Positions 1-64,000 of a stretch of 64,000 bases of DNA are shown one piece after another. The notes below the pieces were generated by a model that saw only the letters and a program-made list of their open reading frames with translations, did not search any database and was not told the DNA's origin. The DNA is from Streptomyces aurantiacus (GTDB lineage Bacteria; Actinomycetota; Actinomycetes; Streptomycetales; Streptomycetaceae): positions 8,060,001 to 8,124,000 of the forward strand of contig NZ_CP114283.1 of assembly GCF_027107535.1 (NCBI RefSeq). Reading direction: 5' to 3'. A program made the translations under genes and the position numbers. The stretch's first letter is position 1. The number at the start of each line of letters is the position of its first letter.

Positions 1-170
1 CCAGAAGGTAAGCATCTGGTGCGCACCAGAGTCAAGGGCGTTCACTGAGTCGAGCGGCGTTTGCCCTCCGCGGTGCATCTCTAGAAGACCGGTCCAGGTG
101 GGGGAGCCGGTAGCCAACAGGACTTAACTCCCGTCTTGTTAACCCCTGTTGACCTGCGGCGATGTGAGGC

Positions 171-1346
171 ATGCTGGAAAGGTCAGTGAGTGGACCTATC
201 GCCGGGCGGTGGCCTGTGAGCACAGGACTTCGGAGCGCACGAACGGCGCATGGCTGGTCTCAAGAGCGACTGGTTCGCGAGATCGAGCAGTACGCCCGAC
301 GACACCTCTCCGACGTCGCGTCGACAGCGAGTTTGCGGGTGTATGTGTCCGAGTGGGAGAACGGCAAGCGCGCCCTCTCGGACCGCTACGCGACGATCCT
401 GCGGCAGCTTCTCGGCGTCACGGACGCAGAGCTGAGGGGTGGTCCGCTCGCGGTTGCTCCGTCGATGGCCGACGGGTACGACGAACTGCTGAGCAGGATC
501 GATTCGGCCAGCAGTGTCAGCGAATCCATGGTGAAGACGTTCAACGATCAGACCGAGCTACTGCGCACCATGGACCGCCAGTTGGGCGCTTCGGGCCTTG
601 TGGACCAGATGACGGGGCATCTCGCCCGTCTCGAAGACGCACTGAACTTCGCGGTGTTGCCCACTACGCGCCGCCCCGTGGCGCTCGCGCTCGCGGGGGC
701 GTCAACCCTTGCCGCATGGCAAGCGATCGACTCGGGGGCGGTCGAACGGGCCTGGCGACACTACGAACTTGCGAAGCGGGCAGCGCACGACGCTGAGGCT
801 CCGATGTACCTCGCGCACGCGATGGCAGAGCAGGCGTACGTACTGTGCGAAGCTGGCCGGCCGTCTCTCGGCGTCGAGTTGGTGCGCGATGCGCAACGCG
901 TTCTTGGCCAGGCCGGATCTCCCCGTCTCCGGGCATGGCTGTACGCCGCTGAAGCCGAGTTGTGCGCCCATGCCGGAATGCCTGATGACTGCCGACGGGC
1001 GCTCGATGCGGCCATGGCGACGATTCCGCCCGGCTCCGATGACCGAGACCCCGACATGCTGAGCATCTTCCTCAACGGTGCCCACCTGGCTCGATGGCGC
1101 GGCAACATCCTTGCCCTGCTGGGCGACGACGAGGCGGTCACCAGCCTGTACGGCGCCCTGGACGTAGTAGACCCGTCCTTTGTCCGAGCGCAGGCGGGAC
1201 TTCACGCTGACCTCGTACAGGCGCACATGGCGCGAGCCGAGTACGACGACGCAAACACCCACCTGAGGCAGGCGCGGCTGTTGGCCAGCCGCACCGGTTC
1301 GGTCCGGCAGCGCCGCCGTGTCGACCTGCTCAGTGCGCGGCTGTAA
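171..1346 (+). CDS. XRE-family HTH regulator with C-terminal TPR-like region
   Basis: 391 aa. Residues 19-75 form an XRE-type helix-turn-helix (GWSQERLV, then VYVSEWENGKRALS and a LRQLLGV segment). The rest is alpha-helical, with TPR-like alanine-rich helices from about 170 to the end (AWRHYELAKRA, AEAELCAHAG). Proteins of this build are common in Streptomyces, where the TPR part is thought to sense a peptide or protein partner; the ligand here is unknown. The start is uncertain: the ATG at 171 has a GAGG only 2 bases upstream, so an internal start before WPVSTGLRSA is possible. The 3' end overlaps the convergent GntR-NUDIX gene by 17 bp. A regulatory role is inferred from the fold. Confidence 0.75.
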   Translation: MLERSVSGPIAGRWPVSTGLRSARTAHGWSQERLVREIEQYARRHLSDVASTASLRVYVSEWENGKRALSDRYATILRQLLGVTDAELRGGPLAVAPSMADGYDELLSRIDSASSVSESMVKTFNDQTELLRTMDRQLGASGLVDQMTGHLARLEDALNFAVLPTTRRPVALALAGASTLAAWQAIDSGAVERAWRHYELAKRAAHDAEAPMYLAHAMAEQAYVLCEAGRPSLGVELVRDAQRVLGQAGSPRLRAWLYAAEAELCAHAGMPDDCRRALDAAMATIPPGSDDRDPDMLSIFLNGAHLARWRGNILALLGDDEAVTSLYGALDVVDPSFVRAQAGLHADLVQAHMARAEYDDANTHLRQARLLASRTGSVRQRRRVDLLSARL

Positions 1347-2136
1347 GCCCCTGCTTGCCTCGGCTCGCCAGGATGTGGAGCAGAGCCACGAGAGTGCCGG
1401 AGCCCATCAGCTCACCGCGCGCCATGAGCCGTGGAATATCAGCTAGGGGCACCCACTCGATGTGTCCTGCCTCTTCCAGGTCTGTCGGCGAACCGACCTG
1501 GTCGGCTCCGTGGCCCACGAAGATCTCGTGAGGTGAGTCGACCATGCCGACCATGGGCTGATACGTGACGATGTGCTCCACGGACTTCGGTCGCCAACCC
1601 GTCTCTTCCACGACTTCTCTTAGCGCCGTGTCCGCGGGGTCCTCCCCCTCGTCCACGATGCCGCCCGGGAGCTCCCAACCCCACTGCTGCGGGACGAAGC
1701 GGTACCGCCACATCATCAGTACGCGGTCCTGATCGTCCAGAACCGCGGTGACGGCGACGTGGTGGAGCTTCACCACATGATGCTCGAAGCGCTCCACACC
1801 GGGCGGTTCCACGTCCCAGAGCTGGAGTTTGACCCAACGGTTGTCGTAGACGTCGCGCTCGCCGTGGATACGCCAGGGCTCCAGCCCTTCCGGCGCCTGA
1901 ACGCTCACTGCCCCCGGCACCCGATACGAACTCCGGCCACGAACTTCCAAGGCGCCTTCCGCCACGAGCCGAGCCAGCACTTGCCGAAGGGCAGTGCGGC
2001 CGATGCTGAGTTCTTCCACGAGCGCGCGTTCGGAAGGCATCTTGTCGCCGCTGGCGTACTCGCCAGAGGCGAGCCGTGCACGAATCGTCTCGTAGACCTT
2101 CGCCGTCTTCGGTCCCATTCCCGGGGCACTCTCCAT
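1330..2136 (-). CDS. GntR-type winged helix fused to NUDIX hydrolase
   Basis: About 268 aa from the chosen ATG at 2136; the frame stays open upstream to 2322 but that part reads as non-coding. Residues 8-75 are a GntR winged helix (KVYETIRARLASG, MPSERALVEELSIGRTALRQ). The C-terminal half is a NUDIX domain, with the box visible as GGIVDEG...ALREVVEETGW, close to GX5EX7REUXEEXGU. NUDIX enzymes cleave nucleoside diphosphates linked to another moiety. In the integrative element pSAM2 a GntR repressor (KorSA) and a NUDIX protein (Pif) are separate genes, so this fusion may be a one-chain equivalent in an element remnant; that link is inference. Tail-to-tail overlap with the XRE gene. Confidence 0.8.
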   Translation of the reverse strand: MESAPGMGPKTAKVYETIRARLASGEYASGDKMPSERALVEELSIGRTALRQVLARLVAEGALEVRGRSSYRVPGAVSVQAPEGLEPWRIHGERDVYDNRWVKLQLWDVEPPGVERFEHHVVKLHHVAVTAVLDDQDRVLMMWRYRFVPQQWGWELPGGIVDEGEDPADTALREVVEETGWRPKSVEHIVTYQPMVGMVDSPHEIFVGHGADQVGSPTDLEEAGHIEWVPLADIPRLMARGELMGSGTLVALLHILASRGKQGLTAAH

Positions 2137-2337
2137 CCTGAGGTGGTGCGTACCAGCGTAGCGGGCAAGGAGCGCACTGCCGCCAGGCCGTGCGACGGGT
2201 GTTTCCTGTAAGCCGATGTCGTGTCGCAGCGCTAGGGCCAATCCACTCGATGGAAATAGCAACGACGAGCGAGAGATGGCGAGTGAAATTACGAGGCCCT
2301 CAGCCCGCGAGGAGCGCGACAAGACTAGTATCTACCT

Positions 2338-3807
2338 ATGGCTGAGCTGAGTTGGCGAGGAACATGGTGGTCGGCGGAGGAACCGGAGGTTACGTGCCCC
2401 GGCACTCTGCATTGTGCCGACGGCGGTTATTTGCGGCTAGAACTCATAGGCGGCTTCGATGTCACGGTTCGTACGCCACTCCCCAGCGGCAACGGCTATG
2501 GCATTAGCGAAGATTCCCGCGATTTTCCAATAATCCATGGAACGTCGGGCAGTACGCTATTTACTCTGCTCGGCAATCATGCGATTCACACTCGCGGATC
2601 GGGGTTCCTGGGCGGAGAAATTACAGAGCAGAACTGGAGCTCTAATCGCGCGCTACGGGGCGTGCACCTTCCAAGCCTAGAAGAGTCACTCTTCATTCGA
2701 AGCCATATGCGGCTGGAGCGTCTGCTGCATTGGTCAAATCGGTCTAGCTTTGACCTGTCGCGTCTATTGGAAGACGGAAAAGCAACTGGCGAGAGGCAAG
2801 TCGACACTCACGCCGTGGAGCCCGTTACAGCCGTACACAACGGCATGAATATTTCTCTGCGTTTACTCACCGACGATTTCAATATTCAGCATAAGCCGAT
2901 CTCGAACGAGCGGTTGCTGAAGGCCACGGAGCGCGCCGCCCTAACATTCAGTCCGCCTGAGCCGACGCCTTACAACTCCTTTGACAAAATACACAAGGAT
3001 ATGCAGGATCTTCTCACGCTCTGCTCCTACGCCCCGTGCGGATCTCATGGTCGATCTCTTGTTTACGAGTTGCCTGAGGCGACATCAAACTCAAGTCAAC
3101 GCTTGAAAGAAGTCGAGGTTATAGGGCGTCAAGTTTATCGCACCGAGAAAGATAAAGAAGAGTCGCAGTCCCGGGACTTCTTGTTCACGCTTGCTGAGGT
3201 TGATTTTGCAGAATTGGCGCCCAGGTGGCTTGCCCTCAAAGAGAAGTCACGTATGGGATGCGACATTCTATTCGGGCTGCGATACATCAGTAACGGCTAT
3301 GTGGGGACGCGGCTCCTAGGGGTGGCATCGGCGGCGGAGAGTATCCATGCTTCCCTAAGGTCTGCGAGCACACCCCTACCTAAAGCTCAATATAGGTCCC
3401 TCAAGCGGAAGTTGCTCGCGGCCATCGCCGATGAGCCTGAGGATCTTCAGGAGTTTGTCAAGACTGGACTTCGCAACAATCCTACGTACAACGAGCGCAT
3501 GCTCGAACTTGCGTCAATTCCTGACTCGGAGGCAGTTGACCTGCTTCTCACCGACAGGAAGTCCTGGGCGAAAATGCTCAGGAATGCCCGGAACGATCTC
3601 GCGCACGCCAATGAGCGTGTATCGCAGAATCCGGAATCCACTCCGGCATACTGGCTCTTGGAGACCACTTATGCGTTGCTTTGCCTCGTGCTTATGACTG
3701 AACTGGGAATCAGCAGAGAGAAGCAACGAGCTGCACTCGATCACCCTCGGATCAGGATGGCAAGTCGAAAATTCAAAAGGGAACTTTCTCGGCATTCCAG
3801 TGGATGA
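2338..3807 (+). CDS. ApeA-like HEPN anti-phage RNase candidate
   Basis: 489 aa. The N-terminal half is beta-rich (GTWWSAEEPEVTCPGTLH...YLRLELIGGF), as in ApeA N-terminal domains. The C-terminal helical half carries a HEPN signature, R418-N-D-L-A-H423, within LRNARNDLAHANE; this is the Rx4-6H catalytic motif of HEPN ribonucleases. ApeA proteins are single-gene abortive-infection systems that cleave RNA after phage sensing. Base composition is much lower in GC than the flanking genes, and one in-frame TTA codon occurs near 2864, both fitting recent transfer. No RBS is obvious and the start lies 15 bp after the open frame of the divergent gene. The HEPN assignment is firm; the ApeA family name is based on length, domain order and overall resemblance. 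Confidence 0.72.
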   Translation: MAELSWRGTWWSAEEPEVTCPGTLHCADGGYLRLELIGGFDVTVRTPLPSGNGYGISEDSRDFPIIHGTSGSTLFTLLGNHAIHTRGSGFLGGEITEQNWSSNRALRGVHLPSLEESLFIRSHMRLERLLHWSNRSSFDLSRLLEDGKATGERQVDTHAVEPVTAVHNGMNISLRLLTDDFNIQHKPISNERLLKATERAALTFSPPEPTPYNSFDKIHKDMQDLLTLCSYAPCGSHGRSLVYELPEATSNSSQRLKEVEVIGRQVYRTEKDKEESQSRDFLFTLAEVDFAELAPRWLALKEKSRMGCDILFGLRYISNGYVGTRLLGVASAAESIHASLRSASTPLPKAQYRSLKRKLLAAIADEPEDLQEFVKTGLRNNPTYNERMLELASIPDSEAVDLLLTDRKSWAKMLRNARNDLAHANERVSQNPESTPAYWLLETTYALLCLVLMTELGISREKQRAALDHPRIRMASRKFKRELSRHSSG

Positions 3808-3822
3808 CTGATGCAACTCGAA

Positions 3823-4830
3823 TCAATTCCTAGCGTCGACTTGGGTTTTCCGATTGACCATCTGGGCCCGGCTAGGGGGAAAGTTGAGTAGGGCTCTTCT
3901 GATTTTCGGTCCAGGTTCGTCTAGGAGAACCTGGTCATCCAGCACCCGGAACCTGTGAGGTGAGATTAATCCACCCTTCTTCAAGAAGGAATCGAAGTTG
4001 ACGACCTTTCCATCCTTGTGTCGAATCGGGTTCTCGATTAGTTCAATAAGGCCAAAACGCGCTAACGCAAGGTGAGACTCGTATACGTCTCGCGAAATAG
4101 CGTACAGCCATTCGCGGTCGCGTTCGGTGCAGTAAATGCCTCTTTCTTCGTGCTCCCGGGGAAACCTGCCTGCCAAGTGTTTTAGGATGAGATACATACG
4201 GATCTCTGAATCCGTCAAGAGGTAAACCCATCCACGTGTGAAGAAGAAGTATGGCAAAGATACGATCGATGGTGGACCTTCGTAGGTGTCAGGTATGACG
4301 TAACCATACTTCTCCTCCTCTGAGGAGCCTGACTCGTGCAGCAACATCAGAGGGAAAGGGTTTTTAGGGTCTCCCACATTTCTCAGTGCGAGGTTTTCCT
4401 CACTGAGTCGCTTTATCGATGAGCGGATCTGCCGGGATCGGTTTTGTGTTGCGGTGACTGGCGTCTTAGCTTTCGTGTTCTGCACGGCTTCTGAGGCCAC
4501 CATGGCGGTCCAGGATGCCTCAAGCTTACCTGCGCCCGAAATGGGAATAGGGCACGGCCCCGGCACTCCTTGGCGTTTCCTGGTCTGTGCTTCAAATAGA
4601 GCCAGTAAGTAAACCTGAAGATTAACGCCGCGAGGGGCGGAGAGACGGGCTATCGGCGGAGGTACGCCTGGGGCGCCGGCGAAGAAGGCCGACCTGATCC
4701 GGACCTGAGTTGGCCAGCGTCCACCACGACGATGAAGGCGGCGCAGCGCGGGTAGCGCCTGCTCAAGACGCGATTCGGTGGCATCGAGGGCCTCTAATCG
4801 ACGCGTTCGGCGTTCAGCGTTTCGGGGCAT
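3823..4830 (-). CDS. Unknown protein with possible winged-helix segment
   Basis: 335 aa, family not recognised. The N-terminus is basic (Arg-rich, residues 1-45), suggesting nucleic-acid contact. Residues 205-265 (LTDSEIRMYLILKHLA ... ISRDVYESHLALARFGLIEL) have the spacing of a winged helix-turn-helix, as in some plasmid replication or partition proteins. The gene has several TTA codons (in GLISP, LALAR and VYLLAL) and lower GC than the core genes, like its convergent neighbour. Its start is 16 bp from a duplicated palindromic repeat array (4846-5039) that separates it from a divergent small membrane protein. A repressor or replication role acting on that repeat is possible but unproven. Confidence 0.55.
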   Translation of the reverse strand: MPRNAERRTRRLEALDATESRLEQALPALRRLHRRGGRWPTQVRIRSAFFAGAPGVPPPIARLSAPRGVNLQVYLLALFEAQTRKRQGVPGPCPIPISGAGKLEASWTAMVASEAVQNTKAKTPVTATQNRSRQIRSSIKRLSEENLALRNVGDPKNPFPLMLLHESGSSEEEKYGYVIPDTYEGPPSIVSLPYFFFTRGWVYLLTDSEIRMYLILKHLAGRFPREHEERGIYCTERDREWLYAISRDVYESHLALARFGLIELIENPIRHKDGKVVNFDSFLKKGGLISPHRFRVLDDQVLLDEPGPKIRRALLNFPPSRAQMVNRKTQVDARN

Positions 4831-4845
4831 CCTTTGCTCTCCTCG

Positions 4846-5039
4846 ACCCTTTGGCCCGCATGATTGAAAGGCTCTGACCTGCGGTTTTGATCGTACGACC
4901 GAACAAGCTACATGCGGGCCAAAGGGTTTGCCGCGTAGGCGAAAGAAGTGGCAACCCTTTGGCCCGCAAGGTCATATGCGGGCTGACCTGCGGATTTGAT
5001 CGTACGACCAAACAAGCTACATGCGGGCCAAAGGGTTTG
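4846..5039. repeat. Two 109-bp-spaced copies of a 57-bp repeat with palindromic arms
   Basis: A 57-bp sequence occurs at 4874-4930 and again at 4983-5039 with only two mismatches. Each copy ends in CATGCGGGCCAAAGGGT, and each is preceded by the inverse complement (ACCCTTTGGCCCGCATG at 4846-4862; a 16-bp version at 4953-4968), so each unit is a large inverted repeat with 16-17 bp perfect arms. Inside each copy is GATCGTACGACC with the core palindrome TCGTACGA. The array lies between divergent genes, which suits an operator or replication/partition site. No function is established. Confidence 0.85.
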
Positions 5040-5173
5040 GGATGCATTCGCTCAGAGTGGCGTTCGGTACAGCAAGGTTGAGGCACGTCGGAACGACAAG
5101 CGGCCCCCCGGGGCAACGGGAGGCCGCGATCACACCCAAGTCGTTTCAGTTGTCACACGAAGAAGGTGTCTCT

Positions 5174-5440
5174 ATGAATGTACGCCTCCGGGGTAAACGC
5201 GCCCAGAGGTTCGCTCCTCTCACCAGAGCACTCGCGATAGGTCTGGTTACTCTCGGCGTGATCCTGAGCGTCTGGCTTGTCCCGGCACTCGCCACGCCAA
5301 TCAGCACCGGAGCTGCGGTCTTGGGGGTCATCGTCACTGCTCGCAAGGCCTCCGCCGCGCCTGGTGCAGGTGCCTGGGTTCTCCCTGAGAGCGCGGGAGG
5401 TGACCGCAGGGACCTCGGCGGGACGAAGAGCTCCGACTAG
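5174..5440 (+). CDS. Small membrane protein, unknown
   Basis: 88 aa from the ATG at 5174, chosen because AAGGTG lies 5-10 bases upstream; the frame stays open to 5021 but that part reads through the repeat array. A basic N-terminus (MNVRLRGKRAQRF) is followed by one hydrophobic segment (residues 18-39, IGLVTLGVILSVWLVPALA) and a second weak one. The C-terminus is polar. It may be a small exported or membrane protein of an integrative element; no family is recognised. Confidence 0.5.
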   Translation: MNVRLRGKRAQRFAPLTRALAIGLVTLGVILSVWLVPALATPISTGAAVLGVIVTARKASAAPGAGAWVLPESAGGDRRDLGGTKSSD

Positions 5441-5610
5441 CACTGGCCAGGGTGCGGCAGGTGAGCGGGTGGCGCTCCCCCGTCCGCAATGACCCCCGGT
5501 GCCCTCGTAGGGCGTCGGGCTGGTTATCCGATTTGAGGGCGCGCTACCCCCAGGTGTCCCCCCAAAGGTCCCAGAATCAGAGAAAGGCCTGTTCAGGTGG
5601 TACAGAGCTA

Positions 5611-5665
5611 GCGGACTGTAAATCTGCCGGCTTCACCTTCCCAGGTTCGAATCGCGGCGCTGCCA
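5611..5665 (+). pseudogene. Degenerate tRNA-Tyr(GTA) 3' half, probable old attachment site
   Basis: An anticodon arm GCGGA-CTGTAAA-TCTGC gives anticodon GTA (Tyr). It is followed by a variable region, a T-loop TTCGAAT, and the acceptor-like end GCTGCCA. The T stem does not pair (CCAGG against CGCGG has two mismatches), and no complementary 5' acceptor strand is found upstream, so this is not a working tRNA. tRNA-Tyr is the known target of the Streptomyces element SLP1. A remnant of a tRNA-targeted integration is the best reading. A hairpin terminator follows at once. Confidence 0.65.
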
Positions 5666-5671
5666 CACGAC

Positions 5672-5717
5672 CGAAAGGGCCTGTGAACAGCAGCAATGCT
5701 GATCGCAGGCCCTTTCG
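5672..5717. terminator. Hairpin after tRNA-Tyr remnant
   Basis: The perfect 12-bp inverted repeat CGAAAGGGCCTG / CAGGCCCTTTCG is separated by a 22-base loop. It lies just downstream of the tRNA-Tyr fragment, as expected if the fragment retained the terminator of the original tRNA gene. There is no T-run. Confidence 0.6.
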
Positions 5718-5839
5718 TCGTTCCCGAGGCGCGGGGCATCTATCTGCGGGACGCGCCATGTGGCTGACATTGGGTTGGTGGGGTTGGGAGACTGCGTTGG
5801 TGGTGCCCGATTTCGGGCGCGCTGGGGAGTTTCGGGGGT

Positions 5840-6247
5840 GTGGTTGTGGCTCGTTGGGTTTTGGGGGTGTGCGCGGTGGCGGCTCTGCTCGTGACAGCTG
5901 GGTTGGCGGTCATGCTGGTGATGGGTCGGTTGAATGCGGCCTCGCAGGTGGCTGGGGTAGCGGGGACCGTGCTGTCGGCGGCGGGTCTGGTGGTGTCGGT
6001 CGTGGCGTTCTTCCGTACCGCTCCCGGGCCGGTGCGGAGGGTACGGGGTGGCAGTGTGGCGGTTGCCGGTGATGCGAACGGCGCTGCTCTGGGTGAGGAC
6101 TCGCACGTCGTCGGGCCGGCTTCCGCTCGTGGGCCCGGTGCGGGTGGGGCGCAGGTGGACGTGGAGTCGGGGCCGGACGGTATTGCTGTTGGCGGCGACG
6201 CGAACGACGCGGCGTTGGGCAAGCGATCCAAGCGAACCCGCTCTTGA
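5840..6247 (+). CDS. Membrane partner of STAND NTPase, with GGDA-type repeats
   Basis: 135 aa from GTG 5840 (GTG 5846 is also possible). Two hydrophobic segments (about 5-27 and 36-58) are followed by a soluble tail. The tail holds two copies of a short motif, VAVAGDANGAAL and IAVGGDANDAAL. The same motif (VAVGGDAQGAAL) stands near the N-terminus of the next protein. The stop codon lies 14 bp before the ATG of the STAND gene, so the two are almost certainly co-transcribed. A membrane anchor for the NTPase through the shared motif is inferred; no family is recognised for this protein alone. Confidence 0.6.
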   Translation: MVVARWVLGVCAVAALLVTAGLAVMLVMGRLNAASQVAGVAGTVLSAAGLVVSVVAFFRTAPGPVRRVRGGSVAVAGDANGAALGEDSHVVGPASARGPGAGGAQVDVESGPDGIAVGGDANDAALGKRSKRTRS

Positions 6248-6261
6248 GCAGGGGCACCAGC

Positions 6262-8820
6262 ATGGACGACAAGGACGGCACCGGCGGCGTGCCCCGTTTC
6301 ATGAGCCGCCGGAATGTCCGGGCCGGGGAGGTCGCGGTCGGCGGTGACGCTCAAGGTGCCGCGCTTGCGCCGGGCTCGCGCGTGGTCAACCGCACCACCG
6401 TCAACAACGTCCTGCCGGAGGGGCGGTGGCCGTTGAGGGTGGGAGCGGTGCCGCCGCTGGCATCCTCCTTCCAGCCCCGGCCCTCTCTGCGGGCGCTGGT
6501 GGAGGCGGCCCTCGCGGACGGCCAAGACGTGGTGCTCGCGCGGCCGGCCGAGTCAGGGCGAGTGCTGGTGGGCGAGGGCGGGGTCGGCAAGTCCCAACTG
6601 GCCGCCTCCTACTACCTGGCCTCCGACGTGGACATGGCGGTGTGGACCACGGCCAAGGGCGGAACGGGGCAACTGGTCGCGGACTTCGCGGAGGCCGCGG
6701 CCCGGATCCGGGCTCCGGGCGCGCACGGCGAGGACGACCGGACCGACGCACAGGCCCTGCTGGAGTGGCTGCAGGCCACCGACCGCAGCTGGCTGGTGGT
6801 GATCGACGACGTCGAGGACCTGGACCAGGTACTGGACTGGTGGCCCCGCCCCCACCCTCGTGGTTGGGTGCTGGCCACCACCCGCCAGCGCAAGGCCCTG
6901 GCCGCCGGACGCACCCGCATCGACGTGGACGCCTTCACCGAGGCCGAGGCCCACGCCTACCTGCACCAGCGTGTCCCCGGCCTGCCCGACCACCCCGGCA
7001 CCTGCAGCGACTGCCGGTGCCCGGCCGCGTCCGTCGCCAGCCTGCTGGGGCGGCTGCCGCTGGCTTTGTCGCACGCGGCCGCCTACCTGGACAACAACCG
7101 CGACACCACCCCCGCTGCCTACGCGCGGATGCTCGCCGAACCCGGCCGGATACTGGCCGAGGTGCTGCCCGGAGACGGGGCCGACGGCTACGCGCGGGCC
7201 GTGCACACCACCATGCTTATCAACCTCGACGCCGTCCAAGCCCAAGAAGCTCACCCCGGACTGGCCCGCGCTGTCCTGGACACCGTCGCCCGGCTGGACC
7301 CCAACGGCTCCCCCGCCGCCCTGTGGACCGATCCCGAGGCGCTTGCCGCCCTGACCGGGCCAGGCCCCCGGTGGTGGCAGCGCCTGAGCCGCCCGCGCAC
7401 GTCCCGCAACATCCCCCGTGCCAGTCCCGGACTACGCGGGGTGCACGCCGAGCAAATACGCACGTGTCTGCTCCTGCTGGACCGCTACAGCCTGACCACC
7501 CACCAGCCCCCCGGGGAAAGCTCGGACCTTGGATTGGTGCGCATTCACGCCCTCACCGCCCGAGCAGCCCGCGACACCACCCCCGAGAAGCAGCGCCACC
7601 CGCTCGCCCGCCGCACCGCCGACGCCCTAGCGGCCCTGTGGCCGGGCCACGGACGCGACCCGGCCCTGCAACAGACCCTGCGCGCCAACGCCACCGCCCT
7701 GTACGAGGGGACGACCCCGGCCCTTTACCACCCCGACGCCCACACCGTCCTGTTCGAGGCCGGCAAAAGCCTCGGCCAGACCGGGCAAGTCACCGCCGCC
7801 CGTGACTACTACCGCACCCTCACCGACACAACCACCCACCACTTGGGCCCGGACCACCGCGACACCCTTACTGCCCGGCACAACCTCGCCTGGTGGCGGG
7901 GGGTGGCGGGGGATGTTCAGGGTGCGGTCAACGAGTGCGCCGCACTGCTGACCGACCAGACACGGGTGCTGGGCCCAGACCACCCTGACACCCTCGCCAC
8001 CCGGCACAACCTGGCTTGGTGGCGGGGGGAGGCGGGGGATGTTCAAGGTGCGGTTGACAAGCTCGCCGCACTGCTGCCCGACCAGATCCGGGTGCTGGGC
8101 CCAGACCACCCCGACACCCTCTCCACCCGGCACAACCTCGCCCGGTATCGGGGGGAGGCGGGGGATGTTCAGGGTGCGGTCAACGAGGGCGCTGCGCTGC
8201 TGGCCGACCGGATCCGGGTGCTGGGCCCAGACCACCCCGGCACACTTACGGCCCGGTACAACCTTGCCCGGTATCGGGGGGTGGTGGGGGATGCTCAGGG
8301 TGCGGTCGACGAGTTCGTCGCGCTGCTGACCGACCAGACACGGGTGCTGGGCCCAGACCACCCTGACACCCTCGCCACCCGGCACAACCTGGCTTGGTGG
8401 CGGGGAGTGGTGGGGGATATTCAGGGTGCGGTCGACGAGTTCGCCGCGCTGCTGCCCGACCGGATCCGGGTGCTGGGCCCAGACCACCCCTACACTCTCT
8501 CCACCCGGCACAACCTCGCCCGGTATCGGGGGGAGGCGGGGGATGTTCAGGGTGCGGTCAACGAGCTCGTCGCGCTGCTGAGCGACCAGACACGGGTGCT
8601 GGGCCCAGACCACCCCAACACCCTCTCCACCCGGCACAACCTCGCCCGGTATCGGGGGGAGGCGGGGGATGTTCAGGGTGCGGTCAACGAGCTCGTCGCG
8701 CTGCTGAGCGACCAGACACGGGTGCTGGGCCCAGACCACCCCGACACCCTCTCCACCCGGCACAACCTCGCCCGGTATAGGGGAAAGGCGGGGGACGCCG
8801 ACAGTGCGGCGGAGGCTTAA
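6262..8820 (+). CDS. STAND/NB-ARC NTPase with TPR repeats, NLR-like defence candidate
   Basis: 852 aa from ATG 6262, preferred over an upstream TTG at 6244. An N-terminal VAVGGDAQGAAL motif (residues 24-35) matches the neighbouring membrane protein. The NTPase module has Walker A GEGGVGKS (104-111) and Walker B LVVIDDVED (178-186). A winged-helix-like region follows, then eight 42-residue TPR units from about residue 528, each starting with LGPDHPxTLxTRHNLA. This is the kinesin-light-chain type of TPR seen in bacterial STAND proteins. Such proteins act as phage sensors that assemble on ligand binding. No effector domain is recognised in this chain, so the effector may be the membrane partner or the N-terminus. 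Defence is inferred from architecture and island context. Confidence 0.8.
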   Translation: MDDKDGTGGVPRFMSRRNVRAGEVAVGGDAQGAALAPGSRVVNRTTVNNVLPEGRWPLRVGAVPPLASSFQPRPSLRALVEAALADGQDVVLARPAESGRVLVGEGGVGKSQLAASYYLASDVDMAVWTTAKGGTGQLVADFAEAAARIRAPGAHGEDDRTDAQALLEWLQATDRSWLVVIDDVEDLDQVLDWWPRPHPRGWVLATTRQRKALAAGRTRIDVDAFTEAEAHAYLHQRVPGLPDHPGTCSDCRCPAASVASLLGRLPLALSHAAAYLDNNRDTTPAAYARMLAEPGRILAEVLPGDGADGYARAVHTTMLINLDAVQAQEAHPGLARAVLDTVARLDPNGSPAALWTDPEALAALTGPGPRWWQRLSRPRTSRNIPRASPGLRGVHAEQIRTCLLLLDRYSLTTHQPPGESSDLGLVRIHALTARAARDTTPEKQRHPLARRTADALAALWPGHGRDPALQQTLRANATALYEGTTPALYHPDAHTVLFEAGKSLGQTGQVTAARDYYRTLTDTTTHHLGPDHRDTLTARHNLAWWRGVAGDVQGAVNECAALLTDQTRVLGPDHPDTLATRHNLAWWRGEAGDVQGAVDKLAALLPDQIRVLGPDHPDTLSTRHNLARYRGEAGDVQGAVNEGAALLADRIRVLGPDHPGTLTARYNLARYRGVVGDAQGAVDEFVALLTDQTRVLGPDHPDTLATRHNLAWWRGVVGDIQGAVDEFAALLPDRIRVLGPDHPYTLSTRHNLARYRGEAGDVQGAVNELVALLSDQTRVLGPDHPNTLSTRHNLARYRGEAGDVQGAVNELVALLSDQTRVLGPDHPDTLSTRHNLARYRGKAGDADSAAEA
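7840..8811 (+). repeat. 126-bp tandem repeats encoding TPR units
   Basis: The DNA string GTGCTGGGCCCAGAC recurs at 7966, 8092, 8218, 8344, 8470, 8596 and 8722, exactly 126 bp apart, and a diverged first unit begins near 7840. Units are close to identical in DNA, especially the last three. Near-identity at the nucleotide level points to recent duplication or gene conversion, so copy number may vary between strains. The repeats are coding, not a CRISPR array. Confidence 0.9.
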
Positions 8821-8950
8821 GCAGACCTCGGGTTCCTGAGAAAGACCTTAGTCTCAGTTCGAGTCTCGATTGCCGCTCCATCCGGTGCGGTACGCGCCAG
8901 TCCGTGAACGTCCAGCACGCCACCTGGCCTGCAACGCGAACTCTGCGGAC

Positions 8951-9943
8951 TCAAGGTGCTGGGGCGCTTCGGAATGTGTGTGCGCGGTGCCAGGCGAAGT
9001 ACTGCTCACGTTCCGGCGTCCACCACGCGGTTGTGCAGTTGGCCAGGTGGTCTTGGACGTGTTGGGCTACTGCTGGTGATGAGGCAGCGAGCGGGCTGAC
9101 CTGGAGCTGTCCGCCTTCGGAGACGGTGATGAAGCCGCGTTCGTAGAGTCCGTCGCAGCCCAGCAGGCAGGCGAGCATCGCGACGTTCTGCAGATCGCGT
9201 TTCTCGTCGTCGGTGCAGGCGGCCCGTTTTTTGATGTGGGCGGCGATGAGGAAGGCGGCCGGCAGGGTGCGCCCGCACAGGGCGCACTCGCCGGTGGGGC
9301 CGGGGAGCAGGGCGCGCTTGAGGTGCGCTTGTTCTCCTCGGTGGGCGCGCTCGGCGCTGCGCTCCAGGGGGCCGGTGTAGTCGGCGATGGCCTGCTGGGC
9401 TGCGGCTTCTTCGTCCTCGGGCTGGACGGTCTGGGCGGGTTCCAGTGTCAGGAGACTCTGGAGGAGGTCGGCCTCGGTGTCTTTGAAGGCCTGGAAGCGC
9501 ATGATGTTGCGGGTCGGCTTCCAGTCGAGCAGGGCGCGGACTTCCTCGATGGGGATGTCGAAGCCGCGGGTGCCGGAGAGGGCGTACATGTACTCCCAGG
9601 TCTCGCCGTCGCCGTCGGTGTCCCACAGGCGTGCCGCAAGCTGTGGGCTGCGCCAGGTCAGGGCGACCGTGCCGCCGAGGTAGAGGCGCTTGTCGCCGCT
9701 GAAGAAGACCCAGGATCCGGGCCCCATTTTGCGGATCTCGGGGAGGTTGGCCCCGTTCTTGCCGGGCATGACGCCCCACATCGGGGCGGTGCCGTCCGGG
9801 AAGAGCTGCTTGAGCGCGTCCAGGGTGGCCGCATCCAGCAGGTCGGCGTGCTGGTCGAAGACGACGGGGCTGGCGATGGTGTCCTGGTAGTGCTTTTCGA
9901 CGGTCTTGTCCGAGCGTCTCGCCGGCTGTGCAAGGATCCGCAT
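8951..9943 (-). CDS. HNH endonuclease
   Basis: 330 aa from the ATG at 9943, which starts 5 bp after the stop of the mazG-like gene. The N-terminal two thirds show no known domain. The C-terminal region (about 235-300) is HNH-like: a CALCG zinc-type knuckle, AAHIKKR with the first His, an LQNVAMLACLLG strand and CDGLYERGFITV. In many relatives the last element reads HDxLFDxG; here Cys replaces His, so activity should not be taken for granted. It pairs with a MazG-like pyrophosphohydrolase, so a defence module combining nucleotide hydrolysis with DNA cleavage is a fair guess. It converges on the STAND gene across a 130-bp gap in which nothing is seen. Confidence 0.7.
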   Translation of the reverse strand: MRILAQPARRSDKTVEKHYQDTIASPVVFDQHADLLDAATLDALKQLFPDGTAPMWGVMPGKNGANLPEIRKMGPGSWVFFSGDKRLYLGGTVALTWRSPQLAARLWDTDGDGETWEYMYALSGTRGFDIPIEEVRALLDWKPTRNIMRFQAFKDTEADLLQSLLTLEPAQTVQPEDEEAAAQQAIADYTGPLERSAERAHRGEQAHLKRALLPGPTGECALCGRTLPAAFLIAAHIKKRAACTDDEKRDLQNVAMLACLLGCDGLYERGFITVSEGGQLQVSPLAASSPAVAQHVQDHLANCTTAWWTPEREQYFAWHRAHTFRSAPAP

Positions 9944-9948
9944 GCTCG

Positions 9949-10305
9949 CTAGGCCCCCAGCTTCGTGTACTTGTCGGCGCGGCCGTAGGCGAGGCCGACC
10001 GGGTAGCGCTGCCCGTTCAGCTCGATCTTCTCGGCCAGGGCCTCCTCCAGGTCCACGCCGGTGACGTCCGCCAGCCGCAGCAGGTAGGCCAGGACGTCGG
10101 CCATCTCCTGGCGCACCGCCTGGGCCTGGCCGGGCGTGGCCATGACGGCCTGCGACTGTTCCGGGGTGAGCCACTGGAAGATCTCGGCCAGTTCACCGGC
10201 CTCGCCGGCGAGCGCCATGACGAGGTTCTTCGGTGTGTGGAACTGCTCCCAGTCGCGTTCGCGGGCGAACTGCGCTAGCTCTTCCTGGAGTTCTCGGATC
10301 GTCAT
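9949..10305 (-). CDS. MazG-like nucleotide pyrophosphohydrolase
   Basis: 118 aa, the length of single-domain MazG/dCTPase-type all-alpha NTP pyrophosphatases. The metal-binding helices are visible: GEAGELAEIFQW (the EExxE-like box, here with one Gly) and EMADVLAYLLRLAD (the ExxD box). These enzymes hydrolyse (d)NTPs to (d)NMPs and pyrophosphate in the cytoplasm. The gene ends 5 bp before the HNH gene and is divergent from the DUF2075 gene. In a defence island this could be a nucleotide-depletion or damaged-nucleotide function; substrate unknown. Confidence 0.85.
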   Translation of the reverse strand: MTIRELQEELAQFARERDWEQFHTPKNLVMALAGEAGELAEIFQWLTPEQSQAVMATPGQAQAVRQEMADVLAYLLRLADVTGVDLEEALAEKIELNGQRYPVGLAYGRADKYTKLGA

Positions 10306-10398
10306 GCCTCTATCCCTACCAGGCGCCTCTGACAGTCGTTCCGGCCGGCGGCGAACTTGCCTGCGGGCACTGTCAGTTGCGGCTGCTATAGATCATGC
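10306..10398. promoter_or_regulatory. Divergent promoter region, possible leaderless start
   Basis: 93 bp between the divergent mazG-like and DUF2075 genes. TATAGAT (10387-10393) sits 6 bases before the ATG at 10399 and no Shine-Dalgarno is visible, the layout of a leaderless Streptomyces transcript. No convincing -35 is seen at normal spacing. Confidence 0.35.
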
Positions 10399-12279
10399 AT
10401 GCATGTCTTCGAGGGAACCGTGGAGGAAGCCACGGTCCGGCTCACCAATCCGGGCTTCGTCGCGCAGTGCGCCAAGCGGTATACCGCCGCGCACGGCCGG
10501 GCGCCGGGGGAAGCTGAGTTGCGGAGCTGGTCGGAGAGCTGGCCGGCGCTGGTGCGTGTGCTGGTTGGCGCCGGGCTGCACGATCTGCATCTGCTGCTGG
10601 AGTACGAACTGCCCGGCTCCAGCCAGCGGATCGATGCACTCCTCCTTGGCCAGCGTGCGGGCCGCCTCGTGGCTGTCGTTGTCGAACTCAAGCAGTGGAC
10701 GTTCGCCGCACCGCATCCGGTGGGAGCCGGGATGCTCATGGTGGGGGACCGCGAGGTTCTGCACCCCGGGCGCCAAGTCGGCGGATACGTCGCCTACCTC
10801 AACGACTGGGTTCCCGCCGAGCTGAACCTCGAGGTGCGCGGCCTGGCCTTCCTGCACAACGCATCCGCAGAACTGACCGGCCACCTGAGCGCACTCGCCG
10901 CTGGCGGCCCCAGCGCCGCCTTCCCGCTGCTGGGAGCCGACGACCTTCCCAAGGACGCCGAAGCATCACTGCTGGCCGGACGGCTGCAGTGCGCAGACGT
11001 AGAGCCCGTTGGCCGCCAGGCGGTCAGCGACTTCCTGATGGCCCGACACCGTCCCTCCGCATCCCTGCTGGCCAGGGTCGCCGGCACCATCGAAGGCCAC
11101 GACGGGTTCCGGCTCATCGGCGACCAGGACAAGGTCCGCCAGACCATCCATCGCGCGATCGCGGCCATCGAGCGGGGCACGCCCGGCCACATCGTGGCCG
11201 TCACGGGCAGACCGGGCACAGGCAAGACCGCGATCGCTGCCCGGGTCCTGGGCGACCTCTGCCTCAGAGAAAACGCCAACCCCAGGCTCCTGTCCCCGTC
11301 CGGAACACTCACCCAGCAGCTCACCCGCGCTGTCGGGGACACAGCCAGGGGCCTCATCAGCACCCTCACCACCACGCTGCCCCGCGGCCTGAGTAGAGAC
11401 AGCAGCATCGTCCTGCTGGACGAGGCCCACCGGGCACGCACCGACCCGCTGCTGCGCAGCAGCGAGTTCCCCGACCTGTTCACCCGGCTCATCCGCGACT
11501 GCGCGGCACTCGTCCTCTTCCTCGACGAACGCCAGATCGTCCGCCCCAGCGAAGGCACCACCCTCGACGAACTCCGCCGCCTGGCCCGCGCCCGCGGCTA
11601 CACCTTCGCCCACATCGACCTGACCACCCAGTTCCGGTGCGGGGGCTCGCGAACCTATCTCGACTGGATCGACGCCCTGCTCGAAGAGGACGGCCAGGCA
11701 CCCGTATGGCAGGGCACCGACTACGACCTCGCCATCGCCGGCAACCCTGCCGAACTCGAAGACTGGGTCACCACCCACCAGCATGCGGGCCGCAGCGCAC
11801 GCATCAGCGCCGGCTTCTGCTGGCCCTGGGATTCACCTCCCACCCCGCCCCTCACGCCAGAAGTCTCCATCCCCTGGACCGACGAGACCGGCGACCACCA
11901 TCTGTGGCAACGGCCCTGGAACTCCGGCGCAGGCGGCATCCTCGCAGGCACCGACACCCCGGGACGGGCATTCTGGGCCACCGACCCGGGCGGCCACCAG
12001 CAGATCGGCTGCGTCTACACGGCCCAGGGCATGGAATACGACTACAGCGCCGTCATTCTCGGCGAGGACATCACCTGGACCCCCACCGGTTGGCAGGCCA
12101 GACCAGAGAAGAGCCGCGACCAGAGCCTTCGTGGCCTTTCTCCGCAGCAGTACCTGCGCTACGCCCTGAACACCTATCGCATCCTCGCCACCCGGGGAAC
12201 ACAAGGCGCGCGTCTTTACTCAACGGACTCCGCCACCCAGCACCACCTCGGAACACTGGTTGCTGGACCCCACTCGTGA
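10399..12279 (+). CDS. PD-(D/E)XK nuclease-DUF2075 ATPase/helicase fusion
   Basis: 626 aa from ATG 10399. The N-terminal part has a PD-(D/E)XK-like core: D79 in RIDALLLG and E96-L-K98 in VAVVVELKQW. The C-terminal part is a DUF2075 (Schlafen-like P-loop) ATPase with Walker A GRPGTGKT (270-277), Walker B VLLDEAHRA (D341, H344), a QFRCGGS segment, and a late VYTAQGMEYDYSAVI motif typical of SF1-type helicase folds. This suits an ATP-driven nuclease acting on DNA or RNA. It stands alone on the plus strand between two minus-strand operons in the island. The family is linked to defence neighbourhoods, but I know of no assigned mechanism. Confidence 0.8.
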   Translation: MHVFEGTVEEATVRLTNPGFVAQCAKRYTAAHGRAPGEAELRSWSESWPALVRVLVGAGLHDLHLLLEYELPGSSQRIDALLLGQRAGRLVAVVVELKQWTFAAPHPVGAGMLMVGDREVLHPGRQVGGYVAYLNDWVPAELNLEVRGLAFLHNASAELTGHLSALAAGGPSAAFPLLGADDLPKDAEASLLAGRLQCADVEPVGRQAVSDFLMARHRPSASLLARVAGTIEGHDGFRLIGDQDKVRQTIHRAIAAIERGTPGHIVAVTGRPGTGKTAIAARVLGDLCLRENANPRLLSPSGTLTQQLTRAVGDTARGLISTLTTTLPRGLSRDSSIVLLDEAHRARTDPLLRSSEFPDLFTRLIRDCAALVLFLDERQIVRPSEGTTLDELRRLARARGYTFAHIDLTTQFRCGGSRTYLDWIDALLEEDGQAPVWQGTDYDLAIAGNPAELEDWVTTHQHAGRSARISAGFCWPWDSPPTPPLTPEVSIPWTDETGDHHLWQRPWNSGAGGILAGTDTPGRAFWATDPGGHQQIGCVYTAQGMEYDYSAVILGEDITWTPTGWQARPEKSRDQSLRGLSPQQYLRYALNTYRILATRGTQGARLYSTDSATQHHLGTLVAGPHS

Positions 12280-12391
12280 CTGGGTCCGCCGTTCGCAGCC
12301 CCCGGATCCCGTTGCTCCCCGTGGAGGTAGACATTGCCACGTCGGCCGCGAGGCACATCCGTCGCGGCTGCTCGATGCAGGAGCGAAGCAG

Positions 12392-14326
12392 CTATAGCGC
12401 GAAGTCAGAGAAGAATCCTAGGGCCGGGTTATCGAACGTACCGATTACCAAGCCGCGGTCGAGGAAACGGTTGAACTCCTCGCAGCTCGTCTCAGGCAGC
12501 AGTGCGCAGCCATGACAGGCGGCCAAGTTGCACGAGTCGGGGCCTTGCCCCTTCTCCCCCGCATCCATACACACCGGATCCGTCGAGCACCAGCGTGCAT
12601 CGCTCAAGGCGGACGCAAAGACGGCTCGCAGGTGCTCCTGCCGGGCCATCCGGACAAGGCCTCCCATGGTGCCCTCAGAGTCGCCAGCCGCGGTATAGAT
12701 CAGCAGACCGGACATGTCACGCCCGCTCTGTTGCGAGACGTAGAGACGCTCTCGCAGTGACGCTGAGCTGTAACCGCTGGTGAATACGAGCTCGTTGATC
12801 AGGAGGTGTCCGAGCGTGTGCAGCATGACGAACCCTGCGCTGAGGTCTCGGAGGCGTCCGCCCCGGTCCGTGATCACTTGCGAGTGGCGGTTCGCAATCA
12901 TGCCGGCGCGCGCCTGGACTTCATCCCGAGCCTCCCACCTCGCGAGCCGGTCGGGGGCGAGTTCCAAGTAGATGCCCTCGCCCTTCACCACATACGCGGG
13001 CAGCCAGTCCCTGTCCGGCGGCAACGGGCGGCGCCGGAGCATGGCCTTGCCTACCGGCAGCTTGAGCTCGCTGTCGCGTCCCCGCGTGAAGCCCCGCAGG
13101 GCCCGCGTCTCCTGGAGGACGGTCACGCTTCTTACCCGGCCGATGTGTGAACGCAGATCCGCGTGGATGCCGGGGTTGGTCGCGCGCAGGGCGTCGTCAT
13201 CGGGGGTCTCGCGGATCCTCCTGAACTCGGGGTAGCGCCAGATGTCGTCACTCGTCAGATCGTCCGAGCCGTCTCCCCCGCCCTGGCCGTCGGCTCCGAT
13301 GCCGTGCAGGTCGCGGTACATGGCGAGAAGTTGCTCGTCGCTGTATGAGTCGAAGAGCTCGGGCGCCAGTCGCTTGCGGAGCATCGCGGGGGTCGCGTCG
13401 GCACCCGCGAACGAGTGGACGACCTCCATGACCACACCGACGTCAGCCCGCTTAAGGAGCTCCCGCATGACGTCGGTTACGACGCCCTCTTGCTGTGGAA
13501 GGAAGATCGATGACTCGACCCGCGGGAAGTAGACGTTGCCGGCAGCTCGGAGGGCACCACGGACGGACTTGTCGCACGGACCGTCCACCTCATGGAGCCA
13601 CGGACGGGCCCCCGAGCAGCGGTAGGGGTCGCTGCGTCCGGCTAGGTCCTCGGTGAGGGCGGTGCTTTCCAGGCCGTCGTCGCCGCGGCGGCCGCCCATC
13701 GTGATGCCCTGCAAGGTGCGGGACGCCCCACACCCCAACCGTTCGTCACGCTGGCCCTTGTTGTCATAGCCGCAGCGGACGACCTGTCCTTCAAGCCCTC
13801 CGCCGCCGGTCGAGAACAGCCGCAGCACGCCAGTGCACGCCGGATTCTTCGACCGGTGCACCCACTTGTCGAATGGGAAGTCGTCGAGGTGTCCGTCCTC
13901 GCAGATGGCCACGAACGGCACCTGCGACATGCGCGGACCACTGCCACGACGCCCCTCGTGGACACGATCCTCGCAGCGAACGACGTCCTGGAAGCTCAGC
14001 GTCGTCCGCTTGAGCTGCTTGCAGTACATGCAAAAGCACCAGCGGGGGAACCGCAGAACGGGAACCGTCAGCTTGACGTTGCGATGGTCTTTGTCGCTCC
14101 CGACCGGCCGGAAGTCCGGTGGTAGCCGGAACCCGGCCACCTTGAGACGAGCTTCAAGGCGCCAGTCGTGGACGACGAATTCCTCCAGCGCGAGGTTTGG
14201 GTCGTCCTTCGGGTACCAGTGGTCAAGACCGGCCGTGATCACCGACGTGCCGTCGACGAGCACGCTCATCGCACCCACGCCGAACGGCGCCACAAGCTGC
14301 GCCCGCCGGATGCTTCCGCTACTCAT
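12392..14326 (-). CDS. drmB: DISARM protein DrmB (DUF1998)
   Basis: 644 aa. Begins MSSGSIRRAQLVAPFGVGAM, the usual DrmB opening, and ends with the cysteine-rich DUF1998 region (STDPVCMD, SCNLAACHGCALLP, SCEEFNR). A second cluster, WCFCMYCKQ, lies near residue 97. DrmB forms a complex with the DrmA helicase; together they bind unmethylated foreign DNA in known DISARM systems. It is the last gene of a five-gene operon, 14 bp after drmA, with TAGGAGGA upstream of the start. No drmC (phospholipase D) follows. It converges on the DUF2075 gene across a 112-bp gap without visible features. Confidence 0.88.
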   Translation of the reverse strand: MSSGSIRRAQLVAPFGVGAMSVLVDGTSVITAGLDHWYPKDDPNLALEEFVVHDWRLEARLKVAGFRLPPDFRPVGSDKDHRNVKLTVPVLRFPRWCFCMYCKQLKRTTLSFQDVVRCEDRVHEGRRGSGPRMSQVPFVAICEDGHLDDFPFDKWVHRSKNPACTGVLRLFSTGGGGLEGQVVRCGYDNKGQRDERLGCGASRTLQGITMGGRRGDDGLESTALTEDLAGRSDPYRCSGARPWLHEVDGPCDKSVRGALRAAGNVYFPRVESSIFLPQQEGVVTDVMRELLKRADVGVVMEVVHSFAGADATPAMLRKRLAPELFDSYSDEQLLAMYRDLHGIGADGQGGGDGSDDLTSDDIWRYPEFRRIRETPDDDALRATNPGIHADLRSHIGRVRSVTVLQETRALRGFTRGRDSELKLPVGKAMLRRRPLPPDRDWLPAYVVKGEGIYLELAPDRLARWEARDEVQARAGMIANRHSQVITDRGGRLRDLSAGFVMLHTLGHLLINELVFTSGYSSASLRERLYVSQQSGRDMSGLLIYTAAGDSEGTMGGLVRMARQEHLRAVFASALSDARWCSTDPVCMDAGEKGQGPDSCNLAACHGCALLPETSCEEFNRFLDRGLVIGTFDNPALGFFSDFAL

Positions 14327-14340
14327 GCCTCACTGTCCTC

Positions 14341-17300
14341 CTATGCCAGGTCATCCACGACGTACGCCCGCGTGATCTCCAGTCGGCACTCCGCGTCAAC
14401 GCTGCGCATGCTCATGGGTGTGTCCCAGGTGATCGTCTTGTTGTCGGGATCGGCGAGCTCACCGGCCGGGCGCATCAGGCCCTGCTTGGGGTCACCATCA
14501 AAGAACGTGCTCGCGGCCCACGCCGTCCGCTCACCCAGCCCCCACTGACGAGCCCGCTCCGCGGCCCAGTAGTCAAACATGGGGACCTCCTCGGGGTCGA
14601 CAAGCTCTGCACGCTGGCGCAGGAGCGCGACCGCTGCGTCGTATGCGGCCTTTGGGAAGGGATACGGCTCGAGGTCGGGCTCACGCTGCCGCATGCGGGA
14701 GATCACCGCGGCGTGGAGCGCACGCTTCAGCACAGGCTCGGCAAACGGCGTGACGGACGTCGGTTCGACCTGGGCATACAACTGCTGGTGATACGTTCGA
14801 AACCGCTCGTAGTGGCTTCGGTCGCGCGGCTTCGCAGCGCCGTAGATCGTAATGACGAGGCCAGGCGCTCGCGTATCGCGGCCGACGCGGCCGCTGACCT
14901 GGATGTACTGTGCGGTCGTCTTCGGCTGACCCACGATCGTCATGAGGCCGAGGCGGGACACGTCGACACCGACCTCGATGATGTTGGATGCGAGACAGAT
15001 GTCGATGCAGCCCGGCGAGGGGAGCTTCTCCTGCAGCTGCTCGATCGCCTTGGGGATCTCGTCGCTACGCCGACGCGACGTCAGTTCCATCGAATTGCGG
15101 GGCCAGCGCGGCGTGATGCCGTCACGACGCTGCAAGCCGACGAGATAGTCAGGCACGTCGGACTCCAGCAGCGAAACAGTGTTGCCTAGCTCTCGCAGGC
15201 TGTTCAGAAAGTTGAGGTTCGTCCAATAACCGTCGCGATCGGCCTCGTCCGGGATCTGCGGTCCCGCCTGAAGCGTCGCGGCGGCGACGCGGACCTGCAC
15301 GGTCTGTGTCGAGCCGAGCGAGGCGCTCATGACCCCCAGGTACCTCCGGCCGGGGGCGAGCGTTCCATCCTCCAGCGTCGCGGGCTCAGCGAAGAACGAA
15401 TGCCCCTCGGTCAACCCGTGCGGCGGGAACAGCGCCACTTCGGTGCGACCGAACAGTCCCTTGATCTGGTCCTCATAGCGCCGGACGGTCGCGGTCGACG
15501 CAATGATCTTCGCCTGGATCGGCTCCCCTCCAGAACGATCGGTAGCAAGGTCGTCGATCACCGGCTCATAAAGGCCGACCATGGACCCGAGCGGGCCAGA
15601 GATTAGGTGAAGCTCGTCCTGGATGATGAGGCCCGGAGGCGAGTACAGACGCTCACCATCCTCGCCGAACCCGAACAGGTTGCGGGCCTTGGGCCGCCAC
15701 GCCATGGTCGCGAACTTGTCGACAGTGCCGATCACGATCGACGGCCTTGCTTCATAGATGTCGTCGTCGACCACATGCACCGGCAGCCCCTCGCGTCCGC
15801 CGAAGCGGCAAAGCTCGTCGATGCACTTGAACACAAAGCGATTGCCTGACCATACGTACCCCGGCGTGTCCTGCCCCTTCTTGGCACGCCGGACCGGTCC
15901 CATCTTTGTGCCGCACCACGGGCACTTGAGGAGCAGGAACGGGTTCGGCGCGTTGGAATCCGAACGCAGCTTCTTAAGGCTCCGTTCGGCCGCCTTCCAC
16001 GAGTTCGGCGTGGAGTCGCCACCGAGCCAGACGCCGATGCCGAACGGCGCCTTGCCGAGCTCTTCTTTGTTCTCAAGGCGCATGTCCTCAAGAACGCAGA
16101 TCAGGGACGACGCCCGAAGAAACTGCTGGGCGGTCAGGAGCCGAAGGGTATAACGCATCAGAGTGTCGGTCCCGGCGTCGGCCGAGTTGCGCAGACGGCG
16201 GGCGATGAGCGAGATCGCCGAAGCACCCAGGTAAGCCTCGGTCTTTCCGCCACCGGTCGGAAAGAAGATCAGATCGACGACGGACCGCTTCGCATGCGTC
16301 GGATCGACGAGCTCTGGCAGGCTCGCAAGCACAAACGCGATCTGGAAAGCACGCCACCGACCGTCACGGGCCCCGGGCACGGCGTCCGGATGCACGCCGA
16401 CAGGACGATAGACGCCCTGCTCATCTCTGACGACCTCGCGGGTGTCAAGGCGGGAACGGACTTGCTGATAAAGCATCGCGAAGTTGGCGAGCTGGAATGC
16501 GCGCGCCGCCAGAGGGTCGTGCAGAACGAGCTGCCAGCCCTCGTCCATCCGCTTGAGCGCCTCGCGGCAGAGCCGCATGTGCCGCAATGCCGCCGGCTGG
16601 ATCCGCTCATCAAGATCGCGGATCGAGGCCTCCCGCCCTTCAATCCATTCGCGGTACAGCCTGAGCACCTTCTCGACCTGGGCATCGCCTGCAGGGGTCT
16701 GCTCCGCGAGCTCGGCCATGCTCACGCTGACTGGGGTACGGCTTCCGTCCTGATGCACCTCGTAGACGTCGGGCGTCAGGCTCGCGACTTCGTACGCGGG
16801 CATGGCGTCCGCCTCGACCCAGGTCACGGGCTGGGATTCCTCCCAAGCTGCGGCGCAGCCGTGGCCGATCGCGTACGTGAGACGCTCGCGGTAGAGCAGC
16901 GCAATCGACTCCTCTTCCTCGTCACTATCGGGTTGTTCGACGTCCGGGTAGGGCTCGATCTGGAGACCTCCCTGTGCGGTTGCCTTGAACCCCATCTGGA
17001 AGAAGGCGCTGCCCGGACCCGTGCCGGGCACCTCGTTGATCACGGCAAGGGTGATGAGTCGGAGGTCCGCATCAGGCTCGCCCGGCACCATCCGGCTGAA
17101 AACGCTGAGCGTCGGTACCTTGGCGGGAGCAATCTTTGGCTCGCTCACCGACGGTACTGTCGGCACAACCTTGATCTTGTGCACCTCATTCAGGAGCGTG
17201 GCGCCGGATACTGTCGCGTCGAGCTCGAACGGTCGGCGCACCCACCAGTCGAGATCCGACACACCGGGGATGGTCACAACGACCCGGTCGTAGTACGCGC

Positions 17301-17769
17301 CGGTCACCCGCACACCGAGCGAGCCGTCCGACGGCACCCTGACCTTGAACGAGATCGCCATCGCCGAGGGCTTCCGCCGGTTGGCATCGGAAAGGTCAAA
17401 GTCGTCCGAGTCAACCTCATCCCGGGAGGCGTGCCCCATCACTTCGACCGGCGGCTGGTCGAGGTTTTCCTCGCTCTGGGGAGCGCCGTCGATCACGACT
17501 GTGTGCTCGTCGATGGCCGTGCCCCCGGCGCTCCCGCCGCTGTAGAGGACACCCACGCCGTACCGCCGTAGCGGGTCTGAGCGTGTCAGCACCTCCTCTA
17601 GGGTGTCGCGGTCATGGAACTGCCCGTTGCCCTCCTCCTTGGTCGCAAAAATGTACTTGGGCCCTGAGCAGTCAATCGGGGCGCCCAGCGAGTGCTGCCC
17701 CGGTTCCGGTCCGAACAACTCTCGGCGTACTGCGGCCTCTACGATGCCGCGCGCTCCCTCACCGGTCAC
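14341..17769 (-). CDS. drmA: DISARM helicase DrmA
   Basis: 1142 aa, starting at GTG 17769, which overlaps the stop of the upstream gene as GTGA. SF2 helicase motifs: Walker A FPTGGGKTE (503-511), motif II QDELH (717-721) in place of DEAH, a zinc-ribbon-like insert between them (CPWCG 616-620, then CIDELC), and motif VI QVSGRVGRD near residue 1000. The long N-terminal region (1-480) is beta-rich, as in DrmA. DrmA is the translocase of the DISARM core. Here it sits in an operon with a NERD helicase and two unknown proteins instead of drmC and methyltransferases. Confidence 0.9.
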   Translation of the reverse strand: MTGEGARGIVEAAVRRELFGPEPGQHSLGAPIDCSGPKYIFATKEEGNGQFHDRDTLEEVLTRSDPLRRYGVGVLYSGGSAGGTAIDEHTVVIDGAPQSEENLDQPPVEVMGHASRDEVDSDDFDLSDANRRKPSAMAISFKVRVPSDGSLGVRVTGAYYDRVVVTIPGVSDLDWWVRRPFELDATVSGATLLNEVHKIKVVPTVPSVSEPKIAPAKVPTLSVFSRMVPGEPDADLRLITLAVINEVPGTGPGSAFFQMGFKATAQGGLQIEPYPDVEQPDSDEEEESIALLYRERLTYAIGHGCAAAWEESQPVTWVEADAMPAYEVASLTPDVYEVHQDGSRTPVSVSMAELAEQTPAGDAQVEKVLRLYREWIEGREASIRDLDERIQPAALRHMRLCREALKRMDEGWQLVLHDPLAARAFQLANFAMLYQQVRSRLDTREVVRDEQGVYRPVGVHPDAVPGARDGRWRAFQIAFVLASLPELVDPTHAKRSVVDLIFFPTGGGKTEAYLGASAISLIARRLRNSADAGTDTLMRYTLRLLTAQQFLRASSLICVLEDMRLENKEELGKAPFGIGVWLGGDSTPNSWKAAERSLKKLRSDSNAPNPFLLLKCPWCGTKMGPVRRAKKGQDTPGYVWSGNRFVFKCIDELCRFGGREGLPVHVVDDDIYEARPSIVIGTVDKFATMAWRPKARNLFGFGEDGERLYSPPGLIIQDELHLISGPLGSMVGLYEPVIDDLATDRSGGEPIQAKIIASTATVRRYEDQIKGLFGRTEVALFPPHGLTEGHSFFAEPATLEDGTLAPGRRYLGVMSASLGSTQTVQVRVAAATLQAGPQIPDEADRDGYWTNLNFLNSLRELGNTVSLLESDVPDYLVGLQRRDGITPRWPRNSMELTSRRRSDEIPKAIEQLQEKLPSPGCIDICLASNIIEVGVDVSRLGLMTIVGQPKTTAQYIQVSGRVGRDTRAPGLVITIYGAAKPRDRSHYERFRTYHQQLYAQVEPTSVTPFAEPVLKRALHAAVISRMRQREPDLEPYPFPKAAYDAAVALLRQRAELVDPEEVPMFDYWAAERARQWGLGERTAWAASTFFDGDPKQGLMRPAGELADPDNKTITWDTPMSMRSVDAECRLEITRAYVVDDLA

Positions 17770-19469
17770 CGCTCGCCCTCCATAACCGCGCGTAGTGTGT
17801 CAGCCTCAATAACTCCGTACAGCCGGTCGGTCGCCCTGGTAAGCCCGACGTACATGACCGCCTCGAAGTTGGGCACGAGCTTCCGGTCGAGATCCGTGAC
17901 CACGACCGCCGACGCCTCAAGTCCCTTGAACGCCTGGATGGTGGCGTACTGCACTTCGCCCTTTCTCCGCGCCGGACCGGTCGCCGGTTGCAGGATCTGC
18001 CGGAGCCACTGATCGGTCGTGGACGCCGCGACTGACCCTTCCGCCAGCGGGCTGAGCACGAAGATCTCGTGCAGCTGGTAGTGGTCATCCCGGAGCCGCC
18101 GGATCGCCTCCAGCAGCAGCGGCGTCTGGTCACTCCCGGCCTCGTACTTCAACCATCCGGGATTCATCCCGTCGTCACCGCGGCGGAACTTCCTGTAGCC
18201 AGGCTCGAGGCCACTGAACATGTTGACGCTGTAACCGATGCGTGGCAGATTGCGGCAGTTCATGGTCAGCCGACAGATCGGCAGGCGTGGCATCCTCGCG
18301 CGAAGTAGTTCCCGGCCCGCGCCATCGTCGTAGATCACCTGCCGCTCGAAATCACCGAACAGCAGCACACGCCCCGACCGGAGCCCCCCTTTGACCATCA
18401 GGTCGAGCACATCGAGATACGGCTCGCTGAGGATGTCTTGCACCTCGTCGATCACGAGGAAGTCCGCCGCCGCGTCGTCGCCCATCGCGACGATGCTCTC
18501 CATCGCTCGTTCCGGCAGCTCTTCGGTCCAGAACTCGGCCGGTGGATCGGCGGGCGGCTTCACCCCAGTGACCGCCAGCAGCTGGCGATGCAGGGTACCG
18601 ACTTTCAGGCCCGGGTCCTCGGGCATATCGGCCGTTAGGCGCCTACCGAGCAGACGGTTGAAGCAGAGCAAACGGCCCTGATGCCCTTGGGCGAGCTCAC
18701 GCCGTGCCGCCTCCATGGCCAGGAGAGTCTTGCCGGACCCGGCCGGCCCGGTGAAGAGCACCGCATGGTTGTCGGCCATCGAGTCGAGGGCCTCGTATTG
18801 CTCTTCGACGAAGTGGACGAGCTGGTCCTGGCGGGCGTGCCTGAGATCGCCGGCGACCACCCCCACCTCGAACTGGGGCCTCAGCAGGAACGCGACCCGT
18901 CGGGCCGTCGCCTCGTCGGGGCCGACCCCGCCGTACGCGACATGGGTGGTCTTATCGAGGTGCGCGGTGCCTGCCTTGATCGTGCGCAGGACCGCAGCAG
19001 CGACGCCGTTCTTGAGGTCCTCGGAATCGAGCACCTGCCAGTCGTGCCACTCGGGCGACTCGGGAAGCATCGTCCGCGCGCGCACGGCGGTGAACCAGGC
19101 GGCGCTGAGCACCGGGGTCGAGCTGAGGTTGACCTTCTTCTTCAATAGGTACTTGCGCAGGCTGTGCATGGCGTCGCTCGCCTGCTTGAACGGACCTCGC
19201 GCAGTCGGGGCGTCGTTGCCGAGCTTCCACAGTCCGTCTCGATAGTCGACCGTAAGGTGCGACTTCACTTCGATGACCAGAACCCCGAGATCTGGCACGA
19301 CGACGATGAAATCGGCCTCTCCCTCGGGCTTCTTCACATGCTCGGCAATCGCGAGCGAGTGCAGCACGATCCAGTCGTCGGTAGCGTCGCTCTCGGCGAG
19401 TGCCTTGTGCAGCGCCTGCTCCCCTGGCGGCGTCCTCGTCGGGAAGTACGAAGGAATCATTCGAGCCAT
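17766..19469 (-). CDS. NERD nuclease-SF1 (UvrD-like) helicase fusion
   Basis: 567 aa. An N-terminal NERD domain (about 10-130) shows the nuclease-fold residues D53 in EADFIVVVPD and E67-V-K69 in VLVIEVKSH. An SF1 helicase follows, with Walker A GPAGSGKT (241-248), motif II IDEVQD (340-345), a QAFKGLEASAVVVTD motif and the C-terminal VGLTRATDRLYGV. NERD helicases occur next to restriction-like systems and probably combine DNA unwinding with cleavage. The start ATG 19469 has CGGAG 6 bases upstream and overlaps the previous gene by 13 bp; the stop overlaps drmA by 4 bp. It takes the position of drmD in class 1 DISARM, but drmD is an SNF2-type helicase, so this is not an orthologue. Confidence 0.85.
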   Translation of the reverse strand: MARMIPSYFPTRTPPGEQALHKALAESDATDDWIVLHSLAIAEHVKKPEGEADFIVVVPDLGVLVIEVKSHLTVDYRDGLWKLGNDAPTARGPFKQASDAMHSLRKYLLKKKVNLSSTPVLSAAWFTAVRARTMLPESPEWHDWQVLDSEDLKNGVAAAVLRTIKAGTAHLDKTTHVAYGGVGPDEATARRVAFLLRPQFEVGVVAGDLRHARQDQLVHFVEEQYEALDSMADNHAVLFTGPAGSGKTLLAMEAARRELAQGHQGRLLCFNRLLGRRLTADMPEDPGLKVGTLHRQLLAVTGVKPPADPPAEFWTEELPERAMESIVAMGDDAAADFLVIDEVQDILSEPYLDVLDLMVKGGLRSGRVLLFGDFERQVIYDDGAGRELLRARMPRLPICRLTMNCRNLPRIGYSVNMFSGLEPGYRKFRRGDDGMNPGWLKYEAGSDQTPLLLEAIRRLRDDHYQLHEIFVLSPLAEGSVAASTTDQWLRQILQPATGPARRKGEVQYATIQAFKGLEASAVVVTDLDRKLVPNFEAVMYVGLTRATDRLYGVIEADTLRAVMEGER

Positions 19470-20974
19470 TTGCCGCTCCGATCGGAGAAGGGGGCCCGCA
19501 CGTGCGGCCGCGGCACGATCTCTGTGTAGGGGGAACGCGCCTGCACGCGTGCGACCACCATGCTCCGGAATCCCTCGCGCTCGATCTCCAGGCTCATATG
19601 GCCATCACGTTCGAGGGCCGCCAGGCCAGCCCGGCTCACCGCGTCCTCCAGTTCTTCGCGCAGATCCGCGCTCGCCCGGTAAACCGCGCGGCGCAGCGCC
19701 ATCGCGTTCTGATGCGAGGGCTCTACAGCCAGTCCCAGCCACTCAAGCAAGAGGACCAGGTCACGCTCATGCTTCGGGCTGATGAGTGTCGGCTCGGTCC
19801 ACGCCCGGACACGCGCCGCCGACCTGACGCCCCGCGCTCGCAGCTCTGCGATGCTCGCGACCGCGCCCTTGCTCGCGAGCCGTGCCTCCAAAGCCGCCTT
19901 CCATCCGCACTGCGTCGCCTTGATGGCCTCGGCCTGCGATCCCATGAGATGTAGCGCGGCCTCATACATGGCGCCGCGTTCCGTCTCTCCATTGCGCAGC
20001 ACTAGGTACGTTCCCGGCACGACATCCCCGACGGCGGCGTACGTCACCCGTTCGCCCGCCGGCTGACGCGGATCGAGCGTTCGAATCCGGTCGCCATCAT
20101 CCAGCCAGATAGCAAGATTTCCGGCTAGCAGCACCTTCCACGCCTCGGCTTCGTCTAGTGCAGGCTCACGGTCACCAGAAGTGCGCCCGCGCCACATCGG
20201 CTGCGGGTAGTAGGTCTCCTCAAGCGGCTCATCGTTGGAGACAAACGATTCTGGCTCGCTGAGATCGCCGACAGCCCGTTCCCTGACCTTGGCCTTCATC
20301 GCGCCGTCAGCCTGGTCGGCGAATCGCGACGTTGGAATCGCTCGGTGACCGAACCATGCCGGCATGAGGAAGGTCAGCTCGTCCGTCGCTGGTGCCGTCA
20401 CCAACGACGGCGGAAAGAAGAACGGCGGCCCAACTACATACAGCTGCTCGATGCGCTCGTCCACTGCACCAAGCTCGCCGGGCAGCAAAACGGGGACAGC
20501 GAGCGAGGCGAGCCACTCCTGCATTCCAGCCCGGGCCCGATGGCTGCTGGCCACGACGGCGCAGATGGACGGATCTGCCTCCTCGATCGAGCGCCGGAGC
20601 TCGGCGCCGACTGGCGAATCGGTCTGACACACGTCCTGGGCGGCTGCCGCGATCTCTTCTAGGAGCACCTCGTCTGCCACTGCACCACGCAGTACGCGAG
20701 CCTCGCGGACGACCGCGTCGCCGGCCTCGGTGATCGCCGGATGGAATCCGCGCGGCTGCGGCTGCGTCATACGGCGCCAGCGCAGTGCGTTCGCTGCGTT
20801 CAGCAGGTCGCCCCACACGTGGCTATCGTTTTCGCTGACGGTACGGGCGAGGCGGCGAGCCGCAGCATTGAGCCGCGCACCTGCCGGATCGCCTACAACG
20901 AAGATCTCAACGCCGTGCTTCATGACTTCGGCGCACGTCTTGTACCGCCTGATGACGGCGTGTGCCCTGCTCAT
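19457..20974 (-). CDS. Unknown DISARM-operon protein, possible C-terminal part of DrmE-like
   Basis: 505 aa from ATG 20974, which overlaps the stop of the previous gene as ATGA. No catalytic motif is recognised. Residues 130-250 have the alternating strand-helix pattern of a degenerate P-loop fold (ICAVVASSHRARAGMQEWL, then QLYVVGPPFFFPPSLV and a PAWFGHR segment), without a Walker A. The C-terminal third is helical and charged. The upstream unknown plus this protein total 816 aa. DISARM class 2 carries a long protein of unknown function, DrmE; a DrmE split into two coupled genes would explain both. That is a hypothesis needing a profile search. Confidence 0.6.
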   Translation of the reverse strand: MSRAHAVIRRYKTCAEVMKHGVEIFVVGDPAGARLNAAARRLARTVSENDSHVWGDLLNAANALRWRRMTQPQPRGFHPAITEAGDAVVREARVLRGAVADEVLLEEIAAAAQDVCQTDSPVGAELRRSIEEADPSICAVVASSHRARAGMQEWLASLAVPVLLPGELGAVDERIEQLYVVGPPFFFPPSLVTAPATDELTFLMPAWFGHRAIPTSRFADQADGAMKAKVRERAVGDLSEPESFVSNDEPLEETYYPQPMWRGRTSGDREPALDEAEAWKVLLAGNLAIWLDDGDRIRTLDPRQPAGERVTYAAVGDVVPGTYLVLRNGETERGAMYEAALHLMGSQAEAIKATQCGWKAALEARLASKGAVASIAELRARGVRSAARVRAWTEPTLISPKHERDLVLLLEWLGLAVEPSHQNAMALRRAVYRASADLREELEDAVSRAGLAALERDGHMSLEIEREGFRSMVVARVQARSPYTEIVPRPHVRAPFSDRSGKWLE

Positions 20975-21906
20975 GGCGCCACCGTGAACGCGAGCGCCTC
21001 GACGCCGACGGGCGGCAGCCAATGCAGCTCATCCTTCATACTGATCGGTCGGCTGTTGGAACTCCGGGCCTCCATGATTGTCTCCGCTGCGGACTCATCC
21101 GCAACCGACCGATCGATCACGCAGACAACGATCGGCGCAGGGATGCCGTTGAGGTGTTTGATCGCACCATAGCCGTCGAGGATGGCGGCTTGGAGTTGCT
21201 CAACGAGGTGCGGTGCATCTGCCAATGCAGGGGCGGACACCACCGGAGTCGACCACGTCGCCGCCCCGTTCACGACCGGCAGCACGTAGTTCGAGAGTGG
21301 GCACGGCGCATCCGTCGTATCCGAGGCATTGCCGATGCACGCAGCCAGGTCATCCAGCAGCCATTTCTTGGTGCCGATGAGGACGAGGTCCGACGGCGGA
21401 GCGGCCATCCGCTGGGCCCACGAGGCCGACGCGCCGACATGCTGTGCCAGGAAGCCTGGTGTCGGCAGCGTTGAGTGCGACGACTCCACCGGACCGTCGA
21501 GCTCGCTGACCGCTTCGTACCGGGCGACCGGCAACAGCTTGTCGGCTACGAGGACCCGCCCATCTTTGGCGTCGCCCTGGAGCCACGCGAACACGCCTGT
21601 GTTGATCCGGTTGCTCGTCACCCCGCGGAGGTACGTCGCCCGGGTCGACGCCCGGAAGACCTCGATCGGGTCCGCGAGTTCGGGCGCCGGGCTCGACAGC
21701 ATCCAGCCACTGGCGATGAGCGCAGCCGCATAGTCGCGCTGCGGGACCGAGACGGCGACGACCAGTTGCCGTCCATCAAGCTTCGTTGTGAACCGCCGGA
21801 GCCTCGCGCCAAGCACGATGAACGGTCCGATCCACGGAGCCCATTCGACCGCTTGGTCAGGACCGTCCGCCAGGCCGAGCCTGACTGGCGAGCGTCCCTC
21901 CGTCAC
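20971..21906 (-). CDS. Unknown first gene of DISARM-like operon
   Basis: 311 aa from GTG 21906, with GGAGGGAG about 10 bases upstream. No family recognised. The protein looks globular and alpha/beta: WAPWIGPFIVLGARLRRFTT, QLVVAVSVPQRDYAAALIAS, DLVLIGTKKWLLDDLAACIG, PIVVCVIDRSVADESAAETI. The last resembles a RecA-like strand and loop, but no P-loop is present. It is translationally coupled (ATGA) to the next gene, which implies a fixed stoichiometry. A -10-like TAGTAT on the minus strand lies near 21955-21960, before this gene, with no -35 at standard spacing. Confidence 0.6.
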   Translation of the reverse strand: MTEGRSPVRLGLADGPDQAVEWAPWIGPFIVLGARLRRFTTKLDGRQLVVAVSVPQRDYAAALIASGWMLSSPAPELADPIEVFRASTRATYLRGVTSNRINTGVFAWLQGDAKDGRVLVADKLLPVARYEAVSELDGPVESSHSTLPTPGFLAQHVGASASWAQRMAAPPSDLVLIGTKKWLLDDLAACIGNASDTTDAPCPLSNYVLPVVNGAATWSTPVVSAPALADAPHLVEQLQAAILDGYGAIKHLNGIPAPIVVCVIDRSVADESAAETIMEARSSNSRPISMKDELHWLPPVGVEALAFTVAP

Positions 21907-22182
21907 CGTGGCTGGCTCCCTCCGGCCGAGGACTCTTACTTGAGGTTCAATCGGATACTAGAGCCAGGTACCGACACATAGCTCAAAGATCGGGAATTCC
22001 AGGTGTCTCGGAGACAGGTAGCGCGGCGCGGCAGGGGCTGTGCGCAAGTCCCCTGGCCGGCCACACTCAGCCCACGGGTTGACACCCCTTCCGCGTGGGT
22101 GGCGAGTGAGATCACCCCGTGAGCGATCAAGCTCCAGCGTATCCGCAGGTCAGCGCCGGAATGCCTTCACGAAGCCGCGTGC

Positions 22183-22226
22183 CCTCCGGAGCCGTGTGCG
22201 CAGGTTCGAATCCTGCCGGGGGCACC
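22183..22226 (+). repeat. Attachment-site copy A: 3' half of tRNA-Arg(CCG)
   Basis: 44 bp identical to 23806-23849. It reads from the anticodon loop (CCTCCGGA, anticodon CCG), through the 3' anticodon strand and a perfect T arm (GCAGG-TTCGAAT-CCTGC), to the acceptor strand CGGGGGC and ACC. The matching 5' half is absent upstream, so this is not a full tRNA. Integrases of actinomycete elements recombine at this anticodon-loop-to-3'-end segment. A terminator with a T-run follows, as behind a genuine tRNA gene. The intact tRNA-Arg gene should lie to the left of the window if the usual orientation holds. Confidence 0.85.
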
Positions 22227-22234
22227 GGAAATTT

Positions 22235-22275
22235 AGGCCCTGACCAGCGGAAACGCCGGTCAGGGCCTTTCTTTT
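22235..22275 (+). terminator. Intrinsic terminator after attachment copy A
   Basis: Stem GGCCCTGACC / GGTCAGGGCC, extended on the loop side by imperfect pairing around a GAAA-type loop, followed by CTTTCTTTT. T-runs are unusual behind Streptomyces hairpins; this one fits a tRNA terminator carried with the att segment. Confidence 0.75.
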
Positions 22276-22757
22276 GCATGTCAAAACACACAGCCTACTT
22301 GACCGTGACCACTCGACCCCTCATAGCCTTGATCAGGGGTTTTCCATGGCCGATCGGATGAAATCCCAATTGTCCGATCCCGCGAAATTAATTCCTGCGG
22401 GACAAATGTGAGTCAGAAAGCCGCACGGTGGATCCGTCATCCTCAAGAGGCCGCTTTGACCTGCATGTTTACCAAGCGGGACAGCGAAAGGGACACGGAG
22501 AAACAGGCCGTTGCACTTTCCCGGACCAGATTCGACACGGTCCCGCGAAGGCGTTCGCGCCCGCCCGACAGCGGTGTGCCCCCATGTCCGACTCACGCGA
22601 GGGAACAATGATTCCTATCAGCGTCGATCATTGGGACGCCCCCTGAGTTCCGTCGTACGCCCAAACCCAGATTCGTGCTCACGTCGGACCAGCACCGCGA
22701 CGGCTGACTCTGCCAGCTCCACCCAACCAAGGGAGGATGCAAGGTAGGATAGGTAGC
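22276..22757. other. Gene-free stretch with GCGGGACA boxes
   Basis: No credible gene seen. GCGGGACA occurs at 22397-22404 and 22476-22483, with AAGGGACA at 22488-22495. The same octamer, and a near copy, occurs close to attachment copy B. Such short direct repeats next to att sites are typical of integrase arm-binding sites. Composition is less GC-rich than the core. AGGATAGGTAG just before 22758 supplies the RBS area of the antitoxin gene. Confidence 0.45.
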
Positions 22758-23021
22758 ATGAGTGAGCCTACCGGCAAGTACTCGATCACCATGCCGCGCG
22801 ACATCGCCGAAGCCGCCAAGGCCCGCAGTGGTCCCTCCGGATTGTCCGCTTACGTCGCCGCAGCTGTCGCCCGCCAGATCGAGCGGGACAACCTCAACGA
22901 GCTCATCACGGTGGCGGAGGCCGAACACGGCCCCATCAGCGACGAAGAGGTTCAGGCTCTGCGCGACCAACTCCACCAAGCCCGAGAGCAGCAGACCCAA
23001 GGCGGGGCGAACGCCGCGTGA
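22758..23021 (+). CDS. VapB-type antitoxin
   Basis: 87 aa from ATG 22758. The N-terminal part (KYSITMPRDIAEAAKARSG, then LSAYVAAAVARQIERDN) has the strand-helix-helix layout of a ribbon-helix-helix DNA-binding domain. The acidic C-terminal tail (ISDEEVQALRDQLHQ) would wrap the toxin. The next gene encodes a PIN toxin and its GTG start overlaps this stop as GTGA. The antitoxin probably represses its own promoter. The pair sits alone between two copies of the tRNA-Arg attachment sequence, where it could stabilise the element. Confidence 0.82.
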   Translation: MSEPTGKYSITMPRDIAEAAKARSGPSGLSAYVAAAVARQIERDNLNELITVAEAEHGPISDEEVQALRDQLHQAREQQTQGGANAA

Positions 23022-23431
23022 CCCCCTCCCCCGCCGCCCCCGGCGGCACCCTGGTCCTCGACAGCGAAGGGCTGGCCAAGGCCGTCCTGCGCGACCGCAC
23101 GGTCACCGGCTGGCTCGCCCTCGCCCGCGCCGACGACCTACGGGTGATCACTTCCGCAGCCACCCTCGTGGAAGTGATCCACCCACGGATCAATCGACCA
23201 GCCCTGGAATGGACCCTGTCCCGCCTCGTCATCGAACCGGTCACCGAGCCCATCGCCCGCCACGCCGCCGCCCTCCTCGCCGACGCCAGCCTGCACGGCC
23301 ACAAGTACGCCATCGACGCCATGCTCAGCGCCACGGCGCTGGCCGCCCCCGGACCCGTCACCGTCCTCACCTCTGACCCCGAGGACCTCGCCACGCTCTG
23401 CCGCGGGCGCGTCACCGTCATCAAGGTCTGA
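23018..23431 (+). CDS. VapC-type PIN-domain toxin
   Basis: 137 aa from GTG 23018. PIN-domain acidic residues are visible: LVLDSEGLAKAV (first Asp), TLVEVIHPR (Glu), KYAIDAMLSATAL (Asp) and LTSDPEDL (last Asp). VapC toxins are Mg-dependent RNases that cut tRNA or rRNA. The order antitoxin-toxin with a 4-bp overlap is standard. The RNA target cannot be inferred from the sequence. Confidence 0.85.
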   Translation: MTPSPAAPGGTLVLDSEGLAKAVLRDRTVTGWLALARADDLRVITSAATLVEVIHPRINRPALEWTLSRLVIEPVTEPIARHAAALLADASLHGHKYAIDAMLSATALAAPGPVTVLTSDPEDLATLCRGRVTVIKV

Positions 23432-23805
23432 CGGCACGCCGTCCGCCCGATCAGTCACGAGGCCCGCGCCTACATGCAGCCAGGCCAGCTTCTGTCCATC
23501 GGCTCCCGGAAGCCGGAAACTCGGCATGGGCACCCGCCCCCAGCCATCAGGACGAAAACCTGTGGGCCCTGCCCGCGCACCCCGGAACGCCTTCCCGCTC
23601 GATTGAACGGCGCGCCATACACCTCCCGCACTTACCCGAGGGGGTCGCGGCCTCCCACACGGCGGGACTGGCGGGCAGCAGACGGAAATTACACATAAGA
23701 CGGTGAAACGGGGTATTACCTTTTCACGGGACATGCGCGGGACAGCGAGCCAGACAACCTGCCAGGCAAGCATCTGAACTGCGAAAACACCTGGGAAGCC
23801 GACGT
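23432..23805. other. Gene-free stretch upstream of attachment copy B
   Basis: 374 bp with no credible gene. ACGGGACA (23726-23733) and GCGGGACA (23737-23744) stand close together about 60-80 bp before copy B, the same boxes found near copy A. This looks like the sequence left between a lost integrase gene and its att site. Confidence 0.45.
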
Positions 23806-23849
23806 CCTCCGGAGCCGTGTGCGCAGGTTCGAATCCTGCCGGGGGCACC
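23806..23849 (+). repeat. Attachment-site copy B: 3' half of tRNA-Arg(CCG)
   Basis: Second perfect copy of the 44-bp tRNA-Arg(CCG) 3' segment, same orientation as copy A, 1,623 bp downstream. Sequence identity stops at both ends apart from a shared GAAGCCG just upstream. The end GGGCACC can also pair with GGTGCCC a few bases on. This copy probably marks the right-hand border of the island, since an IS remnant and then ordinary chromosomal genes follow. Confidence 0.85.
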
Positions 23850-23866
23850 TTGTATGAGGTGCCCAG

Positions 23867-23904
23867 AGACCCCGCCATCAGCGCTTTAGCTGAGGACGGG
23901 GTCT
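23867..23904 (+). terminator. Hairpin after attachment copy B
   Basis: AGACCCCG / CGGGGTCT pair around an inner TCAGC / GCTGA stem, giving a long two-part hairpin. No T-run. Confidence 0.6.
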
Positions 23905-23974
23905 TGGCGTATGTACAGGCGTGTGCCGTCTGGAGCGGCCATACATCGGGGTCCGTGGACGAGGCGTGGACGGG

Positions 23975-24745
23975 ATGGGAGCTGGGGCGAGTGGTGGCGC
24001 AGGTAGCGCAGGCTCAGCGCGAGCCCGGCGTGAGCGGGTCCGGCTGGCGGCCACCGAGCTGATCGAGGCCGGGGCCAGTGACCGGGAGGCGGCCTGGCGC
24101 TTCAGGGTGACGCGGATGTCGGCGAACCGCTGGCGGCGGGCGTTGGCTTCGGGTGGCCGGCAGGCTCTGGTCTCCAAGGGTCCCGGTGGCGCTCGCCGCA
24201 AGCTCGACGCGGATCAACTGCGTGTGCTGGAGACGGTGTTGGATGCGGGCCGGCCGCCTCCGACTGGCCCGACCAGTGCTGGACTCTGGCCCGGCTCGCC
24301 GAGATCGTGCGTCGCCGGTTCGAGGTCGACTACACCCTGGCCGGGCTGGACTTGCTGCTGCACCGCATCGGCTGGAGCGTGCAGGTCCCGGCCCGCAGGG
24401 CCACCGTAGCGCGACGAGGCGAAGATCGCCGCCTAGAAGGACGAGCAGTGGCCCGTCATAAGGAGAGGGCGGCGGACCTGGGCGCCCGGCTCTGCTTCGA
24501 GGACGAAGCCGACCAGGGCCTGAGGCCGCCCAAGGGCCGCACCTGGGGCAGCACCGGCTACACACCCGTCGCGAAGGTCACCGCCGCAGGCACCCAACGC
24601 GTCTCGATGGCCGCGCTGATCTGCACCAGGTCCGGCCACCAACCTCGGCTGATCTACCGGATCCACCTCGACCGCGGCCCCGCAAAAGGCCGGCGCAAGG
24701 GCTTCACCGAGGCCGATCACGCCCGCCTTTCAAGCCTGAGCGAGC
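23975..24745 (+). pseudogene. Frameshifted, truncated IS630-family transposase
   Basis: The first part (24029-24250) encodes the helix-turn-helix of IS630 transposases ([31 protein letters not shown]). From about 24300 the match continues in another frame ([24 protein letters not shown]), then enters the catalytic region CFEDEADQGLRPPKGRTWG, where the DDE-type Glu-Asp stretch is kept. The reading breaks off after RRKGFTEADHARL, so the C-terminal third is missing. At least one frameshift plus 3' truncation make it inactive. It lies just outside attachment copy B. Confidence 0.8.
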
Positions 24746-25064
24746 ACAAGGCGTTGCTCCGCAGGGGGAAGCGGGATGCGAGGCCGCCCGTCTTCTGGCT
24801 CCGACTCGGCGGGCGCCTTCCGGCCGCTCGTCCCTCGGCCGCCGCCGCCCGACCGTCACTCGGTCGCTGTCCGACCGTCCGTCCGGAGCCCGGGCGGGTG
24901 GGGCGGATGCGGTGGTGGCGCGGCAGTCATGGCAGGTGCGTGGCCCCTTGGGCACCGCGACGGGCCTTCATGATCCGCAGAGTGCAAAATTTACCCTGCG
25001 CAATGATTGCCTTGTGCGTCTCGTACGTACTCCTGGGGACGGGCCGTTCATCTCAGGAGGCAGC
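24746..25064. other. Intergenic region upstream of DUF4142 gene
   Basis: 319 bp after the transposase remnant, with no credible gene. An AT-richer patch (AAAATTTACC, near 24985) and GTACGTAC stand before the strong RBS at 25055; the promoter of the DUF4142 gene is likely here but cannot be pinned down. Confidence 0.3.
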
Positions 25065-25805
25065 ATGGGTATCTCGCAGCGCACGGCAGGAACCGTATTC
25101 GTGGTCGGTGGGCTGGTGGTGACCCTTGCCGCGCTTGCGTATCCGGCCCTGGTCGGCGTGGAGAAGACGGCGACCGACCAGGAACGGATCATCGCCAACA
25201 CCCAGTACGGGCCGTTGACCGAGGCCGACCGGGACTTCGTGATCAAGGTTCGTGCGGCCGGGTTGTGGGAGCATCCGCTCGGTCTGATGGCCATGGAGCG
25301 GGGGACGACCCCGGAGATGAAGGAGGCCGGGGAGCACCTGGTCGCGGGGCACTCCGGGCTCGACGAGCTGTGCCGCAAGATCGCTCCTGAGCTGGGCATC
25401 ACGCTGCCCAACCAGGCCAGTCCGCAGCAGCAGCAGTTCGTGGCGACCGTGGACGGGAACACCGGCAAGCAGTTCGACACCACCGCCGTGAACATCATGC
25501 GCGTGACGCACGGGCAGATCTTCCCGACCATCGCCAAGATCCGCGCGAGCACCCAGAACACCATGATCCGGCAGTTGGCCGACCTGGCCAACGACACCGT
25601 CCTCGACCACATCACGGTGTTGGAGAAGACCGACCTGGTCAACTACGACCAGGTCAACTTCCAGCAGACCACACCGCCGAAGCTCCCCAAGGTCGAGATG
25701 ACCCCGCCCCCGCCGCAGCCGGGCTCGCCCGTCCTCGTCCTCAACGAGCCGCCCGGGCTGGACGTCAACACGACCTCCCCGACGCCCAGCCCGAGCGCCG
25801 GGTGA
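25065..25805 (+). CDS. DUF4142 exported ferritin-like protein
   Basis: 246 aa from ATG 25065, with a strong AGGAGG 5 bases upstream. An N-terminal hydrophobic segment (TVFVVGGLVVTLAALAYPAL) acts as signal or anchor. The DUF4142 helical bundle follows (LTEADRDFVIKVRAAGLWEH, EMKEAGEHLVAGHSGLDELC, LDHITVLEKT). The tail is Pro-rich. DUF4142 proteins are periplasmic or cell-surface four-helix proteins of unknown role, often stress related. Single gene. Confidence 0.82.
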   Translation: MGISQRTAGTVFVVGGLVVTLAALAYPALVGVEKTATDQERIIANTQYGPLTEADRDFVIKVRAAGLWEHPLGLMAMERGTTPEMKEAGEHLVAGHSGLDELCRKIAPELGITLPNQASPQQQQFVATVDGNTGKQFDTTAVNIMRVTHGQIFPTIAKIRASTQNTMIRQLADLANDTVLDHITVLEKTDLVNYDQVNFQQTTPPKLPKVEMTPPPPQPGSPVLVLNEPPGLDVNTTSPTPSPSAG

Positions 25806-25871
25806 TCCACGCAGCCACCGGCAGGGTCGGGGAACCGGGAGCAGGGAACCGGAGGAGGTCCGGAGGGGGAC

Positions 25872-26600
25872 TCAGGCGTCGTGCGTCGTTGTCGCGTCTC
25901 CCCAGCCCAGGGGGTGCGGCTCCGCGTCGTACACGGCCGGGACCGGGGGCTCTCCGCCCGCCTCGTTGAAGGCCGTCAGCGCCTCGACGATCGCCGTCCG
26001 TTGTGTCGGGGTGAGCCGTTCGACGATCGTGGCGATCTCGGTGCGCCGGCGGGCGGTGACGTCCTCGACGGTGCGCCGCCCCTCCTCCGTGAGCTGGAGA
26101 AGGGTCTCGCGGCGGTTGCCGGGGTTGGTCTGCCGGTCGGCGAGACCGGCGGCGATGAGGCGGTCGACCATGCGCATGGCCGTGGACGGCGCGACCTGGA
26201 GCAGGTCGGCGAGGGTGACCAGCTTGGTGGCGCCACGCGTGGACAGGACGACCAGCATCCGGACCTGCGGCAGTGTCACCCGCTCCTCGACCTCGGCGAG
26301 CGAGCGGGCCGAGACCGCCACGAGCACGCGTGACGCGGTCAGCACCGCGCGGGTCACCGCGTCCACGTCGTCGACATCGGCGGCAGCGGCCTGCGCGCGC
26401 TCCTGCGCGGGCCCGCCCGGGTCCTCGTGCGCCTGCGCGCGTGCGGCCGTGCCGACAGCAGCGTCCGTGTTCTCGGCGCGCGACTCGTTCTCGGCGTTCG
26501 GCTCCTCCATGGCATCGGCATCGGCGTTGGTATTGGTGTCGGCATCGACATCTGTTTCGACGTCGGTCATGGGTCCGACAGGGGTCTCGCTCTCCGGCAT
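25872..26600 (-). CDS. MarR-family regulator with acidic N-terminal extension
   Basis: 242 aa. Residues about 80-205 form a MarR winged helix (VTLPQVRMLVVLSTRGATK, LLQVAPSTAMRMVDRLIAAG, with an NPGNRRETLLQLTEEGRR wing). The first 75 residues are low complexity, rich in Asp, Ala, Asn and Thr (VETDVDADTNTNADADAM), unlike normal MarR proteins, which start 10-20 residues before the first helix. An internal start is possible, but no better ATG with an RBS is evident. Target genes are unknown; the neighbours on both sides are possible targets. Confidence 0.8.
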   Translation of the reverse strand: MPESETPVGPMTDVETDVDADTNTNADADAMEEPNAENESRAENTDAAVGTAARAQAHEDPGGPAQERAQAAAADVDDVDAVTRAVLTASRVLVAVSARSLAEVEERVTLPQVRMLVVLSTRGATKLVTLADLLQVAPSTAMRMVDRLIAAGLADRQTNPGNRRETLLQLTEEGRRTVEDVTARRRTEIATIVERLTPTQRTAIVEALTAFNEAGGEPPVPAVYDAEPHPLGWGDATTTHDA

Positions 26601-26681
26601 GTGTCCTTTCTATCTCGCCGAAGTGCCTGCCCACTCACCTGATCCGCACAGATTTTCCTTGTCCATGACCCGGGTGCGCGA

Positions 26682-27773
26682 TCAGCGTCCCGGCGCGGGG
26701 CCCGTACTCCTGCGCACGATCAGCTCGACCGGCACCACCCGGTCCACCGCCGGTTCCGGCGGGCCGTCCAGCTGGGACAGGAGCAGCCGCAGGGAGCGGG
26801 TGCCGATTTCGGGGAAGTCGGTGCGGACCGTCGTCAGCGGGGGAAGCAGGTGCGCGGCCTCGGGGATGTCGTCGTAACCGACGACGCTGACGTCGTCGGG
26901 GACATGGCGGCCGGCCTCGTTGAGGGCGCGCAGCACGCCCAGGGCCATCTGGTCGTTGGAGGCGAAGATCGCGGTGACGTCGGGGCGGCCGGCCAGCTGG
27001 CGGCCGAGTTCGTAGCCCGAGTCGGCGCTCCAGTCACCGACGAGGGGCTCCGGAATCTCGGCTCCCGCGGCTCGCAGCGTGGCCCGCCATGCCTCCACCC
27101 TGCGGTCCGCCGACAGCCAGCCCGTGGGGCCCGCGATGTGCCAGACCGTCGCGTGGCCGAGAGCCAGCAGGTGTTCCGTGGCTTTGCGGGCGCCGGCCCT
27201 GTTGTCCGCGGTGACGAACGACGCGTCCTTGCCCAGGTCGTTCTCCAGGACCATCAGCGGGGTGTCGAGCTGCGCCTCCGCCAGCGCCCTGCCCACCCAG
27301 CGCTGCGGGGCGATGGCGATCACGCCGTCCGCGCCCTCGGCGGACAGCGTGTCCACGGCCCGTACGACGGTGGCCCGGTCGGCCGTGTCGAGCGCGATGG
27401 AGCTCACCAGGTAACCGGCGTCCTGGGCCGCGGTGTTGATCGCGGTCAGGATGGAGGCGGGGCCGAAGCGGGCCGCGTCGAAGGAGATCACGCCGAGCAT
27501 GCGGGTCCGGCCGCTGGCCAGGGAGCGTGCGCTGCGGCTGGGGCGGTAGCCGAGCGTGCGCATGGCGGTCCGCACCGCCTCGCGGGTCTCGGGGCGGACG
27601 GCCGGGTTGTCGTTCAGTACGCGGGAGACCGTCTGCTTGGAGACACCGGCCAGCCGCGCCACGTCGTCCATCACCGGGCGCGCTCCCGCGAAGTTGCGTC
27701 GGCTGCGGCCCTTGGGGAGGTCCTTGGGAGGAGTTCCTTGGGGCGGCGCGCCGTCACCGGCACTTCGGGTCAT
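26682..27773 (-). CDS. LacI-family transcriptional repressor
   Basis: 363 aa from ATG 27773. The DNA-binding helix-turn-helix starts at residue 35 (MDDVARLAGVSKQTVSRVLN) with hinge helix SRSARSLASGRT; a periplasmic-binding-protein-like sugar domain fills the rest (LGVISFD, GVIAIAPQRW, AIFASNDQMALGVLRAL, DVSVVGYDDIPEA). It sits beside two beta-galactosidases and an MFS transporter read in the same direction, so a galactoside is the probable inducer. A perfect palindrome GTTACCGGTAAC upstream of the transporter gene is the likely operator. Confidence 0.92.
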   Translation of the reverse strand: MTRSAGDGAPPQGTPPKDLPKGRSRRNFAGARPVMDDVARLAGVSKQTVSRVLNDNPAVRPETREAVRTAMRTLGYRPSRSARSLASGRTRMLGVISFDAARFGPASILTAINTAAQDAGYLVSSIALDTADRATVVRAVDTLSAEGADGVIAIAPQRWVGRALAEAQLDTPLMVLENDLGKDASFVTADNRAGARKATEHLLALGHATVWHIAGPTGWLSADRRVEAWRATLRAAGAEIPEPLVGDWSADSGYELGRQLAGRPDVTAIFASNDQMALGVLRALNEAGRHVPDDVSVVGYDDIPEAAHLLPPLTTVRTDFPEIGTRSLRLLLSQLDGPPEPAVDRVVPVELIVRRSTGPAPGR

Positions 27774-27868
27774 GACGGGTGATGTCCTTCGGGTTCGTCC
27801 TCGGCGGTCGGGCCCCGCCCGGCTGGCCCACAGGATAGGCCGCCGGGCGGGAGGACGGCGTGGCGCGC

Positions 27869-30367
27869 TCAGCCCGCCCCGACCACGCACGTGCGGGTCC
27901 GCACCCACTCGACGTGCCCGACGGACGCCGCGGCCGCACCTACGTCGGCACCGGTCGCCTCCGCTGCGGCGTCGGCACCCGTCGCCTCCGCGGCCACGTA
28001 CACCCGGGCGCCCGCCGCCCGGGGCAGCACCTTCAGCCGCAGCCCCTCCCCGCGGAGAGCGAACGCCGGGAGCCGGTCCAGGGCGATGTCCCAGACCCGG
28101 CCCGAGTGGAACTGGTCCGCCACGAGCCTGTCGTCCACGTACGCCCGTGCCACGTCCCCGGTCCAGTGGACGCGCAGGAGGGTTCCGGTCAGGGGCAGTC
28201 CGTCCGGGACGGTGATGGCGTACTCGGCGGCGGCCGTGTCGTAGTACTTGTCGGCGGGGGCGCTCGCCCGGCCCTGGACGCCGGTCACGGGTTCGGGTGG
28301 CGGGCCCGCGTCCCGGACCCGCAGCGCCTCCCCGGCCCCCGTGAACCCCAGGTCCTGGTCGTCGCCCGGCACGGTGTACCTCGTGAACACCCCGTCCGCC
28401 GCCTCCCGCACGACCGCCAGATCCCACACGTCCGCCGTCTCCGGCCGCGCATTCTGTGCCTTTCGCATCCCGGCCCCCTTCACCACCGGAGGCCGTCGCG
28501 GTGCGGGCAGCACGGCGAACGACGGCTCGTCGGCGGCCGAGGTGTGGATCCGGACCTCGCCCCGCCCCTGATCGGCGTGCTCGTCGAAGACGACGCCCGC
28601 GTCGCACAGCACCAGCCGTTCGGCTCCCCACGCGAGACCCCGGTAGGCGGTACGGGCCGTCGTGGCGTCCAGGACGAGGAGGCCGACCCGGGTGCCGTCC
28701 GCCGTGTCCACCTCGACCAGGGCGTCGGTGCCGGGGCGCAGCCCCGTGACCAGGACGCGGTCGTCGAGCGTGGCGCATTCCCCGGAGGGCGTGCTCACCG
28801 ACGTCACCGTGCGTGTGTCCAGGGCGAGTTCGACCGGGATGCCGTCCGTGGCCGCCAGCATCAGGACCGTACGGCCGTCGTCGTCGACCGTGCACACGGG
28901 CTGGGCGGTGGCCCAGTCCAGGCGCAGTCCGCCGACGTCGAGGCGGAGCGGCCAGCAGAAGTACGCGCCGGCCGGGACCGTGACCGGTGTGCTCGGGAAC
29001 GTGAGAGCGGGCGCCCCGGGGAAGTCGACCGTGAACGAGGTGTCCGGGTGGGGCGGCAGCTGCTCGTGCGGCTGGTGGTTGTTGACGAAGAGGAAGCCCG
29101 AGGTCTCCGCGCCCCGCACCGCCCAGCGCAGGGTGTCCCGGTCGTCCTGGCCCGTCGGCCGCCGCTCGGGCAGGGAGGACCCCATCGGCGCGAGGTGATG
29201 TCCGAAGTCCGCCAGCAGCAGGTGCTGGAGCCGGAGTTCGTCGTACGAGGGCCGGTACTGGCCGTACTCCCCCAGCGGGGCCTGGAAATCGTACGTGAGG
29301 ACGGGGAGGTCGTTGGGGTAGCCGGTCGCGTGGGACTCCTGGAGGGTCGTCCGCTCGCCCGGCGGGTTCGTACCGCCGTGGAACATGTAGTAGCCCTGCC
29401 ACACGGAACCGCAGCCGATCTTCGTGAGGCCGAGGGCGCCGACATCGGCCGCGTCGACGCGCGGGCGGCGGTGGTAGGACACGGCCATGCCGCCGCCCAG
29501 CTCGCAGGTGGCCCAGGGGAAGCGGTCCGTGAGGGCGGCCGGGTCGCCGCCGCGTACCGTCGTCGGGCGCAGGTCGGCGCCGATGCCCTCGTCGTCGCGC
29601 TGGTGGGTGAAGAAGAAGTGCTTGCGGCAGGTGTCGGGCCAGCCGCCGTCCGCCTCCGTCCAGAAGGTCTCGGGGTAGCCGCCGTAGAGCGGGAGCAGTT
29701 CGTCGGGCGGCAGCCGCACCCCGCCCCAGGCCGTCGACGTCCAGAGCGGGGCGCTCAGGCCGGCCTCCTGGGCCATGCGCTTCAGCGTGAGCAGGTGGCC
29801 GGGCTGGTCGTAGAGCTCGTTCTCGATCTGGATGGCGACGATCGGGCCGCCGTGGGCGCGGTCGAGGCCGCGTAACTGCCCGGCGATCGCCTCGTACCAC
29901 GTGCGTACGGGTGCCAGGTAGGCCGGATCGTCGGTGCGCGGGACGCAGTCGCGGGCGAGCAGCCAGTCGGGGAGGCCGCCGTTGCGTGTCTCCGCGTGGG
30001 ACCAGGGGCCGATGCGCGGGACGAAGTCCAGGCCGTGCCGCGCACAGAGTTCGGCGAAGCGCCGCAGGGCGCGGTCGCCGTCGAAGCGGATCCGTCCCTC
30101 GGTCTCCTCGTGGTGGATCCAGATGACGTAGCTCGCGACGGCGGTCACCCCGCCCGCCTTCATCTTCAGGAGCTCCTCCTCCCATTCCCCGGCCGGGTAG
30201 CGGCTGTAGTGGAACTCGCCGGAGACCGGGAACCACGGGCGGCCGCCCCTGGTGAGGAAACGGCTGGTGACCCCGATCGGGTCGGGGACGCCGGGGGCGT
30301 CGGCGAAGGGGAGGTGGCCGGTGAGCGGGGGTGCGGCGGGAGCGGACACCCGCAGGCGCAGGGGCAT
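27869..30367 (-). CDS. GH35 beta-galactosidase
   Basis: 832 aa. GH35 catalytic TIM barrel: acid/base Glu184 in IQIENELYD, nucleophile Glu289 in CELGGGM, preceded by GEFHYSRYPAGEWEEELLKM and GPWSHAETRNGGLPDWL. C-terminal beta-sandwich domains follow. No signal peptide, so it is cytoplasmic. The start ATG overlaps the stop of the upstream GH35 gene by one base (TGATG), meaning coupled translation. A TTA codon at residue 165 (29873-29875) would make synthesis depend on the bldA tRNA. It differs strongly from its neighbour, so the two probably take different beta-galactosides. Confidence 0.9.
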   Translation of the reverse strand: MPLRLRVSAPAAPPLTGHLPFADAPGVPDPIGVTSRFLTRGGRPWFPVSGEFHYSRYPAGEWEEELLKMKAGGVTAVASYVIWIHHEETEGRIRFDGDRALRRFAELCARHGLDFVPRIGPWSHAETRNGGLPDWLLARDCVPRTDDPAYLAPVRTWYEAIAGQLRGLDRAHGGPIVAIQIENELYDQPGHLLTLKRMAQEAGLSAPLWTSTAWGGVRLPPDELLPLYGGYPETFWTEADGGWPDTCRKHFFFTHQRDDEGIGADLRPTTVRGGDPAALTDRFPWATCELGGGMAVSYHRRPRVDAADVGALGLTKIGCGSVWQGYYMFHGGTNPPGERTTLQESHATGYPNDLPVLTYDFQAPLGEYGQYRPSYDELRLQHLLLADFGHHLAPMGSSLPERRPTGQDDRDTLRWAVRGAETSGFLFVNNHQPHEQLPPHPDTSFTVDFPGAPALTFPSTPVTVPAGAYFCWPLRLDVGGLRLDWATAQPVCTVDDDGRTVLMLAATDGIPVELALDTRTVTSVSTPSGECATLDDRVLVTGLRPGTDALVEVDTADGTRVGLLVLDATTARTAYRGLAWGAERLVLCDAGVVFDEHADQGRGEVRIHTSAADEPSFAVLPAPRRPPVVKGAGMRKAQNARPETADVWDLAVVREAADGVFTRYTVPGDDQDLGFTGAGEALRVRDAGPPPEPVTGVQGRASAPADKYYDTAAAEYAITVPDGLPLTGTLLRVHWTGDVARAYVDDRLVADQFHSGRVWDIALDRLPAFALRGEGLRLKVLPRAAGARVYVAAEATGADAAAEATGADVGAAAASVGHVEWVRTRTCVVGAG

Positions 30368-32145
30368 CAGGGTTTCACCGGGCCGAGGTCGGGGGTGTCG
30401 GTGAGCTGCACGCGCGGCCCGGTCGTGGCCTGCAGTTCCAGGAGGACCAGCTCGTTGGTGCCGCGGCGCAGGACGGGCGCCGGGACGTACAGCGTGCGCT
30501 GCGGGCCGCGGTTCCAGTAGCGGCCGAGGTGGAAGCCGTTGATCCAGGCCTGGCCCTTGGTCCAGCCGGGCAGGGACAGGAAGGTGTCGGCGGGCACCCG
30601 GACCTCGAAGGTGCCGTGGTGGAAGGCGGGTCCGGCGTCCGCGGGCGCGCCTTCCTCCGGGGACGCCGCCGGGGCGAAGGGCACGGAGCCCACGTTGTCC
30701 AGGGACAGCGGATGGCAGTCCCAGCCCTGCAGGGGCGTGCCCTCGAAGGTGACCGGGCCGAGCAGGCCCTTGGGGGCGCCGATGCGGGGTCCGTAGTTGA
30801 CGCCGCCCATGTTCTCGACGAGCACGTCCAGCGTGGCGCCGGCCCGTGGGACGCGGACGGGCAGGGCCTCCTCGTGGCGTTCGCGTTCGAGTACGCCGAC
30901 GGGGGCGCCGTCGACGAAGACCTGGGCACGGTCGCCGACGCCGCCCGCGAAGTGCAGCACACCGTCGCCGGGCGCCGGGACCGTCGTGCGGTACAGGACG
31001 TAGCCCGCCCGCAGGCCCAGCTCCTCCATCGTCACCGGGTCGGCGTCGACACGTACCGGCTTGGCCAGGACGTTCGCATGCGCCAGCAGCGGGGCGCGGC
31101 GGTCCAGCTCGACGGGCGTGTGCGGGAGTTTGGAGGCGGGTGCCGGGGCGGGCTCGTCGGGGACCGGGGCGTGGCGGGAGATGACCTCACGGAAGGCGTG
31201 GTACTTGGGGCCGGGGTCGCCGCTCTCGGTGAGCGCGGCGTCGTAGTCGTACGACGTCACGATCGGCTCGTACGCGTGGTCGTGGTTGGCGCCGTTGGTG
31301 AAGGCGAAGTTGGTGCCGCCGTGGAACATGTAGATGTTGACCGAGGCGCCCGCCGAGAGCAGCCGGTCGAGGTCGGCGGCGGCGTCGGCCGCGTCACGCA
31401 CGTGGTGCGGCTCGCCCCAGTGGTCGAACCAGCCGATCCAGAACTCCGAGCACATCAGGGGCCCTTCGGGCTGATGGGCGCGCAACTGCTCCAGGGACTG
31501 GGCGACCTTGCTGCCGAAGGTGCCGGTGGTGAGGACACCGGGCAGGCTGCCGGCCGCCAGGTGCTCGGGGTTGGCCTGGTCGCAGGTGAAGAGGAGTTCC
31601 TCGACGCCCCGGGTGCGCAGGGACCGGGCGAGGTGTTCGAGGTACGCGGTGTCGGTGCCGTACGCCCCGTACTCGTTCTCCACCTGTACGGCGATCACCG
31701 GGCCGCCCGACTCGGCCATGTGCGGCAGGAGCGGGGGCAGCAGCAGGTCGAGGTAGCGGTCGAGGGCGTCCGTGAAGCGGGGGTCGCTGGTGCGCAGCCG
31801 GATGTCGGTGTCCGTGGTGAGCCAGGAGGGCAGACCGCCGCCGTCCCACTCGGCGCAGATGTACGGGCCGGGCCGCAGGAGGACGTGCAGGCCCTCGGAG
31901 CGGGCGAGGCTCAGATAGCGCGGCAGGTCGAGGAAGCCGTCGAGGACGAGCGTGCCGGGCTCGGGCTGGTGGAGGTTCCACGGGACGTACGTCTCCACCG
32001 TGTTGAGGCCCATCAGACGGGCCTTGCGGAGCCGGTCGGACCACTGGTCGGGATGGATGCGGAAGTAGTGCATCGCTCCGGAGATGATCCGGAAGGGCTC
32101 TCCGTGGAGCTGGAAACCGTCGGAGGACGTCGTCAGGGCTGACAT
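30367..32145 (-). CDS. GH35 beta-galactosidase
   Basis: 592 aa from ATG 32145, with AGGGAAG upstream. Canonical GH35: opening GEPFRIISGAMHYFRIHP, acid/base Glu158 in QVENEYGAYG, nucleophile Glu234 in CSEFWIGWFDHWG, and the beta-sandwich segment WINGFHLGRYWNRGPQ near the C-terminus. No signal peptide. It removes terminal beta-galactose from oligosaccharides. It is the second gene of an apparent operon (MFS, GH35, GH35), 49 bp after the transporter. The open frame extends further upstream but without coding character. Confidence 0.93.
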   Translation of the reverse strand: MSALTTSSDGFQLHGEPFRIISGAMHYFRIHPDQWSDRLRKARLMGLNTVETYVPWNLHQPEPGTLVLDGFLDLPRYLSLARSEGLHVLLRPGPYICAEWDGGGLPSWLTTDTDIRLRTSDPRFTDALDRYLDLLLPPLLPHMAESGGPVIAVQVENEYGAYGTDTAYLEHLARSLRTRGVEELLFTCDQANPEHLAAGSLPGVLTTGTFGSKVAQSLEQLRAHQPEGPLMCSEFWIGWFDHWGEPHHVRDAADAAADLDRLLSAGASVNIYMFHGGTNFAFTNGANHDHAYEPIVTSYDYDAALTESGDPGPKYHAFREVISRHAPVPDEPAPAPASKLPHTPVELDRRAPLLAHANVLAKPVRVDADPVTMEELGLRAGYVLYRTTVPAPGDGVLHFAGGVGDRAQVFVDGAPVGVLERERHEEALPVRVPRAGATLDVLVENMGGVNYGPRIGAPKGLLGPVTFEGTPLQGWDCHPLSLDNVGSVPFAPAASPEEGAPADAGPAFHHGTFEVRVPADTFLSLPGWTKGQAWINGFHLGRYWNRGPQRTLYVPAPVLRRGTNELVLLELQATTGPRVQLTDTPDLGPVKP

Positions 32146-32194
32146 GGGATGCTGCTTCCCTTCGGCTCGGATATGGGGTCGGTGGTGCGGTGGG

Positions 32195-33430
32195 TCAGTG
32201 GTCCGTGGCCGTGCGCGTGGCGCGGACCAGCCAGAGCGTGGCCGCCAGGCACAGCGCGGAGACCGCGCACAGCAGGAGCGGGACGGCGCGGACCCCGGAC
32301 CACTCGATGGCCTTGCCGAGCGCCGGACCCGCGACGACGCCGCCGGCCATGGACGCGGCGATGACCACCGCGCCCGCCCTGCGGGCCCTCGGGGCGGCCC
32401 TGTTGAGCCAGGGCAGCCCGGTGGGGAAGATCGGCGCGATGAACAGGCCGACACCCGCGTACGCGTAGGGGGCGAGTCCCGGCACGGTGGCCAGCAGCAG
32501 GCAGACCGTCATGCCCGCGCACGAGACGGTGATGATCGACTGGGCGGAGTGGCGCAGGGCGATGGGGGCCACGAGGAAGCGGCCGACGGTCATCATCAGC
32601 CAGTACACGGAGGTGGCGGTGGCGGCGACCCCGGCCCCGTAACCGACCGTCTCCAGGTGCGTGGGCTCCCAGCCGCCGACGCCCGCCTCGATACCCACGT
32701 GCAGGACGTACAGCGTGACGAACATGGCGAGCACCGACCCCAGACTGCGGCCGAGGACCGAGGTGCTGCCGGTGTCCGCGTCCGCCGCCTCGCCCGGCTG
32801 GGGCGCCCGGTCGCGTACACCCTTCAGGCACAGCAGCAGCGGCAGGTTGACTGCGGCGAAGACGAGGAAGACGGCCGGGTAGTGGTCGGAGCCGACCGCG
32901 CCGATCACGGCCGGGCCGAGGATCGCGCCCACGCCGAAGTGCGCGTTCAGGATGTTGAGCATGGCGGTCGAGCGACGGCCGAAGCCGACGGCGAACAGCT
33001 GGTTGAGCCCGTAGTCGATACCGCCGAAGCCGAGTCCGGCGAGCAGGGCCGCGGCCAGGCCGACGGGCCAGTTCGGCGCCAGCGCGAAGCCCGCCGCGCC
33101 GACGGCCATCAGCAGGTACGAGGCGCCGAGGATCTGCCGGTTGCCGCGCCGGCCGTACAGCCGGTCGAAGAGCAGCACCCCGGCGACACCGCCGACGAAG
33201 TGCGCGCTCAGGCCCAGTCCGGCGGCCGAGGGTGACAGCCCGAACTCCTCGCGGAAGGCGGGGATCGCGGGTCCGTAGAGGGCCTGCAGTGCACCGATGA
33301 GAACGAACCCGACGCACGACGCGACGACGGCAGCCCTGCTGAACACGGGAGTTCCCGGGGCCGTTCGGGCATGCTTCGAGAGGCTCGCGACCGGCTGCGC
33401 GGTCGACGGGTCTGTCACGTGGTCACTCAC
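32195..33430 (-). CDS. MFS sugar transporter
   Basis: 411 aa from GTG 33430, with GGAG 8 bases upstream. Twelve hydrophobic segments can be followed, starting at AAVVASCVGFVLIGALQALY. The loop DRLYGRRGNR after helix 2 is an MFS motif A variant, and GFGGIDYGLNQLF resembles FucP-type sugar porters. First gene of the galactoside operon. It probably imports the oligosaccharide or galactoside that the two GH35 enzymes split in the cytoplasm. The operator candidate lies 80 bp upstream. Confidence 0.88.
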   Translation of the reverse strand: MSDHVTDPSTAQPVASLSKHARTAPGTPVFSRAAVVASCVGFVLIGALQALYGPAIPAFREEFGLSPSAAGLGLSAHFVGGVAGVLLFDRLYGRRGNRQILGASYLLMAVGAAGFALAPNWPVGLAAALLAGLGFGGIDYGLNQLFAVGFGRRSTAMLNILNAHFGVGAILGPAVIGAVGSDHYPAVFLVFAAVNLPLLLCLKGVRDRAPQPGEAADADTGSTSVLGRSLGSVLAMFVTLYVLHVGIEAGVGGWEPTHLETVGYGAGVAATATSVYWLMMTVGRFLVAPIALRHSAQSIITVSCAGMTVCLLLATVPGLAPYAYAGVGLFIAPIFPTGLPWLNRAAPRARRAGAVVIAASMAGGVVAGPALGKAIEWSGVRAVPLLLCAVSALCLAATLWLVRATRTATDH

Positions 33431-33511
33431 GCGGACTCCAGTGGACGGCCCACGATCCCGCGGGCGACGAGCCGCCCGGGGCATCGGCGGCAGCGCTACG
33501 AGAACCATGAT

Positions 33512-33523
33512 GTTACCGGTAAC
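33512..33523. promoter_or_regulatory. Candidate LacI-type operator GTTACCGGTAAC
   Basis: A perfect 12-bp palindrome with the central CG typical of LacI-family operators, 81-92 bp upstream of the MFS start. It is the only such site noticed near the locus. The rest of 33431-33977, between the divergent MFS and P450 genes, shows no gene. Confidence 0.7.
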
Positions 33524-33977
33524 TCGAAGTCGTCAAGATCCCCGCACCAGGTCGGTGGAGGGTCCGGACGGGGGCGCCCCGGGCGCGCGGATCCGGAGCC
33601 GCTGGGGGCGGGGTACGTCCAGCCCTGACCGGCGGTTTCGGCGCTGCCACCGGTGCGGGTGGAGTGCGTACGGCGATGGCGGCGGGGCGGAACGGCGCGT
33701 GGGCGCCCCGGCCGAGTGGCCGCCGCGACCACCTCGGCGCGCCGCCGCTCGGCACGGACCGGCGGTCACCGGCTCTCACCCGGGAGCACGGCCCAAGAAG
33801 AAGAGGGCGCGTGCGGGACCGGGCGGGACCCGGCCGCCGACTTGCCGGTACGCGTAGGGAACTTGCCGACGTGCGCAGCGGGCCTTTCGCGGCCTCGTTG
33901 GCGCGCACTGCCGCCGCGTAACGTCACTCGCCGTATCGGCGTTCGCACGGTTCGAGTTCGGGTACCGGGAGGCTCCC

Positions 33978-35231
33978 ATGTCAGAGCAGGGCTCCATCGT
34001 CATCGACCCGTCCGGTCGCGACATCCACGGCGAGGCGGCGCGGATACGCGGGCGCGGCCCGGTGACACGCGTGGAGCTCCCCGGCGGCGTGGAGGCCTGG
34101 GCGGTCAGCAGTACGGAGTTACTGAAGAAGCTGCTCACCGACCCGCGGGTGTCGAAGGACCCGCGGCGGCACTGGCCGCTGTGGATCAACGGGGAGATCT
34201 CCCCCGAGTGGCCGCTGTTCACCTGGGTCGCCGTGCAGAACATGTTCACGGCGTACGGCGGGGAGCACAAACGGCTGCGGACCCTCGTGGCGAAGGCGTT
34301 CACCGCCCGCCGGACGGCCGCGCTGCAGCCGCGCGTCGAGGAGATCACCAAGCAACTCCTCGACCGCATCGACGAGGCCGGACGCCGGAGCGGGGTCGTC
34401 GACCTGCGCGAGGAGTTCTGCTACCCGCTGCCGATCCAGGTCATCAGCGACCTGTTCGGGCTGCCCGAGGAGCAGGGCGCGGAGCTGCGGGCCGTGGTGG
34501 ACGGCGTCTTCAACACCGCCGCCACGCCGGAGGAGGTCACGGACATCTACACGAGGCTGTACGCGGCCCTCGGCGAACTCGTCGCCGCCAAGCGGGAGTC
34601 ACCGGGTGACGACCTCACCTCCGGGCTGATCGCCGCGCGTGACGACGAGGACGGCACCCGGCTGAGCGAGCAGGAACTGCTCGACACGCTGGTGCTGATG
34701 ATCAGCGCGGGTCACGAGACCACGGTCAACCTCATCGACAACGCCATCCATGCCCTGCTCACCCATCCCGAGCAGCTCGCGCATGTCCGCGCGGGCCGCG
34801 CCACCTGGGACGACGTGATCGAGGAGACGCTGCGGGTCCGGGCGCCGGTCGCCAGCCTGCCGCTGCGGTACGCCGTCGAGGACCTGGCGATGGGCGAACT
34901 GGGCGGGCCGCAGGGGGTGGTGATCGGCAAGGGTGAGGCGATTCTCGCCGCGTACGCCGCCGCCGGGCGCAGCCCCGAGGACCACGGGGCCGACGCCGAC
35001 CGGTTCGACGTCACGCGGCTCGGCAAGGAGCATCTGGCGTTCGGGCACGGGGTGCACTTCTGTCTCGGCGCTCCGTTGGGGCGGATGGAGGCGCGGGTTG
35101 CGCTGCCGGCGCTTTTCGAGCGGTTTCCCGGGATGCAACTCGCCGTCTCTGACGCCGAGTTGAGTCCGGTGGCGTCGTTCATCTCGAACGGGCACCGTGC
35201 GCTTCCCGTGCGGCTGAATGTGACCGGCTGA
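33978..35231 (+). CDS. Cytochrome P450, CYP154-like
   Basis: 417 aa; ATG 33978 has GGGAGG 7 bases upstream. All P450 signatures are present: I-helix AGHETT (244-249), K-helix EETLR (EXXR at 283-286), heme loop FGHGVHFCLG with Cys362. The stretch WVAVQNMFTAYGGEHKRLR is typical of the CYP154 family. It needs ferredoxin and reductase partners, not encoded nearby. A TTA codon at Leu48 (34119-34121) suggests bldA-dependent, late expression. It converges on the CYP157-like gene of conservon 1; CYP154 and CYP157 pairs next to conservons are known in Streptomyces coelicolor. Confidence 0.9.
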   Translation: MSEQGSIVIDPSGRDIHGEAARIRGRGPVTRVELPGGVEAWAVSSTELLKKLLTDPRVSKDPRRHWPLWINGEISPEWPLFTWVAVQNMFTAYGGEHKRLRTLVAKAFTARRTAALQPRVEEITKQLLDRIDEAGRRSGVVDLREEFCYPLPIQVISDLFGLPEEQGAELRAVVDGVFNTAATPEEVTDIYTRLYAALGELVAAKRESPGDDLTSGLIAARDDEDGTRLSEQELLDTLVLMISAGHETTVNLIDNAIHALLTHPEQLAHVRAGRATWDDVIEETLRVRAPVASLPLRYAVEDLAMGELGGPQGVVIGKGEAILAAYAAAGRSPEDHGADADRFDVTRLGKEHLAFGHGVHFCLGAPLGRMEARVALPALFERFPGMQLAVSDAELSPVASFISNGHRALPVRLNVTG

Positions 35232-35367
35232 CGGCGTCCGCCGCATGTCCGGTGCGGGTCGGTGGGGTTGGCCGCGCGGTTCCCCGCGCCCCTGAAGAGG
35301 CGCCGCCCCCGTCAAGGGGGCGACACCGGCCGTCCTCGGCCGCCCGCCGTCGTGGGTTGCTCGCGAA

Positions 35368-35423
35368 GTTCCCCGCGCCCCTTACGGGGCGAACCCCCCG
35401 CCCACCCAGGGGCGCGGGGGAAC
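35368..35423. terminator. Bidirectional hairpin between convergent P450 genes
   Basis: GTTCCCCGCGCCCCT (35368-35382) pairs with AGGGGCGCGGGGGAAC (35408-35423) with one bulged base, around an internal CGGGGCG element. A further copy of the left arm lies near 35280. The related string GGGGCGCGGGGAACTGCGCG recurs after the AraC gene near 41230, a common Streptomyces intergenic repeat. Confidence 0.7.
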
Positions 35424-35482
35424 TGCGCGCCCGACCGCACACGACCCGCACCCGCCCTCACCCCCGGCGCCCCGCCCTCGCT

Positions 35483-36946
35483 CTACTCCCCGCGCCACCA
35501 GGCCTTCAGCCGTGCCCAACCGCCCGTCGGGCGCACCGGCACCGGTCCCGTCGGGTCGGGCCCGGCGCCGGCGGGCAGTACAGGCCGGCGCACGGCGTCC
35601 ACCCGCTGCTCCTCCCCGCTGACCGGCGCCGCCGGAAACCGCACCGGCAGTGCGGCGAGCGCCCGGTGGAACGGCCCCGGCCGCCACTCCAGCTCGTCCA
35701 CCGGCACCGCGAGCCGCACGTCCGGCAGCCGGTCGAGCAGCTTCTCGACCGCCACTGCGGCGATCAGCCGGGCCGGGCTCTGCGCCGGACAGTTGTGCGG
35801 GCCGGCGCTCCACGCCAGGTGGGCCCGGTTCCCGGCCCGCTGGTCGTTCGTCAACGCCGGGTCGGTGTTCGCGGCGGCGAGACTGACGACCACGGGATCG
35901 CCCTCGCGCAGCAGCGTGCCCTCGTAGACGACGTCCCGGACCGGGTAGTGCACCGCGTAGTTGGCCATCGGCGGGTCGGTCCACAGGACCTCGTCGAGGG
36001 CGTCCTCGACGGGCAGGCTGCCGCCGCCGAGGCTGCCCGCGAACCGGTCGTCGGACAGCAGCAGCCGCAGGCTGTTCGCGATCAGGTTCTGCTGGGGCTC
36101 GGTGCCCGCGCCCATCAGGACGACGAGCTCGTGGATCATCTCCTCGTCGGTGAGGGCTGCGGGGTGGGCCATGAGCCACGACGTCATGTCCTGCCCCGGC
36201 CGCGCGCGCTTCAACGCGACGAGGTCGAGCAGGGTCACCGTGAGCAGCTCGTTGGCCTTCTCCGCGTCCACGCCGTCGAAGATCCCGGACATGCCCTCGA
36301 CGAGCCGCTCGCCGAGGTCGGTCGGGCAGCCGAAGAGGCGGTTGAACACGAGCAGCGGCAGCACCTGGGCGTACTCGGCCAGCAGGTCCGCCCGGCCGCG
36401 CGGGGCGATCAGGTCGATGAGCGTGTCGGCGCTGCGTTCGACGTATCCGCGCAGGGTGCTGGGCTCGACGCCGGCCAGGCTGTCGGTGATGGCGCCGCGC
36501 AGCCTGCGGTGCTCCTCGCCGTCGGTGAACAGCGCGTTGGGCCGGTACATCATCATCGGCACGACGGGGCTGTCCGGCGCGACGGTGCCCTCGGCGAGGT
36601 CGCGCCAGCGGCGGGGGTCCTTGGAGAAGGTCTCGGGGCTCCGCAGGACGTGCAGCGCGGCCTCGTACCCGGTGACGAGGGTGGCCCGGACGCCGGGCGC
36701 GAGCTCGACGGGCGCGGTGCTGCCGTGCGCCCGCAGCTCGTCGTAGAGGGCACCGGGGTCGGCGGCGAACTCGGGTCCGTGCATGGGGTGGTGGTACGGA
36801 CAGCCCTCGGGCGGAGCGGCGTCGGAACCGGCAGGAGCCGAACCGACGGGGGCCGAACCGGCAGGAGCCGAACCGGCGGAGGCAGATCCGGCAGGAGCCG
36901 AACCGACGGAGGCAGATCCGGCGGCCGATGCTTCGGGGGAGGTCAC
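35483..36946 (-). CDS. Conservon cytochrome P450, CYP157-like, lacking EXXR arginine
   Basis: 487 aa from GTG 36946, overlapping the GTPase stop as GTGA. The heme loop SAGPHNCPAQ gives the ligand Cys386. The I-helix reads GAGTEPQQN (279-287) without the usual acid-alcohol pair. The K-helix motif, EXXR in nearly all P450s, is E319-V-L-W322, with Trp in place of Arg; CYP157 enzymes of Streptomyces are the known exception of this kind. Residues 8-41 are a Gly-Ser-Ala-Pro repeat (AGSAP-like units). As the fifth gene of a conservon it may act as a redox or ligand-sensing member of the signalling complex. Confidence 0.88.
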   Translation of the reverse strand: MTSPEASAAGSASVGSAPAGSASAGSAPAGSAPVGSAPAGSDAAPPEGCPYHHPMHGPEFAADPGALYDELRAHGSTAPVELAPGVRATLVTGYEAALHVLRSPETFSKDPRRWRDLAEGTVAPDSPVVPMMMYRPNALFTDGEEHRRLRGAITDSLAGVEPSTLRGYVERSADTLIDLIAPRGRADLLAEYAQVLPLLVFNRLFGCPTDLGERLVEGMSGIFDGVDAEKANELLTVTLLDLVALKRARPGQDMTSWLMAHPAALTDEEMIHELVVLMGAGTEPQQNLIANSLRLLLSDDRFAGSLGGGSLPVEDALDEVLWTDPPMANYAVHYPVRDVVYEGTLLREGDPVVVSLAAANTDPALTNDQRAGNRAHLAWSAGPHNCPAQSPARLIAAVAVEKLLDRLPDVRLAVPVDELEWRPGPFHRALAALPVRFPAAPVSGEEQRVDAVRRPVLPAGAGPDPTGPVPVRPTGGWARLKAWWRGE

Positions 36947-37644
36947 GCGTGCTCCAGTTCGCTGTCGCCGGCGCTGCTGCCGTCGCGGGTGAGGAGGTAC
37001 TCGACGAGGGCGATCAGCGCGTGGGTGGAGGAGACCCGGTCGCGGGCGTCGCAGCGTACGAGGGGGGTTTCGGGGAGCAGGTCGAGGGCCTCGCGGACCT
37101 CGGCCAGGTCGTGTTCGCGGGAGTCGTCGAAGTCGTTGAGGGCCACGGCGTACGGCAGGCCCAGGTCCTCCAGGACGCCCATGACGTCGAAGGACTGGCC
37201 GAGGCGCCGGGTGTCGGCGAGGACGAGCGCGCCGAGCGCCCCGCGTGTCATGTCCTGCCACAGCTCGGTGAAGCGCTGCTGCCCGGGGGTGCCGAAGAGG
37301 TAGAGCACCAGGGAGTCGTTGAGGGTGAGCCGGCCGAAGTCGAGGGCGACCGTGGTGGTCGTCTTGTCCTTCGTGCCCGCGAGGTCGTCGACGAGCGCGC
37401 CGGCCTGGGTCATGACCTCCTCGGTGCGCAGCGGCCGGATCTCGGACAGCGCGCCGACGAAGGTGGTCTTGCCGACCGCGAAGTGCCCCACGACGAGGAC
37501 CTTGACGGCGGTCTGCACACCGCTCGCGAGGTGGACGCCTCCGGTGTGACGGTGGCCGGTGTCGGGAGAGCCGTCTCCGGCGTGCCCGTACCCGGCGGGG
37601 CTGTCGCCGGCGGGGCTGTCTTCAGAGGCGGGCGCGAAGCCCAT
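36943..37644 (-). CDS. cvnD: Conservon GTP-binding protein CvnD
   Basis: 233 aa from ATG 37644 (AGGAGG 6 bases upstream). Small GTPase motifs: G1 GHFAVGKTT, G3 LFGTPGQQRF, and a G4-like NDFD. The N-terminal 40 residues are Gly/Ser/Asp-rich and probably disordered. In conservons this protein forms a membrane-associated complex with CvnA-C that resembles eukaryotic G-protein signalling. It overlaps the end of the DUF742 gene by 23 bp and the P450 start by 4 bp. Confidence 0.92.
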   Translation of the reverse strand: MGFAPASEDSPAGDSPAGYGHAGDGSPDTGHRHTGGVHLASGVQTAVKVLVVGHFAVGKTTFVGALSEIRPLRTEEVMTQAGALVDDLAGTKDKTTTTVALDFGRLTLNDSLVLYLFGTPGQQRFTELWQDMTRGALGALVLADTRRLGQSFDVMGVLEDLGLPYAVALNDFDDSREHDLAEVREALDLLPETPLVRCDARDRVSSTHALIALVEYLLTRDGSSAGDSELEHA

Positions 37645-37981
37645 CGAGGACCTCCTGGAGGATGCGGGTCTCGGAAGGCCGGGCGGACGGGATGGGGGCG
37701 CGGGTGACGACATGGCCGCTGTCCATGAGGTCGGCGACCAGCACCTTGGTGACGCTGACCGGCAGCGACAGATGTCCGGCCACCTCGGCGACCGACAGCG
37801 CGCCGGGCCGGCACAGCTCCATCAACGCCCGCTTCTCCGGGCTCAGTCCGGTCAGCGGCAGATCGTCGGCGGCGATCAGCAGCGTGACCAGGTCCAGGGT
37901 GTTGCGGGTCGGGTGGGAGCGGCCCTCCGTGACGACGTACGGCCGCACCAGCCTCCCTCCGGGACGCCTCGGCGGTGTCAT
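37622..37981 (-). CDS. cvnC: Conservon DUF742 protein CvnC
   Basis: 119 aa, usual length for DUF742. Opens with GGRLVRPYVVTEGR, the family hallmark, then a winged-helix-like part (ELCRPGALSVAEVAGHLSLP, VTKVLVADLMDSGHVVTR) and ends LQEVLDGLRARL. The ATG overlaps the roadblock gene stop as ATGA. Probably an adaptor within the conservon complex. Confidence 0.92.
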   Translation of the reverse strand: MTPPRRPGGRLVRPYVVTEGRSHPTRNTLDLVTLLIAADDLPLTGLSPEKRALMELCRPGALSVAEVAGHLSLPVSVTKVLVADLMDSGHVVTRAPIPSARPSETRILQEVLDGLRARL

Positions 37982-38391
37982 ACCGGGTGGCCGGCGTCCC
38001 GACGCGCCGGGCTGGTCAGTTCCTTGCCGAGCCGGTCGACGAGTTTGTGCATGCGGTACGTGACGGCCTCCATGTCGACGTGTTCGGTGGTCGACACGGC
38101 GAGGTAGGCGCCCTCCCCCGCTGCCACGAGGAAGACGTATCCGTGCGCGAACTCGATCAGGGTCTGCCGCCAGGGAGCCTGCGCGCTGCCGCAGAACTCG
38201 GCCGTGCTGCGGCTGATCGACTGGACGCCGGAGAGTCCCGCGGCGAGCCGCTCGGCGTCGTCCCGGCCGATGTCCGCGGAGTGGGCCCGGAGCATGCCGT
38301 CGGCCGAGAGCAGGATCGCGTGCCGCGCCTCAGGGACCTTCAGGACCTCGTCGAGCATCCAGCCCAGCTCGTTGTTCGCGGGCTCGATCAT
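37978..38391 (-). CDS. cvnB: Conservon roadblock/LC7 protein CvnB
   Basis: 137 aa from ATG 38391, overlapping the kinase stop as ATGA. Roadblock/LC7 fold: ELGWMLDEVLKVPEARHAIL, LSADGMLRAHSADIGRDDAE, VFLVAAGEGAYLAV. Bacterial roadblock proteins are GTPase regulators similar to MglB; this one presumably acts on CvnD. Confidence 0.92.
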   Translation of the reverse strand: MIEPANNELGWMLDEVLKVPEARHAILLSADGMLRAHSADIGRDDAERLAAGLSGVQSISRSTAEFCGSAQAPWRQTLIEFAHGYVFLVAAGEGAYLAVSTTEHVDMEAVTYRMHKLVDRLGKELTSPARRDAGHPV

Positions 38392-39851
38392 CCTTGGATG
38401 TTCCCTTCGTCTTCGTGGGGGGTGCCTGGAAAGTCCGGTTCCGCGGCCTGGTCCGCGCGGCCGTGGAGGGTGCCTCGGGCGAACGCGCCCATGCGACGGG
38501 CGGTTTCCTCGGCCGACCGGGCACCGGGTTCCTCGACGGGTTCCGGCGCGGCCTGCGCACCGCCGCCGGGTTCGTCCGGTGTCTGTGCCGGGCTCCGGCG
38601 CCGCCGCTTGGGCAGCCCGCCCGGGGTGGTGGCCGGCTCGGCGGCGAGCGGCTTTTCCGCAGCCGGGCCCGGCTGCGGCTCGGCGGCGGGGGACGGCTCG
38701 GGCGCCGCTCCGGCCGTACCGGCGGACGCGGCCGTGGGCGCGGCCTCGGTCACGGACGCGGAGGCCGCCAGGGGCGCGGACGCGGCCGGCGTGCGTGCGG
38801 AGGCACGGGCGGGAGGCACGGTCACGGGTGGCAGCTCCTCCGCGGGGTCCCGGTGCGTGAGCAGGGCGGACGGCAGGAACACGACGGCACGGACGCCGCC
38901 GTACGGGGAGCGGGTGTCGGCGGAGACGCTGAACCCGTACCGCGCTGCGAGGACGCCGATGACGGCGAAGCCGAACTGGGGCGGGTCGTCGAGCCGGGTG
39001 ACGTCCACCGCGTGCCGGCCGGACAGCAGGGCCTCGGCACGGTCGGTCGCGTGGGCGTCCATGCCGACGCCCGCGTCGTCGATGATCACGCAGGCGCCGT
39101 TGTGCACGGACTGGACGTTGACCTCGACCTTGGTGTTGGGCTGCGAGTGGCGGGCCGCGTTGTCGAGCAGTTCGGCGATGGTGAGGACGACCGGCTCCAC
39201 GGCCCGGCTCTCGACGGCGATGTCGGCCTGTCCGTGGATCTGGACGCGCCGGTAGTCGCGGATGCGGGACGTGGCGCCGCGGACGACCTCGATGACCGCG
39301 GAGGTGGAGCGCTGGCGGCCGGGCCAGGATCCGCACAGCACGGCGATGGCCTGGGCGCGGCGGCCGAACTGGGCGTTGGTGTGGTCGATCTCCAGCAGGT
39401 CGCGCAGCACGTCGGGGCGGTCGTGCCGGTCCTGCATGTCGGAGATGGCGACCTGCTGTTCGTTGGCCAGTGCCTGGATCGAGCGCATCGACGACTTCAG
39501 GGCGGCCTTCGCGGACTGGTCGGCGCGGGCCTGCGCGTGCTCCACGGCGCTCGCGAAGCGCTCCAGGACGTGGTCGAGGCACTTCGCGAAGCCGCTTCCG
39601 GCCAGCCGCGCGTCGAGGAGCCCGATGCCCGGTGGGGTCTGCTGCTGCGGTCCGTGGTCCTCCAGCGCCGGGAGGCGTACGGCGACCAGGTGCCGCACCT
39701 CCTCCTCCCGGGTGCGCAGGTCTTCCGCCAGCTCGGCGTTGCGCCGGCGCAGCCGCGCGGTGATGCCGCGCTGGCGCACCAGCAGCACGGTGGCGGCGAG
39801 CAGCCCGGCGGCCACGCACCAGAACACCGCCTCCGGTATCTGTTCCTTCAT
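38388..39851 (-). CDS. cvnA: Conservon sensor histidine-kinase-like protein CvnA
   Basis: 487 aa. One N-terminal membrane segment (AVFWCVAAGLLAATVLLV), a coiled-coil (ITARLRRRNAELAEDLRTRE), and a HATPase domain with N box ELLDNAARHSQP, G1 box DDAGVGMDA and a late FGFAVIGVLAARYGFSVS segment. No classic H box with flanking acidic residues is evident, as in other CvnA proteins. The C-terminal 130 residues are Ala/Pro/Glu-rich. First gene of conservon 1 (order A, B, C, D, P450), divergent from an AraC gene. Confidence 0.9.
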   Translation of the reverse strand: MKEQIPEAVFWCVAAGLLAATVLLVRQRGITARLRRRNAELAEDLRTREEEVRHLVAVRLPALEDHGPQQQTPPGIGLLDARLAGSGFAKCLDHVLERFASAVEHAQARADQSAKAALKSSMRSIQALANEQQVAISDMQDRHDRPDVLRDLLEIDHTNAQFGRRAQAIAVLCGSWPGRQRSTSAVIEVVRGATSRIRDYRRVQIHGQADIAVESRAVEPVVLTIAELLDNAARHSQPNTKVEVNVQSVHNGACVIIDDAGVGMDAHATDRAEALLSGRHAVDVTRLDDPPQFGFAVIGVLAARYGFSVSADTRSPYGGVRAVVFLPSALLTHRDPAEELPPVTVPPARASARTPAASAPLAASASVTEAAPTAASAGTAGAAPEPSPAAEPQPGPAAEKPLAAEPATTPGGLPKRRRRSPAQTPDEPGGGAQAAPEPVEEPGARSAEETARRMGAFARGTLHGRADQAAEPDFPGTPHEDEGNIQG

Positions 39852-40205
39852 GAGGTCCTCAAGTGCGGGGAAGGGGCGACGGGCACGGATCGGGAACGGG
39901 CGGGGCGAAAGGGCGGGGTGGGGCGCAGGGGGGCGCGGCGCCCGACGGTACTCGCGAGCCGGCGCGCGTTCTTGCCCGCGCGCGCAAGGAAGTTGCCCTC
40001 AGACGCACCACGCGCGACCCTGCGCGCCGACCGCCGCACCCGCCCCTTCGGGCACACGTCCGTGTGCGATCCACTTCACCTTTCGCTCCGAGCCACGGAA
40101 ACGGAACGTCTGTACTACGCTTACTGCCCGTAACTGCCGTGTCCAGAAAGCCGGTTGAGCAGGGCTGCCGGGAACGGCCGGGGCACTCTGGGCGGAGGAA
40201 GCACA
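39852..40205. promoter_or_regulatory. Divergent promoter region of conservon 1 and araC-like gene
   Basis: 354 bp without a gene between two divergent starts. A less GC-rich part at 40080-40135 (TGTACTACGCTTACTG) probably holds a promoter. The GCGCGCAAGGAAGTTGCC stretch near 39977 may be a binding site. Nothing here can be assigned firmly. Confidence 0.35.
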
Positions 40206-41162
40206 TTGCCCGCGGGAACCTACGTCGTGGAGTCGCAGACGACCGGTGAGGTGGATCCGCTGGAGCGGACCGACTTCTGGAGCGAGCACATCGCGTCGGT
40301 CCAGTCCCGGATGGGCTACAGATACACGCATACGGACAACTTCCGCGGGGAGACGGTCCGTCAGTGCACCGACGTCTACCAGCTGGTCAAGTTCCGGTCG
40401 GACGAGATCGAGTACAGCAGGACACCGCACCAGGTGCGCCAGGCCCCCGACGAGGACTACCGGCTGCTGCTCCCCCTCACCGGGGAGATCGTGCTGCGGC
40501 AGGACGGCCGGGAGGCGCGGCTGACACCGGGGCACGGCACGCTGCTGACCTTCGGGGCGCCCTTCGAGTGCGTGCAGGACGCGTCCACCCGGGCGTTCAT
40601 CTTCACCATCCCGGCCCGTGAGCTGGACGGCCCGCTGCACCGGAAGTCCCCGCTGGGCGCCGCGCTGGATCTGGGCAGGGGGCTGGGGCGCGTGGTCGGT
40701 TCCATGCTGAACGACCTGCACGAGGAGCGCGAGACGCTCACCGACCCGCAGTTCAACGCGGTCTCCGAGCGCGTGGTCGAGTTGCTGTGCATGCTCGCCG
40801 TCGGCGACGACCGGCCGGACGCGCCCGGCCATCTGACGGAGGTCGAGGCGGTGGTGCGCCGCCATGTGCGCGAGCACGCGGCGGATCCCGGTCTGACCGG
40901 TACCTCCATGGCGCGGTCCCTCGGCTGGTCCCTGCGTCAGATCCAGCTGGCCCTCCAGCGCGCGGGCACCACTCCTCGCGAGCTGATCCGCGAGGAAAGG
41001 CTGCGTGTGGTCCGGGACCGGCTCCGGTGCGGCGAGTGCGAGCACATGACGATCACCGACCTCGCGTACGCCTCTGGCTTCTCCTCCGCGAGCGCGCTCA
41101 GCACGGCGTTCAAGCAGCGCTTCGGGGTGAGCCCCCGGGAGATGCGACAGGGGACACGCTGA
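40206..41162 (+). CDS. AraC-family transcriptional regulator
   Basis: 318 aa from TTG 40206, chosen because GGAGG stands 7 bases upstream; an ATG at 40155 lacks an RBS. The N-terminal two thirds are an AraC-binding-like cupin domain (LLLPLTGEIVLRQDGREARL, GHGTLLTFGAPFE). The C-terminal AraC DNA-binding domain has two helix-turn-helix motifs (MARSLGWSLRQIQLALQRAG and ITDLAYASGFSSASALSTAF, then RFGVSPREMR). Its position suggests control of conservon 1. Confidence 0.9.
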   Translation: MPAGTYVVESQTTGEVDPLERTDFWSEHIASVQSRMGYRYTHTDNFRGETVRQCTDVYQLVKFRSDEIEYSRTPHQVRQAPDEDYRLLLPLTGEIVLRQDGREARLTPGHGTLLTFGAPFECVQDASTRAFIFTIPARELDGPLHRKSPLGAALDLGRGLGRVVGSMLNDLHEERETLTDPQFNAVSERVVELLCMLAVGDDRPDAPGHLTEVEAVVRRHVREHAADPGLTGTSMARSLGWSLRQIQLALQRAGTTPRELIREERLRVVRDRLRCGECEHMTITDLAYASGFSSASALSTAFKQRFGVSPREMRQGTR

Positions 41163-41300
41163 CGCCCGCCCGGGCCGCCGGGTAGCCACCGCCCCGCGAG
41201 CGAGGCGGGCACCCCAAGGAGGGCGCCCCGAAGGGGCGCGGGGAACTGCGCGCCCAGCCACACGAGACCCCCAGCCGACGGACGACACCCCGGAGGCGCG

Positions 41301-41357
41301 GGCGTCGGCCTGAACCGGGGCAGGGCCCCCGGCCCTGCCCCGGTTCAGGCCGACGCC
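41301..41357. terminator. 27-bp perfect stem, bidirectional terminator overlapping ku 3' end
   Basis: 41301-41327 is the exact inverse complement of 41331-41357, with a CCC loop. The right arm includes the stop codon and last codons of the ku gene, so the transcript end is built into the coding sequence. It lies between convergent araC-like and ku genes and should stop both. Confidence 0.88.
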
Positions 41358-42442
41358 CTCTTCCGTGCCGCAGTCTTCTTCGCCCCGCCCGACGTCTTCT
41401 TCGCCGCAGCCTTCTTCGCGTCGGCCCCGGCCGCCGACTTGGCCGGAGTCTTCTTGGCCGAGGCCTTCTTCGCCGGTGCCCCCGCGGTCGTCTTCTTGGC
41501 GGCCGCCTTCTTCGCCGCGGACGCCGGTTTCTTCCCCGAGGGCGGCTTCGGGGCGGCCCGGGAGGACTTCCGGGCCGCCCCCTTGCGGAGGGGCTTCACC
41601 TCGGCGTCGGAGCCGGATTCAGCGTCTGATCCGGAGTCCGGTCCGGCGTCGGCGGAGTCCTCGCCCCGCGCGACGCGCGCCTGCCGCACGCTGTTCTCCA
41701 GGGCCGACATCAGGTCGATGACCTTGCCGCCGGACTTCTCGGTGGAGGGCGCGGAGGGCGCCGTCCCGCCGGAGGCCTTCGCCGCGATCATCTCCTCCAC
41801 CGCCTCGCGGTAGTCGTCGTGGAGTTCGGCGAGGTCGACCTCGCCGAGGGTGTCCATCAGGGCGTCGGCCAGATCGAGTTCCTTGTCGCGGACCGTGACG
41901 CTCGCGTCCGGGGCGACGCTTTCGGGCGTCCGGATCTCGTCCGGCCACAGCAGGCCGTGCATGGCGATGACGTCGTCGACGACCCGCAGCATGCCGAGCC
42001 GCTCCCGCCCGCGCAGGGCGAACTTCGCGATGGCGACCTTCCGGCTGCGTTTCAACGCCTCCCGCAGCAGGGTGTACGGCTTTGCCGCCGGTACCCCGTT
42101 CGCCGCCAGGTAGTACGCCGTGTCCATCTGGAGCGGGTCGATCCGGTCGGCCGGCACGAAGGCCACGATCTCGATCGTCCGGGCGGTCGGGATCGGCAGG
42201 GAGGCCAGGTCCTCGTCCGTGATCGGGATGATCGTGCCGTCCGCGTCCTCGTACCCCTTGCCGATCTCCGACGCCGTCACCTCGCGCTCCTCCATCTCGC
42301 ACACCTTGCGGTAGCGGATGCGGCCGCCGTCCTCGGTGTGGATCTGCCGGAAGGAGATCGAGTGGTTCTCCGTGGCGTTCACCAGTTTGATCGGGATGCT
42401 GACCAGCCCGAAGGAGATGGCGCCGTTCCAGATGGATCGCAC
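41345..42442 (-). CDS. ku: Bacterial Ku, NHEJ end-binding protein
   Basis: 365 aa from GTG 42442, preferred because GGAAGG lies 8 bases upstream. It opens RSIWNGAISFGLVSIPIKL and continues with the Ku bridge core (HTEDGGRIRYRKVCE, YYLAANGVPAAKPYTLLREA, FALRGRERLGMLR). The C-terminal 100 residues are a Lys/Ala/Pro-rich histone-H1-like tail (AAKKTTAGAPAKKASAKK), found in actinobacterial Ku, which helps DNA binding. Ku homodimers hold broken DNA ends and recruit LigD. Divergent from the LigD polymerase-domain gene, with 90 bp of AT-rich shared promoter. Confidence 0.95.
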   Translation of the reverse strand: MRSIWNGAISFGLVSIPIKLVNATENHSISFRQIHTEDGGRIRYRKVCEMEEREVTASEIGKGYEDADGTIIPITDEDLASLPIPTARTIEIVAFVPADRIDPLQMDTAYYLAANGVPAAKPYTLLREALKRSRKVAIAKFALRGRERLGMLRVVDDVIAMHGLLWPDEIRTPESVAPDASVTVRDKELDLADALMDTLGEVDLAELHDDYREAVEEMIAAKASGGTAPSAPSTEKSGGKVIDLMSALENSVRQARVARGEDSADAGPDSGSDAESGSDAEVKPLRKGAARKSSRAAPKPPSGKKPASAAKKAAAKKTTAGAPAKKASAKKTPAKSAAGADAKKAAAKKTSGGAKKTAARKRASA

Positions 42443-42532
42443 GTGCAGCACCTTCCACTCGGTTGCCGACCATTATTGATACCTGATGACGTTTTCCAAT
42501 GATTTTTTTAAATTGTGTGGAATTGTCATCGT

Positions 42533-43414
42533 ATGACGCCGATCACCGAGGTGGAGGGGCGAAGGCTCGCGCTGAGCAATCTGGAGAAGGTCATCCATCC
42601 CGCGACCGGCTTCACCAAGGGCGAGGTGCTGCACTACTACGCGACGACCGCCGACGCCCTGCTCCCCCATCTGCGCGACCGGCCGCTCTCCTTCCTGCGC
42701 TACCCGGACGGACCCGACGGCCAGGTCTTCTTCGCCAAGAACGTGCCGCCGGGTACACCCGAGTGGGTCACCACGGCGGAGGTGCCACGGTCGGAGGGCC
42801 CCGCCCGCATGGTCCTGGTCCAGGACCTCGCGAGCCTCGTCTGGGCGACGAACCTCGTCACCGAGTTCCACACGCCCCAGTGGCTGATCGACGCACCGGG
42901 CGACGCCGACCGGCTGGTCTTCGACCTCGACCCGGGGCCGCCCGCGACGGTCGTCGAGTGCTGCGAGGCCGCGCTGTGGCTACGGGGCCGGCTGGCGTCG
43001 GACGGGATCGAGGCGTACGCCAAGACCTCGGGGTCGAAGGGGCTGCATCTGCTGGCGGCGCTGCGTCCGACGCCCTCCGACCGGACGACGGAGTACGCCA
43101 AGACGCTCGCGGTGGAGGCGGAGAGGGCGATGCCGCGGCTCGTCGTGCACCGGATGACGCGCAGCCTGCGCCCGGGCAAGGTCTTCGTCGACTGGAGCCA
43201 GAACGCGGCACGGAAGACGACCGCGGCCCCCTACACCCTGCGGGCACGGGCGGAGCCGACGGTGTCGGCACCGGTGACGTGGGCCGAGGTCGAGCAGTGC
43301 CGGACCGCCCGCCAACTGACCTTCCTGGCCCCGGACATCGCGCCCCGGCTGCGGGACCACGGCGACCTGCTGGCCCCGCTGTTCGACGCCCGCCAGGCCG
43401 GCTCGCTGCCCTGA
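42533..43414 (+). CDS. ligD: LigD-type polymerase domain protein (NHEJ)
   Basis: 293 aa from ATG 42533; no clear RBS, so a leaderless message or an upstream GTG at 42515 are options. Archaeo-eukaryotic primase fold: catalytic pair in FDLDPGPP, KTSGSKGLHLLAAL with the conserved His, and DWSQNAARKTTAAPYTLRA. Only the polymerase domain is present; ligase and 3'-phosphoesterase domains must come from other genes. It fills gaps at breaks held by Ku. Confidence 0.92.
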   Translation: MTPITEVEGRRLALSNLEKVIHPATGFTKGEVLHYYATTADALLPHLRDRPLSFLRYPDGPDGQVFFAKNVPPGTPEWVTTAEVPRSEGPARMVLVQDLASLVWATNLVTEFHTPQWLIDAPGDADRLVFDLDPGPPATVVECCEAALWLRGRLASDGIEAYAKTSGSKGLHLLAALRPTPSDRTTEYAKTLAVEAERAMPRLVVHRMTRSLRPGKVFVDWSQNAARKTTAAPYTLRARAEPTVSAPVTWAEVEQCRTARQLTFLAPDIAPRLRDHGDLLAPLFDARQAGSLP

Positions 43415-43526
43415 GCACGACCGGACGATTTCCCGAGCGCGTCCGGCCGACCGGACGAGGGGCACCTCGCAACGGACGGGGGGCCCCACCACAGACGAGG
43501 GGGGCACCTCATCACAAAGGAGCACC

Positions 43527-44828
43527 ATGCGAGCAGCACCACCCTCCCGTGCCGTCCGCCGCACACTGGTCGTCGGGCTGACGGCTCTCGCCCTCGGCGC
43601 GCTGCCCACGGCCGCCCCGGCCTCCACGGGCGCCCCCGACCGGGCCTCGGACCACGTCCCGAACGCTCAGGTGATCAACGACTGGAGCGAGACCGCCGCC
43701 GCCGTGGTCAGCGTGGACGCCGGACGCCCGACGGCCGAGCCGTTCCTCTGGTACGGCTTCGTCTCGGCCGCCGTCTACAACGCGGTCGTCGGCATCGAAG
43801 GCCGCTACACCCCGTACAAGTGGCGCGAACGCGGTCCCCGTGACGCCTCCTCCGAAGCCGCCGCCGCGGCCGCCGCGCGCCGGGTCCTGCTGACGTACTT
43901 CCCGGCCTCGAAGCAGCGGATCGAGACCGCCTTCGGCTCCTCACTGGCGAAGGTCCCGGACGGAAGGGCCGAGGCCCGGGGCGTCCGCTTCGGGGAGCGC
44001 GCGGCCGCCCGGCTCATCGAACTGCGCGAGAACGACGGGCGCGACGCCCGGGTGACGTACGACAGGAAGCCCGCCCCCGGTGTCTGGCGCCCGGCCCCGC
44101 CCGGCCACCGGCCTTTCACGAACCCGTGGCTCGGCAAGCTGCGGCCGATGCTCTTCGACTCGCCGGACCGGTTCATGCCCGGGCCGCCGCCCGCGCTGAC
44201 GTCGAAGAAGTACGCCCGGGACTTCGCCGAGGTGAAGGCGACGGGCTCGAAGAACAGCACGCGGCGGACGGCCTGGCAGACCGAGACCGCGCGCTTCTTC
44301 TCCGACCCGCTGCCACAGCAGCTCCAGGCGGCCTACCGCGACCACGCCGCGCGGAACGGACTGGACATCGTCGAGGCGGCCCGGCTGTTCGCCGCCGCCA
44401 ACACCGCGTCGGCCGACGCGACGATCACCACCTGGAACTCCAAGTTCACCTACGCCCTGTGGCGCCCGGTCCACGCGATCCGGCTCGCCGACACGGACGG
44501 CAACCCCGCCACCCGGGCCGACCGGTCCTGGGAGCCCCTGCTCAACACTCCCCCGTACCCGGAGTACATGGGCGGCCACTGCGCCAACGACGGGGCCGTC
44601 ATGGCCGTACTGGACCGGCTGACCGGCGGTGACATCGACCTGCGCGTCTCGTCCGCGGTGACGGGCACCACCCGGACGTACACGAGGTCGGCCGACTTCG
44701 ACCGTGACGTGATCAACGCCCGGGTCTGGAGCGGAATCCACTTCCGCACCGCGGACGTCGTCGGCAGCCGCGTCGGTCACCGCATCGGCGACTTCGCACT
44801 CGACCACTACTTCAAGCCGCTGCGCTGA
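43527..44828 (+). CDS. Secreted vanadium-dependent haloperoxidase-like protein
   Basis: 433 aa; AAAGGAG before ATG 43527. A signal peptide with RR and hydrophobic core (AVRRTLVVGLTALALGAL) is followed by the all-alpha PAP2/VHPO fold. Vanadate or phosphate ligands are in place: Lys306 and Arg313 in SKFTYALWRPVH, His351 in EYMGGHC, Arg399 and His405 in ARVWSGIHF. The family includes haloperoxidases and acid phosphatases; sequence alone cannot separate them. Single gene; the 112 bp before it contain short GGGGCACCTC direct repeats. Confidence 0.85.
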   Translation: MRAAPPSRAVRRTLVVGLTALALGALPTAAPASTGAPDRASDHVPNAQVINDWSETAAAVVSVDAGRPTAEPFLWYGFVSAAVYNAVVGIEGRYTPYKWRERGPRDASSEAAAAAAARRVLLTYFPASKQRIETAFGSSLAKVPDGRAEARGVRFGERAAARLIELRENDGRDARVTYDRKPAPGVWRPAPPGHRPFTNPWLGKLRPMLFDSPDRFMPGPPPALTSKKYARDFAEVKATGSKNSTRRTAWQTETARFFSDPLPQQLQAAYRDHAARNGLDIVEAARLFAAANTASADATITTWNSKFTYALWRPVHAIRLADTDGNPATRADRSWEPLLNTPPYPEYMGGHCANDGAVMAVLDRLTGGDIDLRVSSAVTGTTRTYTRSADFDRDVINARVWSGIHFRTADVVGSRVGHRIGDFALDHYFKPLR

Positions 44829-44854
44829 TCACGCCCCGCGGGCGACCGCGGGGC

Positions 44855-45658
44855 TCACACCCTCGTCCACGTGTTCCGGTCGCGTGCCATCGCGTGCAGT
44901 GCCTCGACGTCCGCGGGCTTCAGGGTCCCGCCGAGGCGGGCCAGGGTCGGGAGGTCCGTGTCGGTCAGGGCACGGGCCTCCCGCAGCGGGGCGGTGACCT
45001 CGAGGGCGGACGGGCCGAAGACCGCCAGGACCGGGCGGACCTCCGCGGTCAGGGCGTACGAGGCCCGGTCGGCGTCGGCGCGGACCGCGCGGAGCAGTGG
45101 ATAGGGCTCCCGGCGGCCGACCGTGACGATCGGATCGGCCACGAGGACGCGCTGCTTGCGGGCATAGAGGGTGCGGACGCAGAAGAGTCCGCCGGGGCCG
45201 ATGACGAGATGGTGGATGCGGTCACCGCCGGGGAGCGGCACCGAATGCAGGGTGTGCCAGCCCGCCCCCTCCAGCCGGTCCAGGGCCTCTCCCACCGCCT
45301 GCTCCGCGATCAGAGCCCGCCTCCGCGGATCGGGCCGCAGACGCCGTGGGGCGGCCGGCTCACGGTCGAGCGCGATCTGCAGCGCCTCCCCGGGCCGGTT
45401 CGGCGCGAGGTCGTCGTCCGGGTGCAGGGACAGCCGCGCGAGCTCCGCCGGGGTAGGCACGGGTGGCGGCCCGACCGTCACCGCGCCGGTCAGGAAGGGT
45501 CCGAGCGCCTCGAGCACGTCGTCGCGCCGCTCCTCGCCGAGCAGGTTGACCCGGCCCGCCTCCCTGTCGTACCAGGCGATGTTCCTGCCGTCCGCGAGGC
45601 GGACGTACAGCCGCTCCTGGCCGTGCCGCCAGGCCGGTATGACGCGCAGTCCGTTCAT
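44855..45658 (-). CDS. NERD-domain protein, active site probably degenerate
   Basis: 267 aa. The first 90 residues are unassigned. Residues 115-235 are NERD-like: EQAVGEALDRLEGAGWHTLH, then DRIHHLVIGPGGLFCVRT. In active NERD domains the strand reads D-H-(V/L)-V-(V/I)-GP-G with a following (I/V)xxK; here His replaces the Asp and VRTLYARK replaces the E-x-K element. DNA cleavage is therefore doubtful. Convergent with the haloperoxidase gene. Confidence 0.7.
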   Translation of the reverse strand: MNGLRVIPAWRHGQERLYVRLADGRNIAWYDREAGRVNLLGEERRDDVLEALGPFLTGAVTVGPPPVPTPAELARLSLHPDDDLAPNRPGEALQIALDREPAAPRRLRPDPRRRALIAEQAVGEALDRLEGAGWHTLHSVPLPGGDRIHHLVIGPGGLFCVRTLYARKQRVLVADPIVTVGRREPYPLLRAVRADADRASYALTAEVRPVLAVFGPSALEVTAPLREARALTDTDLPTLARLGGTLKPADVEALHAMARDRNTWTRV

Positions 45659-45748
45659 GCACCATCACCCCACGACCATGGGAACAGGCGGGGTGCTCCA
45701 GGGGCAAGAAGGCGGTTACCTTTGGGAGGAGTTGAGGGGGAGGCGCCG

Positions 45749-46255
45749 TTGCGGGACAGCAGGAAGCGACCCGACGCGCCGGCCCCGGACAGCCCGTGGA
45801 GCGAGATCGTGCCCGGCCTGTGGATGGGCGGTCACGAGTACACGGGCCGGACGGGATCGCCGGAGTTCGCCGTCGTACGTGACGAGTTCGACCTGGTTCT
45901 GACCCTGCTGCGACTACCCGGCCACGGCCCCGACCCCGGTGTGGAACACCATGTGTGGCCCATCCCGGACGGCCCGCTGGACGGCACCCAGCTGGCGGGC
46001 GTGATACGGCTCGCCCGGACCGCGGAGGAGGCGCTCGACGACGGCCGGCGCGTCCTGGTGCGCTGTTACCACGGCTACAACCGCTCGGGGCTGCTGGTCG
46101 CCCACGTCCTGGTCGGCGCGGGGCGCACGGCCGACGACGCGATCCGTCTGATCCGCTCCCGCCGCTCACCGTGGGCCCTGCACAACAAGCTCTTCGTGGA
46201 GTACCTGCGGACGGGGCTGGCCACGGCCCGGCTCCTGGAGGAACTCGCCGAATAA
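45749..46255 (+). CDS. Dual-specificity-type protein phosphatase
   Basis: 168 aa from TTG 45749, with GGGGGAGG 6 bases upstream. Cys-based phosphatase signature Cys106-YHGYN-Arg112 followed by SG, matching CX5R(S/T); a possible general acid is Asp74 in PIPDGPL. It starts with SPWSEIVPGLWMGGHEY, usual for bacterial dual-specificity phosphatases. Substrates would be phosphotyrosine or phosphothreonine proteins. The gene stands alone. Confidence 0.85.
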   Translation: MRDSRKRPDAPAPDSPWSEIVPGLWMGGHEYTGRTGSPEFAVVRDEFDLVLTLLRLPGHGPDPGVEHHVWPIPDGPLDGTQLAGVIRLARTAEEALDDGRRVLVRCYHGYNRSGLLVAHVLVGAGRTADDAIRLIRSRRSPWALHNKLFVEYLRTGLATARLLEELAE

Positions 46256-46364
46256 CGCCGGGTGCCCCCTCCGCCCCGCGAACAAAAAGGACTTCCGTAC
46301 GAATAAGGTGTCCGCAACATCAACGCCGATCTCGCCCCTGCGGGCCGGCCCCGACAGGAGCGCA

Positions 46365-47117
46365 GTGATCCACAACCGCCCCGCGGGCGTCCGCGGTCTC
46401 GCGCGCGCCACCCTCGTGCTGCCTCTCGCCGGCCTGCTGCTGGCGGGCTGCGGCGACGCCGGCGGTCTGCGCGGCGCGGGCCCGACGTCCACCGCCGTGG
46501 GCCCGGCGCGGCTGTGGCCGGAGGTCCCGCCCGCCACCTCGCCCGCCCTCGACTACGGGGAGGCGGACACGGAGACGGTCAAGGGCGTCACGGCTCCGGG
46601 CGACGACATCCGGAAGGCCGACCCGGTCGCCGTCTTCCGTGCGGAGATCGCCGCCCATCCGGATCTCTACACCGGCGACAAGGCGCCCTACGCGCAGACG
46701 GCCCGGCGGGTCGCGGCCTGCGGCAGGAAGGGCGAGCGCGGCCGGGCGTGCCCTCTCCTGCGGGCGTACTACCGCGATCTCACCGGCGACGGCCGGGACG
46801 ACATGGTGCTCGGGGTGCGGATGCCGGACAACCAGCTGGGCGTGCGCACGTACACCGTCATCGGTCACACGCTGACGGAGGTCATGGCGACGACGGACAG
46901 CACCCTCGGCGTCGAGATCGCCGGCCGTGACGTGATCATCCGGTCGCCGTCGAAGCTGGCGGGCTACGAGTACCGCACGGTCTGGTCGTGGGACCGCCGC
47001 CAGAAGGCGATGCTCGCGGCCAAGGACGAGATCCTGCGAGTGGGGGCGACGGCCCCGCCGTCCGGCCGCGCACCCGCGCGCACCCCGTCCGCGAGCCCCT
47101 CGGCCGACGCCCGGTGA
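46365..47117 (+). CDS. Lipoprotein paired with histidine kinase
   Basis: 250 aa from GTG 46365, AGGAG 5 bases upstream. The lipobox LLLAGC follows a hydrophobic helix (ATLVLPLAGLLLAG). The mature part is a single domain of unknown family with a calcium-loop-like RDLTGDGRDDMVLGVRM. The stop overlaps the next start as GTGA. In the Streptomyces sigE locus the lipoprotein CseA tunes the CseBC system; the pair here has the same logic without a response regulator gene. Upstream 46256-46364 is AT-richer (AACAAAAAGGACTTCC) and likely the promoter. Confidence 0.82.
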   Translation: MIHNRPAGVRGLARATLVLPLAGLLLAGCGDAGGLRGAGPTSTAVGPARLWPEVPPATSPALDYGEADTETVKGVTAPGDDIRKADPVAVFRAEIAAHPDLYTGDKAPYAQTARRVAACGRKGERGRACPLLRAYYRDLTGDGRDDMVLGVRMPDNQLGVRTYTVIGHTLTEVMATTDSTLGVEIAGRDVIIRSPSKLAGYEYRTVWSWDRRQKAMLAAKDEILRVGATAPPSGRAPARTPSASPSADAR

Positions 47118-48460
47118 GCCGCCCTCAGGCCGGTCCGCGCCCCCGGCCGGACCGCGCGCGGCGGCTGCGGCACCGGACCGCCAGCCTCACCTGGAAGGCC
47201 GCCGTGTTCATCACGGTGATGTGCTGCGGCCTCGCCGCGCTCCTCGGCATCCTCGTGCACGTCTCGGTGACCGACCAGACCGTCGGCGAGGCCCGCACGC
47301 AGGCGCTCGACCGGCTGACCCGGACCGCGGAGGCGTTCGAGGCGGGTGACCGGCTGCCGCCGGGCGCGGGTGTCGACCTGCCGGGGCTGCCCGCCGAACT
47401 GCGGACGCTCGCCGAGGCCGGGGACCGCGGCACGATGGTCGGCGACGACGACCCGCGGCCGACGATGTGGGCGGCCGGCCCCGCGAGCGACGGCCGGACG
47501 CTCGCCGTGCGGGTCGACTACGCGCAGGGCGCCCGCACGATCGACGGCCTGGACCGGGCGATCCTCGGCTCCTCGGCGCTGGCCATCGGTGTGACGCTGC
47601 TCGTGGGCGCGTTCGCGGTGACGCGCGTGACGCGGCGGCTGCACGGGACGGCCCAGGTGGCACGGCGGATCAGCGCCGGCGACCTGGACGCGCGGGTACG
47701 GGATCCGCGGGCCGGGGACCCGACGAGCCCGCAGGACGAGGTGGCCGCGGTCGCGGGCGCGCTGGACACGATGGCGTCCTCGCTGCAGGGCAAACTGCTG
47801 AGCGAGCAGCGCTTCACCGCGGACGTGGCGCACGAGCTGCGGACCCCGCTGACGGGACTGCACGCGGCCGCCGAACTGCTGCCGCCGGGCCGTCCCACCG
47901 AGCTGGTGCGGGACCGGGTCGCCGCCCTGCGCACACTCACCGAGGACCTGCTGGAGATCTCCCGGCTCGACGCGCGCAGCGAGCGGCTGGAGGTGGACGC
48001 CGTACGGCTCGGGCCGGTGGCCGAGCGGGTGGTCCGGGCGTCGGGCACCGGCCCGGCCACGGGTACAGGCACGGACGCGGGCACCGGCACCGGCACGGAC
48101 GCGGACGCGGACACCGGCACCGAGGTCAGAGTCCTGCGGGACGCGGTCGTGGAGACCGACCGGCGCCGTCTGGAGCGGGTGCTGGGCAATCTCGTGGCCA
48201 ACGCGCACAAGCACGGGCGGGCGCCGGTGGCACTGACGGTCGACGGGCCCGTCATCACGGTGCGGGACCACGGCGACGGCTATCCGCCCTACCTTCTGGA
48301 GCACGGGCCGCAGCGGTTCCGCACGGAGGGCGGCTCCAAGGGGCACGGGCTCGGTCTGACGATCGCACTGGGCCAGTCGGAGGTACTGGGCGCGCGCCTC
48401 GTCTTCACGAACGCGCCGGACGGCGGCGCGGTGGCCACGCTGACGCTGACCGCTTCCTAG
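47114..48460 (+). CDS. Sensor histidine kinase without adjacent response regulator
   Basis: 448 aa from GTG 47114. Two membrane helices (FITVMCCGLAALLGILVHV and ALAIGVTLLVGAFAVT) flank an extracellular loop. A HAMP domain is followed by the H box DVAHELRTPLTG (His240), N box NLVANAHKHG, and G boxes DHGDGYPP and GHGLGLTIAL. A Gly/Thr/Asp repeat (TGTGTDAGTGTGTDADAD) is inserted between dimerisation and ATPase domains. Co-translated with the lipoprotein, which probably senses or modulates. No response regulator lies within this window. Confidence 0.9.
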   Translation: MSRPQAGPRPRPDRARRLRHRTASLTWKAAVFITVMCCGLAALLGILVHVSVTDQTVGEARTQALDRLTRTAEAFEAGDRLPPGAGVDLPGLPAELRTLAEAGDRGTMVGDDDPRPTMWAAGPASDGRTLAVRVDYAQGARTIDGLDRAILGSSALAIGVTLLVGAFAVTRVTRRLHGTAQVARRISAGDLDARVRDPRAGDPTSPQDEVAAVAGALDTMASSLQGKLLSEQRFTADVAHELRTPLTGLHAAAELLPPGRPTELVRDRVAALRTLTEDLLEISRLDARSERLEVDAVRLGPVAERVVRASGTGPATGTGTDAGTGTGTDADADTGTEVRVLRDAVVETDRRRLERVLGNLVANAHKHGRAPVALTVDGPVITVRDHGDGYPPYLLEHGPQRFRTEGGSKGHGLGLTIALGQSEVLGARLVFTNAPDGGAVATLTLTAS

Positions 48461-48778
48461 GCCCGTCTGCTGCTAGGCCCCTCTGCTCCTGGACCGGCCT
48501 GCTTCCTGGACCCGTCTGATTCCTGGACCCGTCCGCCGGTCGCGGGGTGGCTCGTCGCGGGGTGCGTCGTGGCTCGTCGCGCGGCCGCCGCGTGCCCGGA
48601 GGCCTCGGGACGGCCGGGCTCCGAGACCCGCCGCGGCCGGGACAGGCGCCGGTCCGGGGACGCCACCGGCTCCGCCCGCCCCGCCGCCCCGATGGCTCAG
48701 CGTGGCGGGCGCGCACCGAAGAGCGCTCCTAATGTGGCGATTAGTCAGCTCTGTCCCCCATTTCCGGAGGAGCCCGCC
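48461..48778. other. Intergenic region with short imperfect repeats
   Basis: 318 bp with no credible gene. Imperfect tandem copies of CTGGACCCGTCTG occur at 48490-48535, followed by GTCGCGGGGTG repeats near 48540-48570. A less GC-rich AATGTGGCGATTAGTCAG near 48731 is the likely promoter area of the SH3 gene. Confidence 0.4.
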
Positions 48779-49138
48779 ATGTCCCTGCGTACCGCTCTCA
48801 CCCGCCTCGGCATAGCCGCCGCCGGCGGCGCTCTCGTCGTCGGCGCCGCGAGCCCCGCCCTCGCCGGTGACGACTGGGGCCACCACGACGGTCACCACCC
48901 CAAGTTCTACAAGGGCCGCGTCACCGCGCCCGGCGGACTGAACCTGCGCGACAAGCCGACCCGCGGCAGCGCCGTCATCGGCTTCGCGCACTACGGCAAG
49001 GTCGTCTCCATCTTCTGCAAGACGCCCGGCGAGAACGTCAAGGGCAACCACCTGTGGTACCTCCTCGCGGACGGCACCTGGGCCTGGGGAACGGCCCGCT
49101 TCATCGACAACATCGGCCCGGTGCCCCGCTGGTGCTGA
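48779..49138 (+). CDS. Small secreted SH3-domain protein
   Basis: 119 aa; GGAGGAG before ATG 48779. Signal peptide ending ASPALA-G (residues 1-31). The mature protein is a bacterial SH3 domain (APGGLNLRDKPTRGSAVIG, KVVSIFCKT, LWYLLADGTWAWGTARFI). Such domains bind peptidoglycan stem or cross-bridge peptides. Two cysteines (FCKT and the C-terminal RWC) could form a disulfide outside the cell. Confidence 0.85.
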   Translation: MSLRTALTRLGIAAAGGALVVGAASPALAGDDWGHHDGHHPKFYKGRVTAPGGLNLRDKPTRGSAVIGFAHYGKVVSIFCKTPGENVKGNHLWYLLADGTWAWGTARFIDNIGPVPRWC

Positions 49139-49242
49139 GGGCCCCCCGGGGAGACCGGCCTCCGGCCCGCAAGGAGCACCGGAACGGCCCGATTGTCGCG
49201 ACATAACAGGACATCGGGCGACCGGCTTGCTAACTTCCGGAC

Positions 49243-50616
49243 ATGCTCTCGCCCGGAACGACAGCGCAGGCCGACCCGCCGGCCCCCGTCGTACCCCTCC
49301 CCCGGCGCCGTGGCATCGAGTTCACCCTCATCGTCGTGGCCGTCCTGCTCTCCGTGTACGGCTACTGCGACGTCGGCCTCGCCAGGACCGGATCCGTCCC
49401 GCCCGGCGCCGCCGGCTACGGCGCCGGGCTGGGCGTGCTAGCACTCCTCGCGCATCTCGCGGTGCGCCTGCGCGCCCCCTGCGCCGATCCACTGCTGCTG
49501 CCGATCGCCGTTCTCCTCAACGGCCTGGGCCTGGTCCTCATCCACCGGCTCGACCTGGAGACCCCGGCCGACCGGGCGGCGCCCACCCAGCTCGTCTGGT
49601 CGACGCTGGGCGTGGGCCTGTTCATCGCGGTGGTGGTGCTCCTGCGCGACCACCGGGTGCTCCAGCGCTACACGTACGTGTCCGTCGTGACCGCGCTCGT
49701 CCTCCTGGTGCTGCCGATCTTCTTCCCCTCGGTGAACGGCGCCCGGATCTGGATCAGGGTCGCCGGATTCTCCATCCAGCCGGGCGAGTTCGCGAAGGTC
49801 CTGCTCGCGGTGTTCTTCGCCGGCTACCTCGCCGCCAACCGCAACGCCCTCGCGTACACGGGCCGTCGTATCTGGCTGCTCCAACTGCCCACCGGGCGCG
49901 TGCTCGGCCCGATCGTCGCGGTCTGGCTGCTCAGCGTCGGCGTGCTGGTCCTCGAGCGGGACCTCGGCACGTCCCTGCTCTTCTTCGGCCTCTTCGTGAT
50001 CCTGCTGTACGTCGCCACGGGCCGCACCGGCTGGATCGCGGTGGGGCTGCTGCTGGCCGCGTGCGGGGCCTTCGCCGTCGGCTGGCTGGAGCCGCACGTG
50101 CACAGCAGGGTCGAGGACTGGCTGCATCCGTTCGCGTCGGTCGAGGCGGGCCTCGGCCCGAACCAACTCGTCCAGTCCCTCTACGCGTTCGCCGCCGGCG
50201 GTTTCCTCGGCACCGGACTCGGCCTCGGCCACTCCACCCTCATCGGCTTCGCCGTCAAGTCGGACTTCATCCTGGCCACGGCTGGCGAGGAGCTGGGCCT
50301 GGCCGGCCTCTCCGCGATCTTCCTGCTGTACGGACTGCTGGTCGAGCGCGGACTGCGGGCGGGCCTCGCCGTCCGCGATCCCTTCGGAAGGCTGCTCGCG
50401 GTCGGGCTCGCCTCGATCGTCGCGCTCCAGGTCTTCGTGATCGCGGGCGGCGTGACGGGGCTGATCCCGCTGACCGGGATGGCGATGCCGTTCCTCGCGC
50501 AGGGCGGCTCCTCCGTCGTCACCAACTGGATCATCGTGGCCCTGCTGATCCGCCTCAGCGATTCGGCACGCGGCCGGTCCGAGGAGGAGCGGCACGACAG
50601 GAAGGCAGCGCCATGA
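49243..50616 (+). CDS. FtsW/RodA/SpoVE-family SEDS glycan polymerase
   Basis: 457 aa, about 10-12 membrane helices. SEDS features: VNGARIWIRVAGFSIQPGEFAKVLL, with the catalytic Asp later in ERDLGTSLLFFGLFV, and the C-terminal MPFLAQGGSSVVTNWI. It polymerises lipid II into peptidoglycan together with its PBP partner. The stop overlaps the PBP start as ATGA. The pair lacks mur/fts neighbours, so it is an accessory copy rather than the division-cluster genes. Confidence 0.93.
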   Translation: MLSPGTTAQADPPAPVVPLPRRRGIEFTLIVVAVLLSVYGYCDVGLARTGSVPPGAAGYGAGLGVLALLAHLAVRLRAPCADPLLLPIAVLLNGLGLVLIHRLDLETPADRAAPTQLVWSTLGVGLFIAVVVLLRDHRVLQRYTYVSVVTALVLLVLPIFFPSVNGARIWIRVAGFSIQPGEFAKVLLAVFFAGYLAANRNALAYTGRRIWLLQLPTGRVLGPIVAVWLLSVGVLVLERDLGTSLLFFGLFVILLYVATGRTGWIAVGLLLAACGAFAVGWLEPHVHSRVEDWLHPFASVEAGLGPNQLVQSLYAFAAGGFLGTGLGLGHSTLIGFAVKSDFILATAGEELGLAGLSAIFLLYGLLVERGLRAGLAVRDPFGRLLAVGLASIVALQVFVIAGGVTGLIPLTGMAMPFLAQGGSSVVTNWIIVALLIRLSDSARGRSEEERHDRKAAP

Positions 50617-52091
50617 CGGGGAACGGCCGCCCGATGACCAGGTACATCCGCCACGCCGCCGCCTTCTGCGCGCTCCTCCTGCTCGCCCTCCTGGTGAACG
50701 CCGCCCGCCTCCAGATCGTCCAGGCCCGCACGTACGACGAGAGTCCGGCCAACCGCCGCCACACGATCGCCCGCTACGGCCAGCCGCGCGGCGACATCCT
50801 CGTCGGCGGCAGGGCCGTCACCGGCTCCAGGGACTCCGGGGAGCAGTTCCGCTTCGAACGGACCTACCGGGACGGCCCGTTGTACGCGCCGGTCACCGGC
50901 TTCGCCTCGCAGGTGTACGGGACGGCCTTCCTGGAGGGTGCCGCGGACGGGGTCCTGGCGGGCACCGATCCGTCGCTCACGCCGATCCCGCTGTGGAACG
51001 ACTTCACCCGGGCTCGCAGCCCCGGCGGCCACGTGGTCACGACGCTCGATCCGGCGGCGCAGCGGGCGGCGTACGCCGGACTCGGCTCCCGGCGGGGCGC
51101 GGTGGCCGCGCTCGAACCGTCCACCGGGCGGATCCTGGCGCTGGTCTCCACTCCCTCCTACGACCCGGGTGAGCTCTCCGGGACGGACGCGGAGGTGGGC
51201 CGGGCGTGGGCGCGGCTGAACGGCGCGGCGGACCGGCCGATGCTCAACCGGGCGGTGCGGCAGACGTATCCGCCGGGCTCGACCTTCAAGGTGGTCACGG
51301 CCGCGGCGGCCCTCGACGCGGGCGTGGTGCGCGATGTGGACGCGCCCACCGACTCGCCGGACCCGTACCGGCTGCCGGGCAGTTCGGTGCGGCTGACGAA
51401 CGAGGTGGAGGGCTGCGCGAACGCGTCACTGCGCTATGCCTTCGAGTGGTCGTGCAACACGGTCTTCGCCGGACTCGGTGTGGAGGTGGGTCTGGCCGCG
51501 ATGCGGTCGAAGGCCGCCGAGTTCGGCTTCAACGACCGGAAGCTGGGGATTCCGTTCCGGGTCTCCCCCAGCACCTTCGACACCCGGGTGGACGACGCAC
51601 AGCTCGCACTCTCCTCCATCGGCCAGTACAACACCCGTGCCACGCCCCTGCAGATGGCGATGGTCGCCGCGGCCGTCGCGAACCACGGCTCGGTCCGTAC
51701 GCCGCACCTGGTGGAGCGGACGACCACGGGCGACGGCGACACGGTGTCCACCACCGGGCAGCGCACCCTCCGGCAGGCCATGAGCCCCGCCACGGCGGTC
51801 CGGCTGCGCGAGATGATGACCGACGTGGTGCGGGAGGGCACCGGCACGAACGCCGCCATTCCCGGTGCCACGGTCGGCGGCAAGTCCGGCACGGCCCAGC
51901 ACGGCGTCCACAACTCCGGTACGCCCTACGCCTGGTTCATCTCCTGGGCCCGGGCCGAGGACTCCATGGAGCCGGCGGTGGCGGTCGCGGTGGTCGTCGA
52001 GGGGTCGGCTGCCGACCGGGGCGGCATCAGCGGCGGCGGGGACGCGGCGCCGGTCGCCCGGGCCGTGATGAAGGCCGTGCTCGACCGGTGA
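50613..52091 (+). CDS. Class B penicillin-binding protein (transpeptidase)
   Basis: 492 aa. Single N-terminal membrane helix (AAFCALLLLALLVNAARLQI), a short dimerisation domain, then the transpeptidase: SxxK at Ser223 in PPGSTFK, SCN in the SxN position, KSGT as the KTG motif. The active site faces outside the membrane. Co-translated with the SEDS protein, forming a polymerase-transpeptidase pair of the FtsW-FtsI or RodA-PBP2 kind. It may serve polar growth or sporulation septation; the exact stage is unknown. Confidence 0.93.
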   Translation: MTGNGRPMTRYIRHAAAFCALLLLALLVNAARLQIVQARTYDESPANRRHTIARYGQPRGDILVGGRAVTGSRDSGEQFRFERTYRDGPLYAPVTGFASQVYGTAFLEGAADGVLAGTDPSLTPIPLWNDFTRARSPGGHVVTTLDPAAQRAAYAGLGSRRGAVAALEPSTGRILALVSTPSYDPGELSGTDAEVGRAWARLNGAADRPMLNRAVRQTYPPGSTFKVVTAAAALDAGVVRDVDAPTDSPDPYRLPGSSVRLTNEVEGCANASLRYAFEWSCNTVFAGLGVEVGLAAMRSKAAEFGFNDRKLGIPFRVSPSTFDTRVDDAQLALSSIGQYNTRATPLQMAMVAAAVANHGSVRTPHLVERTTTGDGDTVSTTGQRTLRQAMSPATAVRLREMMTDVVREGTGTNAAIPGATVGGKSGTAQHGVHNSGTPYAWFISWARAEDSMEPAVAVAVVVEGSAADRGGISGGGDAAPVARAVMKAVLDR

Positions 52092-52135
52092 GACGGGGGT
52101 GGCGCCTCGCCCACCGCCCGACCTAACGTTCGGTC

Positions 52136-52693
52136 ATGACTCAGCCCAAGGCCGCGTACGAACTCGCCCAGGTGAACATCTCGCGACTCCAAGCCCCGCT
52201 GGACTCCCCGCAGTTGAAGGACTTCGTCGACGCCCTCGACCCGGTGAACGCGGTCGCCGACGCCGCCGACGGATTCGTCTGGCGGCTGCAGAGCGACGAA
52301 GGCAACGCGACGGACGTGTCGGTCTTCGGCGACGACTGGCTGATCATCAATCTGACGGTGTGGCGGGACACCAACGCCCTCACCGCCTTCATGTACCAGG
52401 GGCAGCACCGGGAGCTCCTCGCCCGGCGCAACGAGTGGTTCGAGCGGATCCGGGAGGCGATGACCGCCCTGTGGTGGGTGCCGGCCGGGCACCGGCCGAC
52501 GGTGGCCGAGGCGGAGGAGCGGCTGCTGCACCTGCGGGCGCACGGGGCCACGGCGTACGCCTTCACACTGCGGACGTCGTTCCCGCCCGGCCCGGGCGAG
52601 GCGCTGCCCACCGGGATCCCGCTGTCGGCCGACGCCCCGCCGCAGGCCGCGGGGGCGGCCCGCACGCTCCCCGGGCTGGAGTGCCCGGTCTGA
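52136..52693 (+). CDS. DUF3291 protein
   Basis: 185 aa. DUF3291 covers about 1-150 (LAQVNISRLQAPLDSPQLKD, DGFVWRLQSDEGN, LIINLTVWRDTNALTAFMYQ, ALWWVPAGHRPTVAEAEERL), a dimeric ferredoxin-like fold related to antibiotic biosynthesis monooxygenases. No cofactor site is recognisable. The C-terminal 30 residues are Pro/Ala-rich. It converges on the diiron gene; function unknown. Confidence 0.82.
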   Translation: MTQPKAAYELAQVNISRLQAPLDSPQLKDFVDALDPVNAVADAADGFVWRLQSDEGNATDVSVFGDDWLIINLTVWRDTNALTAFMYQGQHRELLARRNEWFERIREAMTALWWVPAGHRPTVAEAEERLLHLRAHGATAYAFTLRTSFPPGPGEALPTGIPLSADAPPQAAGAARTLPGLECPV

Positions 52694-52724
52694 CACCTGT
52701 CGCGGCACCGGGCCGCGGCGGCTC

Positions 52725-53831
52725 TCAGGACTCCGCTCCTGCCCGGATCGCCTCGCCCACCTCCGCGACCCGTGCCTGTTCCTCCGCCGCGAAGCGTTCC
52801 GCGTCGAGCTTCTCGGCGAGTTCCTCGTCCTGGGCCATGAGGAGGTCGAGGTTGGAGTTGCCCATGTCGAAGACGCCCATGTCGACGTAGGCCTGCTGGA
52901 GGCGCTTGCCCCACAGGCCGATGTCCTTGACGCAGGGGACGATGCGGGAGAACAGCAACCGGCGGAAGAGGGCGAGGAATTCGGACCGCTCGCTGTACTC
53001 CTCGGCCTCGGCCGTCGGGATGCCGAAGTTCTCCAGGACCTCGACCCCGCGCAGGCGGTCCCGCATCAGGTAGCAGCCCTCGATGACGAACTCCTCGCGT
53101 TCGCGCAGTTCGGCGTCGGAGAGCTGCTGGTAGTAGTCGCGCAGCGCCATGCGGCCGAAGGCGACGTGCCGCGCCTCGTCCTGCATGACGTACGCGAGGA
53201 TCTGCTTGGGCAGTGGCTTGTCGGTGGTGTCCCTGATCATGCCGAACGCGGCGAGGGCCAGCCCTTCGATGAGGACCTGCATGCCGAGGTACGGCATGTC
53301 CCAGCGGGAGTCGCGCAGGGTGTCGCCGAGCAGCGACTGCAGGTTGTCGTTGACCGGGTAGAGCATCCCGATCTTCTCGTGGAGGAAGCGGCCGTAGATC
53401 TCCGCGTGGCGCGCCTCGTCCATCGTCTGGGTCGCCGAGTAGAGCTTGGCGTCCAGGTCGGGCACCGACTCGACGATGCGGGCCGCGCAGACCATGGCGC
53501 CCTGCTCGCCGTGCAGGAACTGGCTGAACTGCCACGAGGCGTAGTGCTTGCGGAGTTCGCCCTTGTCGCGGTCGTTCATCCTGGCCCAGTACGGGGTGCC
53601 GTAGACCGACAGCGACTCGTCGGGGGTGCCGAGAGGATCGCAGGGGTCCACCTCCAGGTCCCAGGCGATCCGTTTCCGGCCGTCCCACTGCTTGTCCTTG
53701 CCCTTCTGGTAGAGGGCGAGGAGGCGGGCGCGCCCTTCGTCGTACTCCCAGCTGAAGCGTGCCGCGCCGGTCGCGGGCACCTGCCAGAGGGGAGCTCCGG
53801 GGTCCATGGCGTACAGGTCGTAGGTCGGCAT
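52725..53831 (-). CDS. Ferritin-like diiron oxygenase-type protein
   Basis: 368 aa from ATG 53831, TAGGAG upstream. Two EX2H-type helices that bind a diiron centre are visible: TMDEARHAEIYGRFLHE and VMQDEARHVAFGRMALRD. Other carboxylates come from FLHGEQGAMVCA and MQVLIEGLALAAFG. This is the R2-like/ferritin-like oxygenase fold, close to proteins annotated as ferritin-like. Divergent from an AurF-like diiron gene, with which it shares 149 bp of promoter DNA. Substrate unknown. Confidence 0.82.
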   Translation of the reverse strand: MPTYDLYAMDPGAPLWQVPATGAARFSWEYDEGRARLLALYQKGKDKQWDGRKRIAWDLEVDPCDPLGTPDESLSVYGTPYWARMNDRDKGELRKHYASWQFSQFLHGEQGAMVCAARIVESVPDLDAKLYSATQTMDEARHAEIYGRFLHEKIGMLYPVNDNLQSLLGDTLRDSRWDMPYLGMQVLIEGLALAAFGMIRDTTDKPLPKQILAYVMQDEARHVAFGRMALRDYYQQLSDAELREREEFVIEGCYLMRDRLRGVEVLENFGIPTAEAEEYSERSEFLALFRRLLFSRIVPCVKDIGLWGKRLQQAYVDMGVFDMGNSNLDLLMAQDEELAEKLDAERFAAEEQARVAEVGEAIRAGAES

Positions 53832-53844
53832 GTCTCGCAGGCTC

Positions 53845-53906
53845 CTACGTAGTAGACGACGGGTCAACAAGTTGCGCGGAAGGGATTGACGAGCTTGCTG
53901 ACAAGC
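53845..53906. promoter_or_regulatory. Palindromes in the shared promoter of the two diiron genes
   Basis: CTACGTAG (53845-53852) and GCTTG-CTGA-CAAGC (53893-53906) are inverted repeats between the divergent starts. A TetR-family gene lies downstream of the AurF-like gene, so one of these may be its operator. Assignment is tentative. Confidence 0.4.
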
Positions 53907-53980
53907 AGTCTCATAAGACGTGACCGGCGGTAACTCCGTGGATTTTCGGTACGACGAGGTACGACGAGGTGGGCACAGCC

Positions 53981-54919
53981 ATGACGACCGTGACGGAGGA
54001 CAGCGCCATCGAGGGGCTGCGTGACGCCCTCGGCCTGCTCAAGGACCGGGAGCAGGTGGCCCAGCGGCTGCTCGACTCCTCCGCGAAGCACTCCTTCGAC
54101 CCGGACAAGGAGCTGGACTGGGACGCGCCCTTCGAGGACGGCAAGTGGTTCTGGCCACCGGAGCTCGTGTCGCTCTACGACACACCGCTGTGGAAGCGGA
54201 TGCCGGAGGACCAGCGGATCCTGCTGTCCCAGCACGAGGCCGCGGCACTGGCCTCGCTGGGGATCTGGTTCGAGATCATCCTGATGCAGCTGCTGGTACG
54301 GCACATCTACGACAAGGCGGCGACGAGCGCACACGTGCGGTACGCGCTGACCGAGATCGAGGACGAGTGCCGGCACTCGAAGATGTTCGCCCGGCTGATC
54401 AGCCGGGGCGGGACGCCCCACTACCCGGTGAGCCGGGCGCACCAGAACCTGGGCCGTTTCTTCAAGACGGTGTCCACGACCCCCGGTTCGTTCACGGCCA
54501 CGCTGCTGGGCGAGGAGGTGCTCGACTGGATGCAGCGGCTCACGTTCCCGGACGAGCGGGTGCAGACCCTGGTCCGCGGCGTGACGCGGATCCATGTGGT
54601 GGAGGAGGCCCGGCACGTCCGGTACGCGCGGGAGGAACTGCGCCGCCAGATGGTGACCGCGCCGCGCTGGTCGCAGGAGTTCACCCGGGTCACCTCCGGC
54701 GAGTTCGCCCGCGTCTTCTCGGTCGCCTTCGTCAATCCCGACGTCTACACCAACATCGGCCTGGACAGGCGTGAGGCCATGGCGCAGGTGAAGGCGAGCG
54801 GCCACCGCCGGGAGATCATGCAGACCGGCGCGAAGCGCCTGACGGACTTCCTGGACGACATCGGAGTCCTGCGGGGCCCCGGCCGCCGCCTGTGGAAGTC
54901 GTCGGGCCTGCTGGCCTGA
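53981..54919 (+). CDS. AurF-like non-heme diiron N-oxygenase family protein
   Basis: 312 aa from ATG 53981 (GTG 53969 is an alternative). Two metal-binding helices: EIEDECRHSKMFARLIS and HVVEEARHVRYAREELRR, with the first Glu probably in LSQHEAAALASLGIWFE. These match AurF, which oxidises aryl amines to nitro groups. No biosynthetic cluster is seen around it. Its divergent diiron partner suggests a shared pathway or regulation. Confidence 0.85.
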   Translation: MTTVTEDSAIEGLRDALGLLKDREQVAQRLLDSSAKHSFDPDKELDWDAPFEDGKWFWPPELVSLYDTPLWKRMPEDQRILLSQHEAAALASLGIWFEIILMQLLVRHIYDKAATSAHVRYALTEIEDECRHSKMFARLISRGGTPHYPVSRAHQNLGRFFKTVSTTPGSFTATLLGEEVLDWMQRLTFPDERVQTLVRGVTRIHVVEEARHVRYAREELRRQMVTAPRWSQEFTRVTSGEFARVFSVAFVNPDVYTNIGLDRREAMAQVKASGHRREIMQTGAKRLTDFLDDIGVLRGPGRRLWKSSGLLA

Positions 54920-55026
54920 AGCACCGCGCACCCAGCCCCCACCGCCCGCACCCGCCCACCGGCCCCCGGCCCCCGGCGAACTCCCACCCCACCGCGCACC
55001 CCCCGGGCCGGGTTACGCTGCGAGGC

Positions 55027-55752
55027 ATGACCTCGGAGGCCCCCACACGCGCGTACCGGCGGCTCAGTGTCGAGGAGCGACGCAGTCAGCTTCTCGACGC
55101 GGCGCTGTCGTTGTTCGCGGTGCGGGCACCGGAGGACGTCTCCCTCGACGACGTGGCGGAGGCGGCGGGCGTCTCACGACCGCTGGTGTACCGGTACTTC
55201 CCCGGCGGCAAGCAGCAGTTGTACGAGGCCGCGCTGCGGTCGGCCGCGGAGGAGCTGGAGCAGTGCTTCGCGGAGCCGCCGGACGGCCCGCTCACCCGGC
55301 GGCTCTCCAACGCGCTGGACCGCTACCTCGCCTTCGTCGACCAGCACGACGCCGGGTTCAGCGCTCTGCTGCAGGGCGGCAGCGTGGTCGAGACGTCGAG
55401 GACCACGGCCATCGTGGACGGCGTACGACGGGCCGCCGCCGAGCACATCCTGAGCCATCTGGACACCGAGGAGCCGGGGCCCCGGCTGCGGATGACCGTC
55501 CGGATGTGGATCACGGCCGTGGAGGCCGCCTCGCTGATCTGGCTGGACGAGGAGAAGGAGCCCGCGCTGGACGAGCTGCGCGACTGGCTCGTCGAGCAGT
55601 TCGTGGCGTGCCTGGTGGCGACCGCCGCCCGTGACGCCCAGACCGCGGACGTCGTACGGGCCGCGCTGGCGCTGGAGTCCGCGGACGGCCCCATGGGTTC
55701 GCTGGCCCGCAGCGTCCTGCCCCTGGTGGGCGACGCCGCGCACCTGCTGTGA
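55027..55752 (+). CDS. TetR-family transcriptional regulator
   Basis: 241 aa. N-terminal helix-turn-helix SLDDVAEAAGVSRPLVYRYF (residues about 37-56) after RRSQLLDAALSLFAVRAPED. The rest is the usual helical ligand domain. Read in the same direction as the AurF-like gene, 107 bp downstream. TTACGCT followed closely by the ATG, with only GAGG 1 base before it, hints at a leaderless start. Likely target: itself and the diiron genes. Confidence 0.92.
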   Translation: MTSEAPTRAYRRLSVEERRSQLLDAALSLFAVRAPEDVSLDDVAEAAGVSRPLVYRYFPGGKQQLYEAALRSAAEELEQCFAEPPDGPLTRRLSNALDRYLAFVDQHDAGFSALLQGGSVVETSRTTAIVDGVRRAAAEHILSHLDTEEPGPRLRMTVRMWITAVEAASLIWLDEEKEPALDELRDWLVEQFVACLVATAARDAQTADVVRAALALESADGPMGSLARSVLPLVGDAAHLL

Positions 55753-55801
55753 CGGCACGGCCTGTGCCGCCGGCCGGTCCGTCGTTTGTGACACTGACTC
55801 C

Positions 55802-56134
55802 GTGAAGAGCGAAGAGACCCCCTTCGAGGGCGGCCCCCTGGACGGCCGTGTGCTGCCGATCCTGCTCGGCCCGACCGGGCACCCGCCGAAGGTGTACCGG
55901 GTCCCGGTGCCGGACGGCGCGGGCGGCCCGCCCACGGTCCTCGTCTACCGCCGCGTGCAGGCGGGCGCGAGCAGGCGGCTGGGCCTGCACCAGGGGTGGA
56001 AGTACGAGTACGACCCCACGGGCGGGAGCGGCAGGCTCAGGTGGCCGTGGTCCAAGCCGGACCCGGCACCGGAGCCCGGGCCTGGCACCGAGGCGGGCGG
56101 CGGGCCGGACGCCACGCCGGACGGCAAGCCGTAG
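55802..56134 (+). CDS. Conserved actinobacterial hypothetical protein
   Basis: 110 aa from GTG 55802. The N-terminal 80 residues (TPFEGGPLDGRVLPILLGPT, GGPPTVLVYRRVQAG, GWKYEYDPTGG) resemble short hypothetical proteins common in Streptomyces; no fold is named. The C-terminus is Pro/Gly-rich. No signal peptide. Confidence 0.65.
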   Translation: MKSEETPFEGGPLDGRVLPILLGPTGHPPKVYRVPVPDGAGGPPTVLVYRRVQAGASRRLGLHQGWKYEYDPTGGSGRLRWPWSKPDPAPEPGPGTEAGGGPDATPDGKP

Positions 56135-56255
56135 GACTCCGACGAGTGACCTTGTTGGGCCGAACCGCCCACGGTCGGCGCGCGCGGGTCGCGCGGGCGT
56201 CTGATGCTCGCGGTGCGGAGGAGCGGAAGGGCCGCCCCGCACCGGAGGTGATGAC

Positions 56256-57485
56256 GTGTCAGGAAGGCTTCTGCGGCTGGTCTGTACGGCGGCGATCGCG
56301 GCCGGCGCGGTCCTCGTGCCCGTACCGGCCTCGGCCGTGCCCGGTCCCGGCGAGAGCCTCGCACCCGACCCCGCCCGCAGTGCCGTGCCGGAGCCCGGCG
56401 ACGACGCCGCTCCTGAGCCGGGCGACGGTCCCGCACCCGAAGGCGGGGGGTCGACGGCCGAAGGCGGGCGGTCGGTGGCCGAGTTGCTGACCGAACTGCA
56501 GCGGCTGTACCGGGAGGCCGAGGAGGCCACCGAGGCGTACAACAGGACCGAGGAGGAGCTGAAGCGGCGGCGGGCCGAGGTCGCGAAGCTCAACGCAGGA
56601 CTCGCGGCGGCCCGGCTCTCCCTCCAGGACAGCCGCGGCGCCGCCGGACGGCTCGCCCGCCAGCAGTACCAGGGCACGAGCGAGATCTCCTCGTACGTCC
56701 GGCTGCTGCTCGCCCGTGATCCGCAGCACGCGCTCGACCAGGGGCAGGTGATCCGGCAGGTCTCGCAGGAGCGTGCCGGGACGGTCGAGCGGCTGGCGGG
56801 GAGCGAGCGGAGGACCGACGAGCTGGCACGCCGGGCCCGCGCCGCCCTGGACGGCCAACTCACCCTGACCGAACGGCGGAAGAAGGACCGCGACCTCGTA
56901 CGGAAGCGGCTGGAGGACGTGGAGGAGCTGCTCGCCTCACTGACCGCCGAGCAGCTGGCGCGGGTGGCCGAGCTGGAGGAGGCCGACGTGGCCGAGGCGC
57001 AGGACGAGCTGGTGGCGTCCGGCGCGCTCAGCAGCACGCGCAGGCCCTCCCGGCAGGGCGACGAGGCCCTGCGCTACGCCGTGGAGCAGATCGGCAAACC
57101 GTACGAGTGGGGCGCCGAGGGCCCCGACGCGTACGACTGCTCGGGGCTCACGTCACAGGCGTGGGACAGCGCGGGCCGCACCATCCCCCGCACCAGCCAG
57201 GAGCAGTGGGCCCGACTGCCCCGCGTCGAGCTGGACGAACTGCGCCCCGGCGACCTGGTGGTCTACTTCCCGGAGGCCACTCACGTGGCGATGTACCTGG
57301 GCGACGGATTGGTCGTGCAGGCCCCGAGACCGGGCGCGCGGATCAAGGTCTCGCCGATCGCGGCCAATCCCGTACTGGGTGCGGTGCGACCGGACCCGGA
57401 CGAGGAGCCCCTGCGCCAGTACGCGCCGCCGAAGCTCCCCGAGGGCGCCCGGGACGGCTCGGACGAGGGCTACAGCGCCCCGTGA
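56256..57485 (+). CDS. Secreted NlpC/P60 peptidoglycan hydrolase
   Basis: 409 aa from GTG 56256 (CGGAGGTG upstream). Signal peptide (LLRLVCTAAIAAGAVLVPVPASA), a Pro/Gly/Glu-rich linker, then a long coiled coil (about 70-260). The C-terminal NlpC/P60 domain carries the catalytic Cys in AYDCSGLTSQAW and His in ATHVAMYLG. It cuts the D-Glu-mDAP bond of stem peptides. The coiled coil probably controls access to the active site, as in RipA-like proteins. Confidence 0.93.
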   Translation: MSGRLLRLVCTAAIAAGAVLVPVPASAVPGPGESLAPDPARSAVPEPGDDAAPEPGDGPAPEGGGSTAEGGRSVAELLTELQRLYREAEEATEAYNRTEEELKRRRAEVAKLNAGLAAARLSLQDSRGAAGRLARQQYQGTSEISSYVRLLLARDPQHALDQGQVIRQVSQERAGTVERLAGSERRTDELARRARAALDGQLTLTERRKKDRDLVRKRLEDVEELLASLTAEQLARVAELEEADVAEAQDELVASGALSSTRRPSRQGDEALRYAVEQIGKPYEWGAEGPDAYDCSGLTSQAWDSAGRTIPRTSQEQWARLPRVELDELRPGDLVVYFPEATHVAMYLGDGLVVQAPRPGARIKVSPIAANPVLGAVRPDPDEEPLRQYAPPKLPEGARDGSDEGYSAP

Positions 57486-57534
57486 GGGGACGTGTGGCCC
57501 CGGCCGAGCCCCGCCACACACCGGGAGCCGGTCC

Positions 57535-58788
57535 TCAGCCGCCCGCCACGGAGGCCAGGTACGCCCCCGTCTTCTCGGGCTCGTAGAAGAAGTTCTCGAA
57601 GTCCGAGGGGTCGTTGAACCCGTTGGCGAAACGATCAGCCACCGGGGGGAGCCGGCCCGCCGCGCCGATCAGGTTGAGGACGTGCTCCGGCGGGGCGCCG
57701 AGCATCGCGTTCGTCCACTTGGTGACGTGCTGGGCCGTGTCCCAGTACCGCTCGAACGTTCCCCGCATCCACGTCTCGTCGAACTCCTTGTCCTCGTGGG
57801 CGAGGATCGAGCCGAGATACGAGGCCGCGCACTTCGACGCCGAGTTGGAGCCCTGCCCGGTGATCGGGTCGTTCGCCACGACGACGTCGGCGACACCGAG
57901 GACCAGGCCGCCGCCGGGCAGCCGGCCGACCGGGTTGCGGACGGTGGGCGCGTAACGTCCGGCCAGCGTGCCGCCCGCGTCCGTGAGCTCGACCTTGGTG
58001 GCCCTCGCGTACTCCCACGGCGTGAACCGCTCCATGAGTTCCAGGGTCAGGGAGAGGTGCTCGGCCGGGTCCTTGACACCCTGGAAGACGTCCAGCGGGC
58101 CGCCGGGTATGCCCTCCCAGAAGAGGATGTCCGCCCGGCCGGAGGTGGTGAACGTGGGCATGATGAACAGTTCGCCGACACCGGGGACGAGGTTGCAGCG
58201 GACCGCGTCGTGGTCCGGGTGCTCGGGGCGCGGGCCGAGCCCGTGGACGTACGCGACGGCCAGCGCGCGCTGGGGTTCCGTGTACGGGGAGCGTGCGGCG
58301 TCGCGGCCGAACATCGAGACCAGCTCGCCCTTGCCCGCCGAGACGAGGACCAGGTCGTACGTGCGGGCGAAGAAGTCGAGGTCGGAGACCGCGGCGCCGT
58401 GGATGACGAGCTGGCCGCCCCGCTGCGCGAACGTCTCCATCCAGCCGGCCATCTTCACGCGCTGGTCGACCGACTGTGCGTACCCGTCGAGTCTGCCCAC
58501 CCAGTCGATCGCACGCTGGGTCGGCCCCGGGTCGTGCGAGCCGGGGACCGCGACCGAGACGCCGAGCCCTTCGATCTTCGGGGCCTGGGACTCCCAGAAG
58601 TTCAGCTGGAGTTCGCGCTCGTGCTGCAGTGCCGTGTGGAACATGCACTGGGTGGACATGACGCGGCCGGTACGGATCTCGTCCGCCGTCCGGTTGGACA
58701 TCAGGGTGACCTCGTACCCGTTCGACTGGAGTCCGAGGGCGAGCTGGAGTCCGGACTGGCCGGCTCCGACGACGAGTATCTTCCGCAT
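57535..58788 (-). CDS. Styrene/indole monooxygenase StyA-like flavoenzyme
   Basis: 417 aa from ATG 58788, GAGGA 7 bases upstream. The Rossmann FAD motif VGAGQSGLQLALGLQ stands at the N-terminus; RTGRVMSTQCMFHTALQHER and the later GVADVVVANDPITGQGSNSA match StyA, the epoxidase component that receives reduced FAD from a separate reductase. No reductase gene is nearby. It lies 55 bp after the GTPase gene of conservon 2, in the place that a P450 fills in conservon 1. Confidence 0.85.
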   Translation of the reverse strand: MRKILVVGAGQSGLQLALGLQSNGYEVTLMSNRTADEIRTGRVMSTQCMFHTALQHERELQLNFWESQAPKIEGLGVSVAVPGSHDPGPTQRAIDWVGRLDGYAQSVDQRVKMAGWMETFAQRGGQLVIHGAAVSDLDFFARTYDLVLVSAGKGELVSMFGRDAARSPYTEPQRALAVAYVHGLGPRPEHPDHDAVRCNLVPGVGELFIMPTFTTSGRADILFWEGIPGGPLDVFQGVKDPAEHLSLTLELMERFTPWEYARATKVELTDAGGTLAGRYAPTVRNPVGRLPGGGLVLGVADVVVANDPITGQGSNSASKCAASYLGSILAHEDKEFDETWMRGTFERYWDTAQHVTKWTNAMLGAPPEHVLNLIGAAGRLPPVADRFANGFNDPSDFENFFYEPEKTGAYLASVAGG

Positions 58789-58843
58789 GCTGGTCCTCAC
58801 TCTGCGTACGTCTTGTTCGGGGCTGACGTCGGGTGGTGCCGGG

Positions 58844-59506
58844 TTATCCGGGACTGACGTCGAGCGCGTGCCCCACCAGCGCCAGCAGCGTCTCGATCAC
58901 CGAGAACCTGTGGCGCGCGTCCATGATCATGACAGGTATGTGCGGGCGGATCGTGAGCGCCTCCCGTACGTCCTCCGGCTCGAACCTCTCACTGCCGTCG
59001 AAGTGGTTGACGGCGACGACGTACGGCAGCCCGCAGCTCTCGAAGTAGTCGAGGGCCGGCCAGCAGTCCTTCAGGCGCCGGGTGTCGGCGAGGACCACGG
59101 CGCCGATCGCCCCGCGCACGAGGTCGTCCCACATGAACCAGAACCGCTGCTGCCCCGGCGTCCCGAACAGGTACAGCACCAAATCGTCGTCGAGCGTGAT
59201 GCGGCCGAAGTCCATGGCCACCGTGGTGGTCGTCTTCTCCGGCGTCGAGCTGAGGTCGTCGGTGCCCTCGCTCGCCTGGGTCATCAACGCCTCCGTCTGG
59301 AGAGGCGTGATCTCCGAGACGGCGGTGACGAGCGTCGTCTTGCCCACGCCGAAGCCGCCCGCCACCACGATCTTCGTGGCGATCGGGGCGCGCGTCCGGT
59401 CCTTCTGCCAGGCCTTCAACTCCTCGTCGGGCTCCACCACTTCGGGGAACCCGGACGACCGGGAGACGTCCGGGACGTGGGAGACGTCAGAGACGACGGA
59501 GTCCAC
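58844..59506 (-). CDS. cvnD: Conservon GTP-binding protein CvnD (second set)
   Basis: 220 aa from GTG 59506, overlapping the DUF742 gene by 20 bp. G1 GGFGVGKTT, G3 LFGTPGQQRF, G4-like NHFD. The N-terminus is shorter and less repetitive than in conservon 1. Role as in conservon 1, switching the complex through GTP. Confidence 0.92.
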   Translation of the reverse strand: MDSVVSDVSHVPDVSRSSGFPEVVEPDEELKAWQKDRTRAPIATKIVVAGGFGVGKTTLVTAVSEITPLQTEALMTQASEGTDDLSSTPEKTTTTVAMDFGRITLDDDLVLYLFGTPGQQRFWFMWDDLVRGAIGAVVLADTRRLKDCWPALDYFESCGLPYVVAVNHFDGSERFEPEDVREALTIRPHIPVMIMDARHRFSVIETLLALVGHALDVSPG

Positions 59507-59897
59507 TCAGCACCCTTTCCAGCAGTGCGCGGTCCGGCTGTCCCGGGCCGTGACCTGTTCCGTACACGCGGATCTTCCCCTGGTCCGCCAGGTCGCTGAG
59601 GAGCACCCGGACCACACCGAGGGGCATCTTCAGGAGGGCGGCGACCTCGGCCACCGTGCGCATCCGGCGGCAGAGTTCGACGATGGCCCGCATCTCCGGC
59701 ATCACCCGGGTGGAGAGGGAACCATTCTCCAGCTCACGGCGCTCCGGCGGGGCCTCGAGCGCCGCGACGAACGTCTCGACGAGCAGCACGTGCCCGAAGC
59801 GCGTGCGGCCGCCGGTGAGCGAGTAGGGGCGTACGCGGGCGGGCTTTCGGTCGCCGCCGCGGACCGGGAGTTTGGGCGTACCGCTCACGTCGCTCAC
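59487..59897 (-). CDS. cvnC: Conservon DUF742 protein CvnC (second set)
   Basis: 136 aa from GTG 59897, overlapping the roadblock stop as GTGA. The DUF742 hallmark is modified here (ARVRPYSLTGGRT). A winged-helix-like part (RMRTVAEVAALLKMPLGVVR) and the end LLERVLSGLRRL are kept. Confidence 0.9.
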   Translation of the reverse strand: MSDVSGTPKLPVRGGDRKPARVRPYSLTGGRTRFGHVLLVETFVAALEAPPERRELENGSLSTRVMPEMRAIVELCRRMRTVAEVAALLKMPLGVVRVLLSDLADQGKIRVYGTGHGPGQPDRALLERVLSGLRRL

Positions 59898-60394
59898 TGG
59901 GCCGCCTCCATCGCCGTGGCCTCCAGCGACTGCCGCAGCTCGCTGCGGAGTTCGGGAGTCAGGACGTGTCCGGCGCGGCCCACGAAGAGCGCCATGTGGT
60001 ACGCGACGACGCTCATGTCGCAGTCCGGGGCGCCGTGCACGCCGAGCAGCGAACCGTCGCTGATCGACATGACGAAGAGCCCGCCGTGCTCCATCGCGAC
60101 CATCGTCTGCTTGACGGCGCCGCCGTCCATCAGCCGGGCGGCGCCGATGGCGAGGCTGCCGATGCCCGAGACGATGGTGGCCAGGTCCGCCGCCGAGCCC
60201 CGGGGGCTCGAGGGTCTCCCGGTGTCCCGCCGGGCCTGCGCGTTTCTCCCGGGGTCGGAGGAAAGCAGCAGCAGACCGTCGGAGGAGACGACCGCGACCG
60301 ACAGGAGGCCCGGCACCTCCTCGACGAGGTTCGTCAGCAGCCAATGCAGATTACGGGCTTCATGGCTCAGTCCGAAGGTACTGGACGCGGTCAA
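59894..60394 (-). CDS. cvnB: Conservon roadblock/LC7 protein CvnB (second set)
   Basis: 166 aa from TTG 60394, which overlaps the kinase stop as TTGA and has AGGAGG 7 bases upstream, a strong case for a TTG start. Roadblock fold: LHWLLTNLVEEVPGLLSVAV, SSDGLLLLSSDPG, GGLFVMSISDGSLLGV. An insertion RNAQARRDTGRPSSPRG follows the second strand. Confidence 0.92.
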   Translation of the reverse strand: MTASSTFGLSHEARNLHWLLTNLVEEVPGLLSVAVVSSDGLLLLSSDPGRNAQARRDTGRPSSPRGSAADLATIVSGIGSLAIGAARLMDGGAVKQTMVAMEHGGLFVMSISDGSLLGVHGAPDCDMSVVAYHMALFVGRAGHVLTPELRSELRQSLEATAMEAAQ

Positions 60395-63300
60395 CTGCTT
60401 GCCTCCTCGACTGTGTCCCCCTTGGTTTCTACGGCATGTGCGGTCGGTGTCTGCAGCTCCGACGTCTGTTCGGCGATCTCCGCTTCGACATCGCGGCGGC
60501 CCTCGCTGGCGCCCCGGTGGAATCCGCCGAGCCTGCGGCGCAGTGCCTCGGCGTCCACGGACGTCTGGCGGGGGCCCGCGGCCGGGGCGGGCGCGGAGAT
60601 CTTCGGGGTCCGCTTGGGCAGCCCCTTGTCGGTGACCCGCTCGGCCGGTTCGGGCGTCGCGGACGGCTGCGCCGCGTCGGGGACACGCTCGTGGGTGTCG
60701 GGTCCGATGGCATAGGGGTCGGCGGCTGTCTGGGCGGGGAGCCGGATCGCCGGATCGCCGGCCGGGACACCGGGTCCGGGCTCGTGGGCTCCGGTTTCGG
60801 CCCCGGTCCGGGCGTCGCCGGGCCGGGAGGGCTCGTCCACCGGCGGAACGGGCGCCATGAGCACCATGGTCGTCTCGGGACCGGCTGCCGCGGAGGACTC
60901 GGAGGCGCCGGGGGCACCAAGGACCTCGGAAGTCCCGGCGGAGTCGGTGCCGTCGGCCGGTTCGGACTGCTCGACGGAGTCGGCGGGCTCGACGGCCTCG
61001 GCCGACCGGGCGGGCTCGGCGGCATCCCGCGGTTCGGGAAGGCCCCTCTGCCCGGACTGCTCCGCGGTCCCGGAATCCGCCGCGGAGCCTTCGCCTGTGG
61101 GCTCCGCGAGGGGAGTTCCGCCGCGTGCGGCCTCCCCGGTGGCGCCCGGCGTCTCCCCTTCCGGCGCGTCGAGGCCCCGCAGGGAGTCCTCCGCCGCCGA
61201 GATCAGCGGGTCGCGTCCCGAACGGGCGTACAGCACATTGGAGTTGACCTCGGCGTCCGCGCCCGGCAGGGACATCGCCGCCGCGCCCCCGGGGGTGCGG
61301 GCGGTGGTCGCCGGGGGGACGGCGACGGCCGGAGCGGCGGCGAGCATGGCCTTCGGCAGGACGACGACAGCCGTGACGCCCCCCTGCTTCTGCTCGCGCA
61401 ACTGCACCCGCACGCCGTGCCGGTGGGCGAGCCGGGCCACCACGTACAGGCCGAGCCCGAGGCCTTCGCCGCTCTCCTCGTCGTACGCGTCCTGCGGGTC
61501 GAAGGCCGACAGGCGCGTGTTGAGCCGGTCGAGCCGCTCGGCGGTCATGCCGATGCCCTCGTCCTGGACGGAGAGCATGACCTCGCCGCTCTCCAGGAGC
61601 CAGCCGGAGACCTCGACGGGGATGTCGGGCGGCGAGAAGGAGGAGGCGTTCTCCAGGAGTTCGGCCACCAGGTGGCTGATGTCGTCGGCCGCGAACCCGG
61701 CGAGGTGCGCGTGCGGCGGCAGTGCGGCGATGCGTACCCGCTCGTACCGCTCGATCTCGCTGACGGCCGCGCGGACGACGTCGACCAGCGGGACGGGCCC
61801 GGGGTGCTGGTGGCCGTGCTCCGCGCCCGCGAGGACCAGCAGGTTCTCGCTGTGGCGGCGCATGACGGTGGCGAAGTGGTCGAGCCGGAAGAGGGTGGCG
61901 AGACGGTCGGGGTCCTGCTCGCGCTCTTCGAGGCCCTCGATGACGCCGAGCTGCCGCTCGACGAGGCCCAGGGTGCGCAGGGCCAGGCTGACGAAGGTGC
62001 CGTGGATGCTCTGCCGGACCTGCTCCAGGTGGGCGGTCGCCTCGGCGAGTTCGGTACGGAACCTGTCGCGTTCGTCGGCCATCTTCTGGCGCTGGCCGAT
62101 GAGGTGCTTGCGGTCGCCCTCCAGGGTGGCGAGCCGCTCGTTGAGCGCGAGGGCGTGCGCGTGGAGCGTGTTGACGGACCGTACGACCTGGGCGAACTCG
62201 TCGTTGCGACCGGTGAATTTGACCGGCTCCCCGGTGCCCGGTTCCGCGGCGAGGCGGGCCGAGCCGAGGCGCAGGACGGCCAGCGGGCGCGTGAGCGAGC
62301 GGGCCATCCCCGTGGAGACACCGACGGCGAGCAGCATCAGCGCGCCGAGGACCGCGATACGGATCTCCAGTCCGGTGACGTCGTCGTCGCGCCACTGGGC
62401 GAGTTCCTTGGCGCGCTGGGTGTTGAGGGACGCCTCGACACCGCGCATCAGCTCCACGCGGGCGGAGAGTGCCGCGTCCAGTTTCTTGGTGCTGGTGGCG
62501 AGTTCGGAGTCGGAGAGGGTGGGCTGGTCGGCCAGGGCCGCGAGGTACTTGTCGGCGGACGTGACGTCGGGCCCGTTCACCGTGGAGTCGTACGAGGCGC
62601 GGTCCGCCTTCGGTGCCGTGCCGCCGAAGTCGGCCAGGGCCGCCTGCTCACGGACGTGTGCCTGCTGCGCCGCGGCGGTGAGCGCGTCGCGCTGCCTGCT
62701 CTCGGCGGCCGACGACGTGGTGGTCGTCGTGGGCAGGCCCGTGATCGGGTCGGTGGTGGTCCGGGTGGTGGTGGGGACGTTCAGCGCCGCCAGGAGCAGG
62801 CCGCGGGTCGCGGCGGCCTGCTGGACGGCGGTGTCGAGGTCGGCGAGGGCGTGCGCGCCGGAGCCCGCGCGGGGCGGGAGCTCCTCGGCCAGTTCCTCGG
62901 CGAGACCGTGGAGTTCGGTGAGCACGGCCGAGTACGCCCGGTGTGCCTCGAGGGCGCTGCTCTCCCCGGTGAGCGCCGCCCTGCGGACGGCGGCGATTCC
63001 GTCGAGCGTCTTCAGGAAGGCCGCGGGGGCGTCCGCGTCGACGGCCTCGGCGCGCAGTTCGTCGACCTGGCGGTCCACGCGGGCGCTGCGGCGTTCGGAG
63101 GGGCCTTCGCCGTCGGGGCGGCCGGCCGCGAGGTAGGAGGTGACCTCGTCGCGTTCGTCGGCCAGCGAGTGGGCGAGGGCCAGCGCGTCCTGGGTGCGCT
63201 CGGCGAGCGTCACCAGGTTCTGGGAGTCGTTCAGCTGCCCGGAGGCGGCGATCACGGACGGAGCGCCCGCTCCGGCGATCGCGGCGGCCACGACGGCGAC

Positions 63301-63462
63301 GGCGACGATCAGCCGACTGCGTACGTGGGCGGGGCGGCCGCGTCCCGCGGGGTCCGGAGTGCCCTGCGGTGCCGGTGGGTTCGGTGTGTGCCCGGAGGCT
63401 TCACCCGAGGCCGGCTGCCTGCCTTTGCGACGGGGCCGCATCTTCTGCACCGGTGCTCGCAT
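60391..63462 (-). CDS. cvnA: Conservon nitrate-sensor-type histidine kinase CvnA (second set)
   Basis: 1023 aa from ATG 63462 (ATG 63441 also possible). Two membrane helices (RLIVAVAVVAAAIAGAGAPS and IRIAVLGALMLLAVGVSTGM) flank a 270-residue extracellular helical region of the nitrate/nitrite-sensing type. HAMP, a coiled coil and a HATPase domain follow, with N box ELLENASSFSPP and G boxes QDEGIGM and GEGLGLGLYVV. The last 300 residues are a Pro/Glu/Ser-rich tail. About twice the length of the conservon 1 kinase. First gene of conservon 2. Confidence 0.9.
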   Translation of the reverse strand: MRAPVQKMRPRRKGRQPASGEASGHTPNPPAPQGTPDPAGRGRPAHVRSRLIVAVAVVAAAIAGAGAPSVIAASGQLNDSQNLVTLAERTQDALALAHSLADERDEVTSYLAAGRPDGEGPSERRSARVDRQVDELRAEAVDADAPAAFLKTLDGIAAVRRAALTGESSALEAHRAYSAVLTELHGLAEELAEELPPRAGSGAHALADLDTAVQQAAATRGLLLAALNVPTTTRTTTDPITGLPTTTTTSSAAESRQRDALTAAAQQAHVREQAALADFGGTAPKADRASYDSTVNGPDVTSADKYLAALADQPTLSDSELATSTKKLDAALSARVELMRGVEASLNTQRAKELAQWRDDDVTGLEIRIAVLGALMLLAVGVSTGMARSLTRPLAVLRLGSARLAAEPGTGEPVKFTGRNDEFAQVVRSVNTLHAHALALNERLATLEGDRKHLIGQRQKMADERDRFRTELAEATAHLEQVRQSIHGTFVSLALRTLGLVERQLGVIEGLEEREQDPDRLATLFRLDHFATVMRRHSENLLVLAGAEHGHQHPGPVPLVDVVRAAVSEIERYERVRIAALPPHAHLAGFAADDISHLVAELLENASSFSPPDIPVEVSGWLLESGEVMLSVQDEGIGMTAERLDRLNTRLSAFDPQDAYDEESGEGLGLGLYVVARLAHRHGVRVQLREQKQGGVTAVVVLPKAMLAAAPAVAVPPATTARTPGGAAAMSLPGADAEVNSNVLYARSGRDPLISAAEDSLRGLDAPEGETPGATGEAARGGTPLAEPTGEGSAADSGTAEQSGQRGLPEPRDAAEPARSAEAVEPADSVEQSEPADGTDSAGTSEVLGAPGASESSAAAGPETTMVLMAPVPPVDEPSRPGDARTGAETGAHEPGPGVPAGDPAIRLPAQTAADPYAIGPDTHERVPDAAQPSATPEPAERVTDKGLPKRTPKISAPAPAAGPRQTSVDAEALRRRLGGFHRGASEGRRDVEAEIAEQTSELQTPTAHAVETKGDTVEEASS

Positions 63463-63818
63463 TCTTGACTCGTGTCCCCATGGGCCCGGGTGACTGTCCG
63501 TCAACTCGCGTGTCGTCCCGGTACGGCTCCCGACCCTCCCAGTGCCGGTGGGCAGTGGTCGCGCATCGCCTGACCCGCCACACGAAGGAGTGAACATCGC
63601 CGGGGAGCGGCCCGGCAAGTTCCTGTGGCGGGCGCGACATCCTTGCGCGGCAGGCCGGTTGGACGTCCACGACGACCGGTGGCAAGATTCGCCGCCACGC
63701 CTCACCGGAGCCGGTGATTCCATCCCAAAACAGGCGCCTGACCTGCTGGTCCAGGTCAATTCGGCGACGGTTGCCAGCCTTTGGCGAAGCTTGTGAAGGG
63801 CTCGTGCAGACTGGCCGG
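63463..63818. promoter_or_regulatory. Divergent promoter region at conservon 2
   Basis: 356 bp without a credible gene between cvnA and the plus-strand partial gene. A less GC-rich part at 63750-63800 (GGTCAATTCGGCGACGG, AAGCTTGTGAAGG) probably holds the promoter for the right-hand gene. Confidence 0.35.
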
Positions 63819-64000
63819 ATGCGCTCGGAACTGATCTCGGTACCCGGTGACCCCGCCCGCCCCGACGAGGACTACGCGTCGGTCGGACTTCCGGCCTCCG
63901 GACAGGGCGGTTCGATCGTCGTCCTGGACGGCGTGACGCCTCCCGCGACCGATCACGGCTGTCTGCATTCCGTCCCCTGGTTCACCGCCCGGCTCGGCGG
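63819..64000 (+). CDS. Partial protein, PP2C-phosphatase-like N-terminus
   Basis: 60 codons are visible before the window ends. The sequence MRSELISVPGDPARPDEDYA and then GGSIVVLDGVTPP has the E-D...DG arrangement of metal-binding PP2C phosphatases, and resembles Streptomyces proteins annotated as PP2C-like; CLHSVPWFTARLGG is also typical of them. Cut off by the window edge, so the call is provisional. Confidence 0.55.
   Translation, partial: MRSELISVPGDPARPDEDYASVGLPASGQGGSIVVLDGVTPPATDHGCLHSVPWFTARLG

Follow-up and report, generated by a model that had tools for sequence, protein, structure and literature searches.

The window, a stretch of 64,000 nucleotides from Streptomyces aurantiacus, carries a five-gene operon that we read, with somewhat better than even confidence, as a mobile defence operon of the DISARM family, in which a DrmE split over two genes would serve as adaptor, a NERD-UvrD protein would be the effector and methylation would be optional. 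The five open reading frames are all intact on the minus strand (Table 1), and their coordinates agree with the earlier note, which had described five same-strand genes joined by overlaps of 4, 13 and 4 bp and one 14-bp gap, the latter between DrmA and DrmB. That note had also raised the idea of a separate system borrowing the DrmAB module, but the operon reads better as a DISARM-family variant, nearest to DrmE-type (class-2-like) loci; gene 2 is related to the DrmE_C family, and genes 1 and 2 are predicted to fold like a split helicase. Its suggestion that the five-gene arrangement is undescribed is upheld so far as the partly accessible literature goes, in which our search found no description of it.

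Table 1. Genes of the operon and the neighbouring repeat, in window coordinates
Feature	Position	Strand	Description
Gene 1, hyp1	20971-21906	-	311 aa, GTG start; predicted RecA1-like, possible N-terminal half of a divided DrmE
Gene 2, drmEC	19457-20974	-	505 aa from ATG; RecA2-like half (about residues 4-239) and DrmE_C-like domain (about 280-430)
Gene 3, NERD-UvrD nuclease-helicase	17766-19469	-	567 aa; Pfam NERD, UvrD-like helicase
Gene 4, DrmA SF2 helicase	14341-17769	-	1142 aa, GTG start; NF038325, 7s9v_A
Gene 5, DrmB, DUF1998/MZB	12392-14326	-	644 aa; NF038324, 7s9v_B
Partial tRNA-Arg(CCG) 3' end copy, 43-44 bp	22183-22226	+	Presumed right attachment repeat of the operon-bearing element

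The operon has a DISARM-family DrmA-DrmB core

DrmA matches the NCBIfam model NF038325 with E=2.8e-243 and 810 bits, below the equivalog cut-off of 950, and DrmB matches NF038324 with 405 bits, above the cut-off of 240, so that these profiles confirm both proteins as members of the DISARM family, as proposed from the sequence at the outset. A PDB sequence search matched them to the Serratia proteins 7s9v_A (1.9e-140) and 7s9v_B (1.4e-71), and all their relatives of solved structure are DISARM proteins. The DrmA-DrmB pair has conserved ATPase motifs. In the DrmA alignment, position 1124 is a valine in 38 of 40 sequences and position 1122 an arginine in 40 of 40; counted from the alignment end, V1124 would be the counterpart of the methylation-sensing V1296 in Serratia DrmA. 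A short C-terminal DrmA query aimed at this residue found no match.

The Serratia complex, which we take to be DISARM class 1, shares the DrmA-DrmB helicase pair with the window, but class 1 has drmD, a methyltransferase and drmC (as annotated in L059, L060 and L064) where the window has genes 1 to 3, and profile searches gave no DrmD or DrmMI match among the five genes. We built a tree of 40 DrmA sequences, excluding the partial proteins of L016 and L028, in which the five-gene loci form a clade with a support of 100/100; the larger group that adds the Nostoc and Priestia loci and one from Deinococcus has 100/100 as well. The nearest relatives are loci with DrmE-type genes, and the annotated class-1 loci group elsewhere, the window DrmA lying outside them. 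The DrmE loci do not make up one clade, because L036 and L037, which have DrmE_C, stand far off on very long branches and L055, L066 and L071, with no recognised DrmE, fall near the five-gene clade.

Gene order and junctions are conserved in a rare and scattered family

The earlier note had called for a neighbourhood survey of the five-gene order. We retrieved 20 loci through an alignment of gene 2, which is therefore present in all of them by construction (L078 was not counted besides L024, most likely being the same contig, to judge by its identical length), and the complete set occurs in the same order in 16, indicating that the arrangement is not due to chance. Among the others, L016 (four genes) and L032 (two genes) are truncated by contig ends, L033 has all five genes in pieces, and L028 is a 4-kb metagenome contig with hyp1, drmEC and then a piece of DrmA, with no NERD gene in between. 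The junctions recur as well: accepting any possible ATG or GTG start and leaving out L033, which was also left out of the conserved-column counts below, we found 13 bp between drmEC and the NERD gene in 17 of 17 testable loci, 4 bp between the NERD gene and DrmA in 16 of 17, 4 bp between hyp1 and drmEC in 17 of 19, and 4 bp between DrmA and DrmB in 14 of 16, the 14-bp gap of the window being an exception. Since the hyp1/drmEC junction recurs in this way, we rejected the idea that a frameshift cut gene 1 off from gene 2.

Within the genus, 3 of 392 genomes gave a match, and within the phylum 3 of 396, counting the source genome and weak matches; one weak hyp1 match (L080) was without the other four genes at 1e-4. 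A scan of 396 Actinomycetota genomes with PF24957 gave 2 matches and misses the source genome's own gene. Relatives are also present on plasmids, for which we examined 21 of 86 records with a DrmA match, hand-picked among 60 listed, one of them through a drmEC match. Restriction genes occur in the flanks of several relatives.

The operon end lies 276 bp from the tRNA-Arg repeat of Table 1. The full tRNA-Arg(CCG) gene is at C2:8016114-8016186, with further 3'-end copies at 8041341 and 8083806, so that four copies of this end bound three stacked segments, one of which ends with the operon. The operon would thus be carried near one boundary of a putative integrative element inserted in tRNA-Arg(CCG), whose mobility is suggested by the repeats and by an integrase-like gene scoring below the Pfam cut-off.

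Genes 1 and 2 may be a DrmE divided in two

Of the two leading genes, both first listed as unknown, gene 2 is DrmE_C-related, and the pair is predicted to fold like a split helicase. The DrmE_C match of the window gene itself (0.0015) is below the Pfam cut-off; with E values of up to 1 allowed, the domain was detected in 25 of 32 relatives of gene 2, the best match having 2.1e-9. It is annotated in precomputed data for 16 of 120 relatives among the matches listed, and one relative (P0047) is already named DrmE domain-containing protein by NCBI. The C-terminal half of gene 2 matched the Priestia DrmE_C protein at 94.7% in hhalign, and the gene-2 profile matched other DrmE proteins weakly (E36 31.5%, E63 5.0%, E37 2.8%, the rest below 1%). 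Judged by these profiles, gene 2 probably has a divergent version of the C-terminal domain of DrmE; PADLOC and NCBIfam call no DrmE on it.

For gene 1, the predicted fold and the gene order suggest a DrmE reading. The predicted fold of hyp1 is RecA1-like with moderate scores, the best being a Z of 8.1, a level that the fold-comparison tool gives to models lacking a clear match, and that of gene 2 is RecA2-like. Sequence profiles compared by hhalign linked hyp1 to none of the DrmE N-termini tried, and the N-termini of the other loci did not match one another either. In the PDB sequence search, hyp1 had a single match (E 0.6) and drmEC matched chaperonins alone (E 0.002-0.02), which we judged to be chance. 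A GK at the place of the P-loop was found in 0 of 36 hyp1 sequences, and a full Walker A pattern in 0 of 35 drmEC sequences. Total lengths of the DrmE-like sets are close, with 816 aa here, 824 in Nostoc, 814 in Priestia (three genes), 792 in Haliscomenobacter and 838 in the NF038316 model, and in these sets DrmE_C lies towards the C-terminus. Single-gene lengths vary, being 864 aa in Hymenobacter and 915 and 629 aa in two other genomes (open reading frame calls with unsure starts); an 801-aa L. plantarum protein is a DrmE by position alone, a search up to E 0.1 having given no DrmE_C match. A possible reading of genes 1 and 2 is thus a DrmE split in two, neither part of which is predicted to have a Walker A where one would be expected.

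A NERD-UvrD protein is present and DrmC is absent

The NERD domain of gene 3 passes the Pfam cut-off (4.1e-11) and is followed by a UvrD-like helicase. D53, E67 and K69, which presumably form a PD-(D/E)xK pattern, are invariant in 18 sequences together with the helicase Walker motifs, and the identification as a NERD-SF1 helicase thereby stands; the protein had no match in the PDB sequence search. The PLD nuclease DrmC is a core gene of DISARM. Profile searches gave no DrmC family match among the five genes, bearing out its reported absence from the locus, and the PLDc_2 genes of the genome lie away from the operon, at 1.43, 6.06 and 9.25 Mb of C2. DrmC is termed non-essential in the accessible part of PMC9142583.

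The absence of a methyltransferase, also claimed from the sequence, holds beside the window copy but not for the family. Profile searches for methyltransferase families gave no match among the five genes. A C5 methyltransferase lies within the examined flanks of 16 of the 20 relatives, eight of these enzymes belonging to one closely related family, upstream and on the same strand; four relatives and the window copy are without it. For the window copy, no match was found in L012-L013; nor was there one in about 9 kb upstream of L014, the other close Streptomyces locus. The host genome has PF00145 matches at six places, the nearest 25 kb off in the same element and of another family, and none of the host proteins is close to the operon-linked family (best long match 31-33% identity). 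These matches leave some room for the refuting case set by the earlier note, a methyltransferase elsewhere in the genome that completes the system. We rejected the element's own methyltransferase as the missing partner because a comparison with the linked family gave no match at 1e-8, and a 52% relative is present in the neighbouring segment.

Relation to known systems

DISARM class 2 is composed of drmMII, drmE, drmA, drmB and drmC. The window operon is like it in having DrmA, DrmB and a protein with a putative DrmE_C domain, with a C5 methyltransferase near most relatives, but differs in having NERD-UvrD instead of DrmC, a DrmE-like part in two genes and no C5 methyltransferase DrmMII in or beside the operon. 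The nearest DrmA group outside the five-gene clade comprises two plasmid loci: in Nostoc sp. HK-01 (AP018319), hyp1 and drmEC, with a transposase between the two, precede DrmA-DrmB as they do in the window, and in Priestia megaterium (NZ_CP064272) three small genes ending in DrmE_C do so; unlike the window, neither has a NERD-UvrD match. In Azospirillum and Rhizobium plasmid loci (UvrD-DrmA-DrmB-NERD), a NERD-helicase adjoins DrmA-DrmB as it does here, but the gene order is another, the NERD protein is 26-28% identical and there is no hyp1 or drmEC match at 1e-4. The operon also resembles TALON, which in the accessible part of a preprint (PMC12458937) combines a YprA-family helicase with a NERD nuclease. 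There, TALON is described with an ARMADA-like helicase, TPR-CSD and TBP genes and as largely from Chloroflexota; we ruled out this identity because the gene content differs.

Alternative explanations

Genes 1 and 2 might instead be a novel pair of helicase-like subunits that took the place of DrmE and retained or acquired nothing of it but the DrmE_C domain, a reading to which we give roughly one chance in three. It would account for the lack of any sequence signal between hyp1 and the DrmE N-termini and for the varying single-gene lengths, but several totals agree, with DrmE_C towards the C-terminus, and the N-termini of DrmE proteins from other loci fail to match one another too. We find it rather unlikely that the locus is a class-2 DISARM in decay, incomplete since the loss of its ancestral upstream C5 methyltransferase, the rest being inactive or tamed by another host methyltransferase. 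The linked enzymes of 16 of 20 relatives, half of them of one upstream family, and the six PF00145 places of the host, one within the same element, fit this idea, but the five genes are all intact with conserved motifs and the element's methyltransferase lacks a match to the linked family. Moreover, L014 is likewise without a C5 methyltransferase match, so the methyltransferase-less state may predate one accident.

A conflict system between mobile elements, excluding competing integrative elements or plasmids with phages not as the main target, is improbable in our judgement: the stacked tRNA-Arg-bounded segments, the plasmid-borne relatives and the protection by DISARM against plasmid conjugation cited in the accessible part of PMC9142583 agree with it, but they are compatible with phage defence, and mobility of the element is itself deduced from repeats and a sub-cut-off integrase-like gene. 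Least credible by far is a DNA-repair helicase-nuclease set like MrfAB with no role in defence. The accessible part of PMC12458937 places DrmA/DrmB in the helicase family of MrfA, and the hyp1 fold matches MrfA among many others, but a rare and scattered distribution, plasmid relatives, restriction genes in several flanks and solved relatives that are DISARM proteins only all speak against it.

Proposed mechanism and implications

We therefore return to the DISARM-family reading, under which the operon would serve in defence against invaders. By analogy with the Serratia work, DrmA-DrmB would be an autoinhibited complex that loads on an incoming phage, plasmid or conjugative element wherever its DNA exposes a 5' overhang or is single-stranded. 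Genes 1 and 2 would together make up a DrmE, one being a RecA1-like protein and the other a RecA2-DrmE_C protein. Given that neither is predicted to have a Walker A, we propose that they are no motor but bind nucleic acid as an adaptor or gate. NERD-UvrD, with its conserved residues, may be the effector, in which a second motor is combined with a PD-(D/E)xK nuclease to degrade the opened DNA, and would take over the place of DrmC. Self DNA would be spared mainly by its lack of open 5' ends; in most relatives a nearby C5 methyltransferase may add protection by cytosine methylation, an optional layer absent beside the window copy.

More tentatively, and with no more than about a third of our confidence, the operon could represent a third kind of DISARM, mobile and mainly actinobacterial, with a dead two-RecA DrmE split in two and gating DrmAB, a NERD-UvrD effector, and a self/non-self distinction based on DNA ends that makes methylation dispensable. 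Two questions stand open in the accessible DISARM literature, namely which component cuts and how self is spared. A system with a built-in nuclease-helicase, some copies of which have no linked methyltransferase, allows these questions to be separated, and five genes suffice for it. The fold result also gives a concrete idea of the nature of DrmE: if the third-kind reading is true, the DrmE of ordinary class-2 DISARM would be an unrecognised pseudo-helicase.

Conservation of the five-gene operon

Re-reading the window sequence bore out all five ORFs of the operon (hyp1, drmEC, NERD-UvrD, DrmA and DrmB, genes 1 to 5), with the coordinates and junctions proposed for them in the earlier note; the start codon of gene 2 is an internal ATG (20974), for a product of 505 aa. 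DrmA and DrmB were identified clearly when the five proteins were scanned against protein families, and gene 3 proved to be a NERD plus UvrD-type helicase protein. PADLOC and NCBIfam scans gave no match for genes 1 and 2, and a weak match to Pfam DrmE_C (the DrmE C-terminal domain, PF24957) was the only hit of gene 2 in the family scans. At the thresholds used, Serratia DrmA and DrmB (7s9v) are the sole relatives of genes 4 and 5 with a solved structure. For genes 1 and 2, the nearest relatives with a named source among the matches listed are from Streptomyces.

Twenty comparison loci were gathered through peptide patterns from the gene-2 alignment, with one genome per species, a procedure that reaches fairly close relatives only and places gene 2 in every locus by construction. 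Their record titles are actinobacterial; one gene-2 relative, among those listed, comes from a metagenome bin labelled Fimbriimonadaceae. When the neighborhoods were surveyed with the window proteins as queries, 16 of the 20 loci showed the complete five-gene set with order and strand unchanged. Contig ends truncate L016, leaving four genes, and L032, leaving two, and L033 holds all five genes but in pieces. L028, a 4-kb Propionibacteriaceae metagenome contig, carries the end of a methyltransferase gene, then hyp1 and drmEC, then a piece of DrmA without an intervening NERD gene; it is either a natural variant or the product of faulty assembly. Gene-2 identity drops to 38% across the loci, yet the junctions are unchanged (counted without L033 and with ATG and GTG starts only).

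With hyp1 as query, matches appeared in 3 of the 392 genomes searched from the window's genus (the host's own and two weak ones) and in 3 of the 396 searched from the phylum (again the host's own, plus a strong and a weak match). The two weak genus matches reach hhalign probabilities of 98.1% and 97.6% for hyp1 and of 99.3% and 98.9% for drmEC, with NERD and DrmA matches behind these genes in both and DrmB in one; they are divergent relatives of the whole five-gene set. The five-gene system is rare but coherent.

Relation of genes 1 and 2 to DrmE

DrmE_C was matched by 25 of the 32 scanned gene-2 relatives with E values of at most 1 (the lowest 2.1e-9) and is precomputed on 16 of the 120 listed, one of which is already named DrmE domain-containing protein. 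Residues 277-490 of the gene-2 profile align to the DrmE_C protein encoded on a Priestia plasmid (hhalign 94.7%), where three small genes (330, 206 and 278 aa) precede DrmA-DrmB and the last carries DrmE_C. Against other DrmE proteins the profile scored weakly (hhalign; E36 31.5%, E63 5.0%, E37 2.8%, remainder <1%).

On a Nostoc plasmid, a hyp1 relative is followed by a transposase, by a drmEC gene that carries DrmE_C, and by DrmA and DrmB; the locus gave no match to the NERD gene. The hhalign value of 100% for the Nostoc hyp1 relative is inflated because this protein sat in that profile; against A4 alone, it scored 45.7% (E 2.1e-4). On a Haliscomenobacter plasmid, DrmE_C lies close to the end of a single gene of 792 aa. 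Comparison of hyp1 with the DrmE N-termini tried detected no sequence link (hhalign), and these N-termini likewise did not match one another.

Methyltransferases and restriction genes near the operon

The earlier note had stressed that no methyltransferase accompanies the operon. This absence is a trait of this copy and a few others and not of the family, because a C5 methyltransferase lies in the examined flanks of 16 of the 20 loci (tblastn, 1e-8). The commonest flanking gene cluster is present in 12 of the 20 loci, and two scanned members belong to the C5 cytosine methyltransferases (Pfam PF00145, 1.3e-51 and 8.8e-51); its L014 member had no Pfam match and was excluded from the methyltransferase counts. 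Eight loci (L016, L017, L019, L021, L024, L027, L028 and L032) share one close family, with 64-85% identity between members, located upstream and on the same strand in all eight. More distant C5 methyltransferases (23-31%) occur in varied places and strands at L015, L020, L023, L025, L029, L030, L031 and L033. None was found at this threshold in the flanks of L014, L018, L022 and L026, those of L018 and L022 being short.

The one scanned member of a flanking cluster common to four loci is a NaeI restriction enzyme, and the two scanned members of a cluster common to seven loci are Vsr. The R. opacus plasmid pROB02 carries the five genes, and its annotation places Vsr, NaeI and a C5 methyltransferase downstream of them.

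PF00145 has eight matches in the host genome, spread over six sites. Against the linked methyltransferase family, the best of the long matches shows 31-33% identity (135 bits), and another reaches 41% over 90 residues only. One PF00145 match, situated within the operon's own element at a distance of 25 kb, is of a family other than the linked one.

DrmA phylogeny and NERD pairings

A DrmA tree of 40 sequences, with good support on 26 of its 37 inner branches, places the five-gene loci in a single clade of 18 rows (support 100/100); the Nostoc locus, the Priestia locus and one from Deinococcus join this clade at 100/100. Next comes a group (94/86) that comprises the DrmE loci L063 and L069, an L. 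plantarum locus, and L055, L066 and L071, which have no recognised DrmE; the Priestia and L. plantarum branches were also flagged as long. Annotated class-1 loci are placed elsewhere. Two further DrmE_C loci, L036 and L037, are placed at a great distance and have very long branches, so that DrmE does not mark out one clade.

Across 18 NERD-UvrD sequences, D53, E67, K69 and the Walker motifs of the helicase do not vary. A second DrmAB-NERD layout, UvrD-DrmA-DrmB-NERD, was observed on alphaproteobacterial plasmids of Azospirillum and Rhizobium (L065, L067 and L068), and in Deinococcus gobiensis the gene preceding DrmA is 28% identical to the window's NERD protein. This recurrence of the pairing supports a working link between the NERD helicase and DrmAB. 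A Tsukamurella plasmid locus (L054) with a C5 methyltransferase, a RelA/SpoT-domain protein, a UvrD helicase, DrmA, DrmB, a DEAD helicase and a methyltransferase subunit is another DISARM-like mixture.

Genomic setting

Four tRNA-Arg sites delimit three stacked segments. The 41-kb segment has the operon at its right end, separated from the repeat by 276 bp, and at its left end a DUF3987 gene and an integrase-like gene whose PF00589 score of 21.3 bits falls under the cut-off of 27.1. We take this segment to be an actinomycete integrative and conjugative element. The Schlafen-like gene, convergent with the operon, is possibly another defence gene, and with it and the STAND-like protein, window 6-22 kb may be a small defence island. 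The two small ORFs of the 1.6-kb segment look, by eye, like an antitoxin-toxin pair.

Features of the host sequence (C2), the window and two comparison loci
Feature	Sequence	Coordinates	Strand	Remarks
Full tRNA-Arg(CCG)	C2	8016114-8016186		
tRNA-Arg 3'-end copy	C2	8041341		
tRNA-Arg 3'-end copy	C2	8082183		Window 22183
tRNA-Arg 3'-end copy	C2	8083806		
41-kb segment	C2	8041341-8082226		
STAND-like protein	Window	6244-8820	+	Weak NB-ARC match, under cut-off; strong TPR matches; resembles STAND-type sensors
Small ORF	Window	9949-10305	-	MazG-type pyrophosphohydrolase-like by eye
Schlafen-like gene	Window	10357-12279	+	Schlafen group 3 helicase-domain protein (PF09848, 1.1e-61)
1.6-kb segment	Window	22183-23849		Flanked by two tRNA-Arg repeats
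Small ORF	Window	22737-23021		
Small ORF	Window	23018-23431		
Propionibacteriaceae contig	L028	1-3988		
Tsukamurella plasmid locus	L054	4558-20886		

Possible mechanism and relation to known systems

PMC9142583 describes a DrmAB preference for 5'-overhang DNA, a trigger loop that holds DrmAB off, and V1296 as the residue through which DrmAB is thought to sense methylation. DrmA R1122 is conserved in 40/40 sequences and V1124 is V in 38/40, its presumed equivalence to V1296 being obtained by counting from the alignment end. Alongside the genes, conservation, motifs, linkage and predicted folds observed here, a mechanism can be proposed in which DrmAB would load on phage DNA, genes 1 and 2 would form a gate, the NERD protein would be the effector and self might be recognised by DNA structure.

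No title or abstract describing a NERD-DrmAB operon or a split DrmE was found; most subscription journals lay outside this search, and absence from print is not established. The Figure 1 legend of PMC12458937 describes a DISARM-like clade with many uncharacterised DISARM-like classes, and this operon is therefore likely one of them.
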